NCBI GenBank assembly: GCA_947627455.1
Contig: CANQWC010000009.1
Location: forward strand, 1-64,000
Reading direction: 5' to 3'
Origin: an uncultured Clostridia bacterium
GTDB lineage: Bacteria > Bacillota > Clostridia > Oscillospirales > Ruminococcaceae
DNA length: 64,000 bases
The notes beneath the pieces were generated by a model, which worked only from the letters and a program-made list of their open reading frames with translations, searched no databases and was not told the DNA's origin. The translations under genes and the position numbers were made by a program. Positions 1-64,000 of the stretch are shown one piece after another; positions within the stretch are counted from its first letter, which is position 1; each line of letters starts with the position of its first letter.

Positions 1-318
1 GAATACAAGATGATTCTTCACTCTGACCAAGGTTCTGTGTATTCGTCCAAAGCGTTTAACGAGCTTTTGCCGATGTATGGCATTACTCGCTCAATGTCAC
101 GCGCAGGGACGCCGACAGATAACGCGGCTATGGAAGCGATTAACGGTTGGATTAAGGCTGAGTTGTTCATGGACCTGCATGTGACCGGGGAAAAGCCTGT
201 GCAAAGTGAGATAGATGACTACATTATTTTCTTCAACGAGCAGCGCCCGGCGTATTCGCTGGGGTACTTGACGCCGAAGCAGTTTAGGGAAACCAATTAT
301 GCAGGAGGTGGTGTATAA
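1..318 (+). CDS. IS3-family transposase OrfB, C-terminal part, cut by window edge
   Basis: The reading frame is open from base 1, so the gene enters from the left. What remains is the end of an rve-type integrase core: HSDQGS carries the second acidic residue of the DDE triad, and DNAAMEAINGWIK carries the catalytic Glu with a Lys seven residues later, the DDE(K) spacing of IS3/IS150 elements. The last stretch (FNEQRPAYSLGYLTPKQF) matches the usual C-terminal end of such transposases. Family members catalyse DNA strand transfer of the insertion sequence. No terminal inverted repeat was identified downstream. The N-terminal part and OrfA lie outside the window, so intactness cannot be judged. 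Confidence 0.9.
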   Translation, partial: EYKMILHSDQGSVYSSKAFNELLPMYGITRSMSRAGTPTDNAAMEAINGWIKAELFMDLHVTGEKPVQSEIDDYIIFFNEQRPAYSLGYLTPKQFRETNYAGGGV

Positions 319-423
319 TGAACAATTTTCTTAGTCTAGTTTTTTTAAATTTGTGTACGATTTTTGTTGACTAGTGCAGTTAATAGGAATTTTACAATCG
401 TGGGGGTATCCATTCGCTGAAAA

Positions 424-955
424 AATGTCCGTTTAGTTTGAAGGCAAAAAATTTTTTGATTGGATACCTGCTTTTTGAAGAAAAAATGTACGTTGTAATA
501 TGAGAGGGAAAAACTTGTCCGTTGTAAAGTGAGAGGAATCATCAAAGCTCTGTTTGGCTTTTCCGGCGCGAGGAAAATTAGCAAAAAGTTTACATTCGCA
601 TACCTGATTATTAGCCAAAATTTTGTCCGTTTAGGGTGAGGGGGAAAATAATTTTGCAGTATTAGTGGACAAACCTGCCTCGAGATGTCCGTTATAAAGT
701 AGAAAGATTTTTCTGATGAGATTGGCAAAAAATCATTTTTCGGTGTGGAAGGAACTGATGGCTTGCAAAATCAAAAAAACTGCATTGAAGGTAATGCAGA
801 AGAAATGCAGTTCACAAAAAATTTACAATCGGATACCTGCTTTTCGTTTGAAAAATGTACGTTATAAGATGGGGAGGATAAATTATGTTCGCATAAAATT
901 TACATTTCAGGTGTCACCAATCGTGCAAAAAATGTCCGTTAAATATAGAGGAGGA
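424..955 (+). repeat. Array of about seven degenerate leader-like repeats
   Basis: A core of the form TGT(C/A)CGTT followed by an A/T stretch and a purine run (GAGAGG, GGGGAGG, GAGGAGG) occurs near 426, 487, 516, 624, 686, 856 and 933. Several copies are preceded at 25-40 bases by TTTACAATCG or TTTACATTCG and GATACCTGCTTTT (near 391, 461, 589, 821, 898). The last copy's purine run is the ribosome binding site of mobC at 962. The array fills the 640-base gap between transposase and mobC; I see no credible gene in it. It may be an origin-of-transfer or iteron-like region, or duplicated 5' leaders left by repeated insertion. Confidence 0.7.
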
Positions 956-961
956 TTTAAA

Positions 962-1360
962 ATGCCAAAGAAATACAACACATCCAAACGCAGCGTTGTC
1001 GTCAAAACTCGTATGACCAATGAGGAGTACACAGACTTCTCCGAGCGAGCAAAGTTTTGCTGAATCAGTCAGTCTGAATTTATCCGTCAGGCAATCGAGA
1101 ATTCGGTCATCAAGCCAATCATCACGGTTTCGCCTGTCAACGAAAAACTTCTGTCGGCTGTCGGTCAGCTAACCGCGCAGCTTGGCAAAATCGGCAGTAA
1201 TCTTAATCAAATCGCAAGATTTTTGAATGAGCATGGCACACCGTACAATTTGCTATCGGACGATGTCCGAGCCGCCATTGCTGACCTCGCCGATCTGAAA
1301 TTTGAAATCTTGCGAAAGGTAGGCGATGCAGTTGGCGACGTTCAAACATTTAAGCTCTAA
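962..1360 (+). pseudogene. mobC: mobC mobilization accessory protein, broken by in-frame TGA
   Basis: MobC-type proteins help the relaxase open DNA at oriT. The ATG at 962 follows a strong GAGGAGG site. The product starts MPKKYNTSKRSVVVKTRMTN, a ribbon-helix-helix-like N-terminus, and reaches ERAKFC before a TGA at 1061-1063. The same frame then continues as ISQSEFIRQAIENSVIKP to a TAA at 1358-1360, including the MobC-typical segment LGKIGSNLNQIARFLN. A single base change (GGA to TGA) would explain the stop, since Gly is common at this point in the family. The end overlaps the relaxase start by 35 bases, as expected of a mobC-mobA pair. TGA terminates many other genes in this window, so recoding is unlikely. 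Confidence 0.85.
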
Positions 1361-2912
1361 AAATTCAGATTACGGCGCTGCAGAGAAATATCTGCTTTTT
1401 GAGCATGATGAGTTCACTAACAAACCCGTTCTTGACAAGAACGGTAAGCTTATTCCTCGTGAAAATTGCTGCTTCACTACTCTAAATTGCGGTGACGATG
1501 ACTTTGCTATCGCCTGTATGAAGTCAAATCTTCAATATGGCAAAAACTGTAGCCGGGGCGATGTCAAATCCCACCACTACATAATCAGTTTTGACCCGCG
1601 CGACAGCATTGAGAATGGGCTGACTGTTGACAGGGCGCAAGCGTTGGGCAAGAAATTTTGTAAGGAGCATTTCGCGGGACATCAGGCAATCGTTTTCACC
1701 CACGCCGACGGTCACAATCATTCGGGCAACATTCATTGTCACATTGTCATCAACAGCTTACGAATTGCTGACGTGCCGCTGCTGCCGTACATGGGCAGAC
1801 CCGCAGATACGAAAGCTGGCTGTAAACACCGCTGTACCGAAGCGGCTATGAATTACTTTCGTGCCGAGGTTATGGAGATGTGTCAGCGTGAGGGATTGCA
1901 CCAGATTGATTTACTTAACGGCAGCAAGGAGCGCATGACTGAGGGCGAATATTGGGAAAGGCGGCGAGGGCAAGCCTAACTATCTGTCAACGGTAAAGCA
2001 ACCAAGTTTGAAACGGACAAGGAAAAGCTGCGGCGGATTATTCGGAAAGTACTTGAAGTTGCGACCGATTTTGAGGATTTTGCGAAGTTACTTTCCCGCG
2101 AGGGCGTGACCGTCAAACAGAGTCGAGGACGGTTGTCATATCTGACTTCCGACCGATCTAAACCTATAACCGCTCGACGCTTGGGAGACGATTTTGACCT
2201 CGCAGCAATAAATGCCGTTTTTGAACATAAATCGCGACAGTTGGCGCAAAATGGAGAGCAAAGCATATCTTCTCGAACGAGTATTCTTGACCGATTACAG
2301 ACGGCAAAAAATGCGAAAATCGACACTTATCACGACAGTATTTCGCGAATGGTCGATGTAACGCCCGAAAAGGGTGCGGGTTTCGAGCATTGGGCAAAAG
2401 TTTTCAATCTCAAGCAGTCGGCGAAGAGCCTTGCAGAGCTTGAAAAATACGGTTTTAAGTCGCTTGGAGATTTGCAAAATGCTATTGCCATTGCAAAAGC
2501 AGATGAGCGTGATTGTAGGGAGGCACTCAAGGCTGTCGAGACTGAGCTTTATGGTAAAAAGGAACTTCAGAAACGTGTAATTGCTTATGCGAACACGAAG
2601 CCTATTCGGGACGAGTATAAAGCTTTGAAGTCTGACAGGGCAAAAGCAAAATATCGTGAAAAGCACGAAAGCGAGTTTATCACTATGGATTCGGCAAAGC
2701 GGTATTTTGCAGAGCACGGTATAACGAAAATCCCGAGCTACAAGACTTTGCAATCGGAAATTGAAAGACTGACATCACAGCAGAATGAACTGTACGCGGA
2801 ATTGAAAGAAAAACGCAGCGAGGCCAAACGGCTGCAAATAATCATGGATAATATAAACCGAACTTTGCACGAAGAATCAAATAAAACCAAGGACAAAAAT
2901 CAAGAAATTTAA
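1326..2912 (+). pseudogene. MobA/MobP-type relaxase, interrupted by in-frame TAA
   Basis: Relaxases nick one strand at oriT and pilot it during conjugation. Residues 1-217 carry the N-terminal relaxase domain with the metal-binding histidine region (HADGHNHSGNIHCHIVIN). A TAA at 1977-1979 stops translation, yet the identical frame resumes directly (LSVNGKATKFETDKEKLRR) and stays open to 2912, covering the helical C-terminal part with coiled-coil character. An intact protein would be about 528 residues. The frame is otherwise undamaged, so the stop is probably recent, or the fragments are still made separately (an internal start exists near 2106). Together with the stop in mobC, it argues that mobilization is lost. 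Confidence 0.85.
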
Positions 2913-2923
2913 GGAGGATAACA

Positions 2924-3181
2924 ATGAAAGATTATGAATCAATCGACCTTTGCGAGTGCTATGAGCCGATGGATTTTCCACCCAAAGAGATTTTGAGAGA
3001 TTGGAAACGAGAGAGCGAACCCAAACCAGAACCTTATTATGGCACAGAATCGGGCGGTGAGAAATTTTTCTACATAGGGAATACCCGCATCAAGGTTTCG
3101 GAACATTTTGCAAAAGACGGCAAACCGTTAGAGAATTTGCTTGAAGATATAATAAAATATTCTGCAAAATCAGCACTTTAA
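2924..3181 (+). CDS. Small TnpW-like protein of the element
   Basis: An 85-residue acidic protein with a strong site (AAGGAGGATAACA before the ATG), 11 bases after the relaxase. The C-terminal half, with GEKFFYIGNTRIKVSEHF followed by LENLLEDIIK, resembles the short transposon-encoded proteins (TnpW-like) that lie beside large serine recombinases in clostridial elements. Its role is not established in what I can recall. The N-terminal half, rich in Glu, Pro and Asp, gives no clue. The position between relaxase and recombinase fits the usual module order. The family call rests on the C-terminal pattern and context only. Confidence 0.6.
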   Translation: MKDYESIDLCECYEPMDFPPKEILRDWKRESEPKPEPYYGTESGGEKFFYIGNTRIKVSEHFAKDGKPLENLLEDIIKYSAKSAL

Positions 3182-3184
3182 AGC

Positions 3185-3213
3185 TTGAAATCATTCCACG
3201 CTTATGATATAAT
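3185..3213 (+). promoter_or_regulatory. Sigma-70-type promoter of recombinase, flanked by inverted repeat
   Basis: TTGAAA (3185-3190), 17-base spacer, TATAAT (3208-3213). A perfect 9-base inverted repeat, CCACGCTTA (3196-3204) and TAAGCGTGG (3226-3234), brackets the -10 box and probable start site, as an operator would. Confidence 0.8.
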
Positions 3214-3341
3214 GAAGCCGTATTGTAAGCGTGGGTGCAATGCAAGCCGGTTTTGCAGCCAATCGGACGTCGCGGACATAAACGCCCGCCCGCTCGTCCT
3301 CTTTGGGCAAAACCCCGCGTGCATGTAAAAAGGAGGTAAAA
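3214..3341 (+). other. Structured 5' leader of recombinase mRNA
   Basis: The transcript would carry about 120 untranslated bases before the recombinase. GGTTTTGC (3249-3256) pairs perfectly with GCAAAACC (3307-3314), enclosing a GC-rich region (ACGCCCGCCCGC) with room for further pairing. The ribosome binding site AGGAGGT is at 3331-3337, right after this domain. No terminator-like U-run follows the helix. Its function is unknown; it could affect translation of the recombinase. Confidence 0.55.
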
Positions 3342-4964
3342 ACGACACCCAACAATGCAAAATATTCAACAGCATTATATATGCGTCTAGCAAGAGATGA
3401 CGAAAATTTCAACAGTATTTCCATAGAAACGCAGAGAAAAGTCCTCAGACAATATGTAAGCGAGAATAATTTAATCGTTTACGACGAGTATGTCGATGAC
3501 GGTTGGAGCGGCACGAACTTTGAACGTCCTGCATTTCAAAGAATGATGTCGGATATTGAAGCGGGAAAAATAAACTGCGTCGTGACAAAAGACCTTAGTC
3601 GTTTTGGCAGGGAGCACGTCACGATGGACTATTATCTGGAATTTGTGTTTCCCGAGATGAACGTCCGCTATATTGCCGTAAACGACAATGAGGACACGGA
3701 TAAAGGTTTATCCGACTTTGTCCCGTTCAAAAACCTGTTTAACGAGTTTATGGCAAAAGATACCAGTCGCAAGGTTAAGGCGGCATTGCACGCGAAATTC
3801 GCAGCAGGTGAGCGTACTTTTTCAATAGCTCCGTTTGGTTATATGCGACACCCCGAGGAGCATAATAAGCTTGCGATTGACCCGGATACCGCTTGGATAA
3901 TTGAAAAGATTTTTGATCTTGCAACACATGGTGCAGGCGCAGGCAAAATTGCTCGGATTCTCATGATAGAAAAAATACCCACCCCGGGATATTTCAACTA
4001 CCAGAAATACGGGCTATTCTCAAAATTCTATGACAACGCTCCTGCTGAAAAGGCTTGCACTTGGACGATTAGCACCGTCAGAGGAATTTTATCTGATGAA
4101 ACGTACATAGGCAATTCTGTCCACGGAAAGCAGACGAACGTGTCCTACAAGAACAAGAAGTCAATTCGCAAGCCCGAAAGCGAATGGTTCAAAGTTGAGA
4201 ACACGCACGAGCCGATTATCTCGAAAGACATTTTTGAACAAGTGCAGGGTCAGATCACAAATCGCAGAAGAAGCACAAAGTCTGGCACCACGCAGATTTT
4301 CGCAGGACTGCTTAAGTGTGCAGACTGTGGTTGGTCGATGAGCTACGGCGGCAGGAAAAACAAAAACTATTCAACAAAGTTTTTTAACTGCTCAAAGTTT
4401 CGACAGCTTGGAAAAGCAGGAGGACAATGCACAGCGCATTACATCAGGTACGACACACTTTATGCTTATGTTCTTGCGAGGTTGCAGGACTGGATTTATC
4501 AGGCACATACTGATGAGAAAGAGCTTCTGAACAGACTATTTAAGACAAGTGACAAAGAATCTGCAAAAGTCCACAAAAAGCAGTCTGCCGAGCTTGCCAA
4601 GGCTGAAAAACGCAAGGCAGAGGTAGACAGACTGTTCGTTAAGCTCTATGAGGATTGGACATCTGAGCGTATTACTGAGTACAACTTCAAGATGTTGTCG
4701 CAGAAGTATCAGGCAGAACAACAAGAACTGATAGAGAAGATTGACAGGCTTAAAACAGAGCTTGCATCTGAAAAGCAGACTACTGCTGACGCTGAAAAAT
4801 GGATTGCCTTAATCAAGCAATACTCCGAACCAACTGAACTGACTGCCGAAATGCTCAACACGCTCATCGAAAAAATAGTCGTACACGAAGCCGTCAAAGA
4901 CCCTGACGGCATCAGAACACAAGAGATCGAGATATTTTACCGCTTCGTAGGTAAAATTGATTAA
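3342..4964 (+). CDS. Large serine recombinase (TnpX type), catalytic Ser position is Ala
   Basis: This family excises and integrates elements through a serine-DNA intermediate. Visible in order are an N-terminal resolvase domain (ETQRKVLRQY, DDGWSGTNFERPAFQRM, TKDLSRFGRE), a recombinase domain (APFGYMRHPEE, TPGYFNYQKYG, GILSDETYIGN), a zinc-ribbon segment (CADCGWSMSYGG, then Cys further on), a coiled coil and a DUF4368-like tail ending FYRFVGKID. The nucleophile normally sits in a Y-x-R-x-S motif; here it reads YMRLARDD, with Ala encoded at 3390-3392. AGGAGGT at 3331-3337 is well placed for an ACG codon at 3342, where ATG would be expected. A TTG at 3303 (upstream of the site) or the ATG at 3381 are alternatives. 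About 540 residues, usual length. Confidence 0.85.
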   Translation, partial: TTPNNAKYSTALYMRLARDDENFNSISIETQRKVLRQYVSENNLIVYDEYVDDGWSGTNFERPAFQRMMSDIEAGKINCVVTKDLSRFGREHVTMDYYLEFVFPEMNVRYIAVNDNEDTDKGLSDFVPFKNLFNEFMAKDTSRKVKAALHAKFAAGERTFSIAPFGYMRHPEEHNKLAIDPDTAWIIEKIFDLATHGAGAGKIARILMIEKIPTPGYFNYQKYGLFSKFYDNAPAEKACTWTISTVRGILSDETYIGNSVHGKQTNVSYKNKKSIRKPESEWFKVENTHEPIISKDIFEQVQGQITNRRRSTKSGTTQIFAGLLKCADCGWSMSYGGRKNKNYSTKFFNCSKFRQLGKAGGQCTAHYIRYDTLYAYVLARLQDWIYQAHTDEKELLNRLFKTSDKESAKVHKKQSAELAKAEKRKAEVDRLFVKLYEDWTSERITEYNFKMLSQKYQAEQQELIEKIDRLKTELASEKQTTADAEKWIALIKQYSEPTELTAEMLNTLIEKIVVHEAVKDPDGIRTQEIEIFYRFVGKID

Positions 4965-5008
4965 AACACAAACACACGTCTTTAAGTTTGTTAAACGGGG
5001 GTCTCCCC

Positions 5009-5074
5009 GCCGCCGAGCGAAGCTCGGCGGCTTGTAGCGGAGGGGGTTCGGGGGAACCCGCAGGGTGCCCCTGA
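5009..5074. repeat. 66-bp interspersed GC-rich repeat, copy A
   Basis: It starts with a perfect 10-base hairpin, GCCGCCGAGC-GAA-GCTCGGCGGC (5009-5031), continues TAGCGGAGGGGGTTC, then a second short hairpin and CCGCAGGGTGCCCC. A near-identical copy lies at 36826-36891. A related hairpin, GCCGAGC-TTC-GCTCGGC, follows at 5121-5137. Confidence 0.85.
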
Positions 5075-5327
5075 CTTGCCGAGCTATGCGAGGCAAATTT
5101 TCATGGAGCTTTGTTGCCCCGCCGAGCTTCGCTCGGCGGCCAGCGCGGAAAGGGTTCGGGGAAACAAACGACGCCCTTTCTTGAGTTAAAAAGGTCACAT
5201 TTGTCAGCGTCGCTTTGCAAAGGCTTGCGCCTTTGCACGACAGCCCTTCTTAAACGGCATGGGTGTCCCCGCCAATAAAAATATCACTTTGTATTTTTTC
5301 ACGAAGCGATTGCGTCAAGTGTGCCCC
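5075..5327. other. Non-coding hairpin-rich spacer
   Basis: No credible gene. Contents are the related hairpin at 5121-5137, a truncated echo of the repeat (AAAGGGTTCGGG, 5150-5161), and a further perfect hairpin, GCAAAGGC-TTGC-GCCTTTGC (5217-5236). The spacer separates the mobile remnant from asnB, which is transcribed toward it. A terminator for asnB is likely here, but I cannot pick one with a clear U-run. Confidence 0.55.
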
Positions 5328-6905
5328 TCACTTCCCGCTCTCGCCATAGTTTGAAAGCACCCTCGCGCTCGGGTCGTTGACGTCGCAGCCCTCCCAGTCC
5401 TTGTTGGGCATCCAGAAGTCCTTGATCATCTGCGATTGGTTCGGATAGTACCTCTCAAAAGTCTCGCGATAGAGCAGCGACTCCTTTGTGAACGGCCGCG
5501 CGTGGTCATATTTTTGCGAGAGATTTTCAAACTCCTCATCGGTGTAATACCCCTCGGCATACTCCTTGAGATAGTCCACCATCGAGTGCCCGACAGCGTC
5601 TGAGAACGCGGCTTTCTCGCGATAGAGAATATCGCGCGGAAGATAATCGCCGTCCTCAAAGGCTTTTCTGAGCAGATATTTACCCTTGTTATATTTGTTG
5701 AGCTTCAGCTCGGGGTTCACCGACATTACATACTCAACAAATTCGAGGTCGCCGAAAGGCACCCTTGCCTCAAGCGAGTTTACCGAGATGCAGCGGTCTG
5801 CGCGCAGAACGTCATACATGTGAAGCTCGCTGATGCGCTTTTCGGCCTCGTTCTGAAAAGCCTCTGCCGACGGCGCAAAATCGGTGTATTTATACCCGAA
5901 GAGCTCGTCAGAAATTTCGCCCGTGAGGATAACCCTGATGTCGGTCTGCTCGTGAATCGCCTTGCAGACCAAGAACATTCCGATGCTTGCGCGAATCGTC
6001 GTGATGTCAAACGTGCCGAGAATGTTGACGACCGTATCAAGCGCCGAAAGAACGTCTTCCTTTGTGATGATGACCTCGGTGTGGTCGCTGCCTATGTACT
6101 CCGCAACCTGCCTCGCGTATTTAAGGTCGATGGCGTCGCCGCTCATGCCGATGGAAAAGGTCCTGATGGGTTCTTTCGATGCCCGTTGAGCCACTGCGCA
6201 GACGAGCGATGAATCAAGCCCGCCCGAGAGCAGATACCCGACCTTTGCGTCGGCGACAAGCCTTTTTTCAATTCCCCTGACGAGCAGGTCGTGAATCTTT
6301 TTCGTGACCTCATCAAGCCCGTCGTCGGAATATTTTTTTGCGTGAGCGACATCGCGGTAACAGATGAACTCTCCGCCCTTGTAGTAATGCCCGGGCGGGA
6401 AAGGCATGATCTTATCGCAGAGCCCGACGAGGTTTTTCGGTTCTGAGGCAAAGATTATGCTTCCCTCGGCGGAATAGCCGTAATAAAGCGGGCGAATGCC
6501 GATGGGGTCGCGTGCGGCGATGAATTCAGAGGTCCTGCCGTCATAGATTATCAGCGCGAATTCCGCGTCGAGCATTTTGAACATCTCAACGCCGTGCTCA
6601 AAATAGAGGGGGAGGAGTATCTCGCAGTCTGAGCCGCTTTTAAAGGAATATTTTTCCGAAAGCTGATTCTTGAGTGCCTCGAAGCCGTAAATTTCGCCGT
6701 TGCAGACGACATAGCTTCCGTTCATCTCAAAGGGCTGCATTCCCTCGGGGGTAAGGCCCATTATCGCAAGCCTATGAAAGCCCAGAATTCCCGCTCCGAC
6801 GTCGATAATCCTCGAATCGTCAGGTCCGCGCGATTTTGTTCTAAGAAATCCCTCGCGAAAGCGTCGGATATCGGGTTTACCGACCGCGCCGATAATTGAA
6901 CACAT
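5328..6905 (-). CDS. asnB: Asparagine synthetase, glutamine-hydrolysing
   Basis: It converts aspartate, glutamine and ATP to asparagine, glutamate and AMP in the cytosol. The ATG at 6905 is chosen because the next residue is the N-terminal nucleophile Cys (MCSIIGAVG), as in class II amidotransferases; a GAGGAA site precedes it. The glutaminase domain spans about residues 1-200 (RGPDD, GFHRLAI, NGEIY, SGSDCEILL). The synthetase domain follows, with the PP-loop pyrophosphate motif LLSGGLDSS near residue 227 and LTGEISDELFGY. At 525 residues it is close to E. coli AsnB (554). It is the last gene of the apparent glnN-amt-asnB run, 126 bases after amt, with a hairpin in the gap. Confidence 0.95.
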   Translation of the reverse strand: MCSIIGAVGKPDIRRFREGFLRTKSRGPDDSRIIDVGAGILGFHRLAIMGLTPEGMQPFEMNGSYVVCNGEIYGFEALKNQLSEKYSFKSGSDCEILLPLYFEHGVEMFKMLDAEFALIIYDGRTSEFIAARDPIGIRPLYYGYSAEGSIIFASEPKNLVGLCDKIMPFPPGHYYKGGEFICYRDVAHAKKYSDDGLDEVTKKIHDLLVRGIEKRLVADAKVGYLLSGGLDSSLVCAVAQRASKEPIRTFSIGMSGDAIDLKYARQVAEYIGSDHTEVIITKEDVLSALDTVVNILGTFDITTIRASIGMFLVCKAIHEQTDIRVILTGEISDELFGYKYTDFAPSAEAFQNEAEKRISELHMYDVLRADRCISVNSLEARVPFGDLEFVEYVMSVNPELKLNKYNKGKYLLRKAFEDGDYLPRDILYREKAAFSDAVGHSMVDYLKEYAEGYYTDEEFENLSQKYDHARPFTKESLLYRETFERYYPNQSQMIKDFWMPNKDWEGCDVNDPSARVLSNYGESGK

Positions 6906-6947
6906 TAAAAATTCCTCATTTCTTGAAAATGGATTATAAGCATCGGC

Positions 6948-6978
6948 GCCTCGGAAAGGGTTACCCCTTGCCCGAGGC
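6948..6978 (-). promoter_or_regulatory. Hairpin in the amt-asnB gap
   Basis: Read on the minus strand, GCCTCGG (6972-6978) pairs with CCGAGGC (6948-6954), with an inner AAGGG/CCCTT helix closed by a GTAA tetraloop. No U-run follows, so it looks like an mRNA processing or stability element rather than a terminator. Confidence 0.6.
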
Positions 6979-7031
6979 ACTGACACATCACTCTTTATAA
7001 CAGGAGAAGCTGTCTTGATTTAAGCGGACAA

Positions 7032-8756
7032 TCACTCGTTGTCCTGAAGGGCGTCATAGCCCTCCTCGCCCGTTCTGACGCGAACCACGTTCTCAACGTC
7101 ATAGACAAAGATCTTGCCGTCGCCGATATGGCCCGTGTAAAGAACCTTTTTCGCTGTCTCGATGACCGTTCTGACGGGTATTTTCGAGACGACGATATCG
7201 ACCTGAACCTTCGGAAGAAGGTTAGTCTCAACTGGAACGCCGCGGTAATATTCGGGCTTGCCCTTTTGCGCGCCGAAGCCCATAACGTGTGAAACCGTCA
7301 TACCCGTGATGCCGAGTTTTGACATCGCAGTCTTGAGGGCGTCGAAGCGGGCCTCTTTGCAGATAATTTCAATCTTGGTGTATTTATGATCGCCCTCGGC
7401 GAACGAAGGCATCTTTCTGACGGGAACCGCCTCAGCCTCGGGTGTGTCGCCCGTGACAGCGGGAACATCGCCGTAGTCGCCGTAGGAGACGAACTTATCA
7501 ACAGCGGGCATGAAGTCGGGGTATGCAGAGGGGAGGCCGTGCTCGGGAATATCGAGACCCATGAGCTCCTCCTCGGGGGTAACGCGAAGGCCGTGGAACT
7601 TCTTGATGAGCGCGAAGAATATGCACATCATAACCGCTGCATAGGCCGCAACGCTTATAAATCCGAGAAGCTGAAGCCCTAACTGCTTGAAGCTGCCCGT
7701 ATAGAAGAGGCCCGAAAGACCCGCGGGTGCGTCGGGGTTAGCCAAAAGGCCGACCGCGACCGTTCCCCAGATGCCGTTTGCCATGTGAACGCCGACAGCG
7801 CCGACAGGGTCATCGATGTGAAGCTTCATATCAAGGCCCTCAACGACAACGACAACAAGGATACCCGAAACAATTCCGACCACCGCAGCGCCGATCCAGT
7901 CCATCGCGTCGCAGCCCGCCGTGATTCCGACGAGGCCTGCCAGCGAGGCGTTGAGGCACATCGAGACATCGGGCTTGCCGTTCTTGACCCAAGTGTAGAT
8001 CATTGTGGTGCAGGTCGCGACAGAGGGCGCAACCGTTGTGGTGAGGAATATCGAAGCGAGCTCAGAGGGGGTAGTGGCGGCAGCGCCGTTGAAGCCGTAC
8101 CAGCCGAGCCAGAGAATGAAAACTCCGAGAGCGCCGAGGGTGATCGAGTGGCCGGGGATAGCGTTTACCTTGACCACCTTGCCCGCTTTGTCCTTGACAT
8201 ATTTGCCGATTCTCGGGCCGAGGAATATCGCGCCGACGAGTGCGGCGATTCCGCCGACCATGTGTATCGCGCAGGAACCCGCGTAGTCATGGAAGCCGAG
8301 CTGAGCAAGCCAGCCGCCGCCCCAGATCCAGTGAGCCTCGATGGGGTAGACTATCAGCGAGATGACGCCCGAATAGATGCAGTATGCCGAGAACTTTGTT
8401 CTTTCGGCCATCGCGCCAGAAACGATCGTCGCGGTGGTGGCGCAGAACACAAGGTTGAATACGAATGTAGAAGCGCCAGTGAAGCCCTCCTCGGGCGAGG
8501 CGATAAATTCCTTGAAGTGTGTGAAGAGGTCCATGTTCGGCAGGCCGATGAGCCCGAAGAGCGCGTCTTCACCCATCATGAGGCTGTAGCCCAGAATCGA
8601 GAAAACAACCGTTCCGATGCAGAAGTCCATGAGGTTCTTCATAATGATGTTTCCTGCGTTTTTGGCTCTTGTAAAGCCCGTCTCGACCATCGCGAAGCCC
8701 GCCTGCATCCAGAAGACGAGAGCCGCGCCGATAAGGTACCAGAATTCAATTGTCAT
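7032..8756 (-). CDS. amt: Ammonium transporter fused to a C-terminal PII signalling domain
   Basis: The membrane part, about residues 1-410, is an Amt channel with roughly 11 hydrophobic segments and family motifs (FWMQAGFAMVETG, GGIAALVGAIFLGPR, DDPVGAVGVHMANGIWGT). It is followed by a linker and, from about residue 455, a full GlnB/GlnK-type domain: YTKIEIICKEARFDALKTAM, a T-loop region with YYRGVPVETNLLPKV, and TGHIGDGKIFVYDVENVVRVRTGEEG. PII domains read ATP/ADP and 2-oxoglutarate, so a tethered sensor probably gates the channel. The start at 8756 (MTIEFWYLIG) follows an AAGGAAGGGA site. It lies between glnN and asnB on the same strand. No separate glnB is seen in the window. Confidence 0.93.
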   Translation of the reverse strand: MTIEFWYLIGAALVFWMQAGFAMVETGFTRAKNAGNIIMKNLMDFCIGTVVFSILGYSLMMGEDALFGLIGLPNMDLFTHFKEFIASPEEGFTGASTFVFNLVFCATTATIVSGAMAERTKFSAYCIYSGVISLIVYPIEAHWIWGGGWLAQLGFHDYAGSCAIHMVGGIAALVGAIFLGPRIGKYVKDKAGKVVKVNAIPGHSITLGALGVFILWLGWYGFNGAAATTPSELASIFLTTTVAPSVATCTTMIYTWVKNGKPDVSMCLNASLAGLVGITAGCDAMDWIGAAVVGIVSGILVVVVVEGLDMKLHIDDPVGAVGVHMANGIWGTVAVGLLANPDAPAGLSGLFYTGSFKQLGLQLLGFISVAAYAAVMMCIFFALIKKFHGLRVTPEEELMGLDIPEHGLPSAYPDFMPAVDKFVSYGDYGDVPAVTGDTPEAEAVPVRKMPSFAEGDHKYTKIEIICKEARFDALKTAMSKLGITGMTVSHVMGFGAQKGKPEYYRGVPVETNLLPKVQVDIVVSKIPVRTVIETAKKVLYTGHIGDGKIFVYDVENVVRVRTGEEGYDALQDNE

Positions 8757-8886
8757 AAAAATCCCTTCCTTTGCTGATTTTATAAAACTTATAAAACCGT
8801 CCATCGGCGAGCACCGCTTTCTGCTAACACACCGTTGACACGATATTTACTTTTAAAGCTGCTTTTAACTTTTGCCCGGGGGCTTA

Positions 8887-10974
8887 TTATCTTACTCCGA
8901 AGAGAAGCTTGCCGTATGTAGGATATCTCCAGTATTTCTCATCGGTAAGGCTCTCCGCCACGTCTGCTGGGGCTCTTAAGGCGTCCATCGCGGGAATAAT
9001 AACATCGCGAATGAAGTAAGAAGCCTCGGTGACGTCGGAGATCTTTTTATACTCCGCGATCTTTCCGTCTAAGTCATCCGTCGCGCCCTGAATCTTCTCC
9101 AAAAGCTCAGAAAGCTTTGCGATAAGACCCTTTTCATACTTCGCGTCGATGCCGACCTCAAGCTTGTTCTTCGCGGTCTGCGCGAGCGAAGCGACATAGT
9201 CCTCGATGGCGGGCATTATCATTTTATGTGACATATCCACCATTGTGAGAGCCTCGATATTGACCGTCTTGATGTAGTTTTCAAGCATTATCTCGGTTCT
9301 CGATTCGATCTCGGCCTTTGAATAGACCTTGTGGGCGGTGAGCATGTCGACGTTCTTTTTGTCCAAAAGTCTCGGCATCGCGTCGGGGGTAGTCTTGAGG
9401 TTCAGAAGTCCTCTCTTTTCCGCCTCGGCGATCCAGCTGTCGTCATAGCCGTTGCCGTTGAAGATAATTCTCTTGTGATCCTTGATGGTCTTCTTGATGA
9501 CCGCGTGGAGGGTCTTTTCAAAGTCGTCGGTCTTTTCAAGCTCGTCGGCGAACTGCTTGAGAGATTCCGCGACAGCCGAGTTGAGCATGATATTTGCGCA
9601 GGCTATCGAGTTAGACGAGCCGAGCATTCTGAACTCGAACTTGTTGCCCGTAAAGGCGAAAGGCGAGGTGCGGTTGCGGTCGGTGTTATCGCGCTGGAAC
9701 CTCGGCAGAACATGAACGCCCAACTTCATCGTGGTCTTCTCCGCGCCGCCGTAGGGGGTGTCGTTTTCGATGGCGTCCAAAACTGCCTGAAGCTCATCGC
9801 CGAGGAACATCGAGACAACAGCGGGGGGCGCCTCATTCGCGCCGAGCCTATGGTCGTTGCCCGCAGTCGCGACCGCAAGCCTCAGAAGATCCTGATAATC
9901 GTCGACTGCCTTGATGACCGCGACGAGGAAGAGCAGGAACTGAGCGTTCTCATAGGGGGTCTCGCCCGGGGCGAGAAGGTTTACGCCCGTGTCGGTTGCA
10001 ATCGACCAGTTGTTGTGCTTGCCCGAGCCGTTCACGCCCGCGAAAGGCTTTTCATGAAGCAGGCATACAAGCCCGTGCTTTGCGGCGACCTTCTGCATTA
10101 TCTCCATCGTGAGCTGGTTGTGGTCGGTCGCGATGTTTGTAGTGGTATAAATCGGCGCGAGCTCATGCTGAGCGGGGGCAACCTCGTTGTGCTCGGTCTT
10201 TGCGAGGATTCCGAGCTTCCAGAGCTCCTCGTTGAGGTCTTCCATATATGCCGCTACTCTCGGCTTGATGACGCCGAAGTAGTGGTCGTCAAGCTCTTGG
10301 CCTTTCGGGGGAAGGCAGCCGAAGAGCGTTCTTCCCGTATAGATGAGGTCGGGCCTCTGATCGTAAAGCTCCTTGTCGACAAGGAAGTATTCCTGCTCAG
10401 GGCCGACAGAGGTCTTGACGCACTTTACATCGTCGTTGCCGAAGAGCTTGAGTATTCTCAGCGCCTGCTTGTTGAGGGCCTCCATCGAGCGAAGAAGAGG
10501 GGTTTTCTTGTCGAGGGCCTCGCCGCCGTATGAGCAGAACGCGGTGGGTATGCAAAGGGTCTTGCCCTTGATGAACGCGTAAGAGGTCGGGTCCCATGCG
10601 GTATAGCCTCTCGCCTCAAAGGTTGCGCGAAGGCCGCCCGAGGGGAAGCTTGAAGCGTCGGGCTCGCCCTTGATGAGCTCCTTGCCCGAGAATTCCATCA
10701 GAACCCTGCCGTCGGGCGCGGGCGAGATGAAGCTGTCGTGCTTTTCGGCGGTGATGCCCGTCAGCGGCTGGAACCAGTGGGTGAAGTGAGTTGCGCCCTT
10801 TGATACCGCCCATTCCTTCATCGCCTCGGCGACAGCGTTCGCGACCGAAATATCAAGCCGTGCGCCCTCGTCGATGGTCTTCTTCAAAGATTTGTAGACC
10901 GAAGCCGAAAGGTTTGCCTTCATAACTCTGTCATCAAAGACAAGGCTTCCGAAAATATCCGTTACATTTGCCAT
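8887..10974 (-). CDS. glnN: Glutamine synthetase, type III
   Basis: It makes glutamine from glutamate, ammonia and ATP. At 695 residues it has the length of the GSIII family, much longer than GSI. Visible motifs are the GSIII N-terminus ([11 protein letters not shown]), [20 protein letters not shown] (metal site), [24 protein letters not shown] and LGANEAPPA. The ATG at 10974 has an AAGGAGG site. It is the first gene of the minus-strand ammonium-assimilation run, divergent from the glutamate synthase operon. Its leader holds a terminator-like hairpin overlapped by an ANTAR-type hexaloop hairpin, so attenuation is likely. The window also carries a GSI gene (16370). Confidence 0.95.
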
Positions 10975-11006
10975 TGTAATTCCTCCTTAATGGTTCAAAA
11001 CAGAGA

Positions 11007-11053
11007 AAAGGCGCCGTTGGGGGAGTTATCCCTCAAAGACGCCTTTGCCTTCA
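11007..11053 (-). promoter_or_regulatory. glnN leader: hexaloop hairpin overlapping an intrinsic terminator
   Basis: Minus-strand RNA. Hairpin P1 (11034-11053) is UGAAGGC-AAAGGC-GUCUUUG: seven pairs including G-U, with a hexaloop that has A at position 1 and G at position 4, the ANTAR-target signature. A second small hairpin lies at 11021-11032 (GGGAUAACUCCC). The competing terminator pairs AAAGGCGUC (11038-11046) with GGCGCCUUU (11007-11015) and is followed by a U-rich run, UUUUCUCUGUUUU. The two structures share bases 11038-11046, so only one can form. Confidence 0.75.
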
Positions 11054-11062
11054 ATGGTTGAC

Positions 11063-11091
11063 ATTGTACTACTGTTTTGCCGATTTGTCAA
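11063..11091 (-). promoter_or_regulatory. glnN promoter
   Basis: On the minus strand: TTGACA (11086-11091), 17-base spacer, TACAAT (11063-11068). Transcription would start near 11056, so the leader hairpin begins almost at the 5' end. Confidence 0.85.
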
Positions 11092-11205
11092 TACCCAAAC
11101 TGCAAATTTTTTAAAAAAATTTTTTTCTTTCGGGATAAAATCCAAATTTTTGCAGGAAGAGGGCTTTAAACTTTCATTTTTCCAAAACTTTTTTGCCGAA
11201 ATCGG

Positions 11206-11234
11206 TTGACAACCGAATTATTATATGCTATACT
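11206..11234 (+). promoter_or_regulatory. Promoter of the glutamate synthase operon
   Basis: TTGACA (11206-11211), 17-base spacer, TATACT (11229-11234). It is divergent from the glnN promoter, with about 115 bases of AT-rich DNA between the two -35 boxes. Confidence 0.85.
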
Positions 11235-11259
11235 TTCGGAAATGATTTTATATTTTTTT

Positions 11260-11322
11260 GTGAGCAAAGGCGTTCACCCGAGGGCAAGGTATGCCCTTTT
11301 GAGGTGCGCCGATTTTTATTTT
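11260..11322 (+). promoter_or_regulatory. glt operon leader: same AAAGGC hexaloop hairpin overlapping a terminator
   Basis: P1 (11260-11277) is GUGAGC-AAAGGC-GUUCAC, six pairs closing the same hexaloop as in the glnN leader. P2 (11281-11297) is AGGGCA-AGGUA-UGCCCU. The competing terminator pairs GGCGUUCACC (11269-11278) with GGUGCGCC (11303-11310) and is followed by GAUUUUUAUUUU. P1 shares the left terminator arm, so stabilising P1 should prevent termination. An ANTAR protein is encoded six genes downstream in the same operon. Confidence 0.75.
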
Positions 11323-11338
11323 GAAAGGATTTGATTTG

Positions 11339-12451
11339 ATGTCGGACTGTCCCAATACCTTATATAAGGAGGGCGCGGTGAGAATACCGTCGGGCTGCGC
11401 GATATCCGCCGCGATGTCAAAAAGCGGGAAGAAATTCACTGGCGAGGGGATAATCAACTCGATGAAGCCGATGCATGACCGCTCGAACGGCCTCGGCGGC
11501 GGCTTTGCGGCCTACGGAATTTACCCCGACTATAAAGATTATTACGCGCTCCATGTCTTTTATGACGACAACGCCTGCCGCGTCGACTGCGAAAAATTCC
11601 TCTTTGAACATTTTGAAATCGTCCGCAGCGAGATAATCCCGACAAGAAAAATGCCCGAGATAACCGACTGCCCGCTGATCTGGCGATATTTCGCCGTTCC
11701 CGAGCACAACCGCCTTGTCGCGTCTCAGCTTGACGCTGACGAATATGTCGCCCGCTGCGTGACAAGGGTCAACGCCGAGCTCAGGGGCTCCTACGTCTTT
11801 TCAAGCGGCAAGAACATGGGCGCGTTCAAGGCTGTCGGCTTCCCCGAGGACGTCGGGCTGTTCTATAAGCTCGACGAGTATGAGGCCTACCTCTGGACAG
11901 CTCACGGAAGATACCCGACAAATACACCGGGCTGGTGGGGCGGCGCTCATCCGTTTGCGCTTCTGAATTATTCCATCGTTCACAACGGTGAAATTTCAAG
12001 CTATGACGCCAACCGCCGCTATATCGAGATGTTCGGCTACCGCTGCACTCTTCAGACCGACACCGAGGTCATCACCTACATCGCCGACTATCTTCTCAGA
12101 AAACAGGGCCTCACCCTTGAGGAGGCGGCCTCGGTCATCGCGGCGCCGTTCTGGTCGACCATCGCGAAAAAACCGCCAGAGGAGGCCGAAAAGCTCAGGT
12201 TCCTGAGAACGGTTTATTCAAGCCTTCTTGTGACGGGCCCGTTCTCGATAATTCTGGGCTTTGAGGGCGGAATGATGGCCCTCAACGACAGGCTTAAGCT
12301 TCGCTCGATGGTCGTCGGCGAAAAGGACGACATGGTTTATGCGGCTTCCGAGGAAGCCGCGATAAGGGTGATGGAGCCGAATCTTGACAGGCTCTATGCT
12401 CCCGCGGGCGGCGAACCCGTTATAGTAAAGGTAAAGGAGGGCGCGTTCTGA
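11339..12451 (+). CDS. Glutamate synthase glutaminase subunit (split, class II amidotransferase)
   Basis: It supplies ammonia from glutamine to the synthase subunit encoded next. Class II glutaminase motifs are RIPSGCAISAAM, with the likely nucleophile Cys at residue 20, so a short propeptide would have to be removed; then GLGGGFAAYGIYP, TAHGRYPTNTPG and SIVHNGEIS. The ATG at 11339 follows an AAAGGA site; a longer in-frame form from the TTG at 11321 is less likely. At 370 residues it corresponds to the N-terminal domain of bacterial GltB, here a separate protein as in archaea and many clostridia. The stop overlaps the next start by one base, indicating an operon. Confidence 0.9.
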   Translation: MSDCPNTLYKEGAVRIPSGCAISAAMSKSGKKFTGEGIINSMKPMHDRSNGLGGGFAAYGIYPDYKDYYALHVFYDDNACRVDCEKFLFEHFEIVRSEIIPTRKMPEITDCPLIWRYFAVPEHNRLVASQLDADEYVARCVTRVNAELRGSYVFSSGKNMGAFKAVGFPEDVGLFYKLDEYEAYLWTAHGRYPTNTPGWWGGAHPFALLNYSIVHNGEISSYDANRRYIEMFGYRCTLQTDTEVITYIADYLLRKQGLTLEEAASVIAAPFWSTIAKKPPEEAEKLRFLRTVYSSLLVTGPFSIILGFEGGMMALNDRLKLRSMVVGEKDDMVYAASEEAAIRVMEPNLDRLYAPAGGEPVIVKVKEGAF

Positions 12452-13956
12452 TGGGAATTGAATACATATATCCCGAGTTTGAGGTCGTAAGAAACGATTC
12501 CCGCTGCATTCGCTGCCGAGTCTGCGAGCGCCAGTGCTCGAACTGCGTTCATAGCTATGACCCCGACAGCGACACGATGCTCAGCGACGAAACCAAGTGC
12601 GTCGACTGCCAGCGCTGCGTAGCGCTTTGCCCGACCCGCGCCCTTAAAATAGTAAAGAGCGACTGCACCTTCCGCCCCAACGCCAACTGGGGGCAGGACA
12701 CCATCAAGGAAATATACAAACAGGCCTCAAGCGGCGGCGTTCTTCTCTCGTCGATGGGCAACCCGAACCCGCTTCCAGTCTATTGGGACAGAATCCTCAT
12801 CAACGCGTCTCAGGTCACAAACCCGTCTATAGACCCTCTTCGCGAGCCGATGGAGACGAAGGTTTTCCTCGGCAAGAAGCCCTCGGAGATGAAGCGCGAC
12901 GAAAGCGGCAGGCTTGTCACAAAGCTTGACCCCCAGCTTGAGCTTTCAATGCCCGTGATGTTTTCCGCGATGAGCTACGGCTCGATAAGCTATAACGCCC
13001 ATGAAAGCCTTGCGCGCGCGGCGACAGAGCTCGGCACGCTTTACAACACTGGCGAGGGCGGCCTTCACGAAGATTTCTACAAATACGGCCCGAACACGAT
13101 AGTACAGGTTGCTTCGGGGCGCTTCGGCGTTCATGAGGGCTACCTCAACGCGGGCGCGGCCATCGAAATAAAAATGGGTCAGGGCGCAAAGCCGGGCATC
13201 GGCGGCCACCTTCCGGGGGCAAAAATCGTCGGCGACGTCTCCCGCACAAGAATGATACCCGAGGGTTCCGACGCGATTTCCCCCGCGCCTCACCACGACA
13301 TTTATTCCATCGAGGACCTTCGCCAGCTTGTCTACTCTCTCAAAGAGGCGACGGAGTATAAAAAGCCGATAATCGTAAAAGTCGCGGCGGTTCACAACAT
13401 CGCGGCGATAGCTTCGGGCATAGCCCGCTCGGGAGCGGATATAATCGCCATCGACGGCTTCAGGGGCGGCACGGGCGCCGCGCCGACGAGGATTCGCGAC
13501 AACGTCGGTATCCCGATAGAGCTTGCGCTTGCTTCGGTCGATAAGCGTCTTCGCGATGAGGGCATTCGCGGCAACGTAAGCCTTGTGGTCGGCGGCTCGA
13601 TTCGTTCCGCTGCCGATGTCGTAAAGTCCGTTGCCCTCGGCGCTGATGCCTGCTACATCGCGACCGCGGCGCTTCTGGCGCTCGGCTGCCACCTATGCAG
13701 AACCTGCCAGAGCGGCAAGTGCAACTGGGGAATCGCTACCCAGCGCCCCGAGTTAGTCAAGCGCCTCAACCCCGATATCGGCTCAGAGAGGCTCATCAAC
13801 CTGATGACCGCTTGGCGTCACGAGATAATGGAACTTATGGGCGGAATGGGCATAAACTCGATAGAATCGCTCAAAGGCAACCGCCTGATGCTCAGAGGCG
13901 TGAACATGACCGAAAAGGAACTGGAGATCCTCGGGATCTCCCATGCGGGTGAATGA
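12451..13956 (+). CDS. Glutamate synthase FMN/synthase subunit with N-terminal ferredoxin domain
   Basis: It reduces 2-oxoglutarate plus channelled ammonia to glutamate. Residues 1-75 carry two 4Fe-4S motifs (CIRCRVCERQCSNC and CVDCQRCVALCP). The FMN barrel follows (MFSAMSYGSIS, TGEGGLHEDFY, QGAKPGIGGHLPG, IDGFRGGTGAAPTRIRDN), then a C-terminal Cys cluster, CHLCRTCQSGKC, for a 3Fe-4S-type centre. At 501 residues it matches archaeal-type GltB2 rather than the 1,500-residue bacterial alpha subunit. Electrons probably come through the neighbouring ferredoxin and FAD protein. Translational overlap with the genes on both sides suggests one complex. Confidence 0.92.
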   Translation: MGIEYIYPEFEVVRNDSRCIRCRVCERQCSNCVHSYDPDSDTMLSDETKCVDCQRCVALCPTRALKIVKSDCTFRPNANWGQDTIKEIYKQASSGGVLLSSMGNPNPLPVYWDRILINASQVTNPSIDPLREPMETKVFLGKKPSEMKRDESGRLVTKLDPQLELSMPVMFSAMSYGSISYNAHESLARAATELGTLYNTGEGGLHEDFYKYGPNTIVQVASGRFGVHEGYLNAGAAIEIKMGQGAKPGIGGHLPGAKIVGDVSRTRMIPEGSDAISPAPHHDIYSIEDLRQLVYSLKEATEYKKPIIVKVAAVHNIAAIASGIARSGADIIAIDGFRGGTGAAPTRIRDNVGIPIELALASVDKRLRDEGIRGNVSLVVGGSIRSAADVVKSVALGADACYIATAALLALGCHLCRTCQSGKCNWGIATQRPELVKRLNPDIGSERLINLMTAWRHEIMELMGGMGINSIESLKGNRLMLRGVNMTEKELEILGISHAGE

Positions 13957-13957
13957 T

Positions 13958-14389
13958 ATGAAAAGAGTATATGTAAACGAAAAATGGTGCCTCGGCTGCC
14001 ACCTCTGCGAATATAACTGCGCGTTCGCCAACTCGGGCGAGAGCGACATGGTAAAGGCTCTTCGCAAGAAGACCATCAGGCCGAATATAGTTGTCGAGGA
14101 GGACGGCGACATCAACTTTGCTGTCTCCTGCCGCCACTGCAAAGACCCTATCTGCATAAAAAGCTGTATATCTGGCGCGCTTTCCCGCGATGAAAGCGGC
14201 GCGGTTACAGTCGATAAAAACAAATGCATCGGCTGCCTGACCTGCGTTCTGGTCTGCCCCTACGGCTGTATCCGCGAGAGCGACGGCGGCGTTGTACAGA
14301 AGTGCGAGCTCTGCCTCAGAAACACCGTCGGCGAGCCTGCCTGCGTAAAGGGCTGCCCGAACCGCGCGATAGTCTTTGAAGAGAGGTGA
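13958..14389 (+). CDS. Multi-cluster 4Fe-4S ferredoxin of the glutamate synthase operon
   Basis: A 143-residue iron-sulfur protein of the DmsB/HycB electron-transfer type. Cys groups visible are WCLGCHLCEYNC, CRHCKDPICIKSC, CIGCLTCVLVCPYGC and CELCLRN...CVKGCP, enough for up to four clusters. It probably carries electrons between the FAD oxidoreductase encoded next and the synthase subunit. The ATG at 13958 has GGGTGA just upstream; an in-frame ATG at 13943 inside the preceding gene is the alternative. It sits in the operon with a one-base gap upstream and 4 bases downstream. Confidence 0.88.
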   Translation: MKRVYVNEKWCLGCHLCEYNCAFANSGESDMVKALRKKTIRPNIVVEEDGDINFAVSCRHCKDPICIKSCISGALSRDESGAVTVDKNKCIGCLTCVLVCPYGCIRESDGGVVQKCELCLRNTVGEPACVKGCPNRAIVFEER

Positions 14390-14393
14390 GAGC

Positions 14394-15626
14394 ATGAAAA
14401 ACTACGTCATAATCGGCAACGGTGCCGCCGCTGTCGGCGCGATAGAGGGTATCCGCTCGGTCGACAGTGAGGGCAGAATAACCGTAATTTCTGCCGAAAA
14501 TCACCACGTCTACTCCCGCCCGCTCATCTCCTATCTTTTAGAGGGCAGAACCGACGAAAAGCGCATGCTCTATCGCCCCGAGGATTTTTATGAGAAAAAC
14601 CGCGCCGAGGTTCTCTTCGGCGAAAAGGCGGCAAAGCTCGACCCCAAGGCCAAGAAGGTAACTCTTGAAAGCGGCAGAGCGCTCAGCTATGATTCTCTCT
14701 GCGTCGCGACGGGCTCGACCCCGTTTGTTCCGCCTATCGACGGTCTTGAATCCGTCAAAAACCGCCACTCTTTCATGACCCTTGACGACGCCGAAGCGCT
14801 CGAGCGCGACCTTGACCCCGAGGCTTCGGTGCTGATAATCGGCGCGGGCCTTATCGGCCTCAAGTGTGCCGAGGGTATCCTCAGCCGCTGCAAGAAGATA
14901 ACCGTCTGCGACCTTGCGCCGCGCGTTCTTTCGAGCATTTTGGACGGCGACTGCGCAGCACTTATGCAGGCTCATCTTGAGGGGCTCGGCATTGAATTTC
15001 TGCTCGGCGACACGGTTGAAAAATTCAGCGGCAAAACCGCCGTCATGAAGAGCGGCAAAGAGGTTTCTTTCGATGTTCTTGTCACCGCTGTCGGCGTTCG
15101 GGCGAACGTTTCGCTCGTCAAAGATGCGGGCGGCGAGGTCGGCAGGGGAATACTTGCGGATTCAAAAATGAAGACCTCTCTTGATGATGTCTATGCCGCG
15201 GGCGACTGCGCCGAAATCACGGATATGACCTCGGGCGAGAAAAAAGTCATGGCGATAATGCCGCTTGCATATATCGGCGGGCACTGCGCAGGGGTGAACA
15301 TGGCGGGCGGCGATGAGAGCCTTGAAAACGCCCTGCCGATGAACTCGATAGGCTTTGCGGGTCTTCACTGCATGACCGCTGGAAGCTATGTTGGCGAATG
15401 CTTTGAAGAAAAAACCGAGCGCGGCATTAAGCGCCTCTACACAAAGGATAACCTGCTCAAAGGCTTTATCATCATCGGCGACGTCGACCGCGCGGGAATT
15501 TACACCTCGCTGATAAGAAACAAGACCCCGCTCGATTCTCTCGACTTTGAGATCTTGAAGAAAAGCCCGTCGCTTGCGCCTTTCGGCAAGGCTTATCGCT
15601 TGGAAAAATTAGGAGGTGAGGTCTGA
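14394..15626 (+). CDS. FAD-dependent pyridine nucleotide oxidoreductase of the glutamate synthase operon
   Basis: A 410-residue two-dinucleotide-fold flavoprotein. The FAD-binding N-terminus is YVIIGNGAAAVGAIEGI; a second nucleotide fold is at about residues 145-155 (VLIIGAGLIGLKCAEG); the closing FAD motif is TSLDDVYAAGDCAE. It resembles the NADH-dependent nitrite reductase/rubredoxin reductase group. In this position it most likely plays the part of the glutamate synthase small subunit, passing electrons from NAD(P)H to the ferredoxin. That role is inferred from the operon. The ATG at 14394 is preceded by GAGAGGTGAGAGC. Confidence 0.85.
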   Translation: MKNYVIIGNGAAAVGAIEGIRSVDSEGRITVISAENHHVYSRPLISYLLEGRTDEKRMLYRPEDFYEKNRAEVLFGEKAAKLDPKAKKVTLESGRALSYDSLCVATGSTPFVPPIDGLESVKNRHSFMTLDDAEALERDLDPEASVLIIGAGLIGLKCAEGILSRCKKITVCDLAPRVLSSILDGDCAALMQAHLEGLGIEFLLGDTVEKFSGKTAVMKSGKEVSFDVLVTAVGVRANVSLVKDAGGEVGRGILADSKMKTSLDDVYAAGDCAEITDMTSGEKKVMAIMPLAYIGGHCAGVNMAGGDESLENALPMNSIGFAGLHCMTAGSYVGECFEEKTERGIKRLYTKDNLLKGFIIIGDVDRAGIYTSLIRNKTPLDSLDFEILKKSPSLAPFGKAYRLEKLGGEV

Positions 15627-16345
15627 TGAAAACAATTGACGCAAAAAACCTTGAATTTTCCGAATTGAATGCTATAATAAGAGAGTCGGGCGATTGTGAA
15701 ATCAAAAATTGCCTCGGGCAGAGGTTTATCGCCGCGGGCATGAGCTATCGCAACCTTAAGATCAGCGGAACCCCGGGGAACGCTCTCGGCGCCTATCTCA
15801 ACGGCGGCGAGATAGAGGTCTTCGGCAACGCTCAGGACGCCGTCGGCGACACGATGAACGCGGGAAAAATTATTATCCACGGCTCGATTGGCGACGCTGC
15901 GGGCTATGCCATGCGCGGTGGTGAAATTTATGTCTGCACCGACGCGGGTTATCGCGCGGGAATACATATGAAAGCCTACAAAGACAAAGTCCCCGTGATG
16001 GTCATCGGCGGAAGAACGGGAAGCTTTCTCGGCGAATATCAGGCGGGCGGAATAATCATCGTCCTCGGCCTCAACACCGACGGCAAGCCGATTGTCGGCA
16101 ACTTCCCCTCGACGGGAATGCACGGCGGAAAGCTCTTTCTGAGGAGCGACTGCAAGGAAATTTCTTTCCCGAAGCAGGTCACTGCCAAGCCCGCCGAGCC
16201 CGAAGATCTTGCCGAGATAGAAAAATATGTGAGCGAATACTGCCGACTTTTCGGCGCTGATTTTAAATCGCTGATGGCGTCCGACTTCACCGTCGTGACC
16301 CCCGACAGCAAGAACCCCTATAAGCAGATGTATGTACAGAACTGA
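15626..16345 (+). CDS. Glutamate synthase C-terminal (GXGXG beta-helix) subunit
   Basis: A 239-residue right-handed beta-helix protein, equivalent to the C-terminal domain of GltB alpha. Repeating G-x-x-G-x-G patterns are visible (GNALGAYLNGGEIEVFG, DAVGDTMNAGKIIIHGS, DAAGYAMRGGEIYVCTD, GSFLGEYQAGGIIIVLG). In the full-length enzyme this domain has a structural role beside the ammonia tunnel. The ATG overlaps the preceding stop (TGATG). With the genes at 11339 and 12451 it completes a three-part glutamate synthase. Confidence 0.9.
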   Translation: MKTIDAKNLEFSELNAIIRESGDCEIKNCLGQRFIAAGMSYRNLKISGTPGNALGAYLNGGEIEVFGNAQDAVGDTMNAGKIIIHGSIGDAAGYAMRGGEIYVCTDAGYRAGIHMKAYKDKVPVMVIGGRTGSFLGEYQAGGIIIVLGLNTDGKPIVGNFPSTGMHGGKLFLRSDCKEISFPKQVTAKPAEPEDLAEIEKYVSEYCRLFGADFKSLMASDFTVVTPDSKNPYKQMYVQN

Positions 16346-16369
16346 ATTTTTTATAAAGGAGAGGGCGAA

Positions 16370-17590
16370 ATGACCTATACCGCTGAAGAAACGATACAGT
16401 ATGTTGCCGAGGAGGACGTAAAGTTTATACGTCTTGCTTTTGTCGATGTTTTCGGCACTCAGAAGAATATTTCTATCCAGCCGGGGGAGCTCGAGCGCGC
16501 CTTTAAATACGGCATCGGCATCGACGCTTCGGCGATAGCGGGCTTCGGCGGGGTGGTTCATTCCGACCTGTTTCTGCACCCCGACCCGTCAACCCTCGCG
16601 ATACTCCCGTGGAGGCCAGAGCACGGCAGGGTAGTCAGAATGTTCTGCACGATCACCTATCCCGACGGCCGCGAGTTTTTGCCCGACACAAGAAGCCTCC
16701 TCAAAAAGGCGGTAGAGCTTGCCGAGGAAGAGGGTTACAGCTTCTATATCGGCTCGGAGACCGAGTTTTACCTCTTTAACCGCGATGAAAAGGGCAACCC
16801 TACCGACGAACCCTACGACGAAGCGGGTTATATGGACATCGCGCCCGCCGACAAGGGCGAGAATGTGCGTCGCGAGATATGCCTTGACCTCGAGAGAATG
16901 GGGATAATCCCCGAAAGCTCTCACCACGCCGAGGGCCCCGGGCAGAATGAGATAGATTTCAAGCGCGCCGACCCCTTGAAGGCTGCCGACGACGCCGTGA
17001 CTTTCCGCTCGGTAGTAAGCACCATCGCCGCAAGAAACGGCCTTTACGCCGATTTTTCCCCGAAGCCGCTCAAAAACCGCGCGGGCAACGGCTTTCATAT
17101 AAAGGTCTCGGTCGCGCATAACGAGCGCGGCGAGCTTTTGCCGAAGGTCATCGCGGGAATACTCAACCGCGTGAACGACATGACCCTCTTCCTCAACACC
17201 GTCAGCGAGTCTTATTTAAGGCTCGGAGCGAATAAGGCGCCGAAGTATGTCTCATGGTCGGGCGAGAACCGCTCTCAGCTGATAAGAATACCCGCACCCG
17301 TCGGCGAATCTCAGGATCTCAGAGCCGCCGAGCTTCGTTCTCCCGACCCGATGGCGAACCCCTACCTTGCCTTCGCGCTGATAATTCTTGCGGGGCTCGA
17401 GGGCCTCAAGAGCGGCGCCGAGCTTCCGATGGCCGCCGATATTGACCTCTACTCCGCCGACGAGGAGACCCTTTCGGGCTTCAAGGCGCTGCCCCACGAC
17501 CTCGACGAGGCGATAAGAGCGGCGCGTTCAAGCGATTTCATCAAAAAATATCTTCCCGACCAGCTGCTGGAGAGCTATATAAAGAGGTAA
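16370..17590 (+). CDS. glnA: Glutamine synthetase, type I, compact form
   Basis: Ammonia is fixed onto glutamate using ATP. Motifs visible: VDVFGTQKNISI, SETEFYLF (metal-ligand Glu), SHHAEGPGQNEIDF, NRAGNGFHIKVS, RLGANKAPKYVSWSGENRSQLIRIP and AAELRSPDPMANPYLAFALI. At 406 residues it is shorter than usual GSI (about 440-470), the loss being spread over the C-terminal third. The window therefore has two unrelated-length glutamine synthetases: this one inside the glutamate synthase operon and GSIII on the divergent strand. The ATG at 16370 follows a GGAGAGGG site 24 bases after the preceding stop. Confidence 0.92.
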   Translation: MTYTAEETIQYVAEEDVKFIRLAFVDVFGTQKNISIQPGELERAFKYGIGIDASAIAGFGGVVHSDLFLHPDPSTLAILPWRPEHGRVVRMFCTITYPDGREFLPDTRSLLKKAVELAEEEGYSFYIGSETEFYLFNRDEKGNPTDEPYDEAGYMDIAPADKGENVRREICLDLERMGIIPESSHHAEGPGQNEIDFKRADPLKAADDAVTFRSVVSTIAARNGLYADFSPKPLKNRAGNGFHIKVSVAHNERGELLPKVIAGILNRVNDMTLFLNTVSESYLRLGANKAPKYVSWSGENRSQLIRIPAPVGESQDLRAAELRSPDPMANPYLAFALIILAGLEGLKSGAELPMAADIDLYSADEETLSGFKALPHDLDEAIRAARSSDFIKKYLPDQLLESYIKR

Positions 17591-17615
17591 ACCGAATTTT
17601 TTGCGGAGGGAAACC

Positions 17616-18203
17616 ATGGGCCCGAAAGAAAATGTTTACAGCGTTCTGCTTGTCTCTGCCGCCGAGAAGTTCAATTCTTCGCTGATAAACGCTCTTCCGA
17701 CCGAAAGATACGGCCCGATAAAGGTCGTTTCGGGCGTCGGGATAGCCAAGCGGGAGCTTCTTGAGCGGTCGTACGACATCGTGTTGATAAACACACCGCT
17801 CCCCGACGACTTCGGCACACGGCTTGCGATAGATCTGTCTACCGATCTCGGTCTCGGGGTGATAATATTCGTCAGAAGCGAGAATTTCAGCGAGGTATAT
17901 GACCAAGTGACCGATTACGGCGTTTTGACGGTTTCAAAGCCCGCCAACGGGCAGATACTTTTACAGTCGATGCTTCTTCTCTGCGCGACCCGCGAACGCC
18001 TCCGCAGAATGGAGAAAAAGACGGCATCCATCGAGGAGAAAATGGAGGAGATAAGGCTTGTCAACAGGGCGAAGTGGGTGCTCATCGACAACCTTAAAAT
18101 GAACGAAGCCGAGGCGCACCGATATATCGAGAGGCAGGCGATGAACTCCTGCACCCCGAAAAAACAGGTCGCCGAGGAGATAATAAAACAGTATGGAAAA
18201 TAA
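17616..18203 (+). CDS. ANTAR-domain response-regulator-like antiterminator
   Basis: A 195-residue protein with an N-terminal receiver-like domain (about 1-125), a coiled-coil linker (REKL-type heptads around ERLRRMEKKTASIEEKMEE) and a C-terminal ANTAR RNA-binding domain (about 140-190: NRAKWVLIDNLKMNEAEAHRYIERQAM...KKQVAEEII). Where a receiver normally has its phospho-acceptor Asp, this one reads VLINTPLPD, with Asn, so signalling by phosphorylation is doubtful. ANTAR proteins bind paired hexaloop hairpins and block terminators. Matching hexaloops occur in the glnN leader and at the head of this operon. The ATG at 17616 follows GCGGAGGG; the TTG at 17601 is less likely. Confidence 0.88.
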   Translation: MGPKENVYSVLLVSAAEKFNSSLINALPTERYGPIKVVSGVGIAKRELLERSYDIVLINTPLPDDFGTRLAIDLSTDLGLGVIIFVRSENFSEVYDQVTDYGVLTVSKPANGQILLQSMLLLCATRERLRRMEKKTASIEEKMEEIRLVNRAKWVLIDNLKMNEAEAHRYIERQAMNSCTPKKQVAEEIIKQYGK

Positions 18204-18218
18204 TAACAGGGAGGCTGA

Positions 18219-19829
<1,611 letters not shown>

Positions 19830-19837
19830 AAAATTGA

Positions 19838-19867
19838 AAGCGGAACGTCTTCGGGTGTTCCGCTTTT
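19838..19867 (+). terminator. Terminator after pyrG
   Basis: AGCGGAAC (19839-19846) pairs with GTTCCGCT (19857-19864), with a 10-base loop and a short T-run. It closes the 8.5-kb nitrogen operon. Confidence 0.85.
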
Positions 19868-19963
19868 GCGCTTCTCTACAGTCATATTTTACAAGAGCTT
19901 TTGCAAAGGCATATTGAAAAGCAACCATAAAGCCGAATTTTTGCGAATATTCGGGATTAGCTC

Positions 19964-19992
19964 TTGACTTTATAAGTTTAAAGGCGTACAAT
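19964..19992 (+). promoter_or_regulatory. Promoter of the aromatic amino acid operon
   Basis: TTGACT (19964-19969), 17-base spacer, TACAAT (19987-19992). Start of transcription is expected near 19999, giving a leader of about 155 bases. Confidence 0.85.
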
Positions 19993-20020
19993 ATATAAAA
20001 CGCTTTTTCGGAGGTGCGCC

Positions 20021-20068
20021 GTGTCTGCGGTAACTGATTTCGGTTTTTATTATTATTTTATCATCTGA
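20021..20068 (+). CDS. Phe/Tyr-rich leader peptide of the aromatic operon
   Basis: A 15-codon ORF, GTG start, well placed behind GGAGG (20010-20014), encodes MSAVTDFGFYYYFII. Three Phe and three consecutive Tyr codons lie in the seven positions FGFYYYF. This is the layout of amino-acid-sensing leader peptides such as PheL. The stop codon TGA (20066-20068) overlaps the left arm of the proposed antiterminator (20067-20073). A ribosome halted at the Tyr codons would leave that arm free. One reaching the stop would cover it and let the terminator form. The genes downstream make chorismate and the tyrosine precursor, matching the sensed residues. Confidence 0.8.
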   Translation: MSAVTDFGFYYYFII

Positions 20069-20134
20069 GCAGTACGGGCATTTTCATTTTTGCTCCACTG
20101 CTTATTCGTGTTGAATAATCAATGGGGCGTTTTT
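20067..20134 (+). promoter_or_regulatory. Attenuator of the aromatic operon (antiterminator and terminator)
   Basis: Terminator: GCTCCA (20092-20097) pairs with TGGGGC (20123-20128), an inner TTATTC/GAATAA helix (20102-20107 with 20113-20118) extends it, and GTTTTT follows. Antiterminator: GAGCAGT (20067-20073) pairs with ACTGCTT (20097-20103), seven pairs that use bases of the terminator's left arm. The two are mutually exclusive. The first structural gene begins 20 bases after the T-run, with its own GGAGG at 20144-20148. Confidence 0.8.
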
Positions 20135-20153
20135 ATTGTTATCGGAGGAAGTT

Positions 20154-21449
20154 ATGGATAAGCTTGAAGCCGCAAGGTCGAAAATCAACGAGGTAGATTC
20201 AAAAATCGCCGAGCTCTGGGTCGAGCGCATGGCCGCTGTTGCCGATGTCTCCGACTATAAGCGCGAGCACGGCCTGCCCGTTCTTGATTCGGGCCGCGAG
20301 TCGGCTCTTCTTGAAAAAAATCTTGAGAATATTCCCGATGATCTTCGCGGCTATTACGCCGATTTTCTGAAGGGCGTCATCGGCGTCTCAAAAAAATATC
20401 AGCGAGACATGTCGGCCAAAGAGAGCGGCTTTATCTGCCTTAATCTCGGCGACCGAAGCTATGACATCTGCGTCGAACGGGGCAGTCTTTCCCGCGCGGG
20501 CGAGCTCATGAACCTGAAAAGAAAGGTTCTTGTCGTCACCGACGACGGCGTTCCCGCCGAATACGCAAAAACCGTCGCATCGTTTTGCGATGAGCCTTTT
20601 GTCGTCACCCTGCCGCAGGGCGAGAGCACCAAGTGCCTTGAAAGCTTCCGCCTGCTTCTTCGCAGAATGCTCGACAGCCGCTTCACGAGGGGCGACTGCG
20701 TTGTCGCGGTCGGCGGGGGAGTTATCGGCGATCTTGCGGGCTTTGCGGCCTCGGCGTACATGCGCGGCATCGATTTTTACAACGTCCCGACGACCTCGCT
20801 CTCTCAGATCGACTCGTCGATTGGCGGAAAGGTCGCCATCGACCTCGACGGCTATAAAAATACCGTCGGCGCTTTCTGGCAGCCTAAATTTGTGCTCATC
20901 GACCCCGACGTCCTCTCGACGCTCGACCAAAGGCAGCTCTCCTGCGGGCTTGCCGAGGCGGTGAAGATGTCGCTATGCTTCGACGAGGGCCTCTTCGCGA
21001 TGTTTGAAAACGGCGATATCTCTCAGAATCTCGACGAAATAATCCGCCGCTCGCTGATGATAAAAAAATCGGTCGTCGAGCGCGACGAGCGTGAATCGGG
21101 CCTTCGCAGGGTTCTCAACTTCGGCCACACGATCGGCCACGGAATCGAGACTGCCGAGGGCGGCCGCCTCTTCCACGGCGAATGTGTTGCGCTCGGTATG
21201 CTTTCGATGTGCTCGCCGAGCGTCAGAAAAAGGCTGATAAAGGTTCTTGAAAAGCTCAACCTGCCGACGGAAATCACCGCCGACATTGAAAAGGTCAAGT
21301 CGGCTATGCTTCACGACAAAAAGTCGGTGCAAAGCGGCGTTGCGGTGGTAAGGGTCCCCGAGGCGGGCCGCTTTAAGCTTGAAAACCTGAGCTTTGAAAA
21401 GCTCTTCGCCGAGCTTGACAGCTATATTTCGGAGGTGCGGAAAAAGTGA
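20154..21449 (+). CDS. Chorismate mutase - 3-dehydroquinate synthase fusion
   Basis: Residues 1-about 85 form an AroQ-type chorismate mutase: the helical pattern LEAARSKINEVDSKIAELWVERMAAVADVSDYKREHGLPVLD has the conserved Arg, Lys and Asp spacing. From about residue 95 to the end is AroB, the NAD-dependent dehydroquinate synthase: VVTDDGVPAEYA, VAVGGGVIGDLAGFAAS, MRGIDFYNVPTTSLSQIDSSIGGK, and the metal ligands in NFGHTIGHGIE and FHGECVALGM. The steps joined are the second of the shikimate pathway and the first after chorismate, so they are not consecutive. Total 431 residues. The ATG at 20154 has GGAGG. It heads the operon, and its stop overlaps aroC (GTGA). Confidence 0.92.
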   Translation: MDKLEAARSKINEVDSKIAELWVERMAAVADVSDYKREHGLPVLDSGRESALLEKNLENIPDDLRGYYADFLKGVIGVSKKYQRDMSAKESGFICLNLGDRSYDICVERGSLSRAGELMNLKRKVLVVTDDGVPAEYAKTVASFCDEPFVVTLPQGESTKCLESFRLLLRRMLDSRFTRGDCVVAVGGGVIGDLAGFAASAYMRGIDFYNVPTTSLSQIDSSIGGKVAIDLDGYKNTVGAFWQPKFVLIDPDVLSTLDQRQLSCGLAEAVKMSLCFDEGLFAMFENGDISQNLDEIIRRSLMIKKSVVERDERESGLRRVLNFGHTIGHGIETAEGGRLFHGECVALGMLSMCSPSVRKRLIKVLEKLNLPTEITADIEKVKSAMLHDKKSVQSGVAVVRVPEAGRFKLENLSFEKLFAELDSYISEVRKK

Positions 21450-22537
21450 AAAATACATACGGAAACAGCGTCAGCATAACCCTTTTCGGCGAGAGCCACG
21501 GCCCCGCGATAGGCGCGGTTCTTGACGGCCTCGCCGCGGGAATACCCGTCGACGAGAGCTTTATCGCCGAGCAGCTCAGAAAGCGCCGCCCGAGCGGTAA
21601 AATCTCGACCTCGCGGGTTGAGGAGGACAAATTTGAGATCCTCAGCGGCGTGTTCAACGGAAAGACCACGGGCACCCCGATAGCTGTAGTTATACCCAAC
21701 GAAAATGTCAAGAGCGGCGATTATTCTGATATTTCGCGGCTTGCACGCCCGGGGCACGCCGACTACACCGCCCACCTGAAATATCACGGCTTTGAAGATT
21801 TCAGGGGCGGCGGCCATTTCAGCGGGCGTGTGACCGCTGCGATAGTTGCCGTCGGCGCGATAGCCGCTTCGGCGCTCACGGCAAAGGGCGTTAAAATCGG
21901 CACGCATATAAAATCCTGCGCGGGAATCTCGGACCGCGAGTTTTCGGATATCGAGAGCGACATCGACCTGCTCAATTCCCTCGATTTTTCCGTTCTCGAT
22001 CCCGAGATCTCCTCCGCGATGATCGAGAAGATCGAGGCCGCCGCAAAGGACGGCGACAGCGTCGGCGGCGAGCTTGAAACCGCTGTATTCGGCTTCCCGT
22101 CGGGCGTCGGCGAGCCTTTCTTTGACAGCGTTGAGAGCCGCCTTTCCCATGCTCTTTTCTCGATTCCTGCGGTCAAGGGCGTTCAGTTCGGTGACGGCTT
22201 TGCGCTCGCCTCGATGCGCGGAAGCGAGGCCAACGACCCCATCGAAATCAAGGGCGGCAGGGTCGTCACAAAGACCAACCGCGCGGGCGGCATCAACGGG
22301 GGAATCACCAACGGAATGCCGATAATTTTCAGCTGCGCGATAAAGCCCACGCCGTCGATATTCAAGACCCAAGACACCGTCGACTATATCAGGCTTGAAA
22401 ACGCCAAGCTGAGCCTCAAGGGCCGCCACGACCCCGCGATTATCCACCGCGCCCGAGTCGTCATCGACAGCATAGCTGCTATATCTCTCTGCGACATGCT
22501 CGCCGAGCGCTTCGGAACCGACTTTCTGATGCCATGA
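21446..22537 (+). CDS. aroC: Chorismate synthase
   Basis: It forms chorismate from EPSP with reduced FMN. Signature segments: SVSITLFGESHGPAIGAVLDGL near the N-terminus, KRRPSGKISTSRVEEDKFEILSG, RPGHADYTAHLKY, RGGGHFSGRVTA, and toward the end GGINGGITNGMPIIF and RHDPAIIHRARVV. 363 residues, normal length. The GTG start at 21446 overlaps the previous stop by four bases, with GGAGGTG upstream, so translation is coupled to the mutase/DHQ synthase. Confidence 0.97.
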   Translation: MKNTYGNSVSITLFGESHGPAIGAVLDGLAAGIPVDESFIAEQLRKRRPSGKISTSRVEEDKFEILSGVFNGKTTGTPIAVVIPNENVKSGDYSDISRLARPGHADYTAHLKYHGFEDFRGGGHFSGRVTAAIVAVGAIAASALTAKGVKIGTHIKSCAGISDREFSDIESDIDLLNSLDFSVLDPEISSAMIEKIEAAAKDGDSVGGELETAVFGFPSGVGEPFFDSVESRLSHALFSIPAVKGVQFGDGFALASMRGSEANDPIEIKGGRVVTKTNRAGGINGGITNGMPIIFSCAIKPTPSIFKTQDTVDYIRLENAKLSLKGRHDPAIIHRARVVIDSIAAISLCDMLAERFGTDFLMP

Positions 22538-22551
22538 TCCGGAGGTAATAA

Positions 22552-23790
22552 ATGGAATACGGCTGCATCGCAAAAAAACTCGGGCATAGCTTTTCCGCGG
22601 AAATACACTCGCTCATCGGCGGCTACGACTACCGCCTCCGCGAGGTCGCCGAGGACGAGCTCGACAGCTTCATGAAAGCCCGCGACTTCATCGGAATCAA
22701 CGTCACGATACCCTATAAAAAGGACGTGATTCCCTATCTTTCCGAGATGAACGACATCGCCGCGCGAATCGGCTCGGTCAACACCGTTGTGAACCGAGGC
22801 GGAAAGCTTTACGGCTATAACACCGATTATTTCGGTCTGAAAGCCCTGATCGCCCATGCGAAAATTTCTCTCGAGGGCAGAACGGTGCTGGTTCTCGGCA
22901 CTGGCGGCACCTCGGTGATGGCTCAGTGCGTCGCGAGCGACCTCGGCGCAAAAGAGGTCAAGGCTGTCTCGCGAAGGCCCGCCGACGGAGTTATCACCTA
23001 TCGCGAGGCCGAAGAAAACTATCGCGATGCCGAAATTATCATCAACACGACGCCCGTCGGAATGTTCCCCGAAAACTACGCCGCGCCGATAGATATTTCC
23101 CGATTTGAGCGTCTCGAAGGCGTTGTCGACGCGGTTTTCAACCCGCTGCGAACCCCTCTTGTGCTGAGCGCCGAAAAGCGCGGAATAAAGGCTGAGGGCG
23201 GGCTTTATATGCTCGTCGCCCAGGCGGTCTATGCCTCGGAAATTTTCCGCGATGTCAGCATACCTAAGACTGAAATTGACAGAATTTTCCGCGGGGTTCT
23301 TCGCATGAAAGAGAACATCGCCCTGACGGGAATGCCCGCCTGCGGCAAAAGTGCGACGGGAAGATTCATCGCCGAAAAGCTCGGCCGCAAGCTCGTCGAC
23401 ACCGATGATGAGATAGTCAAGAGAACGGGTAAAGAGATCACCGAGATTTTTGCCGAGCTCGGCGAAGGGGGCTTCCGAGACATTGAGACAGAGGTAATAA
23501 AAGACGTCTGCAAGCGCTCGGGCATAGTGATTTCAACGGGCGGAGGAGCGATTCTGCGCGATGAAAACGTCGACGCGCTCAGGCAGAACTGTAAAGTATT
23601 CTTCCTTGACAGAGATCCCGATTGGCTCACCCCGACCGCCGACCGCCCGACCGCGAGCGACAGAGCGGCCATAAGAAAGCGCTATGACGAGCGCCACGAA
23701 AGGTATATCTCCACCGCCGACGAGGTCATAATCCCCGCCGACGGCGCAGAAATAAACGCAAAAACGGTAATTGAAAGGTTTTTGAAATGA
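22552..23790 (+). CDS. aroE/aroK: Shikimate dehydrogenase - shikimate kinase fusion
   Basis: Two consecutive shikimate steps in one 412-residue chain. AroE occupies about residues 1-245: GCIAKKLGHSFSAEIH, INVTIPYKKDVIPYL with the catalytic Lys, NTVVNRGGKLYGYNTDYFG, the NADP fold VLVLGTGGTSVMAQ, INTTPVGMFP. AroK begins at about residue 255: P-loop LTGMPACGKSATGRFIAEKLG, DTDDEIVKRTG, a mid-domain GGFRDIE (usually FRxxE), STGGGAILRDEN, then a lid region with DRPTASDRAAIRKRYDERHERY. Both active sites look intact. The ATG at 22552 has GGAGG; the end overlaps aroQ by four bases (ATGA). Confidence 0.95.
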   Translation: MEYGCIAKKLGHSFSAEIHSLIGGYDYRLREVAEDELDSFMKARDFIGINVTIPYKKDVIPYLSEMNDIAARIGSVNTVVNRGGKLYGYNTDYFGLKALIAHAKISLEGRTVLVLGTGGTSVMAQCVASDLGAKEVKAVSRRPADGVITYREAEENYRDAEIIINTTPVGMFPENYAAPIDISRFERLEGVVDAVFNPLRTPLVLSAEKRGIKAEGGLYMLVAQAVYASEIFRDVSIPKTEIDRIFRGVLRMKENIALTGMPACGKSATGRFIAEKLGRKLVDTDDEIVKRTGKEITEIFAELGEGGFRDIETEVIKDVCKRSGIVISTGGGAILRDENVDALRQNCKVFFLDRDPDWLTPTADRPTASDRAAIRKRYDERHERYISTADEVIIPADGAEINAKTVIERFLK

Positions 23791-24224
23791 AGATTCTCGT
23801 GATTAACGGCCCGAACCTGAACATGCTCGGTATACGCGAGCCCGACATCTACGGCTGCGAGACCTACGCCTCGCTGATTAAAAAGATAGAGGAGCACTGT
23901 AAAGCAAAATCGCTTTACGTCGAGTGTTACCAATCCAACCACGAGGGCAGCCTCGTCGACAAAATTCAGGAGGCCTACGGTGTCTTTGACGGCATCGTGA
24001 TAAACCCTGGGGCCTATACCCATACAAGCGTCGCGCTGCTTGACGCGCTCAAAGCGGTCTCCATCCCGACCGTCGAGGTTCATATCTCCGAGGTTGACAA
24101 GCGCGAGGGTTTCCGCCAAACAAGCTACGTCAGAGCGGCCTGTATTGCGACTATAACGGGACACGGCACCGACGGCTATCTTGAGGCCATTGACCTCTTG
24201 GCTGAAAGGGCAGGCGCAAAATGA
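23787..24224 (+). CDS. aroQ: 3-dehydroquinate dehydratase, type II
   Basis: It dehydrates 3-dehydroquinate to 3-dehydroshikimate. At 145 residues with LVINGPNLNMLGIREPDIYG at the N-terminus (catalytic Tyr in IYG), QSNHEGSLVDKIQ, INPGAYTHTSVALLDAL and VEVHISEVDKREGFRQTSY, it is a clear small dodecameric-type enzyme, not type I AroD. ATGA overlaps link it to genes on both sides. Confidence 0.97.
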   Translation: MKILVINGPNLNMLGIREPDIYGCETYASLIKKIEEHCKAKSLYVECYQSNHEGSLVDKIQEAYGVFDGIVINPGAYTHTSVALLDALKAVSIPTVEVHISEVDKREGFRQTSYVRAACIATITGHGTDGYLEAIDLLAERAGAK

Positions 24225-25423
24225 TCGCAAAAATTGAGAAATCCCGCCTCAGCGGCTATGCAGGCGCACCGCCCTCAAAGAGCATGGCTCACCGCCTGCT
24301 TCTTCTTGCGGCGCTGACGGGCGGCAGATGTAAAGTAAATAACCTTGCCTATTCCGATGATGTCCTCGCGATGCTCGACTGCCTGCGGGCCCTCGGCGCT
24401 GAGTGCGAGGTCGACGGCTCAACCGTTTCAGTCGACGGCAGCAACTTCATGAAAAAAGTCACCCCGAGCCTCAACTGCCGCGAGAGCGGAAACACCCTGC
24501 GCTTTTTGATTCCGCTTTGCCTGACCCTCGGAAAAAAGGTGACGCTCAGCGGCTCAGACCGCCTTATGGAGCGCCCCCAGTCGGTTTATGAAGACCTTTG
24601 CAGCGAGCACGGCTTCAACTACGACGGCCGCGGGCCCATTACCGTAAAAGGCGGGCTCAGGGCGGGGAAGTATACCCTTGACGGCTCGGTCTCAAGCCAG
24701 TTTATCTCGGGCATGATCTTTGCGCTGCTTTACTGCGAGGGCGACAGCGTCATCAAAATTCTCCCGCCTTTTGAAAGCCGCTCCTACGTTGAGCTCACGC
24801 TTTCGGCGGTTCACGAATTCGGCGGCGAGGTAAGCTTCACCGACCCGCTCACGATAGCTGTAAAGGGCAGAAGCCTTACTCCTCGCGATGTCACCGTCGA
24901 GGGCGATTTCTCAAACTCCGCGTTTTTAGAGGCTTTTAACTTCATCGGCGGCGATGTATTCCTCAGCGGCCTGTCATTGGATTCCGCTCAGGGCGACAAG
25001 GCATACCGCTTTTATTTCCCGAAATTTTTGGATTCAAGCCCCGTGATCGACATAAGAGACTGCCCCGACCTCGGCCCGATATATATTGCGCTCGGTGTTC
25101 TTAAGAACGGCTGCACACTTATCGGCACCCGAAGGCTCTCAATCAAAGAGAGCGACCGAGGCGAAGCCATGAAAGAGGAGCTCAAAAAATTCGGCGCCGA
25201 TATTGTCATCGAGTTCGATAAGATAACCGTCCCGAAATGTTCTCTCAAAACCCCGAGCGAGCCCCTCAGCGGCCACAACGACCACCGCATTGTGATGTCT
25301 CTCGCGGTAATCTGTTCTGTCGTCGGCGGCACGATCGAGGGCGCGGAGGCGGTCAGAAAGACCTATCCCGACTTCTTCGACGTCACGAAAAATCTCGGCC
25401 TGCGGGTCGAACTTACGGAGTGA
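24221..25423 (+). CDS. aroA: EPSP synthase (3-phosphoshikimate 1-carboxyvinyltransferase)
   Basis: It joins phosphoenolpyruvate to shikimate-3-phosphate. Motifs visible: PPSKSMAHRLLLLAAL (substrate-binding Lys-Ser), LNCRESGNTLRFLIPLCL, LMERPQSVYEDL, SSQFISGMIFALL, IKESDRGEAMKEELKKFGAD and a C-terminal DHRIVMSLAV. 400 residues, slightly shorter than E. coli AroA (427). The LxxRESGxTLR variant is common in clostridia. The start overlaps the aroQ stop, and tyrA begins 5 bases after its stop. Confidence 0.96.
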   Translation: MIAKIEKSRLSGYAGAPPSKSMAHRLLLLAALTGGRCKVNNLAYSDDVLAMLDCLRALGAECEVDGSTVSVDGSNFMKKVTPSLNCRESGNTLRFLIPLCLTLGKKVTLSGSDRLMERPQSVYEDLCSEHGFNYDGRGPITVKGGLRAGKYTLDGSVSSQFISGMIFALLYCEGDSVIKILPPFESRSYVELTLSAVHEFGGEVSFTDPLTIAVKGRSLTPRDVTVEGDFSNSAFLEAFNFIGGDVFLSGLSLDSAQGDKAYRFYFPKFLDSSPVIDIRDCPDLGPIYIALGVLKNGCTLIGTRRLSIKESDRGEAMKEELKKFGADIVIEFDKITVPKCSLKTPSEPLSGHNDHRIVMSLAVICSVVGGTIEGAEAVRKTYPDFFDVTKNLGLRVELTE

Positions 25424-25428
25424 TTCAT

Positions 25429-26283
25429 ATGATGATTGACGTTAAAAAGAATATCCTGATAGTCGGCCTCGGTCTCATCGGCGGAAGCTATGCCGAGGCG
25501 CTTAAGAGATACGGTTTTCGCGTCACCGCGATAACCCGCTCTCAGAGGTCGATCGACTATGCCCTTGAAAAGGGTCTTATCGATGACGGCGCCGCCTCGG
25601 TCGAGCCACGCCTTGTCTCTGAGGCCGATATCGTCGTATTCGCGCTCTATCCCCATATTTTTATCGAGTGGATAGAGAAGAACCAGCACCTCTTCAAGAG
25701 TGGTGCGCTTCTGACCGACGTCACGGGCGTAAAGGGCTCGGTGGTATATAAGGTTCAGGATATCCTGCGCCCCGACTGCGAATTCATCGCCGCTCACCCG
25801 ATGGCGGGCCGCGAGGTCTACGGCGTAGAGAATGCCACCGCGCGAATTTTCCACGGCGCAAACTACATCGTCACCCCGACCGAAAAGAACACCCCCGAGG
25901 CGATTGAAACCTGCCGCGAGCTCGGGCTTTTGCTCGGGTTTGCCCGTGTGGCCGAGCTCAGCCCCGAAGACCACGACGAAATGATCGGCTTCGTCTCCCA
26001 GCTCACCCACTGCATCGCCGTCTCGCTGATGACCTGCAACGACGCCGAGAACATCGAAAAATTCACGGGCGATTCCTTCCGCGACCTGACGAGAATCGCG
26101 AAAATAAACGATTTGATGTGGTCCGAGCTCTTTATGGCGAACAAAAAGGCGCTGCTCGACCAGATGGATCTGTTCTCGGCCCAGTTTAAAAAGCTTCGCG
26201 ATATGATTGAAAGCGGCGACGTCGACGGAATGCGCGAGATGATGAAATATTCAAGCGAGCGCAGGGCAAAGTTTGACAAGTGA
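25429..26283 (+). CDS. tyrA: Prephenate dehydrogenase
   Basis: It oxidatively decarboxylates prephenate to 4-hydroxyphenylpyruvate, the tyrosine branch. The NAD fold is ILIVGLGLIGGSYAEALKRYG. Downstream are DVTGVKGSVV, AAHPMAGREVYG (catalytic His region), NYIVTPTEKN and a helical C-terminal dimer domain with SQLTHCIAVSLM. 284 residues, lacking a C-terminal ACT domain, so feedback through that domain is not expected. The ATG at 25429 (a second ATG follows at once) has GGAG upstream. No prephenate dehydratase is seen in the window. Confidence 0.93.
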   Translation: MMIDVKKNILIVGLGLIGGSYAEALKRYGFRVTAITRSQRSIDYALEKGLIDDGAASVEPRLVSEADIVVFALYPHIFIEWIEKNQHLFKSGALLTDVTGVKGSVVYKVQDILRPDCEFIAAHPMAGREVYGVENATARIFHGANYIVTPTEKNTPEAIETCRELGLLLGFARVAELSPEDHDEMIGFVSQLTHCIAVSLMTCNDAENIEKFTGDSFRDLTRIAKINDLMWSELFMANKKALLDQMDLFSAQFKKLRDMIESGDVDGMREMMKYSSERRAKFDK

Positions 26284-26316
26284 TCTATACTTCATTCCGA
26301 AAGGTTGGTATGTAAT

Positions 26317-27345
26317 ATGAATATGGTATTTGAACGCAAGCTTCCTATTCCGCAAGAGGTAAAGAAGATGTTCCCGCTCTCCGACGAGCTCGCGAAGACC
26401 GTTAAACAGCGTGCCGACGAGCTTGCCGACATCTTCGCGGGAAGATCCGACAAATTTATCCTGATAATCGGCCCCTGCTCGGCAGATAACGCCGACAGCG
26501 TCCTCGATTACATCTCCCGCCTGAGAAAGGTTCAGGAGGAAGTCAAGGACAAAATTTTCATTATCCCGAGGATATACACGGGCAAGCCCCGCACAACGGG
26601 CGACGGCTACAAGGGTCTGCTCCACCAGCCCGACCCGAACGAAAAACCCGACATGTTCAAGGGCATCGTCGCGATAAGAAACCTTCACATGCGTGCGCTG
26701 AGCGAATCGGGCTTCTCCTGCGCAGATGAAATGCTCTACCCCGAGAACCACCGCTATCTGAGCGATATAATCGGCTATGTCGCTGTCGGCGCGCGTTCTG
26801 TCGAGGATCAGCACCACCGTTTGACGGCCTCGGGCCTGAATATCCCCGTCGGCATGAAAAACCCGATGAGCGGCGATATTTCGGTGATGCTCAACTCGGT
26901 TTCCGCGGCCCAGCACCCCCACACATTCATCTACCGCGGCTGGGAGGTTCATTCGACAGGCAACCCGCTTGCCCACGCGATTCTTCGCGGCTATGTCAAC
27001 AAGCACGGCCAGAATATGCCGAACTATCATTATGAAGACCTGCTCCACCTAAGCGAGGCCTACGCAAAAAGCGGTCTGCTCAACCCCGCGGTCATCATCG
27101 ACACCAACCACTCCAACTCGGACAAAGACCCGTTCCGGCAGCCGAGAATCTGCAAAGAGGTTCTTTACAGCTGCCGCCATTCCGACGACATCAAAAAGAT
27201 CGTCAAGGGCTTCATGATCGAGAGCTATATCGAAGACGGCTCTCAGAAGATAGGCGAGTGCATTTACGGAAAGTCCATCACCGACCCCTGCCTCGGCTGG
27301 GAGAAGAGTGAGCGCCTGATTTACGACATCGCCGAGTTAGTATGA
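26317..27345 (+). CDS. aroF: 3-deoxy-7-phosphoheptulonate (DAHP) synthase, AroFGH type
   Basis: The first committed aromatic step: condensation of PEP and erythrose-4-phosphate. Motifs of the E. coli AroF/G/H class: ILIIGPCSADNADSVLDY, YTGKPRTTGDGYKGLLHQPD, GARSVEDQHHRLTASGL, PVGMKNPMSGD, IDTNHSNSDKDPFRQP, GFMIESYIEDGSQ and YGKSITDPCLGWEKSE. 342 residues, near the 350 of AroG. The start is set at ATG 26317, behind GAAAGG; TTG 26305 is possible. It is the last gene of the operon; I see no convincing terminator in the 155 bases before argG. Confidence 0.95.
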   Translation: MNMVFERKLPIPQEVKKMFPLSDELAKTVKQRADELADIFAGRSDKFILIIGPCSADNADSVLDYISRLRKVQEEVKDKIFIIPRIYTGKPRTTGDGYKGLLHQPDPNEKPDMFKGIVAIRNLHMRALSESGFSCADEMLYPENHRYLSDIIGYVAVGARSVEDQHHRLTASGLNIPVGMKNPMSGDISVMLNSVSAAQHPHTFIYRGWEVHSTGNPLAHAILRGYVNKHGQNMPNYHYEDLLHLSEAYAKSGLLNPAVIIDTNHSNSDKDPFRQPRICKEVLYSCRHSDDIKKIVKGFMIESYIEDGSQKIGECIYGKSITDPCLGWEKSERLIYDIAELV

Positions 27346-27431
27346 CGGTGTGAAATCTGCCCAATAAGTTTTTGCGCAGGACTGAAATGCCTGAGCATAT
27401 TCACAAAAATGAATAAAATACCGAAAACCCC

Positions 27432-27465
27432 TTGACAAATCTGAATATTTATTGCATAATATGCA
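27432..27465 (+). promoter_or_regulatory. argG promoter with ARG-box-like and palindromic operator
   Basis: TTGACA (27432-27437), 17-base spacer, CATAAT (27455-27460). The spacer holds TCTGAATATTTATTGCAT (27440-27457), whose left half fits the ArgR/AhrC box TNTGAATWWWWATTCA; the right half is off by one inserted base. A perfect palindrome, TGCATA-A-TATGCA (27453-27465), covers the -10 box. Both positions suit a repressor. Confidence 0.65.
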
Positions 27466-27501
27466 GACAGAAAACTAAATATTGCATACAGGAGGATAAA
27501 A

Positions 27502-28725
27502 ATGAATAAAGATTGCATAAAAAAGGTTGTTTTGGCATATTCGGGAGGGCTTGACACCTCGATAATAATTCCGTGGCTCAAGGAGAACTACAACAACTGC
27601 GAGGTCATCGCGGTCTCGGGCAACGTCGGCCAGGCCGATGAGCTTGAGGGTCTCGAGGAAAAGGCTCTTAAAACGGGCGCGTCGAAGCTCTATGTCCTCG
27701 ACCTCACCGACGAGTACGTCGACGAATATATAATCCCGACGATGAAGGCGGGCGCGGCCTATGAGGAATACCTCCTCGGCACCTCTCACGCAAGGCCCTG
27801 CATCGCTAAAGGTCTTGTAGAGATCGCGAAGAAAGAGCACGCCGACGCCATCGTTCACGGCTGCACTGGCAAGGGCAACGATCAGGTCCGCTTCGAGCTC
27901 GCAATCAAGCACTTCGCCCCCGATATGCCTATTATCGCCCCTTGGCGCGAGTGGAACATCAAATCCCGCGACGAGGAGATCGACTATGCCGAGGCGCACA
28001 ATATCCCGCTTAAGATCAACCGCGAGACAAATTATTCCAAGGACAAGAACCTCTGGCACCTCTCTCACGAGGGCCTCGACCTTGAAGACACGGGCAACGA
28101 GCCTCAGTATGAGAAGAAAGGCTTCCTTGAAATGGGCGTCAGCCCGATTCAGGCGCCCGACAAGCCCGAGTATGTCGAAATCGAATTCGACAAGGGCGTT
28201 CCCGTCGCCCTCAATGGCGAGAAGATGAGCGCCAAGAACATCATTTTAGAGCTTAATAAAATCGGCGGCCGCAACGGCATCGGCATCATCGACATCGTCG
28301 AGAACCGCCTTGTCGGAATGAAGTGCCGCGGCGTTTACGAGACCCCGGGCGGAACGGTACTCTATAAAGCCCACTCGGTATTAGAGTCGATATGCCTCGA
28401 CAAAATGACGCTTCACGAAAAGCAGCGCCTCTCGATAACCTTTGCCGAGCTCGTCTATAACGGCCAGTGGTTCACGCCCCTGCGCGAGGCGCTTTCGGCC
28501 TTTGTCGATAAAACTCAGGAGCGCGTAACGGGTAAGGTTCGCTTAAAGCTCTACAAGGGCAACATGATCAACGCTGGCGTCTGGAGCGAAAACAGCCTTT
28601 ACAGCGAAGAAATCGCGACCTTCGGCGAGTCCGACTATGACCAGAAGGATTCCGCGGGCTTCATCAATCTTTACGGCCTGCCGATAAAGGTTCAGGCGCT
28701 TGTCGACGAAAAGAACAAAAAGTAA
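27502..28725 (+). CDS. argG: Argininosuccinate synthase
   Basis: It joins citrulline and aspartate with ATP in arginine synthesis. The N-type ATP pyrophosphatase motif is [22 protein letters not shown]. Further family segments are [75 protein letters not shown] and [30 protein letters not shown]. 407 residues, full length. The ATG follows CAGGAGG. First of argG-argH-argF, from its own promoter. Confidence 0.97.
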
Positions 28726-28742
28726 GAAGGGGAGGGATTGAG

Positions 28743-30137
28743 ATGGTTAAAATGTGGCAGGGCGTCACCGACGGCGTGACCTCGGCGCTTGCCGACGATT
28801 TCAATTCCTCGGTTTCCTTTGATTCGCGAATGTTCCGCGAGGATATCGCGGGCTCGGTCGCCCACGCGAAGATGCTCTCAAAGCAGGGGATAATCACCGA
28901 GGAAGAGGCCGAGAAGATAATTTCGGGCCTCGGGGGCATTCTTCGCGATCTTGAAAGCGGCGCCCTGAAAATCGACCCCGAGGCCGAGGATATCCACATG
29001 TTTGTCGAGCAGGTCCTCACCGAGAGAATAGGCGACGCGGGCAAGAGGCTTCACACCGCGCGTTCGCGAAACGACCAAGTAGCCCTTGATCTGCGGCTCT
29101 ATCTCAGGAATGAGACCGACGCGATTTTAAAGCTTTTGGACGATGCGATAGGCTCGATCTGCGACAAGGCCGATGAATACAAAGACGCGGTAATGCCGGG
29201 CTACACCCATCTTCAAAGGGCCCAGCCGATACTCTTTTCACACCAGCTTCTTGCCTACTGCATGATGCTTCTTCGCGACGCCGACCGCCTACGCGACTGC
29301 CGCAAGCGAATAAATGTCAGCCCGATAGGCTCCTGCGCTTTGGCGGGCACGACCTATGCCACCGACCGCGGGTTCGAGGCCGAGCTCATGGGCTTTGACG
29401 GCGTATGCCTCAACTCTGTTGACGGCGTTTCCGACCGCGATTTCGCGCTCGAACTGATGAGCGCCCTCGCAATTTTGCAGATGCACCTCTCGCGCTTCTG
29501 CGAGGAGCTTATTTTGTGGTCGAGCTGGGAATTCCGCTTTGTCGAGTTTTCGGACAACTTCACGACGGGCTCGTCGATAATGCCCCAGAAGAAAAACCCC
29601 GACATGGCCGAGCTCATCAGGGGCAAAACGGGCAGGGTCTACGGCAACCTGATGGCGCTTTTGACGGCGCTAAAAGGCTTGCCGCTCGCCTATAACAAAG
29701 ATATGCAGGAGGACAAGGAAGCCGTCTTTGACTCGGCTGACACCGTCAAGGCCTGCCTCGGTGTTTTGGCGCCGATGGTTCGCGAGATGAAGGCGCACCC
29801 CGAGAATATGCTCACCGCCGCGCAGACGGGCTTCATCAACGCCACCGACCTCGCCGACTATCTTGTGAGAAAAGGCTTGCCTTTCCGCTCGGCATATAAA
29901 ATCGCGGGGCAGACGGTCGCTAAGTGCCGCGCCGAGGGCTGTATTCTTGAAACCCTGCCGCTTGAAGAATACAAATCTCTCAGCGAGCTTTTCGAGAACG
30001 ATCTTTATAACGACATTGACCTTAAAACCTGCGTTGAAAAGCGAATTTCCGAGGGCGGGACCTCCCGCGGCTCGGTTGAAAATCAGATAAAATATGTCAG
30101 GAAAATGCTTGCCGCCCCGAAAGGAGAAAATTTATGA
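28743..30137 (+). CDS. argH: Argininosuccinate lyase
   Basis: It splits argininosuccinate into arginine and fumarate. Motifs: [43 protein letters not shown], and the signature loop [22 protein letters not shown] containing the mobile catalytic serine. 464 residues, normal length. It begins 17 bases after argG behind a GGGGAGGG site and overlaps argF by four bases. Confidence 0.97.
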
Positions 30138-31123
30138 TATCACTCAAAGGCAGAAGCTTTTTGCGGCTTCTTGATTTCACCCCTGCCGAGATAGAGGGGC
30201 TTTTAAACGCCGCCGCCGAGCTTAAATCGCTTAAAAAGGCGGGGATTCCCCACCGCTATCTTGAGGGCAAGAACGTCGCGCTCATATTTGAAAAAACCTC
30301 CACCCGAACCCGCTGTTCGTTTGAGGTCGCGGCCGCCGATCTCGGCATGCACGCCGTTTACCTCGACCCGAAATCCTCTCAGGTCGGAAAGAAAGAGTCC
30401 ATTCCCGACACCGCGCGCGTCCTCGGAAGAATGTTCGACGGAATAGAATACCGCGGCTACGGTCAGGAGCTTGCCGAGAGCCTTGCGCACTATTCGGGCG
30501 TTCCCGTCTGGAACGGCCTCACCAACGAATTTCACCCGACCCAGATACTCGCCGATTTTCTCACGATTCGCGAGCACCTCGGGCAATTAAAGGGCGTCAA
30601 GCTGGTCTATGCGGGCGATGCCCGCTATAACATGGGCAACTCGCTGATGGTCGGCTGCGCAAAAATGGGAATGCACTTCGTGGCGTGTTCCCCGAAGGGC
30701 TATTTCCCCGATGGCGAGCTTGTCGCCGAGTGCCGCGAGGTCGCAAAGGAGACGGGCGCTACCCTTGATTTTATCGAAGATATTCAGACCGCTGTCAGCG
30801 GCGCCGATGTCATTTATACCGATGTCTGGGTCTCGATGGGCGAGCCCGACGAGGTCTGGGCCGAGAGGATAAAGGACCTCATGCCCTATCAGGTCAACTC
30901 AAAGATGATGTCGATGACGGGCAAAAAAACGCTGTTCATGCACTGCCTGCCCGCGTTTCACGATTTAAAGACCGAGATCGGCAGAGAGATGTATGAAAAA
31001 TTCGGCTATGACTGCCTCGAAGTCACCGACGAGGTATTCGAGTCCGAAGCTTCGGTCGTTTTCGATGAGGCAGAGAATCGGCTTCACACCATCAAAGCCG
31101 TCATGGCGACGACACTTATTTAG
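30134..31123 (+). CDS. argF: Ornithine carbamoyltransferase
   Basis: It transfers the carbamoyl group to ornithine, giving citrulline. The carbamoyl phosphate motif is [16 protein letters not shown], with [10 protein letters not shown]-type and [14 protein letters not shown] segments, [18 protein letters not shown], and the ornithine-binding loop [15 protein letters not shown]. 329 residues. The ATGA overlap with argH, a terminator at its end, and carAB just beyond give a full citrulline-to-arginine supply line. Ornithine-making genes are not in the window. Confidence 0.97.
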
Positions 31124-31130
31124 TTTTTTA

Positions 31131-31158
31131 CATCACCCCGAAAGGGTGATGTTTTTTT
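31131..31158 (+). terminator. Terminator after argF
   Basis: CATCACCC (31131-31138), loop CGAAA, GGGTGATG (31144-31151), then TTTTTTT. Confidence 0.92.
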
Positions 31159-31197
31159 GTGCATAACATAGAATTTTAAAATCCGTGTGATTTTCGG

Positions 31198-31226
31198 TTG
31201 AACTTTATTTTTAAATATGCTATCAT
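31198..31226 (+). promoter_or_regulatory. carA promoter
   Basis: TTGAAC (31198-31203), 17-base spacer, TATCAT (31221-31226), 39 bases before the start codon. Confidence 0.75.
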
Positions 31227-31264
31227 TATATGTTGAAAAAATATAGGAAGGACGGAAATAAATT

Positions 31265-32353
31265 ATGAACGGGATTCAGATTTCCAAAAAAGCCTATCTG
31301 GTATTGTCAAACGGTGCTGCGTTCGAGGGCACGCGCATCGGTGCCGACGGTGAAAGCCTCGGCGAGCTTGTCTTCACAACGGGAATGACAGGCTATCTTG
31401 AAACCCTTACCGACCCGAGCTACTGCGGCCAGATCGTCATGCAGACCTTTCCGCTGATCGGCAACTACGGCGTAATTCCCGAAGATTTTGAGGGAAAGAC
31501 CGCCGTCAAAGGCTATGTCGTCCGCGAGCTCTGCGACGAGCCCTCTAATTTTCGCTCGGAATATGAGCTCGACAAATTTCTCAAGGAAAACGGCATAGTC
31601 GGCCTCTGCGGGGTCGACACCCGCGAAATCACAAGAATTATCCGCGAGGAGGGCGTTATGAACGCCAAAATCTGCGATGAGATCCCAGCCGATATTTCCG
31701 ACATCTGCGAGTACCGCGTCTTAAAGGCGGTCGAGACCGTCAGCCGAAAAGAGCCCGAGGTCTATCCCGCCGAGGGTGAAAAGAAATTCCGCGTCGCCCT
31801 GATGGATTACGGCGCAAAACAGAATATAATCCGAAGCCTTCAGAGCCGCGGCTGCGAGGTAACATGCTTCCCCGAGAGCACCAAGGCTGAGGAAGTCCTC
31901 GCTTCATCGCCCGACGGAATAATGCTTTCAAACGGCCCGGGCGACCCCGAGGAGAACACCGCCGCCATCGCCGAGCTGAGAAAAATGATAGGCAAAGCGC
32001 CTATCTTCGGAATCTGCCTCGGCCACCAGCTCACCGCGCTCGCGATGGGCGGAAAGACGGTCAAGCTGAAATACGGCCACCGAGGCGCGAACCAGCCCGT
32101 CAAAGACCTCATCGGCGGCAGGACCTACATCACAAGCCAGAACCACGGCTATGCGGTTGTCGCCGAAAGCCTTGAGGGCATCGGCCGCGAGACGTTTGTC
32201 AACGCCAACGACGGCAGCTGCGAGGGCATGGACTACCCCGACAAAAACTGCTTCACTGTCCAGTTCCACCCCGAGGCCTGCGGAGGCCCGCACGACACTG
32301 CGTTTTTGTTCGACAGATTTATTTCAATGATGGGAGGCGAGCGCAATGCCTAA
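31265..32353 (+). CDS. carA: Carbamoyl-phosphate synthase small (glutaminase) chain
   Basis: It hydrolyses glutamine and passes ammonia to CarB. The N-terminal CarA-specific domain is at about residues 10-140 (YLVLSNGAAFEGTRIG, TGMTGYLETLTDPSYCGQIV, GVDTREITRIIREEG). The class I amidotransferase domain follows from about 170: MDYGAKQNIIRSL, LSNGPGDPEEN, FGICLGHQLTALAMGGKT (nucleophile Cys) and TVQFHPEACGGPHDT. 362 residues. It overlaps carB by eight bases. With arg and pyr genes around, it serves both arginine and pyrimidines. Confidence 0.96.
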   Translation: MNGIQISKKAYLVLSNGAAFEGTRIGADGESLGELVFTTGMTGYLETLTDPSYCGQIVMQTFPLIGNYGVIPEDFEGKTAVKGYVVRELCDEPSNFRSEYELDKFLKENGIVGLCGVDTREITRIIREEGVMNAKICDEIPADISDICEYRVLKAVETVSRKEPEVYPAEGEKKFRVALMDYGAKQNIIRSLQSRGCEVTCFPESTKAEEVLASSPDGIMLSNGPGDPEENTAAIAELRKMIGKAPIFGICLGHQLTALAMGGKTVKLKYGHRGANQPVKDLIGGRTYITSQNHGYAVVAESLEGIGRETFVNANDGSCEGMDYPDKNCFTVQFHPEACGGPHDTAFLFDRFISMMGGERNA

Positions 32354-35300
32354 GGATCTCAGCATTAAAAAAGTTCTCGTGATAGGCTCGGGCCCGATAA
32401 TAATCGGTCAGGCAGCCGAGTTCGACTATGCGGGCGCTCAGGCCTGCCGAGTTCTCCGCGCCGAGGGCATCAACGTCGTATTGGTAAACTCTAACCCCGC
32501 GACGATAATGACCGATAAAAACCTCGCCGACGAAATTTATCTCGAGCCCCTCAACGCCGAGACAGTCGCGAGAATTATAGAAAAAGAGCGTCCCGACGGC
32601 CTTCTTGCGGGCCTCGGCGGCCAGACGGGCCTCACCATCGCGATGCAGCTTTCGCGCATGGGTGTTCTTGAAAAATACGATGTTCGGCTTTTGGGCTCTG
32701 ATATCGCCGCGATTGACAAGGCCGAGGACCGCGAGCTCTTCCGCGACACTATGAAAGAAATCGGCCAGCCCGTCGTCCCGTCCGACATCGCCCACACCGT
32801 CGACGGCGCGCTTGAAATCGCCGAAAAAATCGGCTACCCCGTAATAGTTCGCCCCGCGTTTACGCTCGGCGGCTCGGGCGGGGGAATCGCCGCGGACGAA
32901 GAGGAGCTTAAGATCATCGCGAAAACGGGCCTCGACGCCTCGCCGATAACTCAGGTGCTGATTGAAAAGTGCATCTCGGGCTGGAAGGAAATAGAGTTTG
33001 AAACGATGCGCGATTCCCTCGGAAACGTCATCGCGGTCTGCTCGATGGAAAACTTCGACCCCGTCGGCGTTCACACGGGCGATTCGATAGTCGTCGCGCC
33101 CGCCCTCACCCTCGCCGACAAGGAGTACCAGATGCTCCGCTCGGCCTCGCTCGATATTATTTCCTCGATCGGCATCGTCGGCGGCTGCAACTGCCAGTTC
33201 GCCCTCAACCCCGAGAGCTTTGAATACGCCGTCATCGAGGTCAACCCGCGTGTCTCGCGCTCGTCCGCTCTCGCCTCAAAGGCGACGGGCTACCCGATCG
33301 CGAAGATAACCACCAAAATAGCCCTCGGCTATACCCTCGACGAAATCAAGAACGAGATCACGGGCAAAACCTGCGCCTGCTTCGAGCCGACGCTCGACTA
33401 CGTAGTCGTGAAGTTCCCGAAGTGGCCGTTCGACAAATTCAGCGGCTCGAACCGCACCCTCGGCACTCAGATGAAAGCCACGGGCGAGGTCATGTCGATT
33501 GCCCCCAACTTCGAGATGGCACTTTTGAAAGCCGTTCGCGGGGCGGAGATTTCCCTTGACACCCTCAACGCCGCGCCTCTTTCCGACAAGCCCGTTGAGG
33601 AGCGCCTTCACGAGCAGAACGACCGCCGAATCTTCACCGTTTTTGAGGCGCTGAAGAGCGGCGTGAGCATCGAAAAAATTCACGGGATAACCCTCATCGA
33701 CGAGTGGTTTCTCTCAAAGCTGAAAAAGCTCGCCGATTTTGAGAAGAGGATAGCTGGCGGTCTCTCCGACGGCGATTACCTTGCTGCAAAGCGCTTCGGC
33801 TATACCGACGCCGCTATCTCCCGCCTCTCGGGCGAAAAAAATCTTCCGACGCTTGATTTCAGCTATAAAATGGTCGATACCTGCGGCGCCGAGTTTGACG
33901 CCGTGACCCCTTATTTCTACTCCTGCTGCGAAAAATCCTGCGAGGCAAGAACTTTTACCCGTTCGGGCAAGCCCGTTGTAATGGTTCTCGGGTCGGGTCC
34001 GATAAGAATCGGTCAGGGCATCGAGTTCGATTACAGCTCCGTCCACTGCGTATGGACGCTTCGTGAGCTCGGCTATGACGTCGTCATCGTCAACAACAAC
34101 CCCGAGACCGTCTCGACCGACTATGACACCGCAGACAGGCTCTATTTCGAGCCGCTCTGCCCCGAGGACGTCATGAACATAATCAAGGTCGAGAAGCCCG
34201 TCGGCGTAGTTGTAGCTTTCGGCGGCCAGACCGCGATAAAGCTCACAAAATTCCTCGACGAGCACGGAATAACCATTTTGGGCACCTCTGCCGACGGCAT
34301 CGATACCGCCGAGGACAGGGCACGCTTCGACGGCCTGCTTGAATCCCTCGGAATAAAGCGCCCGAGGGGAATGGGCGTTCTGACCGAGCAGGAGGCGCTC
34401 GACGCCGCCGAGTCGCTCGGATACCCCGTTCTTCTGAGGCCGTCATATGTCATCGGCGGACAGAACATGACAATTTCCCGCAGCCCCGCGCATACTTCAA
34501 AATACATGAAGGCTATTTTGGCGCAGGGGATTGAAAACCCCGTTCTGGTCGATAAATACATGCCCGGCACCGAGCTCGAGGTCGACGTCATTTCCGATGG
34601 CGAGGACGTTCTTATCCCGGGCATCATGGAGCACATCGAGCGCGCGGGAATTCATTCGGGCGACTCAATAGCCGTCTACCCGCCTTATAATCTCAGCGAC
34701 AGGTTCTTAAAGATAATCTGCGACTGCTCCGAGAAGCTTGCGCTCGGCCTCAAGACAAAGGGCCTTGTGAACATTCAGTACCTGATCTATGACAACGAGC
34801 TTTACGTCATCGAGGTCAACCCGAGGGCTTCAAGAACCGTTCCGTATATAAGCAAGGTCACCAACGTTCCGATGGTCGACCTCGCGTCAAAGGTCATGCT
34901 CGGCGCAAAGCTTCGCGACCTCGGCTACGGCAGCGGTTTGCATAAAGCCCCGCCATATTATGCCGTAAAAGTCCCCGTTTTCTCGTTCGAGAAGCTCTCG
35001 GACGCCAACTCTATCTTAGGCCCCGAGATGAAGTCTACGGGCGAGGTCCTCGGAATCGGCAAAACCCTTGCTGAGGCGCTGTTCAAGGGCCTCACGGCGG
35101 CGGGCTTTGCGGTTCAGCACGCGAGCAGCCGCACAAAGGGCGTGTTCATCAGCGTTGAAGAAAACGACTATGACGAGATAATCTCTCTTGCGAAGCGCTT
35201 CTACGACCTCGGCACCGATATCTACGCGACGGCGGGCACTGCCGACGGCATCGCTCAGCTCGGAATTCCCGTTATCCCCGTTGCCGATGCGGGCGAGTCG

Positions 35301-36374
35301 GGCGAGATAACCGAACTTTTGGAGAGCGGAAAGATCGGCTATGTGATCTATACGGGCGCTGTCCGCGACCGCTCGATAGGCGATTATATCGCTCTTCATA
35401 GGCGCGCGATGCAGTTGGGAATACCCTGCCTGACCTCTCTTGACACCGCCAACGCCCTTGCAGATATCATCGCTTCAAGGTTCAACTGCTCTAATACCGA
35501 GCTTGTGAACATCAACAGAATGAGAAACCGCCGCCGCAGAATAAGGTTCTTTAAAATGCAGTCGGCGGGCAACGACTATATCTTCCTGCCCAACTTCGAC
35601 GGCGCGATATCCTGCCCCGAAAGCCTCTGCGTAAGCCTTTGCCCCGAGCACTACGGCATCGGCGGAAGCGGAATCGTGCTCATCGAGAAATCAACCGTCG
35701 CAGACGCGAAAATGCGCCACTTCAACCGCGACGGCTCTGAGGGCAAGATGGCGGGCAACAACATTCGGTGCGTCGGAAAATATCTTTACGACGAGGGAAT
35801 CGTCAGCGACGAGGACATCACGATAGAGACCGCGAGCGGCGTCCACAAGCTTCATCTTCATATCCGCGACGGCCTTGTGAATTCCGTTTCGGTCGAGATG
35901 GGCAAGGCCGAGCTTCGGGCAAAAATGCTCCCCGCGAAGGCTGACACCGAAAAGCTCATCGACTGCCCGATAACCGTAGCGGGCGAGACATACAGGGCGA
36001 CCTGCGTCGGCGTCGGCAACCCCCACTGCGTAGTGTTTATGAAGGATATCGACCGCCTCGACCTTGAAACGCTCGGCCCGAAGTTTGAGTATCACGAGAT
36101 GTTCCCCGAGAGGATAAATACAGAGTTTGTGCGCGTCGTGAACCGCTCGACCCTGAGAATGAGGGTCTGGGAGCGCGGCAACGGCGAGACGCTTGCCTGC
36201 GGCACCGGCGCATGCGCAGCGGTTATAGCCGCCTGCGAGAACGGCTTCTGCGACAAGGGCAAGGACATAACAGTAAAGCTTAAAGGCGGCGACCTTGTCG
36301 TGAACTATACCGATGAGCAGGTAATCCTCAACGGCAGCGCGGTCAAGGTCTTCGAGGGCGAGTTTGAGTATTAA
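32346..36374 (+). CDS. carB: Carbamoyl-phosphate synthase large chain fused to a DapF-like epimerase
   Basis: Residues 1-1058 are a complete CarB: two duplicated ATP-grasp halves ([24 protein letters not shown] at the start, [21 protein letters not shown] near 550) and a C-terminal MGS-like domain. Without a stop or ribosome site, the frame continues from Met1059 ([20 protein letters not shown]) into a whole diaminopimelate-epimerase fold of about 284 residues ([41 protein letters not shown]). In standard DapF the first catalytic Cys sits in CGNG; here it reads KMAGNNIRC, with Ala1136. The second, Cys1285, is kept. E. coli CarB alone is 1,073 residues, so this 1342-residue chain is a true addition. 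Either function of the extra domain, or an inactive remnant, is possible. Confidence 0.93.
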   Translation: [1342 protein letters not shown]

Positions 36375-36388
36375 AGGTGGGTGTAACC

Positions 36389-36598
36389 ATGAAAATCGGA
36401 ACAGCCATGCGGCTTGCCGCTCTCGCGATGCTGATGATTGCCGTCATAGTTTTTGTGATCGCTTTATCCTCGCCGACCGTAACAGGCCCAGCTTTTATGC
36501 ACTATGTCTTCAACGCGTGGGTCATTTTGGCGATCGCGCTGCTTATCGCATCGATACCTATAACGGCAGTCGAGCTGAAGAAGCGAAATAAGAAATGA
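36389..36598 (+). CDS. Small membrane protein of unknown function
   Basis: 69 residues with two hydrophobic segments (about 8-29, AALAMLMIAVIVFVIAL, and about 43-62, VILAIALLIASIPITA), a short loop between them, and a basic tail ending KKRNKK. The ATG at 36389 follows AAAGGTGG, 14 bases after the carB-dapF stop, so it is probably cotranscribed. I do not recognise the family. Confidence 0.7.
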   Translation: MKIGTAMRLAALAMLMIAVIVFVIALSSPTVTGPAFMHYVFNAWVILAIALLIASIPITAVELKKRNKK

Positions 36599-37004
36599 AG
36601 TAAACTATTAAAGTTTTCGCTTGAGCCTTTTACAAAAGGCTCACGAGAGTCCAGAGGCGAGCAGCCTCTGGTCGCGCTCCGCAGAGCGCGAAATCCCATA
36701 CGTAGTGCGCTCCGCAAGGGGTGAATTGAAAAACAGCCCGGTGGGCTGTTTTGAAAGAGGGGACGCCCTGTAAGAGAGGGCGTCCCCTTATGATTCGCAG
36801 CTCTGACAAGAGCTGCGCACCTTTCGCCGCCGAGCGAAGCTCGGCGGCCAGTAGCGGAGGGGGTTCGGGGGAACCCGCAGGGTGCCCCCGACTTTTAAAA
36901 ACCTCGCGCAGCGAGCACCTTTTCAGGGGGTACGGGGGATTTATCCCCCGCTATTTATCACTTAGCACGGGATTAAAAATGTCTAATGCCCTCGCAAAAA
37001 ATAC
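36599..37004. repeat. Cluster of perfect hairpins in a gene-free spacer
   Basis: No gene seen. Perfect or near-perfect hairpins follow one another: 36622-36643 (TGAGCCTTT/AAAGGCTCA), 36651-36671 (CCAGAGGC/GCCTCTGG), 36672-36691 (TCGCGCTC/GAGCGCGA), 36731-36751 (AAACAGCCC/GGGCTGTTT, usable as a terminator in either direction), 36759-36787 (11-base arms, GGGGACGCCCT), 36797-36816 (GCAGCTCT/AGAGCTGC), 36826-36848 and 36861-36876. It lies between two operons that face each other. Confidence 0.88.
36826..36891. repeat. 66-bp interspersed GC-rich repeat, copy B
   Basis: Nearly identical to 5009-5074: same 10-base hairpin with GAA loop, same TAGCGGAGGGGGTTC and CCGCAGGGTGCCCC. Differences are a few bases after the hairpin and one C/T near the end. 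A further GGGGG...CCCCC hairpin (36931-36949) follows. Confidence 0.87.
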
Positions 37005-37895
37005 TCAGTATTCCTCCCCCTCAAACTCAGGCACATACGCTTCCTCCGCCGAGCCCCGCTCCTGCGAGAACCCGTCAAAGCCCGCTTCCTGAGCGAGCCC
37101 GAGGACATAATTATACTCAAAAGTCGAGACCCGTCGGTTAATCTCCTTAAATTCCGCCGCTCGATGCATCGGCGTGTACTGGCTCATCACGCTGAGAAGA
37201 ATATCGCTCGGCGAAAAGCTTTCGGCGAGCGCCTCGATGACTTTCTGCGAGTCTTTTCTGAGCGTCGGCAGCACCAAATGTCTCACCAAAACGCCGCGCT
37301 GAAGAATTCCCTCGCTGTCGAAAATCGGCCTGCCCGTCTGCCGCTGCATCTGCCTGATCGCCCTGATTGCGACCTCAAAATAATCCTCCGCGCCCGAATA
37401 TTTTTTTGATGCCTCCCGCGAGAAATACTTAAGGTCGGGCAGCCAGACGTCGATATACCCGTCGAGCGCCCGAACGGTCTCCTCCCGCTCATATCCGCCG
37501 CAGTTGCAGACTATCGGAATGCCGAGTTTTTGCTTTGTTCTGTCGAGCGCTTTCACTATCGACGGCAGAAACGGCGTGGGCGAGACGAGGTTGATGTTGT
37601 GCGCGCCCTCGTCGCGAAGCCTCAAAAACGCGTCGCCGAGCTCGTCCTCGGTGATGTATCTTCCCTTATTGAGCTGCGAGATTTCAAAATTCTGGCAGAA
37701 GCAGCACCTAAGCGTGCAGCCGCTGAAAAACACCGTTCCCGAGCCTCTCTCGCCCGAAATGCAGGGCTCTTCCCACTTGTGAAGCCCGATTCTCGCGATC
37801 CTGATTCTGTCGCTCTGCCCGCAGAAGCCCCTTTGTTTTGTCCTGTCGACCCCGCACATTCTCGGGCAGAGGGTGCAATTCAGATAGTCCTGCAT
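37005..37895 (-). CDS. Radical SAM protein, PflA-like (COG1313 type)
   Basis: A 296-residue radical S-adenosylmethionine enzyme. The cluster-binding CX3CX2C motif lies in FFSGCTLRCCFCQN, about residues 55-68. A further N-terminal Cys pattern, CTLCPRMCGVDR...GFCG, is typical of this subgroup, which resembles pyruvate formate-lyase activating enzymes but has no defined target. Later motifs are NINLVSPTPFLPSIV, GYIDVWLPDLKYF and HLVLPTL. It overlaps the end of ispE by 16 bases on the same strand. Nothing nearby suggests its substrate. Confidence 0.85.
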   Translation of the reverse strand: MQDYLNCTLCPRMCGVDRTKQRGFCGQSDRIRIARIGLHKWEEPCISGERGSGTVFFSGCTLRCCFCQNFEISQLNKGRYITEDELGDAFLRLRDEGAHNINLVSPTPFLPSIVKALDRTKQKLGIPIVCNCGGYEREETVRALDGYIDVWLPDLKYFSREASKKYSGAEDYFEVAIRAIRQMQRQTGRPIFDSEGILQRGVLVRHLVLPTLRKDSQKVIEALAESFSPSDILLSVMSQYTPMHRAAEFKEINRRVSTFEYNYVLGLAQEAGFDGFSQERGSAEEAYVPEFEGEEY

Positions 37896-38707
37896 AGCCT
37901 GACAAACGGCAGGTCTGCAAAGAGCCGTTCAGCCCTTTCTGCCGATTCCCTTTCCTCGAATATCCCGAACACGCAAGAGCCGCTCCCGCTCATCTGCGCG
38001 GCCTCGGCGCCGTATTCATACATTCTCATTCTGAGCTTCGCTATCTCCTCGTTCCCGAGGGCATATTCAAGGTCGTTTGAGAGCTCAAGATACGGGTTTT
38101 TGCCGCTCCTGAGCGCCTGAAGAAATTTCACCGTCCCAAGCCCTGACTCAAGCCCTTTTTCGTCAAAGAGCCTGTACGCCTCGGGGGTCGACACCCCGAA
38201 GCTCGGCTTCACAAGAATAATATATTTTTTCGAGAGCCCCGCTATCGGTTCAATGAATTCCCCGATGCCCTTGCAGACCGACGTTCCGCCGCGAATGCAA
38301 AAGGCCACGTCCGCGCCGACATTTGAGGCGATGTTTTCCAGCTCGGAATATGTAAGCCTCGCGTCGTAAATTTCGTTGAGAAGCCTCAGCACCGCCGCCG
38401 CGTCGGAAGACCCGCCGCCGAGCCCCGCTTCCGACGGGATATTTTTTTCTATGACAATTTTCGCCCCGCCGAGCTTTCCCGTGCTCTCAAAAAACAGCTC
38501 AGCCGCTTTATAACAGGTATTTTTCCTGTCGAGGGGCACCCCCGCCGCGTCGCAGAAAATTTCAATGTTATCCGCCTTTTCAACGGTCACTTTGTCGCAT
38601 AGCGAAACGCTCTGCATCACGGTCCCGAGCAGGTGATATCCGTCCTGCCTTTTCCCGATGACGTCGAGCGTCAGGTTTATCTTTGCAAAAGCTGATTCAG
38701 TCGGCAT
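37880..38707 (-). CDS. ispE: 4-diphosphocytidyl-2-C-methyl-D-erythritol kinase
   Basis: A GHMP kinase of the non-mevalonate isoprenoid pathway. The N-terminal SAFAKINLTLDVIGKRQDGYHLL is the IspE signature, the ATP loop is IPSEAGLGGGSSDAAAVLRLLN, and the C-terminal AQMSGSGSCVFGIF closes the site. 275 residues. The start is the ATG at 38707, behind AAGGAG; an upstream in-frame ATG lies inside the aminotransferase gene. It overlaps that gene by 11 bases. The pathway partners dxr and ispG are at 56 and 58 kb. Confidence 0.95.
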   Translation of the reverse strand: MPTESAFAKINLTLDVIGKRQDGYHLLGTVMQSVSLCDKVTVEKADNIEIFCDAAGVPLDRKNTCYKAAELFFESTGKLGGAKIVIEKNIPSEAGLGGGSSDAAAVLRLLNEIYDARLTYSELENIASNVGADVAFCIRGGTSVCKGIGEFIEPIAGLSKKYIILVKPSFGVSTPEAYRLFDEKGLESGLGTVKFLQALRSGKNPYLELSNDLEYALGNEEIAKLRMRMYEYGAEAAQMSGSGSCVFGIFEERESAERAERLFADLPFVRLCRTI

Positions 38708-39872
38708 TTTCAAGCTCCTTGAGAAATTCCTCGATTTTTTCGACCGCGGTTTTAAGGTGCTGCCGCGAATAGGCATATGACACCCTTACAAACCCCTCGC
38801 CGCTATCACCGAACGCCGTACCCGGGACGACAGCGACCCTCTTTGAATAGAGAAGCTTTTCGCAGAATTCATCGCTCGAAAGCCCAGTTGATTTTATGCA
38901 TGGGAACACATAGAACGCGCCCTCGGGCATAAAGCACTTAAGCCCGATCCTGTTGAACTCCGAGACGAGAAATCTTCTTCTCATGTCATATTCCGCGACC
39001 ATGTTCGCGACGTCCTCGTCGCAGCTCTTAAGCGCCTCGATGGCCGCATACTGGCTCACTGTCGGCGATGACATAATCCCGAACTGGTGAATTTTCAGCG
39101 CGTGCCTGAGGATCTCCTTCGGCCCGCACATATACCCGAGCCGCCAGCCCGTCATCGCATAGGCCTTCGAGAAGCCGTTGACATATACCGTTCTCTCGGC
39201 CATATCGGGCAGCGAGATGATCGAAAAGTGCTTTTCGCCATAGGTCAGCTCCGAGTAGATCTCGTCGGTGAGAACCATTATATCCGTCCCGCGAAGCAGC
39301 TCCGCGATGGGTTCAAGATTGCTCTTCGACATGACCGCGCCCGTCGGGTTGTTGGGGTAGGGGAGTATGACAAGCTTAGTTCTCTCGGTTATTTTTTCGC
39401 GAAGAGCCTCAGCCTTAAGTTTAAAGCCGTCCTCCTCTTTTGTCTCGATGATAACGGGCACGCCGCCCGCAAGCTCAACTATCGGCCGATAGCAGACAAA
39501 CGACGGTTCGGGGATAATGACTTCATCTCCCGCCTCGACAAGAGTTCTCACCGTGAGGTCGATGGCTTCCGAGCCTCCGACGGTGACGATAATGCCGCCC
39601 TCGGGGTCATATTCAACCCCCGTCCTCTTGAATACATAGTCGGATATCGCCTTTCTGAGGCCGATAAGCCCGGGGTTAGCGGTATAAACGGTTCTGCCGC
39701 GTTCGAGGGTTTTAATAGCCTCTCTGCGAATCACCCAAGGGGTGTGAAAATCGGGCTCGCCGACGCCGAGAGAAATAACGTTGCCGAGCTTTGAGGCAAG
39801 GTCAAAATATTTTCTTATTCCCGACGGCTTTATTGAGCACGCCTTTTTGCTGATGATTTTATTATAGTCCAT
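38697..39872 (-). CDS. Class I/II aminotransferase, PatA-like
   Basis: A 391-residue PLP enzyme of the aspartate aminotransferase fold (type Ib). Visible: SLGVGEPDFHTPWVI, YTANPGLIGLRKAISDY, GGSEAIDLTVRTLVEAGDEVI, PYPNNPTGAVMSKS, LTDEIYSELTYG, and the PLP-lysine segment VNGFSKAYAMTGWRLGYM. It resembles B. subtilis PatA and other broad aminotransferases; substrate cannot be told from sequence. An Lrp/AsnC gene lies directly upstream on the same strand, a common pairing in clostridia that suggests amino-acid-responsive control. Confidence 0.88.
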   Translation of the reverse strand: MDYNKIISKKACSIKPSGIRKYFDLASKLGNVISLGVGEPDFHTPWVIRREAIKTLERGRTVYTANPGLIGLRKAISDYVFKRTGVEYDPEGGIIVTVGGSEAIDLTVRTLVEAGDEVIIPEPSFVCYRPIVELAGGVPVIIETKEEDGFKLKAEALREKITERTKLVILPYPNNPTGAVMSKSNLEPIAELLRGTDIMVLTDEIYSELTYGEKHFSIISLPDMAERTVYVNGFSKAYAMTGWRLGYMCGPKEILRHALKIHQFGIMSSPTVSQYAAIEALKSCDEDVANMVAEYDMRRRFLVSEFNRIGLKCFMPEGAFYVFPCIKSTGLSSDEFCEKLLYSKRVAVVPGTAFGDSGEGFVRVSYAYSRQHLKTAVEKIEEFLKELENAD

Positions 39873-39879
39873 GTCAATC

Positions 39880-40353
39880 TCACTGCATTATGCGCTCGTC
39901 CTCGTCCTCCGAGATGAGCATAATTCCGCTCTCCTTATATTTTTGAAGGAAAAAGTGCGTGGTCGTCGATACAACGCCGTCGATGGTCGCAAGCCTCTGC
40001 GCGACATAGTCCGAGACCTCTTTCAAGGTTCTGCACCTCAGCGTCACCGAAAGGTCATACCCGCCCGAGACAAGATAGATGCTTTCGACCTCGGGGTACT
40101 GCGCGATATGCCTCGCGATCCCGTCATAGCCGACCTGTGCTTTCGGCGTCACCTTAAGCTCGATTATCGCGGTGACATAGTCCTTCGCGATTACGTCCTC
40201 GTCGATAACGGTGCTGTAACCCTTGATGATACCCTTGCGTTCAAGCTCGGCGATCTCCTCGGCGATCTCCTTTTCGGTTTTCCCGAGCATCACCGCAAGC
40301 TCGGCGTCGGTAAGGCGGGCGTTGGTCTTAAGAAGCTTCAAGAGTCTGTCCAT
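39880..40353 (-). CDS. Lrp/AsnC-family regulator
   Basis: 157 residues: an N-terminal winged helix (LLKLLKTNARLTDAELAVMLGKTEKEIAEEIAELERKGIIKGY) and a C-terminal RAM ligand-binding domain (about 65-145, VTAIIELKV, IARHIAQYPEVESIYLVSGGYDLSVTLRC). Such regulators bind DNA as octamers and sense amino acids. It precedes the aminotransferase by 7 bases and has its own promoter. I see no obvious binding site. Confidence 0.9.
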   Translation of the reverse strand: MDRLLKLLKTNARLTDAELAVMLGKTEKEIAEEIAELERKGIIKGYSTVIDEDVIAKDYVTAIIELKVTPKAQVGYDGIARHIAQYPEVESIYLVSGGYDLSVTLRCRTLKEVSDYVAQRLATIDGVVSTTTHFFLQKYKESGIMLISEDEDERIMQ

Positions 40354-40388
40354 AAAAATCTCCCTTTATAAAATATGTGTTACCGCTT

Positions 40389-40417
40389 AGTATAGCATTA
40401 TTTTTCCCGCAAGTCAA
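40389..40417 (-). promoter_or_regulatory. Promoter of the lrp-aminotransferase-ispE run
   Basis: Minus strand: TTGACT (40412-40417), 17-base spacer, TATACT (40389-40394), 35 bases before the start codon. Confidence 0.8.
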
Positions 40418-40499
40418 TAATGGTTGTATTGCACTAAATATTGCGTATAAATCTGTAAAAATCGTATAAAATTTCTGTACAAAAAATTCAAAAAAACTC

Positions 40500-40528
40500 T
40501 TGACATTCCAAAAAAACAGTAATATAAT
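40500..40528 (+). promoter_or_regulatory. Consensus promoter of the ABC/DUF1854 locus
   Basis: TTGACA (40500-40505), 17-base spacer, TATAAT (40523-40528): a full match to the housekeeping consensus. It drives a leader of about 250 bases before the first large gene. Confidence 0.9.
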
Positions 40529-40574
40529 AGCAAAGGTTTTTTAAACCGAATCTTTTAAGGAAGGAGAGCAGACA

Positions 40575-40661
40575 ATGAAAAAGCTTTACGCTTACGACAT
40601 TAAAATACGACCGTCATCGTGTGACTCTCCATGCCCGAACGATTCCGAATCTGTTTCATGA
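40575..40661 (+). CDS. Leader ORF of 28 codons upstream of the ABC/DUF1854 genes
   Basis: The ATG at 40575 has a strong AAGGAAGGAGAG site (40559-40570). The product begins MKKLYAYDIKIRPSSC, contains a second Cys in SPCP, and ends with an acidic, Ser-rich tail. It ends 3 bases before a strong terminator. The layout suggests a regulatory leader peptide whose translation controls the terminator. A Cys-containing small product handled by the exporters is the alternative. There is no signal peptide or GG leader. The peptide family is not known to me. Confidence 0.6.
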   Translation: MKKLYAYDIKIRPSSCDSPCPNDSESVS

Positions 40662-40663
40662 GC

Positions 40664-40694
40664 GCCTTCGATGAACGTCATCGAGGGCATTTTT
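40664..40694 (+). terminator. Strong intrinsic terminator inside the ABC/DUF1854 leader
   Basis: Eleven paired bases (40664-40674 with 40678-40688: GCCTTCGATGA / TCATCGAGGGC), a three-base loop ACG, then ATTTTTATT. The right-arm sequence CGTCATCG (40676-40683) is duplicated at 40612-40619 inside the leader ORF. That upstream copy could pair with the terminator's left arm (CGATGA, 40669-40674) as an antiterminator. Between it and the first ABC gene are about 95 AT-rich bases with no further ORF. Confidence 0.85.
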
Positions 40695-40788
40695 ATTGTA
40701 ATTTTTTAGGAGTGATTAAAAAAGCAAACTTATTATCATGTTATTATTTTCAGCTTTTTAATATATCCGAAAGGAGATGTGAACCGAA

Positions 40789-43308
40789 ATGAAGTATTTT
40801 GACGTAATACCCCCGCTTGTGAATGAAAAGCTTTCAGAGCGCGGGGTCGACACCGACTCGCTTCTTTACTGCGTAAAGGCCGACCTCGACGGCGAGGGCT
40901 GCTATTTCGACGTCTACGCCGCTTTTTCAAAAGAGACGCTCTACGTCATCAGCGGCTATGAAGAATTCGCCGAGATGCCGAAAAAAGACCGCATTAACGA
41001 GCGCATGAGGGACATCCCCGTGCTTAAGCTCTTTGCGCGCGGCGCCTACATACCCGAGCTCGTGTCCTACAAGGTCGTCGACTTCGCGGAATATCCCGTA
41101 TCAAGGATAAAGACCGCCTACATCGACCGCCACCAGAACTCGGCCCGTCTTGTTCTCGCGATGCTCAACGAGGGCGAAGTCGAAGTATTTGAGCCGAAGC
41201 CCGACGAGGGCAGCGGCGAACTTAAGGTCGAGCCAAAGCTCGGAAAAACGGGTCACCGCCACGGAGGGCATGCCCATGCGGGGTTCGGCAACTCATACGA
41301 CAAAAACCGCCCGAATATCCCGATCGCAAGGTTTTCAATCGGCTTTGCCGAAAAGTTTGAAAAGTTTTGCGAGCGCCTCAACATGACCCACCGCGACGAG
41401 CCCATCGACGATTCGCTTCTTGACGCGGTTCAGCTCAACTGCCCGATCTGCCACCAGCCCTACCCCGACCCGAACAGGCCCGTCTGCCCGAGGTGCATCG
41501 ACCGCCGTTCGATCTTCGACCGCCTCGTCGGAATGTTCAAGGACTTCAAGGTTGAGATTGCGCTGATTCTTCTGACTATCCTGATGTCCAACGTTTTGCA
41601 GGTCGTCTCCCCGTGGTTCGGCTCAAAGATGCTCTATGACGACGTTCTTGACCCCGAGGGCCGCTACTTCGGTCAGGTCCTGCTTGTCGTAATGCTGATG
41701 CTCGGCGTCAACATAATCTCGAAGATAACGGGCATGATCTCGGGAATCATCACCGCAAAGGTCGTCCCGTTCGTCACCCACAAGCTCAGGACGAGAATTT
41801 ACGCCTCGATGTCAAAGCTCTCGCTTTCGTTCTTCACGAGCAAGCAGACGGGTTCGCTGATGTCAAGGGTCGACCGCGACAGCCAGAATGTCTACAATTT
41901 CTTTGTCGATATCGTTCCCTACGGAATCGCGAACATAATCAAGCTTGTCGGCGTCGCCGCGATAATGTTCTGGCTCAGCCCGATAATCTCGATAGCTGTC
42001 ATCGTCATCATGATAGTCATAATCGGCGCGGACAACTACCTCTACCGCTCCGAAAGAAAGCTCTACCGAAAGCTTGACGTCGCGATGAGAAGCTTAAACT
42101 CTGTTCTTTCCGATGTCATGAACGGCCAGCGCGTTGTAAAGGCCTTCGCGAAGGAAGAAAAAGAGGTCAAGCGCTATAAGGCCAAGAACAGAAACGCCTA
42201 TGACGTCAACATGAGGATTAACCACCGAATCGCCTCGACGATACCCTTTGTATGGGGCTTCTACCACCTTGTTTCGACGGCGCTCTTCTGCCTCGGCTGC
42301 TTCCTTGTAATAAAAGGCTACTTCAAATACGGCGTTCTTTCCGCTCTTCTGAGCTATACAAACATGATCTACGAGCCTATCGACTTCTTCATGTGGATAG
42401 GCGACCGCTGGGCGAGGTGCATCGACGCGGCTTCGAGAATGTTTGAAATCCTTGACGCCAAGCCGACGGTCAGCGAGCCCGAGGGCGAGCCCCAGGATTA
42501 TTCCGTCGTCGGCACCGACGCCTACGACCCCTCAAGGCCCGTTCACATCGAGAACATGAAGGGCAATATCGAGTTCCGCAACGTTTCGTTTGAATACGAG
42601 GCAGGCCGCCCGATACTCAAGAAGCTCAACTTCACTGTCGAGGGCGGAAAGATGTTCGGCATCGTCGGCAGAACCGGCGCGGGCAAGTCGACCATAATTA
42701 ACCTGATGGCCCGCCTCTATGACGTCACGGGAGGGGAGATCCTCATCGACGGCGTACCCATCAAGAAGATACCTACCGCCGACCTCAGAAGAAATATCGG
42801 CATCGTATCTCAGGAGACATATCTGTTCATGGGCACCGTCGCCGACAATATCCGCTATGCCAAGCCCGACGCGACCATTGAAGAGGTCATCGAGGCCGCG
42901 AAATCGGCCAACGCCCACGAATTCATCACAAAGCTCCCCGACGGCTATAACACCAAGATAGGCTCGGGCGGGGTTTCGCTCTCGGGCGGCGAGCGCCAGC
43001 GAATCTCCATCGCCCGCGCGATAATTCAGGACCCGAACATTCTGATTCTTGACGAGGCCACCGCCTCGATGGATACAAGGACCGAGCGCAAGATTCAGGT
43101 CGCCATCGACGCCCTTAAAGAGGGCAGAACGATCATCGCGATCGCCCATAGGCTCTCGACCTTAAGAGACGCCGATATGCTCTGCGTGATTGAAAACGGC
43201 GAGCTTAAAGAGCTCGGCACCCACGACACCCTTATTCGTCAGAAGGGCAAGTACTTCGAGCTTTACCGCTTACAGGCCGATGCCCTCAAGTTCATAGAAG
43301 AAGGCTGA
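40789..43308 (+). CDS. ABC exporter subunit with long zinc-ribbon N-terminal extension
   Basis: 839 residues. The cytosolic N-terminal extension (about 1-245) has a His-rich patch, GHRHGGHAHAGFG (about 162-174), and a Cys4 zinc ribbon, CPICHQPYPDPNRPVCPRC. Then comes an ABC exporter membrane domain with about six helices (250-550) and a nucleotide-binding domain with Walker A GRTGAGKST, signature LSGGERQR and Walker B ILILDEATASMD, all intact. Usual half-exporters are near 600 residues, so the extension is the unusual part. The ATG follows AAGGAG at a long 12-base spacing. With the genes at 43328 and 43901 it forms an operon. Substrate unknown. Confidence 0.85.
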   Translation: MKYFDVIPPLVNEKLSERGVDTDSLLYCVKADLDGEGCYFDVYAAFSKETLYVISGYEEFAEMPKKDRINERMRDIPVLKLFARGAYIPELVSYKVVDFAEYPVSRIKTAYIDRHQNSARLVLAMLNEGEVEVFEPKPDEGSGELKVEPKLGKTGHRHGGHAHAGFGNSYDKNRPNIPIARFSIGFAEKFEKFCERLNMTHRDEPIDDSLLDAVQLNCPICHQPYPDPNRPVCPRCIDRRSIFDRLVGMFKDFKVEIALILLTILMSNVLQVVSPWFGSKMLYDDVLDPEGRYFGQVLLVVMLMLGVNIISKITGMISGIITAKVVPFVTHKLRTRIYASMSKLSLSFFTSKQTGSLMSRVDRDSQNVYNFFVDIVPYGIANIIKLVGVAAIMFWLSPIISIAVIVIMIVIIGADNYLYRSERKLYRKLDVAMRSLNSVLSDVMNGQRVVKAFAKEEKEVKRYKAKNRNAYDVNMRINHRIASTIPFVWGFYHLVSTALFCLGCFLVIKGYFKYGVLSALLSYTNMIYEPIDFFMWIGDRWARCIDAASRMFEILDAKPTVSEPEGEPQDYSVVGTDAYDPSRPVHIENMKGNIEFRNVSFEYEAGRPILKKLNFTVEGGKMFGIVGRTGAGKSTIINLMARLYDVTGGEILIDGVPIKKIPTADLRRNIGIVSQETYLFMGTVADNIRYAKPDATIEEVIEAAKSANAHEFITKLPDGYNTKIGSGGVSLSGGERQRISIARAIIQDPNILILDEATASMDTRTERKIQVAIDALKEGRTIIAIAHRLSTLRDADMLCVIENGELKELGTHDTLIRQKGKYFELYRLQADALKFIEEG

Positions 43309-43327
43309 TTCAAAGGAGGTATACTCT

Positions 43328-43867
43328 ATGGATAAGGAAACACTTTTAGAAGAGAAATTTGAAATAGACCGACTCACGATTCTCGACTGCTCAAAGTTAA
43401 AATTTTACAAAGACAGCGCGAATTTCATCTCGCTCGACTACAACGGAGAGAGCTATTTCAATGTAAGGCTCACAAGGCTTATCCCGTTTTATTCCAAGAC
43501 GACGTATATAAGCGTCGCATACGACAACGCCGACAACGAATTCCGCGAGATCGGCGTGATCAAGGACATGGCCGAGCTTTCGGAGGAGCAGTATAAGCTC
43601 GTCGACGAATACCTCGAATACAAATACTTCATGCCCGAGATAACAAAGGTCTACTCGATAAAGGACAACAACCGCGGCTTCATCTTTGTCGACATAATGA
43701 CCACCGCGGGAAGAAAAACCATCTGCGTCCGCGACTGGTATTCCAACTTCAGAATGCTCAGCGAAAAGCTTCTCTATGCCGCCGACGTCGACGGAAACAA
43801 GTATTTCTGCCCCGATATCGAAGCTCTTGACCGCAAGAGCCTTCAGATACTCGAAATCTTTGTCTGA
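43328..43867 (+). CDS. DUF1854 family protein
   Basis: 179 residues, no membrane segment. Family-like features are NVRLTRLIPFYSKTTYISVAYDNADNEFREIGVIKDMAELSEEQ in the first half and GRKTICVRDWYSNFRMLSEKLLYAADVDGNKYFCPD in the second. DUF1854 proteins occur beside ABC transporters. In some proteobacteria such a set is annotated as cyanophycin-metabolism-associated, but I see no cyanophycin synthetase or cyanophycinase here. It lies between the two ABC genes (gaps of 19 and 33 bases), so it probably works with the transporter. Confidence 0.75.
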   Translation: MDKETLLEEKFEIDRLTILDCSKLKFYKDSANFISLDYNGESYFNVRLTRLIPFYSKTTYISVAYDNADNEFREIGVIKDMAELSEEQYKLVDEYLEYKYFMPEITKVYSIKDNNRGFIFVDIMTTAGRKTICVRDWYSNFRMLSEKLLYAADVDGNKYFCPDIEALDRKSLQILEIFV

Positions 43868-43900
43868 TATCATTTCGTTCAAGAAAGGAGCGTGAACGGA

Positions 43901-46117
43901 TTGAACTTGCTATTAAGCGCACCGAAAGGGCACGAGCTTTCCGAATTTCTGTTTTCTCTGCCCTTCAACCTCTACGGCAAGGCCAAAAAGGTCGACGGCC
44001 ATCTCTGCGTGACCCGCGACGGCATGGACGTCTATATCGACGGCGAGCTCAAAGAGCATTACAATTTCGCCGATTATGAGGAATATGCCTGCGAGCAGCT
44101 CATCGGCTGTTCGATGCTGGTCGGAAGAGTAGACGACCGCAGCCAAAAGTGCATCTGCGCCTTCACCAACGACTCATTCATCGCCTTTGCCGAGGTCTGC
44201 AAGATAATCAACCACTACCTCACCACGGGCATTTTGGTCGAGCAGTCCGACATCGACGAGCCCAAGTGCCCGAAGTGCGGTCTGCCGCTCGACGGCTATG
44301 CCGAATGCCCCTACTGCGCCTCAAAGATAAAGTCATTCTCAAAGCTTTTCAAGAGGGTTGCGCCCTATAAAGGGGTATTCCTGATCGCGATACTCTGCAC
44401 CGTAATAAGCGAGCTTTTAAACGTCGTTTCGCCCTACATAAACCGAATCCTCATCGACGACTATGTCCGCCCGCAGGATACCTCGCACTGGTTCGGCTTC
44501 GGGGTTTTATGCGCCTCGATGTTCGTCATCGTCGTCATAAACGTCATTCTCGACTGGGCGAACCTCAAGGCAAGCTACTATGTCTCCCAGAACCTCGGTC
44601 AGGATCTCAGGCAGGACGTCTTTGACAAGACCCTTGAGCTCTCGATGTCCTCCATCTCGAAGAAGACCGCGGGCGACCTCATCAACCGTGTCTCGAACGA
44701 CGCCAACAAGCTTCAGAGCTTCATCACCGATAACGGCAAAAACGCCATTGTTCGCGTGTTCTCGCTTGTGATAGTCTCGGTGATCCTCTTCGTGATGAAC
44801 TGGAAGCTTGCGCTTCTCACCATCATTCCGATACCATTTGTCGTGCTGATAGTCAAGCGGGTATACAACGTCATACACATGTACTTCGGCCGCTCATGGC
44901 GCTTCTCGAACGCCCATTCAAAGCTTCTCCACGACGCCCTCAACGGCATTCGCGTGGTAAAAACCTGCGGCACCGAGCAGGCCGAGATAGAAAAGTATCA
45001 GGTCGCCTCCGAAAAATGGGCGAAGGCGGCTTCCAAGGCCGAGATCGTCTGGAACCTCATCTGGCCTGTTTCCGACTTCATGCTCACCATCGGCAACTAC
45101 TTCGTCATCTACTTCGGCTCGCTGATGATTTTGCAGAAGATACCCGCGTTCGGAACCCTCACCCTCGGCGAGCTTATTCAGTACACGACCTACGTCGGAA
45201 TGCTCTATAACCCTCTGCGTTGGCTGATGCAGCTTCCGAGGCAGCTTGCCGATGTTTCGGTCTCCGCCTCCAAGGTCTTTGAGATTCTTGAGGAAAAAAC
45301 CGATGTCCGCGACGACGACAACTGCGTCGACCTCGACATTCAGGGCGATATCGAATTCAACCATGTGTTCTTCGGCTACAACGTCTATAACCCCGTTCTC
45401 AAAGACGTCACCTGCAAGATCGAGAAGGGGAAGATGTACGGCATAGTCGGGCACTCTGGCGTCGGAAAATCGACGATGATAAACCTCATCTTAAGGCTCT
45501 ATGACGTCACCCAGGGCTCTGTCACCATCGACGGCGTCGATATCCGCAGAATTTCTCAGAAGAGCCTTCGCTCTCAGGTCGGCGTCGTGCTTCAGGAGAC
45601 ATATCTCTTTGAGGGCACCGTTCTTGACAACATCACCTACGCGAAGCCCGACGCCACCTTTGATGAGATCGTTCAGGCCGCGAAAATAGCCCGTGCCCAC
45701 GAATTCATCACAAAGCTCCCCGACGGCTATAACACCCGCGTCGGCAACAAGGGCTACACTCTTTCGGGCGGCGAGAGGCAGAGAATAGCCATCGCCCGCG
45801 CGATACTTCACGACCCCAAGATAATCATTCTTGATGAGGCCACCGCCTCGCTCGACACCGAGACCGAGAGAATGATTCAGGAGGGCTTAAACGAGCTCTG
45901 CAAGGGCAGAACCACCATCGCGATAGCCCACCGCCTTTCGACGCTTTCAAACGCCGACAGCCTTATCGTTCTCGACAAGGGCCGCCTCGCCGAAACGGGC
46001 ACTCACGACCAACTCATGCGCCAAAAGGGCGTCTATTACAGCCTTGTAATGGCCCAGCGCAAGACCACCAAGATGAAAGCGGTGAACCCGCCTCCGAAGC
46101 CTGTTCCCGCGAACTGA
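43901..46117 (+). CDS. Second ABC exporter subunit with zinc-ribbon extension
   Basis: About 738 residues. The N-terminal cytosolic extension (about 1-150) ends in a zinc ribbon, CPKCGLPLDGYAECPYC, just before the first helix. The exporter membrane domain follows, then a nucleotide-binding domain with Walker A GHSGVGKST, signature LSGGERQR, Walker B IIILDEATASLD. Both this and the partner at 40789 keep catalytic Glu and signature, so a heterodimer would have two working ATP sites. The start is set at TTG 43901, ten bases after GGAG; GTG 43892 lies too close to it. A terminator follows. Confidence 0.85.
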   Translation: MNLLLSAPKGHELSEFLFSLPFNLYGKAKKVDGHLCVTRDGMDVYIDGELKEHYNFADYEEYACEQLIGCSMLVGRVDDRSQKCICAFTNDSFIAFAEVCKIINHYLTTGILVEQSDIDEPKCPKCGLPLDGYAECPYCASKIKSFSKLFKRVAPYKGVFLIAILCTVISELLNVVSPYINRILIDDYVRPQDTSHWFGFGVLCASMFVIVVINVILDWANLKASYYVSQNLGQDLRQDVFDKTLELSMSSISKKTAGDLINRVSNDANKLQSFITDNGKNAIVRVFSLVIVSVILFVMNWKLALLTIIPIPFVVLIVKRVYNVIHMYFGRSWRFSNAHSKLLHDALNGIRVVKTCGTEQAEIEKYQVASEKWAKAASKAEIVWNLIWPVSDFMLTIGNYFVIYFGSLMILQKIPAFGTLTLGELIQYTTYVGMLYNPLRWLMQLPRQLADVSVSASKVFEILEEKTDVRDDDNCVDLDIQGDIEFNHVFFGYNVYNPVLKDVTCKIEKGKMYGIVGHSGVGKSTMINLILRLYDVTQGSVTIDGVDIRRISQKSLRSQVGVVLQETYLFEGTVLDNITYAKPDATFDEIVQAAKIARAHEFITKLPDGYNTRVGNKGYTLSGGERQRIAIARAILHDPKIIILDEATASLDTETERMIQEGLNELCKGRTTIAIAHRLSTLSNADSLIVLDKGRLAETGTHDQLMRQKGVYYSLVMAQRKTTKMKAVNPPPKPVPAN

Positions 46118-46124
46118 TAAAACG

Positions 46125-46160
46125 CCGCGTCCGTCAAAAGCTCGGGCGCGGTTAATTTTG
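46125..46160 (+). terminator. Terminator after the ABC/DUF1854 operon
   Basis: CCGCGTCCG (46125-46133) pairs with CGGGCGCGG (46143-46151), nine pairs with one G-T, followed by TTAATTTTG. The T-run is weak. Confidence 0.65.
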
Positions 46161-46205
46161 TCCGCTCGGCTGCATATCATTTAGAAAACGAAAAAGGGTG
46201 ATATA

Positions 46206-47327
46206 ATGCCGAAAAGATTTCTCTGCGTTCTTCTTGCGATGTTTTTCTTCCTGCCGATTCGCGTTCACTGCGCCGATGAGCCGACCTATTCTTATGTCCT
46301 GATGGAGGGCGGCACCGCCACGCTTTTATATTCCGAAAACGGCGAGGCCGTCGTGCCCGCGCACCATTCCGCCAAACTGATGACCCTGCTCCTGACTGCC
46401 GAGGCGATCAGTCGCGGCGAGCTCGGCTTTGAGACGGTTTTAAAAACCTCTGCCCATGCAAACTCGATGCAGGGCGCTCAGATATGGCTGATGCCTAACG
46501 AGGAGATAACCGTCGACGAGCTCATCAAGGCGATAACCGTCGGCAACGCCAACGACGCGAGCGTTGTTCTTGCCGAGGCGATCGGCGGCACCGAGGAAAA
46601 ATTCACCGCGATGATGAACGCCCGAGCCGACGAGCTCGGCATGGTCGGCACATTTTATGCCGACTGCACGGGCATTTCCGAGTCTACCGTCACCACCGCC
46701 TGCGATGCCGCCATTCTCGCCTCGGCGCTTTCAAAACACACCGAGCTCCGCGATTACATGACCACTTGGGTGACAAGTGTCCGCGGCGGAAAGACAGAGC
46801 TCGCCTCGACAAACCGCCTGATACTCACCTACGACGGCATAATCGGCATGAAAGCCTATTATTCCGACGCCCTCGGCAACTGCGTTATTGCCGCCGCCGA
46901 GCGCGACGGGCTGATAATGGTCTGCGTGATTTTCGGCGAGGCTGACGAATTTGCCCGCTTCACCACCGCAAAGGAGAAAATGAACATCGGCTTCAACGCC
47001 TATACGCTCTATCGCCCCAAGCGCACCGAGGTCTTCACCGAGCCCGTCGCCGTGAAAAAAGGCGAAAAAACCGCCGTCGAGACCGAGCTCAGCGAGCTTT
47101 CGCCCTTTGTGATAAGAAAAAGCGCCGCCGAGAGCGTCGAAATTTCCGTCGAATATTCCGACGACGTCTCCGCGCCCGTCGGGGTAGGCGACAGGGTCGG
47201 CCGCGCGGTATATAAGGTCGACGGCGAAGAGGTCTATTCCTGCGCGATAGTCGCAAAAGAGCGTGTCAGACGAATAAATTTATTTATCGCGATAAAGCGC
47301 ACGCTTCGGGGCATAATCAGAATGTAG
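46206..47327 (+). CDS. PBP5/DacF-like exported protein with degenerate active site
   Basis: 373 residues. A signal peptide is evident (MPKRFLCVLLAMFFFLPIRVHC). The fold matches D-alanyl-D-alanine carboxypeptidases (SYVLMEGGTATLLYSENGE, AKLMTLLLTAEAI, ANDASVVLAEAIGGT, ATTWVTS-like and TNRLILTYDGIIGMKAYYSDALGNCV). All three catalytic motifs are changed: SxxK reads H54-S-A-K57, SxN reads N114-A-N116, and KTG reads KAY in GMKAYYSD. It should not act as a carboxypeptidase and may bind peptidoglycan or a partner. The C-terminal region resembles the PBP5 beta domain. It stands alone between two operons. Confidence 0.82.
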   Translation: MPKRFLCVLLAMFFFLPIRVHCADEPTYSYVLMEGGTATLLYSENGEAVVPAHHSAKLMTLLLTAEAISRGELGFETVLKTSAHANSMQGAQIWLMPNEEITVDELIKAITVGNANDASVVLAEAIGGTEEKFTAMMNARADELGMVGTFYADCTGISESTVTTACDAAILASALSKHTELRDYMTTWVTSVRGGKTELASTNRLILTYDGIIGMKAYYSDALGNCVIAAAERDGLIMVCVIFGEADEFARFTTAKEKMNIGFNAYTLYRPKRTEVFTEPVAVKKGEKTAVETELSELSPFVIRKSAAESVEISVEYSDDVSAPVGVGDRVGRAVYKVDGEEVYSCAIVAKERVRRINLFIAIKRTLRGIIRM

Positions 47328-47378
47328 CATAAAATTTAAAATTTTTTCGGCTTGTCACGATTTTTTCATAAAAATTCC

Positions 47379-47407
47379 TTGCAATATCTCTCGGTTCGTG
47401 TTAAAAT
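47379..47407 (+). promoter_or_regulatory. pgi promoter
   Basis: TTGCAA (47379-47384), 17-base spacer, TAAAAT (47402-47407), 35 bases before the start codon. Confidence 0.7.
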
Positions 47408-47441
47408 AGACTTAACTAAGAATATAGAAAGAGGGATATAT

Positions 47442-48776
47442 ATGTCAATCAAACTGGTAACAAAATACTGCGACAAATTTGTCGCGCCGCATGAGCTTGA
47501 CGGCATGAGGGCCCAGCTTTCCGCCGCCCACAAGACCTTGATGGACCGCTCGGGCCTCGGGAACGATTTTCTCGGCTGGCTCGATCTTCCCGTCGACTAT
47601 GACAGGGAGGAATTCGCGAGGATAAAGGCCGCCGCCGAAAGGATCAAGAAGATGTGCGATGTCTTTATCGTCATCGGCATCGGCGGTTCATATCTCGGCG
47701 CCCGCGCCGCTATCGAGCTTCTCAAGAGCCAGAATTATAACTCCCTGAAGAAAGACACCCCCGATATCTACTTCGTCGGCAACTCCATCAGCCCGACCTA
47801 TCTTTCCGAGATCCTTTCGATCTGCGAGGGCAAGGATATCTGCGTGAACGTCATCTCGAAGTCGGGCACCACCACCGAGCCCGCCCTTGCGTTCAGAATC
47901 TTCAAGAAGCTTGTCGAGGACAAGTACGGCAAGGAAGAGGCCAAGACCCGCATCTTCGCGACGACCGACAAGGCTCGCGGAACCCTTAAAGAGCTTTCCG
48001 ACGCCGAAGGGTATGAGACCTTTGTCGTTCCCGATGATGTCGGCGGGCGCTATTCTGTCCTGACCGCCGTCGGTCTTCTGCCGATTGCCGCCGCTGGCTG
48101 CGATATCGACGCCATAATGGCGGGCGCTCAGGCAGCGAGAACCTCTTATCTTGACGACGATTTCAACGATTGCGAGAAATACGCCGCGATGAGAAATATC
48201 CTTTACAGAAAGGGCAAATCCGTTGAAATGCTCGTCTCCTACGAGCCCTGCTTCAACATGATGGCCGAATGGTTCAAACAGCTCTACGGCGAGTCTGAGG
48301 GCAAGGATCACAAGGGCATTTACCCCTCGAGCGCGACCTTCTCAACCGACCTTCATTCCCTCGGTCAGTTTGTTCAGGACGGCTCAAGGATCATGTTTGA
48401 GACTGTTGTCGACATCAAGCACCCGAAGCAGGACGTTTTCCTTGAGGCAGACCCCGAGAATCTTGACGGCCTCAACTTCCTCACCAACCAGAACATGTCG
48501 GTCGTCAACCGCAAGGCGATGGAGGGCACCGTTTTGGCCCACACCGAGGGCGGCGTGCCGAACCTTATTATTGAGGTCGACAGGCTCGACGAATACAACT
48601 TCGGCGAAATGGTCTATTTCTTTGAAAAGGCCTGCGCGCTTTCGGGCTATATGCTCGGCGTGAACCCCTTCAACCAGCCCGGGGTCGAGAGCTATAAGAA
48701 AAACATGTTCGCTCTCCTCGGAAAACCGGGGTATGAGGGTCAGAAGGCCGAGCTTGAGGCAAAGCTCGGAAAATAA
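47442..48776 (+). CDS. pgi: Glucose-6-phosphate isomerase
   Basis: It interconverts glucose-6-phosphate and fructose-6-phosphate. Motifs: [72 protein letters not shown]. 444 residues, the short form common in Bacillota (E. coli Pgi has 549). The ATG at 47442 follows AAAGAGGG; the frame is open upstream but that part is non-coding leader with the promoter. Confidence 0.96.
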
Positions 48777-48848
48777 CACGGCTCTGACGGCTTATGCCGT
48801 TTCGGAATAAAAAAGTAAGCCCGAGAGGGCGGAAACGGAGTAAACACA

Positions 48849-49253
48849 ATGATTAAGTTGATTACAGGCAAAAGAGGATCAGGAAAGACCAAGATTCTTG
48901 TCGATCTCATCAAGGACGCCGCAAAGAACACCCGCGGCAACGTCGTCTGCATCGAAAAGGCCATGCAGCTTACCTATGACATTCCTTACAGCGTTCGTCT
49001 TGTCGATGTCGACAGCTACTGCATCGACAGCTATGACAAGCTCTACGGCTTCATCAGCGGAATGATCGCGGGCAACTACGATATCTCCGAAGTTTTTGTC
49101 GACGGTATCCTCAAGATCGGCGGCCGCGACTATGAGGCTCTCGGAAGGTTCTTCGAGATGGTTGAAAAGATAACCTCCGAGATCGAAATCGTCTTCACCG
49201 TCTCCGAAGATAAGGAAGTTCTCCCCGAAAGCGTTCTCAGATACCTTAAATAA
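48849..49253 (+). CDS. Small P-loop protein of unknown function
   Basis: 134 residues with a clear Walker A at the N-terminus (ITGKRGSGKTKILVDLI). Acidic positions (VFVDGILKIGG, and IVFTVSED further on) could serve as a Walker B. No helicase, kinase or ABC signature is present. It is probably cytosolic. It lies alone between pgi and the yceD promoter, with a CGGAG site before its ATG. I believe such short ATP-binding proteins are conserved in clostridia, but I know no function. Confidence 0.75.
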   Translation: MIKLITGKRGSGKTKILVDLIKDAAKNTRGNVVCIEKAMQLTYDIPYSVRLVDVDSYCIDSYDKLYGFISGMIAGNYDISEVFVDGILKIGGRDYEALGRFFEMVEKITSEIEIVFTVSEDKEVLPESVLRYLK

Positions 49254-49275
49254 CCCTGAAAATCCAAAAAATGTG

Positions 49276-49304
49276 TTGACAATTTCGTCGCAAGAATATA
49301 TAAT
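49276..49304 (+). promoter_or_regulatory. Consensus promoter of yceD-rpmF
   Basis: TTGACA (49276-49281), 17-base spacer, TATAAT (49299-49304), a full consensus match as expected for a ribosomal protein operon. Confidence 0.92.
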
Positions 49305-49332
49305 GGAGAATGATATTCCGAGGTGTTGACTT

Positions 49333-49788
49333 TTGATTTTACAGCTGAAACGTCTTTTTGAACGCAACGGCGACAGGCTGGCGCTCGATAACGTGATCCC
49401 TTTGGAGGAATTGAGGGATTACGGTGAGGGTGAATCATTTGCCGCTCCGATATCAATAAAGGGCAGCATAATAAACCGCGCGGGAATGGTTTCACTCGAC
49501 TTTGCCTGTTCGGTTTCGTTCCGACACACATGCGACCGCTGTCTCGATTCGTTTGTCCGCGATTACAGCTTTGAGTTTGAGCATATCCTCACCAAAGACA
49601 GGGCGGATCCCGATGACGACTCGGTTTATTGTGAGGGCGGCGCCCTTGATCTTACAGAGCTCACCGTCTCGGACATATTTGCCGAACTTCCGACGAAAAT
49701 TCTCTGCGCCGAGGACTGCAAGGGTCTTTGCCCGATATGCGGCAAAAACCTCAATCTCGGCGGCTGCGGCTGTAATGCCGAAGAATAA
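49333..49788 (+). CDS. yceD: DUF177/YceD family protein
   Basis: 151 residues. The middle has CDRCLDSFVRDYSFEFEHIL, and the tail CKGLCPICGKNLNLGGCGC: Cys pairs in a metal-ribbon arrangement typical of YceD. The family lies next to rpmF in most bacteria and has been linked to 23S rRNA maturation and accumulation. TTG start with GAGGTG upstream. rpmF follows after 44 bases. Confidence 0.9.
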   Translation: MILQLKRLFERNGDRLALDNVIPLEELRDYGEGESFAAPISIKGSIINRAGMVSLDFACSVSFRHTCDRCLDSFVRDYSFEFEHILTKDRADPDDDSVYCEGGALDLTELTVSDIFAELPTKILCAEDCKGLCPICGKNLNLGGCGCNAEE

Positions 49789-49832
49789 ACCGTCAATAAT
49801 TAAGTTAAGTATAAAAAGAGGAGGTGCTGAAA

Positions 49833-50015
49833 ATGGCAGTACCGAAGAGAAAGGTCTCCAAGTCAAGAAGAGACAAAAGGCGTTCCGCCGTATGGAAGCT
49901 TGAGGCCCCCGCGCTTTCAAGATGCTCCAACTGCGGTGCATTGACTTCTCCCCACAAGGTTTGCTCCAACTGCGGATTCTACAAGGGCAAAGAAGTTATT
50001 CACAAAGAAGCTTGA
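49833..50015 (+). CDS. rpmF: 50S ribosomal protein L32
   Basis: 60 residues, MAVPKRKVSKSRRDKRRSAVWKL at the N-terminus and two Cys pairs (CSNCG, CSNCG) forming the zinc-ribbon type of L32. The ATG follows GAGGAGGTG. A terminator lies right after it. Confidence 0.98.
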   Translation: MAVPKRKVSKSRRDKRRSAVWKLEAPALSRCSNCGALTSPHKVCSNCGFYKGKEVIHKEA

Positions 50016-50032
50016 TCTTCTTCAAAATTCAG

Positions 50033-50063
50033 GGAAGGAGCTTTTCTCCTTCTCTGTTTTTTT
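50033..50063 (+). terminator. Terminator after rpmF
   Basis: GAAGGAG (50034-50040) pairs with CTCCTTC (50046-50052), then a T-rich run ending TTTTTTT. It lies just before der. Confidence 0.85.
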
Positions 50064-50090
50064 GAAGCGGTCACGGAAAGAGAGGTAAAC

Positions 50091-51425
50091 ATGGCTTTGC
50101 CTGTTGTCGCCGTCGTCGGAAGGCCGAACGTCGGCAAATCCACGCTTTTTAACAGACTTATCGGTCAGCGGCTCTCGATAGTCGATGACACCCCGGGCGT
50201 CACCCGCGACAGAATATATTCAAAGTGCGAGTGGTCGGGCCGCGAATTCATGCTTGTCGACACGGGCGGAATCGAGCCCAAGACCGACGATAAAATTCTT
50301 TTGCAGATGCGCCGCCAAGCCAATATCGCGATAGACAGCGCGAGCGTGATAATCCTTGTCACCGACCTGAAATGCGGCGTCACCGCCAACGACTACGATG
50401 TCGCCTCAATGCTCCAGAAGAGCGGCAAGCCCATCGTTCTATGCGTCAACAAGTGCGACCGCCTCGGCGCCACCGACCCCGATTTCTTCGAGTTTTACAA
50501 TCTCGGTCTCGGCGACCCTATCGAGGTCAGCTCTGTCCACGGCTACGGCACGGGCGATCTTTTGGACCGCGTTGTCGAATATCTCCCTCCGAACGACGAA
50601 GAATCAGACAGCGGCGATTCCGTAAAAGTCGCGGTGATAGGAAAGCCCAACGTCGGAAAATCCTCGCTCATCAACGCCGTCTCGGGCGAAGAGAGGGTGA
50701 TAGTCACCGACGTCGCAGGCACCACCCGCGATTCGACCGACACGCTTGTCGAGAATTCATTCGGCAGGTTCACCTTTATAGATACTGCGGGAATCCGCAG
50801 AAAGTCAAAAATTTACGAAAATATCGAGCACTACAGCGTGCTTCGCTCATATATGGCCGTCGACCGCGCCGATGTTGCGGTCATCGTCATCGACGCCACG
50901 GTCGGCTTCACCGAGCAGGATTCAAAGGTTGCGGGCTATGCCCACGAGCAGGGCAAGGGCTGCATCGTCGCGGTGAACAAGTGGGACATCGTCGACAAAG
51001 AGACCGACACGATGAAAAAATTCACCGAGGATTTAAAAGTCAGCCTCGGGTTCATGGATTATGTCCCGTTCGTGTTCGTCTCGGCGAAAACGGGTCAGCG
51101 CCTCAACAAGCTCTTCGAGCTGATAAACGCCGTCAGCGCGAACAACTCGATGAGAATTTCAACGGGCCGCCTCAACGACATTCTCTCCTACGCGACCGAG
51201 CGGGTCCAGCCGCCGTCCGACAAGGGCAAGCGCCTGAAGATCTACTACATGACCCAGCCCTCGTCAAAGCCGCCGACGTTCGTGGTGTTCGTCAACTCGG
51301 CCGACCTCTTCCATTTCAGTTATCGCCGCTATCTTGAAAATCAGATTCGCGAGGTTTTCGGCGGGCTCGAGGGAACGCCGATAAGATTTATCGTCCGCGA
51401 GCGCGACAGCACCGACACGAAATAG
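50091..51425 (+). CDS. der: GTPase Der (EngA)
   Basis: A ribosome-assembly GTPase with two tandem G domains. The first has GRPNVGKSTLFNRL, DTGG and NKCD; the second has GKPNVGKSSLINAV, DTAGIRRK and NKWD; a KH-like C-terminal domain follows (about 355-440). 444 residues, standard. The ATG follows GAGAGG. Confidence 0.97.
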   Translation: MALPVVAVVGRPNVGKSTLFNRLIGQRLSIVDDTPGVTRDRIYSKCEWSGREFMLVDTGGIEPKTDDKILLQMRRQANIAIDSASVIILVTDLKCGVTANDYDVASMLQKSGKPIVLCVNKCDRLGATDPDFFEFYNLGLGDPIEVSSVHGYGTGDLLDRVVEYLPPNDEESDSGDSVKVAVIGKPNVGKSSLINAVSGEERVIVTDVAGTTRDSTDTLVENSFGRFTFIDTAGIRRKSKIYENIEHYSVLRSYMAVDRADVAVIVIDATVGFTEQDSKVAGYAHEQGKGCIVAVNKWDIVDKETDTMKKFTEDLKVSLGFMDYVPFVFVSAKTGQRLNKLFELINAVSANNSMRISTGRLNDILSYATERVQPPSDKGKRLKIYYMTQPSSKPPTFVVFVNSADLFHFSYRRYLENQIREVFGGLEGTPIRFIVRERDSTDTK

Positions 51426-51452
51426 CAACTCCACCGAAAGGAAGTCTTTAAA

Positions 51453-52133
51453 ACGACAGCATTGGTTTTAGCCGCGGTCTGGCTTGCTTCGTATCTAATC
51501 GGAAGCCTGAATTCCGCGATCGTAGTGACATATCTTGTCAAGCATAAGGATATCCGCAAATTCGGAAGCTTCAACGCTGGCCTGACGAACGTCTACCGCT
51601 GCTTCGGGGTATTCACCGCCGCGATGACCCTTCTTGCCGACCTGTTAAAGGGCGTGATCGTGATTTTCGGCACAAGGCTTGTCCTTGCCCTCCCGATTTT
51701 TGAGAGTTTTACTCTCGATTCCCTTTCGGTCTGCATGATTTCTGCGCTCTGCGCGGTCATCGGCCACTGCTTCCCGATTTTTTACGGCTTCAAAGGCGGA
51801 AAGGGTATACTCGTCGCCGCGGTCTGTATGCTTCTCACCGACCCTGCGGTATTCCTTTTGATCGCGATATTGTTCGTGATACTCGTCGCGGCTACAAAAT
51901 ATATCTCGATAGGCTCGCTTGCCGCGTGTGTCTGCTATCCGCTGTTCACGCTTGTGTGGCAGTATTCCGCCAACGCGCTGTTTGACGCGGGCTATGAAAA
52001 CATATACCTCCATGTTCTGATAATTTTCCCGATGTTCCTGATCTGCTATTTTCGGCATTTCAGCAATATTCAGCACCTCTGGAGCGGCGAAGAGAAGAAG
52101 TTTTATCTTCACAAAAAAGGCGAGGACGAATAG
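51453..52133 (+). CDS. plsY: Acyl-phosphate:glycerol-3-phosphate acyltransferase
   Basis: A membrane enzyme making lysophosphatidate in phospholipid synthesis. Five or more hydrophobic segments, with PlsY motifs in variant form: GSLNSAIVVTYLV, GSFNAGLTNVYRCFG (usual GSGNxGATNVLR) and GHCFPIFYGFKGGKGI. The start is uncertain. AAGGAAG (51438-51444) is spaced for an ACG at 51453, where no ATG exists. The first ordinary start codon is TTG 51462, 17 bases from the site. Its product, gpsA's product and cdsA's product form one pathway. Confidence 0.85.
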   Translation, partial: TTALVLAAVWLASYLIGSLNSAIVVTYLVKHKDIRKFGSFNAGLTNVYRCFGVFTAAMTLLADLLKGVIVIFGTRLVLALPIFESFTLDSLSVCMISALCAVIGHCFPIFYGFKGGKGILVAAVCMLLTDPAVFLLIAILFVILVAATKYISIGSLAACVCYPLFTLVWQYSANALFDAGYENIYLHVLIIFPMFLICYFRHFSNIQHLWSGEEKKFYLHKKGEDE

Positions 52134-52142
52134 GAGGCATCA

Positions 52143-53126
52143 ATGGTAAAGATAACAATACTCGGCTCAGGCGGTTGGGGTCTCGCTCTGGCGTGCACAT
52201 GCTCCCGCCTCGGCCACGAAGTCACCGTCTGGAGCGCTTTTTCCGATGAGATCGAGGCTATCAGGCGCACGGGCGAGCTCAAAGCCAAGCTCCCGGGGGT
52301 TCAGATACCCAAGAATGTAAACCTCACCACCGATATCTCCTGCGTAAGTGGCGCAGATATCGTTCTTGTGGGAATTCCCACCGCCTTTGTCCGTTCTGTC
52401 TGCGAGCAGGCAAAGCCCTTTGTCTCGCCGAACAGCATACTCCTGAGCACCGCCAAGGGCCTTGAAAGCGGCTCTTTAAAGCGAATGAGCGAGGTCATCG
52501 GCGAGGTCTTTCCGAGCCATACCCTCGTCGTGATGAGCGGACCCTCCCACGCCGAGGAGCTCGGCAGGGGAATACCCACCGCGGTCGCTGTCGCTTCGTC
52601 GAGCAGGGAAGCCGCCGAGTTTGTTCAGCGCTCGTTTTCGGATAACACCCTGCGGCTCTATGTCAACGGCGACATCATCGGCTGCGAGATAGGCGGCGCG
52701 GTAAAGAACGTCATCGCGCTCTGCTGCGGCGTCACCGACGGCCTCGGCCTCGGCGACAACACCAAAGCCGCGCTTATAACCCGCGGGCTTTCAGAGATAA
52801 CCCGCCTCGGAACGGCTCTCGGCGGCAAGGCCGAGACGTTTTACGGCCTTGCGGGCGTCGGCGATCTCGTCGTGACCTGCACGAGCATACACTCTCGAAA
52901 CTACCGCGCGGGCGTTTTGATAGGCAAGGGCACCGACCCCGCCGAAGCGGTTCGCACCGTCGGCACTGTCGAGGGCTATGCCTGCGCCAAGGCGACGCTC
53001 ATGCTCGCCGAAAAATGCGGCGTCGACATGCCGATCACCCGCGAGATAAACGCAATCCTCTTCGAGGGCAAATCGGCGGAGGAATCCATATACAAGCTGA
53101 TGACGCGGCCGATGGCTGCCGAATAA
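52143..53126 (+). CDS. gpsA: Glycerol-3-phosphate dehydrogenase, NAD(P)+
   Basis: It makes sn-glycerol-3-phosphate from dihydroxyacetone phosphate for lipid synthesis. The nucleotide fold is [27 protein letters not shown]. Catalytic and substrate motifs: [53 protein letters not shown], and [12 protein letters not shown] with SRNYRAG. 327 residues. It begins 9 bases after plsY behind AGGAGG. Confidence 0.97.
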
Positions 53127-53132
53127 AGCTTC

Positions 53133-53167
53133 GCCCGAGGGAATTTTCTCTCGGGCAATATTTTTTG
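53133..53167 (+). terminator. Terminator after gpsA
   Basis: GCCCGAG (53133-53139) pairs with CTCGGGC (53150-53156), followed by AATATTTTTT. Confidence 0.9.
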
Positions 53168-53177
53168 TAAAACTGTC

Positions 53178-53206
53178 TTTACATTTTCGCGGTTTTAGTG
53201 TATTAT
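53178..53206 (+). promoter_or_regulatory. pyrH promoter
   Basis: TTTACA (53178-53183), 17-base spacer, TATTAT (53201-53206). It heads the pyrH-polC run. Confidence 0.78.
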
Positions 53207-53247
53207 ATTTATGTAAGATTATATCCGAAGAAAGGAAAGTGATATAT

Positions 53248-53955
53248 ATGACTCCCGCTTATAAAAGGGTTCTTTTGAAGCTCAGCGGCGAATCGCTCGC
53301 GGGCGCAAAGGGCACGGGCCTTGATTTCGACGAAATTTCGCGAATCTGCAAGGGCATCAAAAAAGCCTACGACGCAGGTGTCGAGATCGGAATTGTCGTC
53401 GGAGGGGGGAACTTCTGGCGCGGCCGCTCATCGGGGACTATGGACAGGACCCGAGCCGACCATATCGGAATGCTCGCCACCGCGATGAACGCCCTTGCCG
53501 TTGCCGATGTCCTTGAATCCATGGGCATCGATGTCAGGGTTCAGACCTCTATTTTTATGACCCAGATCGCCGAGCCCTATATCCGCAACCGCGCCATAAG
53601 GCATCTTGAAAAGGGCAGGGTGGTGATATTCGGCTGCGGAACGGGAAGCCCGTTCTTCTCGACCGACACCGCTTCAAGCCTTCGCGCCGCCGAGATCGAG
53701 GCCGATGTAATGCTCAAGGCTACGATGGTCGACGGAGTTTACGACAAAGACCCGCACAAGCATGACGACGCCGTCAAGTATGATACCTTAAAGCTCGACG
53801 ACGTTTTAACTCAGCACCTCGGGGTGATGGATTCCACCGCCGCCGCGATGTGCGCCGACAACTCGATCCCGATAATCGTCTTCTCGATCGAAGACCCCGA
53901 CAACATCTACCGCGCCTGCATGGGCGAAAACGTCGGCACCCTTGTTGAGACCTGA
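53248..53955 (+). CDS. pyrH: UMP kinase
   Basis: It phosphorylates UMP to UDP. Amino-acid-kinase fold: [75 protein letters not shown] and a C-terminal [14 protein letters not shown]. 235 residues. The ATG at 53248 follows AAAGGA; the GTG at 53239 overlaps the site. Paired with frr as in most bacteria; rpsB-tsf are not directly upstream. Confidence 0.96.
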
Positions 53956-53991
53956 TTTATTTTTAAATATGATCTGAAAGGAGAAATCAGA

Positions 53992-54546
53992 ATGAAAGAT
54001 GTACTGGATAACGCAAAGGAAAGAATGGAAAAGACCTTGAAGGTTCTCGCCTCGGATTTCGCGGCGATCCGCGCGGGGAGGGCGAATCCCGCTGTTCTTG
54101 ACCGCATTTCGGTCGACTACTACGGAACCCCGACTCCGATTCAGCAGATGGCTGCCGTCTCGGTTCAGGACGCGCGTGTTCTCGTGATCCAGCCGTGGGA
54201 CAAGTCCTCGCTGAAATCCATCGAAAAGGCCATTCAGGCGAGCGACCTCGGCATCAACCCCGCCAACGACGGCTCGGTTATCCGCCTTGCCTTCCCCCGG
54301 CTCACCGAGGAGCGCCGCAAGGAGCTTTCAAAGGACATCAAGAAGTTGGGTGAAGACGCCAAGGTTGCGGTCAGGGCTATCCGCCGCGACGCCAACGAGA
54401 AGATCAAGACGATGAAGAAGAACGGCGACCTCACCGAAGACGACGTAAAGCTCTTCGACAAGGATATCCAGAAGCTCACCGACAAATACATCGAGAATAT
54501 TGATTCCGCCGTTTCCGTCAAGGAAAAGGAGATAATGACCGTTTAA
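53992..54546 (+). CDS. frr: Ribosome recycling factor
   Basis: 184 residues with the RRF pattern [73 protein letters not shown] and [11 protein letters not shown]. It splits ribosomes after termination with EF-G. The ATG follows AAAGGAG, 36 bases after pyrH. Confidence 0.98.
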
Positions 54547-54612
54547 CGGCTTTTCTCTGCGAGGGGGGCCTGCGGGTCCCTCAAAATTTAATTATGACAT
54601 TTGGGGTGTATT

Positions 54613-55338
54613 ATGCCTTTTAAACCGACAGAAAGCCAAACAGTGATTCCCCGCCATGTCGCGATAATAATGGACGGCAACGGGCGATGGGCAAAAAAGC
54701 GCGGCCTGCCGAGAACGGCGGGCCACCGCGAGGGCGCGAAGGTCTTAAGAAGAATTATCCGCGACCTCGATTCCTTCGGCGTCGAGTACGCGACCTTCTA
54801 TACCTTCTCGACCGAGAACTGGAAGCGTTCCGATGAAGAGGTCTCGGCGCTGATGAAGCTTTTGGAGGATAACCTTGACGACCTTGTGAACTATAAGGAC
54901 GAAAATATCCGTCTGCGCTTTATCGGCGGCCGCGAGAGACTTTCAGAGGTCTTGCGTGAGAAGATGGCGAACGCCGAGAAAAATTCCCTCGACCACACGG
55001 GAATGACCGTCACTCTCGCCATAAACTACGGCGGCCGAGACGATATCCTCCGCGCTGCGAAAAAATCCGCTCAGCTCATCAAAGAGGGTTATCTTTCCGA
55101 GGAATCCCTCACCGAAGATGTCTTTGAATCGCTGCTGATGACCGAAGAGATCCCGCCCGTCGACCTTATGATAAGAACAGGCGGCGAGCTTCGCATCTCA
55201 AACTTTCTGATCTGGCAGATAAGCTATGCCGAGCTCTATTTTACCGACACCCTCTGGTGTGATTTTTCAAAGAAAGACCTTGAAAAAGCGATTGCCGAGT
55301 TTTCCTCCCGCAATCGCAGGTTTGGTGACGCAAAATGA
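54613..55338 (+). CDS. uppS: Undecaprenyl diphosphate synthase
   Basis: It makes the C55 lipid carrier for cell-wall synthesis. Signature: HVAIIMDGNGRWAKKRGLPRTAGHREGAK, TFYTFSTENWKRS, LAINYGGRDDILRA and the C-terminal LMIRTGGELRISNFLIWQISYAELYFTDTLW. About 241 residues. ATG at 54613 behind GGGGTG; TTG 54601 is less likely. It overlaps cdsA (ATGA). Confidence 0.97.
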   Translation: MPFKPTESQTVIPRHVAIIMDGNGRWAKKRGLPRTAGHREGAKVLRRIIRDLDSFGVEYATFYTFSTENWKRSDEEVSALMKLLEDNLDDLVNYKDENIRLRFIGGRERLSEVLREKMANAEKNSLDHTGMTVTLAINYGGRDDILRAAKKSAQLIKEGYLSEESLTEDVFESLLMTEEIPPVDLMIRTGGELRISNFLIWQISYAELYFTDTLWCDFSKKDLEKAIAEFSSRNRRFGDAK

Positions 55339-56213
55339 AGACAAGAATTATTTCGGGAGCGGTTGCGCTCCTGCTGTTGGTTATAATCATTCTCCTCCGC
55401 GGGACTGTTGTTTTCAACATCGGCTTCGGCCTTGTCGGTGCGCTGATGGCTTACGAACTCTACCGCGCCGAGAAGCTTGAAAAAGAATACGCGCTTTTGC
55501 TGCCGAGCGTCATCTTCGCGCTCGTTTGGCCGATTTTAACTTACTTTGTCCCGAGCGGCCGCCTCTTTGCCGAAATCGGCGTTGAGGGCGACCCGTCATC
55601 GGCGCAAAAGCTTGCAATCACGGCATTTTTGTATATTATCGCGGCATTTGCATATATTGTAATTATCACCACGGTGCTGCTTTTCCGCCATAAAACCGTA
55701 TCGGGCGGAAAATTCTACCTCTGCGCGCTCTACACCCTGCTGATAGCCGCCTGCATGGGTTCTCTCTGCGATATCGTCCGCTTTTTCGGCGATGCGTCGG
55801 TCCTCTACCTTGCGCTGACGTTCATGGGCTCATGGGTTGCCGACAGCGGCGCCTATTTCGCGGGAACTTTGTTCGGCAAGCACAAGCTCTGCCCGTCGAT
55901 ATCCCCGAAAAAAACCGTCGAGGGCCTGATCGGCGGCGCGGTGACTAACGCGGCTGTCTTTGCGATATTTGCCGCCGTCGTGAACGCGCTTCGCAACGAC
56001 ATTTCAATGAATATTCCGTTCTATGCCGCAATCGGCGTGATCTGCTGTCTGCTCGGCCTTTTGGGCGATCTGACCGCCTCGCTGATAAAGCGCGAATGTG
56101 AAATAAAGGACTTCGGAAACATTATGCCGGGGCACGGCGGAGCGATGGACCGCTTTGACAGCGTCGTCTATGTCGCCCCGTTCATGCTCCTGACGTTCGT
56201 ATCGGTGGGGTGA
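55335..56213 (+). CDS. cdsA: Phosphatidate cytidylyltransferase
   Basis: It makes CDP-diacylglycerol at the membrane. 292 residues, around eight hydrophobic segments. The C-terminal signature DLTASLIKREC EIKDFGNIMPGHGGAMDRFDS is clear, with an earlier SWVADSGAYFAGTLFGKHKLCPSISPKKTVEG. It overlaps uppS and dxr, so the lipid and isoprenoid genes are translationally linked. Confidence 0.96.
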   Translation: MKTRIISGAVALLLLVIIILLRGTVVFNIGFGLVGALMAYELYRAEKLEKEYALLLPSVIFALVWPILTYFVPSGRLFAEIGVEGDPSSAQKLAITAFLYIIAAFAYIVIITTVLLFRHKTVSGGKFYLCALYTLLIAACMGSLCDIVRFFGDASVLYLALTFMGSWVADSGAYFAGTLFGKHKLCPSISPKKTVEGLIGGAVTNAAVFAIFAAVVNALRNDISMNIPFYAAIGVICCLLGLLGDLTASLIKRECEIKDFGNIMPGHGGAMDRFDSVVYVAPFMLLTFVSVG

Positions 56214-56215
56214 GC

Positions 56216-57370
56216 ATGAAGACAGTATCTATTCTCGGCTCTACGGGCGCAATAGGAATTCAGGCGCTCGACGTCGCCCGAATGCACGGCATAAGGGTTG
56301 CCGCCCTCGCCGCAAAGTCAAACGTTAAAAAGCTTGCCGAGCAGGCTCTTGAGTTCAGGCCCGAGGTTGTCTGCATCTACGACGAAACCAAGGCCGATGA
56401 GCTTAGAAGCCTCATCGGCGATGACTTTGAGATCCTCACGGGAATGAGCGGACTCTGTAAAGCTGCAAGCCTTGACAGCGCTGACACCGTTTTAAACGGC
56501 GTGGTCGGCACCATCGGCCTCGAGCCCACTTTAGTGGCCATTGAGGCTGGAAAAGACCTCGCTCTCGCGAATAAAGAGGCGCTTGTTTCTGGCGGCGATC
56601 TTGTCATGAACGCCGTCAAGCGTAAAGGTATAAACCTTTACCCTGTCGACAGTGAGCACTCCGCTATATTCCAGTGCATCCAAGGTTCGCGAAGAGGGGA
56701 CTTAAGCAAAATTCTTCTGACCGCTTCGGGCGGGCCTTTCTTCGGCAAAACCCGAGAAGATATGCGCGGCGTTACGGTCGAGCAGGCGCTTGCCCACCCG
56801 ACATGGAAGATGGGCAAAAAAATCACCGTCGACTCGGCGACGCTTATGAACAAGGGCCTCGAATTCATCGAAGCCATGCGCCTTTTCGGGGTCAGCGCCG
56901 ACCAGATCGAAATAGTTATCCACCGCGAGAGCGTCATTCATTCCGCGGTTGAATTCCGCGACGGCGCCGTGATTGCTCAGCTCGGCGTGCCCGACATGCG
57001 CATACCTATTCAATACGCCCTGACATGTCCCGAGCGCCTTGAAAGCCCGACAAAGCGGCTCTCGCTCTTCGACTACGGCAAGCTTACCTTCTACAAGCCC
57101 GATTTTGAGGCGTTTGACTGCATCAAGACCGCGCTGAAAGCTGCCGCCATCGGGGGAACAGCCCCCGCGATAGTCAGCGGCGCCGACGAAGAGGCGGTTT
57201 CCCTCTTCCTTGCGGGCAAAATCGGTTTTCTCACCATCGGCGAGCTTGTCTCGGGCGCTCTTGAGAACATAAAACCCGCGCCGATAAATTCCGTCGGCGA
57301 TGTTTTAGATGCTGTTGCGGCCGCCCGCGATTATGTCGCCGAGGCATTCGGCCATAGAAAAGGGGAGTAA
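56216..57370 (+). CDS. dxr: 1-deoxy-D-xylulose-5-phosphate reductoisomerase
   Basis: The committed step of the non-mevalonate isoprenoid pathway, NADPH-dependent. VSILGSTGAIGIQALDVARMH binds the nucleotide; ALANKEALVSGG, PVDSEHSAIFQCIQG, ILLTASGGPFFGKTRE, PTWKMGKKITVDSATLMNKGLEFIEA and ESVIHSAVEFRDG form the active site. About 384 residues. ATG 56216 is preferred; the GTG at 56210 overlaps cdsA's stop. Confidence 0.97.
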   Translation: MKTVSILGSTGAIGIQALDVARMHGIRVAALAAKSNVKKLAEQALEFRPEVVCIYDETKADELRSLIGDDFEILTGMSGLCKAASLDSADTVLNGVVGTIGLEPTLVAIEAGKDLALANKEALVSGGDLVMNAVKRKGINLYPVDSEHSAIFQCIQGSRRGDLSKILLTASGGPFFGKTREDMRGVTVEQALAHPTWKMGKKITVDSATLMNKGLEFIEAMRLFGVSADQIEIVIHRESVIHSAVEFRDGAVIAQLGVPDMRIPIQYALTCPERLESPTKRLSLFDYGKLTFYKPDFEAFDCIKTALKAAAIGGTAPAIVSGADEEAVSLFLAGKIGFLTIGELVSGALENIKPAPINSVGDVLDAVAAARDYVAEAFGHRKGE

Positions 57371-57372
57371 AG

Positions 57373-58428
57373 TTGACCTTTCTTTATATCGTTATAGCGA
57401 TTCTGATTTTCGGTGTCATCATAATAATCCACGAGGCGGGCCACTTTGCGGCCGCGAAATCCTGCGGCGTAAGGGTAAACGAGTTCTCCGTCGGAATGGG
57501 CCCTAAGCTTTTCGGCTGGGGCAAGGGCGAAACGAAGTATAACCTCCGCGCCCTGCCGATAGGCGGCTTTGTCTCGATGGAGGGCGAGGACGAATTTTCG
57601 AGCGACCCTCGGGCGTTCGGCAACAAGCCCGTCTGGCAGCGCCTGATAATCGTCTGCGCGGGCGCGGCGATGAACCTTGTTTTGGGCTTCGTGATTTTGA
57701 TTATCGCGACGTCTTTCAGCGACGGCATCACAACGACCAAGGTCGCGGGCTTTTATTCCGAAGATTCTCCCTCTCATCTCAGCGGTCTTGAGGTCGGCGA
57801 TGAGATCACCCGCGTGAACGGTATGCGCGTATTCTGCGACACCGATATCTCTTACCAGTTCCAGATCGACGAGGACCGCACTTTTGAGATGACTGTTATC
57901 CGCAACGGCGAAAAGCTGATTCTCCCATCGGTTAAGTTCGATGGCTCAGCCGCCGATGACGGCACTTCAAGCCTTGTGATTGATTTTTACGTCCTCGGTG
58001 AAAAGGTCAACCCGCTGAGCGTCATAAGCTATTCCGCGCGAAAATTCGTCTCTGTCGGAAGGATGATCTGGCTTTCTCTCTATGATCTTATCCGCGGCAG
58101 ATACACCATCAACGACCTCTCGGGCCCTGTCGGCATTGTCGGCGCTATCGGCGATGTCGTCGGCTCAACCGCTCATGGCGTGCCGATCGGCGAAATGCTC
58201 TTAAATCTGTTAAACTTCGTGGTATTCATCACGATAAACGTCGGCATCTTCAATCTTCTGCCGATTCCCGCGCTCGACGGCGCCCGTGCGTTCTTCCTGA
58301 TAATCGAGGCGATAAGGCGCAAGCCCATAAAGCCCGAGCACGAGGGTCTTGTCCACTTTGTCGGCCTGATGCTTCTCTTCGGGCTGATGATCGTCGTGAC
58401 CTTCCTTGACATCAAAAAACTTTTCTGA
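57373..58428 (+). CDS. rseP: Site-2 protease RseP (regulator of sigma-E-type intramembrane protease)
   Basis: A zinc intramembrane protease. HEAGHFAAAK (HExxH) in the first helix, one PDZ domain (about 115-190, SGLEVGDEITRVNGMRV), and the second metal motif NLLPIPALDGARAFF (LDG) in the C-terminal membrane part. 351 residues. TTG start with GGGGAG six bases upstream, directly after dxr, the usual neighbour. Confidence 0.95.
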   Translation: MTFLYIVIAILIFGVIIIIHEAGHFAAAKSCGVRVNEFSVGMGPKLFGWGKGETKYNLRALPIGGFVSMEGEDEFSSDPRAFGNKPVWQRLIIVCAGAAMNLVLGFVILIIATSFSDGITTTKVAGFYSEDSPSHLSGLEVGDEITRVNGMRVFCDTDISYQFQIDEDRTFEMTVIRNGEKLILPSVKFDGSAADDGTSSLVIDFYVLGEKVNPLSVISYSARKFVSVGRMIWLSLYDLIRGRYTINDLSGPVGIVGAIGDVVGSTAHGVPIGEMLLNLLNFVVFITINVGIFNLLPIPALDGARAFFLIIEAIRRKPIKPEHEGLVHFVGLMLLFGLMIVVTFLDIKKLF

Positions 58429-58435
58429 GGTAAAA

Positions 58436-59473
58436 ATGAAAGCTGTTAAACCCGTTAAACTCAAAAATCTGACCCTCGGCGGCGGCCATATCTATGTCCA
58501 GTCGATGCTCAACGTAATTTCGAGCGATATCGAGGGCAACGTCGCTCAGGCAAAAGCCCTTGAAGCTGCAGGCTGCGAAATAATCAGGGTGTCTATCCCC
58601 GACGAGCCCGCGCTTCGCCTTATTCCCGCGATAAAAAACGAAATATCCGTTCCTCTTGTCGCCGATATTCATTTTGACTACCTCCTTGCGCTTGCCTCTG
58701 CCGAGCGCGGCATAGATAAGATACGCATAAACCCGGGAAACATCGGTTCTCCCGAGCGCGTAAAGGCCGTTGCCGATGCCTGCCGCACCCGCGGAATCCC
58801 CATAAGAATCGGCGTCAATTCGGGTTCTCTTGAGAAGAGCCTTCTTGAAAAATACGGCTCACCGACCGCCGAAGCCCTCTGCGAAAGCGCCCTTGGCGAG
58901 ATTCGCGCCCTCGAGCGCTGCGACTTTGAAGACATCGTCGTCTCGCTGAAATCTTCCGACGTTCAGACAATGATAAACGCATACAGGCTTATCCGCGAGC
59001 AGACCGACTATCCGCTGCACCTCGGCGTCACCGAGGCGGGTACATATAAAATGGGCCTTGTGAAGTCCGCGATAGGCATAGGCTCGCTTCTTGCCGACGG
59101 CATCGGCGAAACGATAAGGGTCTCCCTCACCGACGACCCGATTCGCGAGGTCGAGGCGGGCTATGATATCCTGCGCGCCCTCGGAAAGACGGGCGGGGTA
59201 AAAATCGTCTCATGCCCGACCTGCGGCAGAACAAAAATCGACCTCATCGGCCTTGCCAACAGGGTAGAGGAGGCGCTCAAAAACGTCGACAAAGATATAA
59301 CCGTGGCGGTGATGGGCTGCGTCGTGAACGGCCCGGGCGAAGCCCGCGAGGCAGATATCGGCCTTGCAGGCGGCGACGGCTGCGCGGTGATCTTCAAAAA
59401 GGACAGGCTCATCGGGAAATTCCACGAAGACAAGGCGCTCGACGCGCTTTTGAAAGAAATCGAAAAGCTTTAG
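58436..59473 (+). CDS. ispG: 4-hydroxy-3-methylbut-2-enyl-diphosphate synthase
   Basis: The penultimate non-mevalonate isoprenoid step, an iron-sulfur enzyme. [51 protein letters not shown] and, near the C-terminus, the cluster ligands in [13 protein letters not shown] and [24 protein letters not shown]. 345 residues. ATG at 58436, after GAGG, 7 bases past rseP. Confidence 0.97.
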
Positions 59474-59489
59474 AAAGGCGGGTGTGATG

Positions 59490-62400
59490 ATGGAAAAAAC
59501 AGTCGGAAGCTTTTTTGCCGCTTATGAAAGCGACCTTCCCGAAAGCGTTGCCGACGGTGTGATCCGCCGCCTCGCTTTTTCGCGGGACAGGACCTCTTTG
59601 GCGATAGAGGTCGATTTTTCTCATCTTATCCCGTTCGACGATGTAAAGGCCTTTGCCGATGTCCTGAAGCGCCGCCTTTCTCTTCGCGAGGTCTACGCCG
59701 TCCCGAAGTATCCCTCCTCGCTTTTTTCCGCTGAGGCCATTCCCTCGGTCGTTTCTGAGCTAAAAAAGCGTGTCCCCGTCAACGGCTTTTTAGATAACGC
59801 GGGCTTTGAAATTTCCGACGGCGAGTTTAAAATCGACCTTAAAAACGGCGGCGAATCGCTTCTTCGCAAGGCGGGAATGGAGGAAGCCCTCGCAAAGATA
59901 ATATACAGCCATTTCGGCCTGAAAATGAACATAACCCTCTCGGGCAATCTCAGCGTTGACAGCGCCGAGCTGGTAAAATCCCGCGACGAAATGCTTGAAA
60001 AGCTCACCCCGCCGCCACCGCCCCCGCGCCCTGCCTATCAGCAGCGTTCGGGCCCTGCCGAGCCGCCTCCGATGACCGAATGCCCCGTTGAGGTCGGGGG
60101 AGTCGAGCTCGAGCCAAACGCCGTTTTGGTGATGGGCAGGGAGATCCGCACCTCCGAGCCCCCCATGAACCTTGCCGAAGTCACCGAAAAGAGCGGTAAA
60201 ATCACCGTTTTGGGCGATGTTTTCAGCATTGATTCCCGAGTGACCCGCGATGAGAAGCGAATAATAATAACCCTTCTTGCGACCGATTACAACAGCTCGA
60301 TAACCGTCAAGATAATCGAGATGACCAATAAGGGCGAGGCAATCCTTGAGGTCTTAAAGGTCGGGCAGACGCTGCTGATGAGCGGCGATGTCCAGTTCGA
60401 TTCATATGATAACGACATCAACTTCAAGCCTCGCGACATAAGCATTGTCAAGAGGATAACCAAAACCGACACCGCCCCCGTCAAGCGCGTCGAGCTTCAC
60501 TGCCACACCAACATGTCGGTGATGGACGGCGTTACCCCCGTGACAGACATAGTCAAGCGCGCCTACGGTTGGGGCATGTCCGCCCTCGCGATAACCGACC
60601 ACGGCGTTGTCCAGTCCTTCCCCGATGCGATGTACGAGGTCGACTCGATTCGCAAAAAGGGCGGCGAGTTCAAGATCATCTACGGCCTCGAGGCCTATCA
60701 GGTCAACGATGAGACCGCTGTCGTTTTCGGCCCAGACACCCGAAAGCTCGACGGTGAATTCATCGTCTTCGACCTTGAAACAACGGGTCTCTCCGCCGCC
60801 AACGAGAAGATAATCGAGATCGGTGCTGTAAAAGTTAAAGACTTTACAGTGGTCGACCGAATGGATATATTTGTCGATCCCGAAAAGCCCATCCCGGGGC
60901 GAATCATCGACCTCACGGGTATCCGCGACGACATGGTAAAGGGCGCTCCGAAAGAGCCCGAGGCTCTCGAGCAGTTCATGAGCTTCTGCGGCGAGAATCC
61001 CGTTCTTGTCGCCCATAACGCGGGCTTTGACACCTCGTTTATCCGCGCCGCCGCCGAGCGAAACAGCAAGGTTTTTCCCTTTACATATATCGACACCGTG
61101 CCTTTCTCCCGTTCGATGCTCCCGAACCAATCAAAGCATACCCTCGACGCCGTCGCCAAGGCGCTCAATTTGGGCGATTTCAACCATCACCGCGCCTGCG
61201 ACGATGCCGAGGTCAACGCGAATATATTCATCGTGCTTTCCCGTCGGCTTCTTGAGCGCGAGCCCTCGGCCGACGTCGGCACCCTCAACGCGATGCTCGC
61301 GAACACCGACATCAACCACCTCCCGACCTATCACCAGATCATCATCGCGAAGGACAAGGTCGGCCTGAAGAACCTCTACAAACTTGTCTCCTACTCGAAC
61401 CTCAAATATTACTACAAGTACCCGCGAATCCCGAAATCCGAGCTCATCAAGCACCGCGAGGGCCTTATCGTCGGCTCAGCCTGCGAGGCGGGCGAGCTCT
61501 ACCGCGCTGTTTTTCAGGGCAAGCCGTGGGAAGACCTTCTTGACATCGCGAGGTTCTACGATTATCTCGAAATCCAGCCGCTTGCGAACAACATGTTCAT
61601 GCTCCGCAACGGCAGCGTCTCGTCGGTCGAGGAGCTTAAAGACTTCAACCGCACGATTGTAAAGCTCGGCGACGAGCTCGGAATCCCCGTTGTTGCGACG
61701 GGCGACGTTCATTTTCTTGATGAGCGCGACGGCATCTTCCGAAGCATTCTCACCTCGGTGATGTACACCGACAGCGACACCCAAGCGCCGCTCTACCTCA
61801 AAACCACCGATGAAATGCTTGAAGAATTTTCCTATCTCGGCGAGGAAAAGGCCTACGAGGTCGTCGTCACCAATTCAAATTTAATTGCCGATATGACCGA
61901 CCCCGAGCTCCGCGCCTTCCCGAAGGGCACGTTTACGCCCCACATCGACGGCGCCGAGGAGGAGCTCACCGACATCTGTTGGGACACCGCCAAAAAGGTC
62001 TACGGTGATCCCCTGCCGCCAATCGTTCATGACAGACTTGAAAAAGAGCTCAACTCCATAATCGAGCACGGCTTTGCGGTTTTATATGTCATCGCCAAGC
62101 GCCTTGTTGCCGATTCGGTTGCCCACGGCTATCAGGTCGGTTCGCGAGGCTCGGTCGGTTCAAGCTTTGTCGCCTCAATGTGCGGCATCTCCGAGGTCAA
62201 CCCGCTGGTGCCCCACTATGTCTGTCCGAACTGCCACGAAAGCGAATTCTTCACCCATGGCGAATACGGCTCGGGCTTCGACCTACCGCCGAAGAAATGC
62301 CCGAAGTGCGGCACCGACATGAAGCGAGACGGCCACGATATCCCGTTCGAGACGTTTTTGGGCTTCCATGGCGACAAATCGCCCGATATCGACCTCAACT

Positions 62401-63812
62401 TCTCGGGCGATTACCAGTCGAGCGCCCACAAATTCACCGAAGTCCTCTTCGGCGCCGAGAACGTTTTCAAGGCGGGCACGATATCCACCGTCGCCGACAA
62501 AACGGCCTACGGCTATGTGATGAAATATCTTGAAGAGCGCGGCAAAACCGCCAACAATGCCGAGATCGCCCGCCTGACAAAGGGCTGCACGGGCATCAAG
62601 AAGACGACGGGCCAGCACCCCGGGGGAATGGTCGTAATCCCGTCCGAGTATGAGGTCTACGACTTCACACCCGTCCAGCACCCCGCCGAAAAGATGGATT
62701 CCGACGTCGTCACCACCCACTTCGACTTCAACTCGCTCCATGATACCATATTAAAGCTCGATGAGCTCGGCCACGATGTCCCGACCATCTATAAATATCT
62801 TGAGGACATGACAGGCCGAAAGATCACCGACACCCCGATGAGTGACCAGAAGGTCTATTCGCTGTTCACCTCTCCCGAGGCGCTCGGCGTCACCGAGGAG
62901 GAGCTCGGCTGGTCTAACGGCACGCTCGCTATCCCCGAAATGGGCACGCCCAACACCCGCGACATGCTTCGCGAGACAAAGCCCAAGACCTTCGCCGATC
63001 TTTTGCAGATTTCGGGCCTATCCCACGGCACCGACGTCTGGACGGGCAACGCTCAGGAGCTCATAAGAAACGGCACCTGCACCATCGATCAGGTCATCGG
63101 AACGCGTGACTCGATAATGACCTACCTGATTTATCACGGCGTTGAGGAGAGCCTCTCCTTCAAGATAATGGAGATCGTCAGAAAGGGCAACGCCCCGAAG
63201 CTTCTTACCGACGAAATGAAACAGACTATGCGCGACCACGACGTCCCAGAGTGGTATATCGATAGCTGCATGAAGATAAAATACATGTTCCCGAAGGCTC
63301 ACGCCGCCGCCTACGTCACCGCCGCGATAAGGCTTGCGTGGTTCAAGGTTTACTATCCTCTTGAATTCTATGCCGCGATATTCACCGTCCGAGGCGAAGA
63401 TTTCGACGCCGAAAGCGCGATACGCGGAAAGCTCGCGACGCAGTATAAAATCGAAGAGCTCAAGCAGATGGGCAAGGACCGCTCGGCGAAGGACACGGGA
63501 GTCATGGAAACTCTTCTCATCATCAACGAGATGCTTTGCCGCGGCTTTGAGTTTTTGCCGATAGATATCAAAAAGTCGCATTCAAAAATTTATCAGATAG
63601 AGGACGGCAAGCTCAGGCTCCCGTTCATCGCGCTGTCGGGCGTCGGCGAAAAGGCCGCCGAGTCCCTCTATGCCGCCGCTCAGGGCGGGGATTTCATCTC
63701 GGTAGAGGAATTCTCCACCGCCGCGGGCGTCTCGAAGTCTGTAATAGAGCAGCTTTCCTCGCTCGGCGCGTTCGGCGACATGCCCGAGACCTCCCAGATG
63801 ACGCTGTTTTAG
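59490..63812 (+). CDS. polC: DNA polymerase III, PolC type
   Basis: The replicative polymerase of low-GC Gram-positives. Order visible: N-terminal domain, a Pro-rich linker ([15 protein letters not shown], about 172-186), OB fold, PHP domain ([33 protein letters not shown], about 330-400), the inserted DEDD exonuclease ([48 protein letters not shown]) and the polymerase core ([12 protein letters not shown], four-Cys zinc site CPNC...[17 protein letters not shown] with catalytic Asp, [11 protein letters not shown]). About 1440 residues, as in B. subtilis. The ATG at 59490 has AAAGGCGGG upstream; ATG 59487 is equally possible. Confidence 0.97.
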
Positions 63813-63894
63813 CCTTTCAGTCACTATTTTCCCCCTGTCTGAATAGTATGTATTGAAGTCATAGGACTTTAATACTTAGTACAGGAGGATTTAT

Positions 63895-64000
63895 ATGGCA
63901 GAATTTGCTAACAATCCCTACGGCTTTAAAGAGGCTGTAACGGTTCAGGCCGAGCGTGTTTTCGACAGCTGCTCAGACCGCGACTGTCTTGAAGATCTTG
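63895..64000 (+). CDS. Start of a conserved protein of unknown function, cut by window edge
   Basis: ATG at 63895 behind CAGGAGG. The 35 codons present read MAEFANNPYGFKEAVTVQAE followed by RVFDSCSDRDCLEDL. The SCSDRDCLEDL stretch looks like a conserved motif of a clostridial protein family I have met without a defined function. Too little is present to say more. The 82 bases before it hold no clear terminator or promoter. Confidence 0.6.
   Translation, partial: MAEFANNPYGFKEAVTVQAERVFDSCSDRDCLEDL

Follow-up and report, generated by a model that had tools for sequence, protein, structure and literature searches.

A putative Tyr/Phe leader-peptide attenuator ahead of the shikimate operon in an uncultured Clostridia bacterium and its conservation within the genus

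Leader-peptide attenuation is a classical form of transcriptional control, and the bacterial group studied here is usually thought to use other switches. In the 64-kb stretch of DNA analysed in this study (the window), which derives from an uncultured Clostridia bacterium, a leader with a short ORF rich in Phe and Tyr codons occupies the gap between an upstream CTP synthase gene and an aro operon. A preliminary description of this locus suggested that shortage of charged Phe- or Tyr-tRNA switches on the operon through the leader. The question raised by the locus is whether the leader is a genuine and conserved element, and by which mechanism it may control the genes behind it.

Seven genes with nine activities follow the leader (Table 1), and the Pfam assignments cover all seven shikimate steps, chorismate mutase and prephenate dehydrogenase; the nine aromatic activities mentioned in the preliminary description were thus borne out. 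Neighbouring aro genes overlap or are separated by at most about 21 nt, with the start of TyrA being uncertain. The dehydrogenase domain of TyrA begins at residue 86 of the longest ORF, so the true start is probably located further down. The sole prephenate dehydratase (PheA) found in the genome lies on another contig (C4), behind a gene resembling a second DAHP synthase (judged by eye). In this second operon, only 6 nt separate the DAHP-synthase-like gene from the preceding ORF, and a search of the 420 nt upstream of PheA yielded no F/Y leader. The presence of TyrA in the aro operon and the absence of PheA from it fit the dominance of Tyr in the leaders.

Three further observations were made around the operon. 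The best promoter match within 17000-36500 (TTGACA-17-CATAAT, 27432-27460, 11/12) precedes the gene for ArgG, which is encoded behind the aro operon. An ORF of 1342 aa at 32346-36374 combines carbamoyl-phosphate synthase large subunit and diaminopimelate epimerase domains, which is an unusual fusion. An ANTAR-domain regulator (17601-18203) stands directly after a glutamine synthetase gene.

Table 1 Features of the leader and the aro operon in the window
Feature	Position	Strand	Basis
Sigma-70-type promoter, TTGACT-17-TACAAT	19964..19992	+	10/12 consensus
Shine-Dalgarno (SD) site GGAGGT of the leader ORF	20010..20015	+	Read directly
Leader ORF, GTG start, 15 codons, MSAVTDFGFYYYFII followed by the stop codon; three Phe and three Tyr codons (Tyr consecutive)	20021..20068	+	
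Helix 20010-20028/20069-20085, sequestering the leader SD/start and segment 2	20010..20085	+	Folding; window-specific
Antiterminator (2:3), 20066-20073/20097-20104 and 20076-20080/20091-20095	20066..20104	+	Folding, alignment
Intrinsic terminator (3:4), stem 20092-20107/20113-20128, U tract 20130-20134	20092..20134	+	
CM_2 chorismate mutase-AroB (3-dehydroquinate synthase) fusion (CM-AroB)	20154..21449	+	Pfam
AroC chorismate synthase	21446..22537	+	Pfam
AroE-AroK fusion (shikimate dehydrogenase and shikimate kinase)	22552..23790	+	Pfam
AroQ type II dehydroquinase	23787..24224	+	Pfam
AroA EPSP synthase	24221..25423	+	Pfam
TyrA prephenate dehydrogenase, longest ORF	25237..26283	+	Pfam
DAHP synthase (DAHP_synth_1)	26305..27345	+	Pfam

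The promoter, the ribosome site, the 15-codon ORF and the terminator described previously were all read directly from the sequence. The terminator stem consists of two 16-nt arms that form 14 pairs with two mismatches. The seven-pair alternative helix of the preliminary description (20067-20073/20097-20103) exists and is larger, including a second stem, and the leader stop codon (20066-20068) does overlap its left arm. The region 20060-20110 folds at -15.3 kcal/mol (z -4.3), which was equalled by none of 200 shuffles. The whole leader folded alone adopts the helix of the SD/start with 20069-20085 together with the terminator, at -39.2 kcal/mol (z -3.1; 1 of 200 shuffles was as good). Folding yielded the antiterminator when the 5' part was removed and the terminator when segment 2 was removed; the naked RNA of the window, carrying no ribosome, terminates in the folding model because of its own 5' helix. 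A protector-like 1:2 helix is present in the window and in the design of the sister clade described below, and is not common to the relatives of the window. A screen of both strands of the window for short ORFs (8-40 aa) that follow an SD-like site and contain five or more F/Y within 8 residues yielded the leader alone.

Thirteen of the 31 genomes of the genus, including the genome of the window, carry the CM-AroB fusion (66-100% identity). Alignment of the leaders of these CM-AroB operons, the check proposed in the preliminary description, revealed that 12 of the 13 genomes retain all three elements, namely the Phe/Tyr run, antiterminator and terminator. A translatable short F/Y ORF bearing an SD site was likewise present in 12 of the 13 orthologous leaders, and the promoter TTGACTT in all 13 upstream regions. 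A covariance model built from 11 leaders (R1) recovered exactly the 12 leaders from the 31 genus genomes and nothing else at E <= 0.001; the twelfth leader (G004), outside the training set, was recovered at E 1.3e-8. The observation is therefore real and exceeds chance: no other such ORF exists in the window, and 12 of 13 orthologous leaders retain the design.

The peptide cores of the 12 leaders (FYYYF, FFYYY, YVYYFYY, YYYYF, YYYFYY, YYYFY, YSYY, FYFYYY, FYYFYY, FFYFYY, YFYYY and YFGYYYF) have only an interchangeable mix of Tyr and Phe in common, and one of them (L007) has three Tyr codons only. Both synonymous codons are used for each residue, with TAT 37, TAC 10, TTT 15 and TTC 7 among the 69 F/Y codons. 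Each leader contains 3-7 aromatic codons in the leader frame versus 0-4 in the other two frames, with fewer in the other frames for every leader. The last F/Y codon lies 10 nt from segment 2 in eight of the 12 leaders (range 4-13), and the stop codon starts 1-5 nt before segment 2 in nine. The stop is displaced downstream in the other three (L005, L009 and L010), which belong to sister species (tree support 95/93); their ORFs end 47, 47 and 17 nt past the start of segment 2, respectively, and those of L005 and L009 extend into the terminator loop. A close relative without the small ORF, which had been named as evidence against the proposal, was found once: G019 (L012) keeps the promoter, and its shortened leader contains neither the F/Y ORF nor the antiterminator. 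The leader is present in L011, the closest neighbour of L012 in the CM-AroB tree. A short simple hairpin and a T run stand before the CM-AroB gene of L012.

Pairing statistics were calculated on an alignment of 11 rows (A3), from which L011 was left out, MAFFT having misplaced its segment 2; by eye and by folding, L011 keeps the antiterminator helix with changed sequence. Ninety-six per cent of the antiterminator cells pair, and two pairs (6 cells) have changed on both sides. The pairing percentage, the doubly changed cells and the covariation score were matched by 1 of 500 shuffles. The counts of changed pairs and additional pair types were reached by 55 and 329 of 500, respectively, and were not unusual; the structure was tested on the sequences from which it was derived. 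The independent changes are few because four of the six doubly changed cells come from one clade (L005, L006, L009 and L010). The terminator pairs in 93.7% of cells, compared with at most 47% when slid, and its covariation was not above shuffles (43/500), with little variation. Our results therefore suggest some compensatory change in the antiterminator, resting on few events; the earlier question whether both helices are kept by compensatory changes can be answered to this extent for the antiterminator, the variation in the terminator being too slight to tell.

The alternative states of the 12 leaders were modelled by base-pair probabilities, in which a ribosome on the third-last F/Y codon covered 15 nt ahead and a ribosome at the stop covered 13 nt; in the three leaders without a stop at segment 2, the start of that segment served as the ribosome position. 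Before segment 4 exists, segments 2 and 3 pair in 12/12 leaders in the model, and when segment 2 is covered, segments 3 and 4 pair in 12/12. With segment 4 present at equilibrium, the antiterminator was kept in 5/12 and the terminator preferred in 7/12; therefore, the order of synthesis must decide in these seven, with 2:3 forming first. The ribosome-free leaders gave the antiterminator in seven cases, the terminator in four and a mixed state in one. Were the ribosome to stand on the final F/Y codon instead, at 10 nt from segment 2, it would itself cover part of this segment. In the window, the antiterminator excludes the terminator, and in the model its left arm lies within reach of a ribosome at the stop and out of reach from the codon run.

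On the basis of sequence and modelled folding, the element in the window is very probably a ribosome-mediated (leader-peptide) transcription attenuator. We infer an amino-acid response in which tRNA charging would be the signal, acting through ribosome position and termination on the operon. RNA polymerase would start near 20000, and a ribosome would begin the leader ORF. Under a shortage of charged tRNA-Tyr or tRNA-Phe, stalling would occur within the FYYYF run, with the ribosome some 10-20 nt before segment 2 (20066-20080), which would be left free to pair with segment 3 (20091-20104) once the latter has emerged; the terminator could then not form, and the aro operon would be read. When both tRNAs are plentiful, the ribosome would reach the stop codon and cover the overlapping segment 2, so that segment 3 would pair with segment 4 (20113-20128) and transcription would terminate. 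The interpretation of the leader as an attenuator responding to Phe/Tyr shortage finds good support in the comparison with related genomes.

The same modelled folds would result if the ribosome stalled at the same position for another cause, such as a nascent peptide that arrests it in response to free Tyr, free Phe or another small molecule, as in TnaC- or Erm-like systems. However, arrest peptides keep specific residues, whereas the leader peptides display no residue pattern beyond the Tyr/Phe mix, and nothing directly supports an arrest peptide; we consider this explanation very unlikely. A T-box, a TRAP-like element or a ligand riboswitch might also run the terminator, the small ORF being incidental. 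The genome of the window contains 10 T-box matches with E <= 0.001, two or more of which exceed the gathering score, so a tRNA-binding leader would be at home there, and T-box matches occur in 31/31 genus genomes. By contrast, no Rfam model matched the window at the gathering score, and none gave a credible match to 19940-20170 even with E values up to 10 allowed. With its length of about 135 nt, the leader is short for the usual T-box, and the conservation between promoter and segment 2 in the relatives is mainly that of the codon run at the amino-acid level. We consider such a switch very unlikely as well. The T-box (RF00230) and all other Rfam families, including the amino-acid leaders (Phe, Trp, His etc.), were tried as candidates and dropped, there being no covariance-model match. 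Annotation relying on Rfam will miss the leader because its RNA matches no Rfam family.

General coupling of translation and transcription, in which the leader would sense ribosome traffic or aid reinitiation without amino-acid specificity, is consistent with the ribosome-free models: seven of the 12 leaders antiterminate in this state, so that the operon would open whenever leader translation is blocked. The Tyr/Phe codons are nevertheless kept in 12/12 leaders, and recur both in the sister clade, whose leader is different, and in other Clostridia; we consider unspecific coupling very unlikely.

The putative attenuator of the window resembles the enterobacterial trp, phe and his leaders in having a short ORF with codons for the end product, competing 2:3 and 3:4 helices and a terminator before a biosynthetic operon. 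It differs from them in its mixed Tyr and Phe codons, in preceding a whole shikimate operon, in lacking a shared 1:2 protector and in the overlap of the stop codon with segment 2. The preliminary description had also likened it to enterobacterial leaders, and had added that Bacillota mostly use T-boxes or TRAP; the latter statement needs amendment, because leader-peptide attenuators have precedent in Bacillota. Passages of the respective papers describe such attenuators with His codons before his operons and hisS (PMC9413887, PMC2965389) and a Leu-rich attenuator peptide with genetic evidence at ilv-leu of S. aureus (PMC5794164). These share a leader peptide and a terminator/antiterminator with the window, and differ in the amino acid (His or Leu) and in the genes. 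In Corynebacterium glutamicum, an actinobacterium, a putative attenuator leader peptide containing Phe-Tyr-Phe precedes the DAHP synthase gene aroF, the one such gene named in the excerpt of PMC4046766; the likeness is one of description. The uORFC-13-1 motif before the DAHP synthase gene aroF in Acholeplasma, as presented in part of PMC8632094, is a U-run uORF coding at least one Phe and adjoining an intrinsic terminator. It differs from the window in organism, consensus and operon, and Tyr codons go unmentioned in section 26. In passages of PMC1262725, no element of this kind is reported for actinobacterial phenylalanine or tyrosine operons. Among the open-licence PMC matches listed, no report of Tyr/Phe leaders before Clostridia aro operons was found. 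The kind of attenuator is thus already known; the present case is of interest for the conservation described here and because Tyr/Phe leaders recur among Clostridia that also use T-boxes. Control of the whole shikimate pathway by Tyr and Phe is predicted in uncultured gut Clostridia that also carry T-boxes.

A second design was found in the sister clade of the genus. Seventeen other genus genomes have an aroB match, all without the CM-AroB fusion, and G007 has no aroB match. The operon start could be read in 14 of the 17, where DAHP synthase is followed by TyrA (N-terminal sequence). Twelve of the 17 (L186-L192, L203, L204 and L206-L208) were read to carry a Tyr/Phe leader ORF and, behind it, a terminator, for example MSKRIAGLSGVICFAYYYYFTMR and MLRAYFYNAYYFYFTQLQF; peptide examples are FAYYYYFTMR and YFYNAYYFYFT. 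These ORFs start about 160-240 nt before the DAHP synthase ORF. In G002, G025 and G029, the codon run was found by pattern match only, about 2 kb before aroB; the locus of G020 is cut by the contig end, and no Tyr/Phe leader was recognised in G026. In most of the 12, the codon run itself folds with the next segment into a long 1:2 helix, in addition to the terminator, and this leader would follow the classical three-helix, trp-like plan in the folding models. It thus shares with the window a Tyr/Phe-rich ORF and a terminator before an aro operon, and differs in the leading DAHP synthase-TyrA gene order and in the use of the codon run as a 1:2 arm. No Rfam match was present at the five sister-clade loci checked (L186, L187, L188, L191 and L192). 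None of the sister-clade leaders was found by R1, so the two designs follow the same logic with no common sequence recognisable to R1; they may have a common origin.

We lean towards the view, with reservation, that ribosome-mediated Tyr/Phe attenuation arose on more than one occasion in the aro operons of gut Clostridia, a single genus having two or more RNA designs on two differently ordered operons. The clade of the window would then have a pared-down form, with no shared protector helix, with termination through a ribosome covering the antiterminator at the stop, and with three sister species whose ORF runs into or through the antiterminator. The genus offers a natural series for the gain, rewiring and exchange of an attenuator: 12 leaders kept (three of them stop-shifted), one lost and a second design in the sister clade.

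Beyond the genus, L016 (G054) carries a full-length CM-AroB at 47% identity, and no such leader was recognised in the 330 nt upstream; no leader was seen at L014, L015, L017 and L018 (AroB alone) in the stretch read, which falls inside the operon. A family-wide RNA family as modelled by R1 was considered and rejected, as 11 of 297 family genomes matched, three of them in the genus; the other eight matches, inspected from about 110 nt upstream to 160 nt downstream of their start, showed neither an F/Y leader nor an aro gene. A single ancestral motif GCGATGG...CCACCGC...CGGTGG across the class was not supported either (0/391 genomes), although a strict exact pattern is weak evidence.

Among the best 80 of 529 loci, 71 were used for a wider scan (L040-L110, of which L041 is a genus member; the genus loci L031-L039 were left out), and 171 gaps before plus-strand ORFs were searched for F/Y/W-rich short ORFs with an SD-like site. 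Fifteen matches were obtained in 15 of these 71 loci, against 1.3 expected from shuffles; no F/Y/W-rich leader was found in the other 56, in some of which the operon start lies outside the locus. Nine of the 15 precede chorismate mutase or DAHP synthase genes (N-terminal sequence, by eye; one being the genus member), four precede an aminotransferase-like gene (by eye), including L109 with a very T-rich stretch, and two (L063 and L105) look unrelated. Eighteen such leaders were folded, and about seven appeared by eye to have a helix competing with the terminator (L040, L045, L046, L049, L066, L067 and L108). Rfam searches at eight such loci detected no family except tRNA at the gathering score. 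In other Clostridia, F/Y-rich leader ORFs that stand before an aro or aminotransferase-like gene were noted at L040, L045, L046, L049, L064, L066, L067, L083, L093, L106 and L108. In several of them the codon run is followed by ..AMD/E, and GCGATGGA faces a later TCCACCGC or a close variant.
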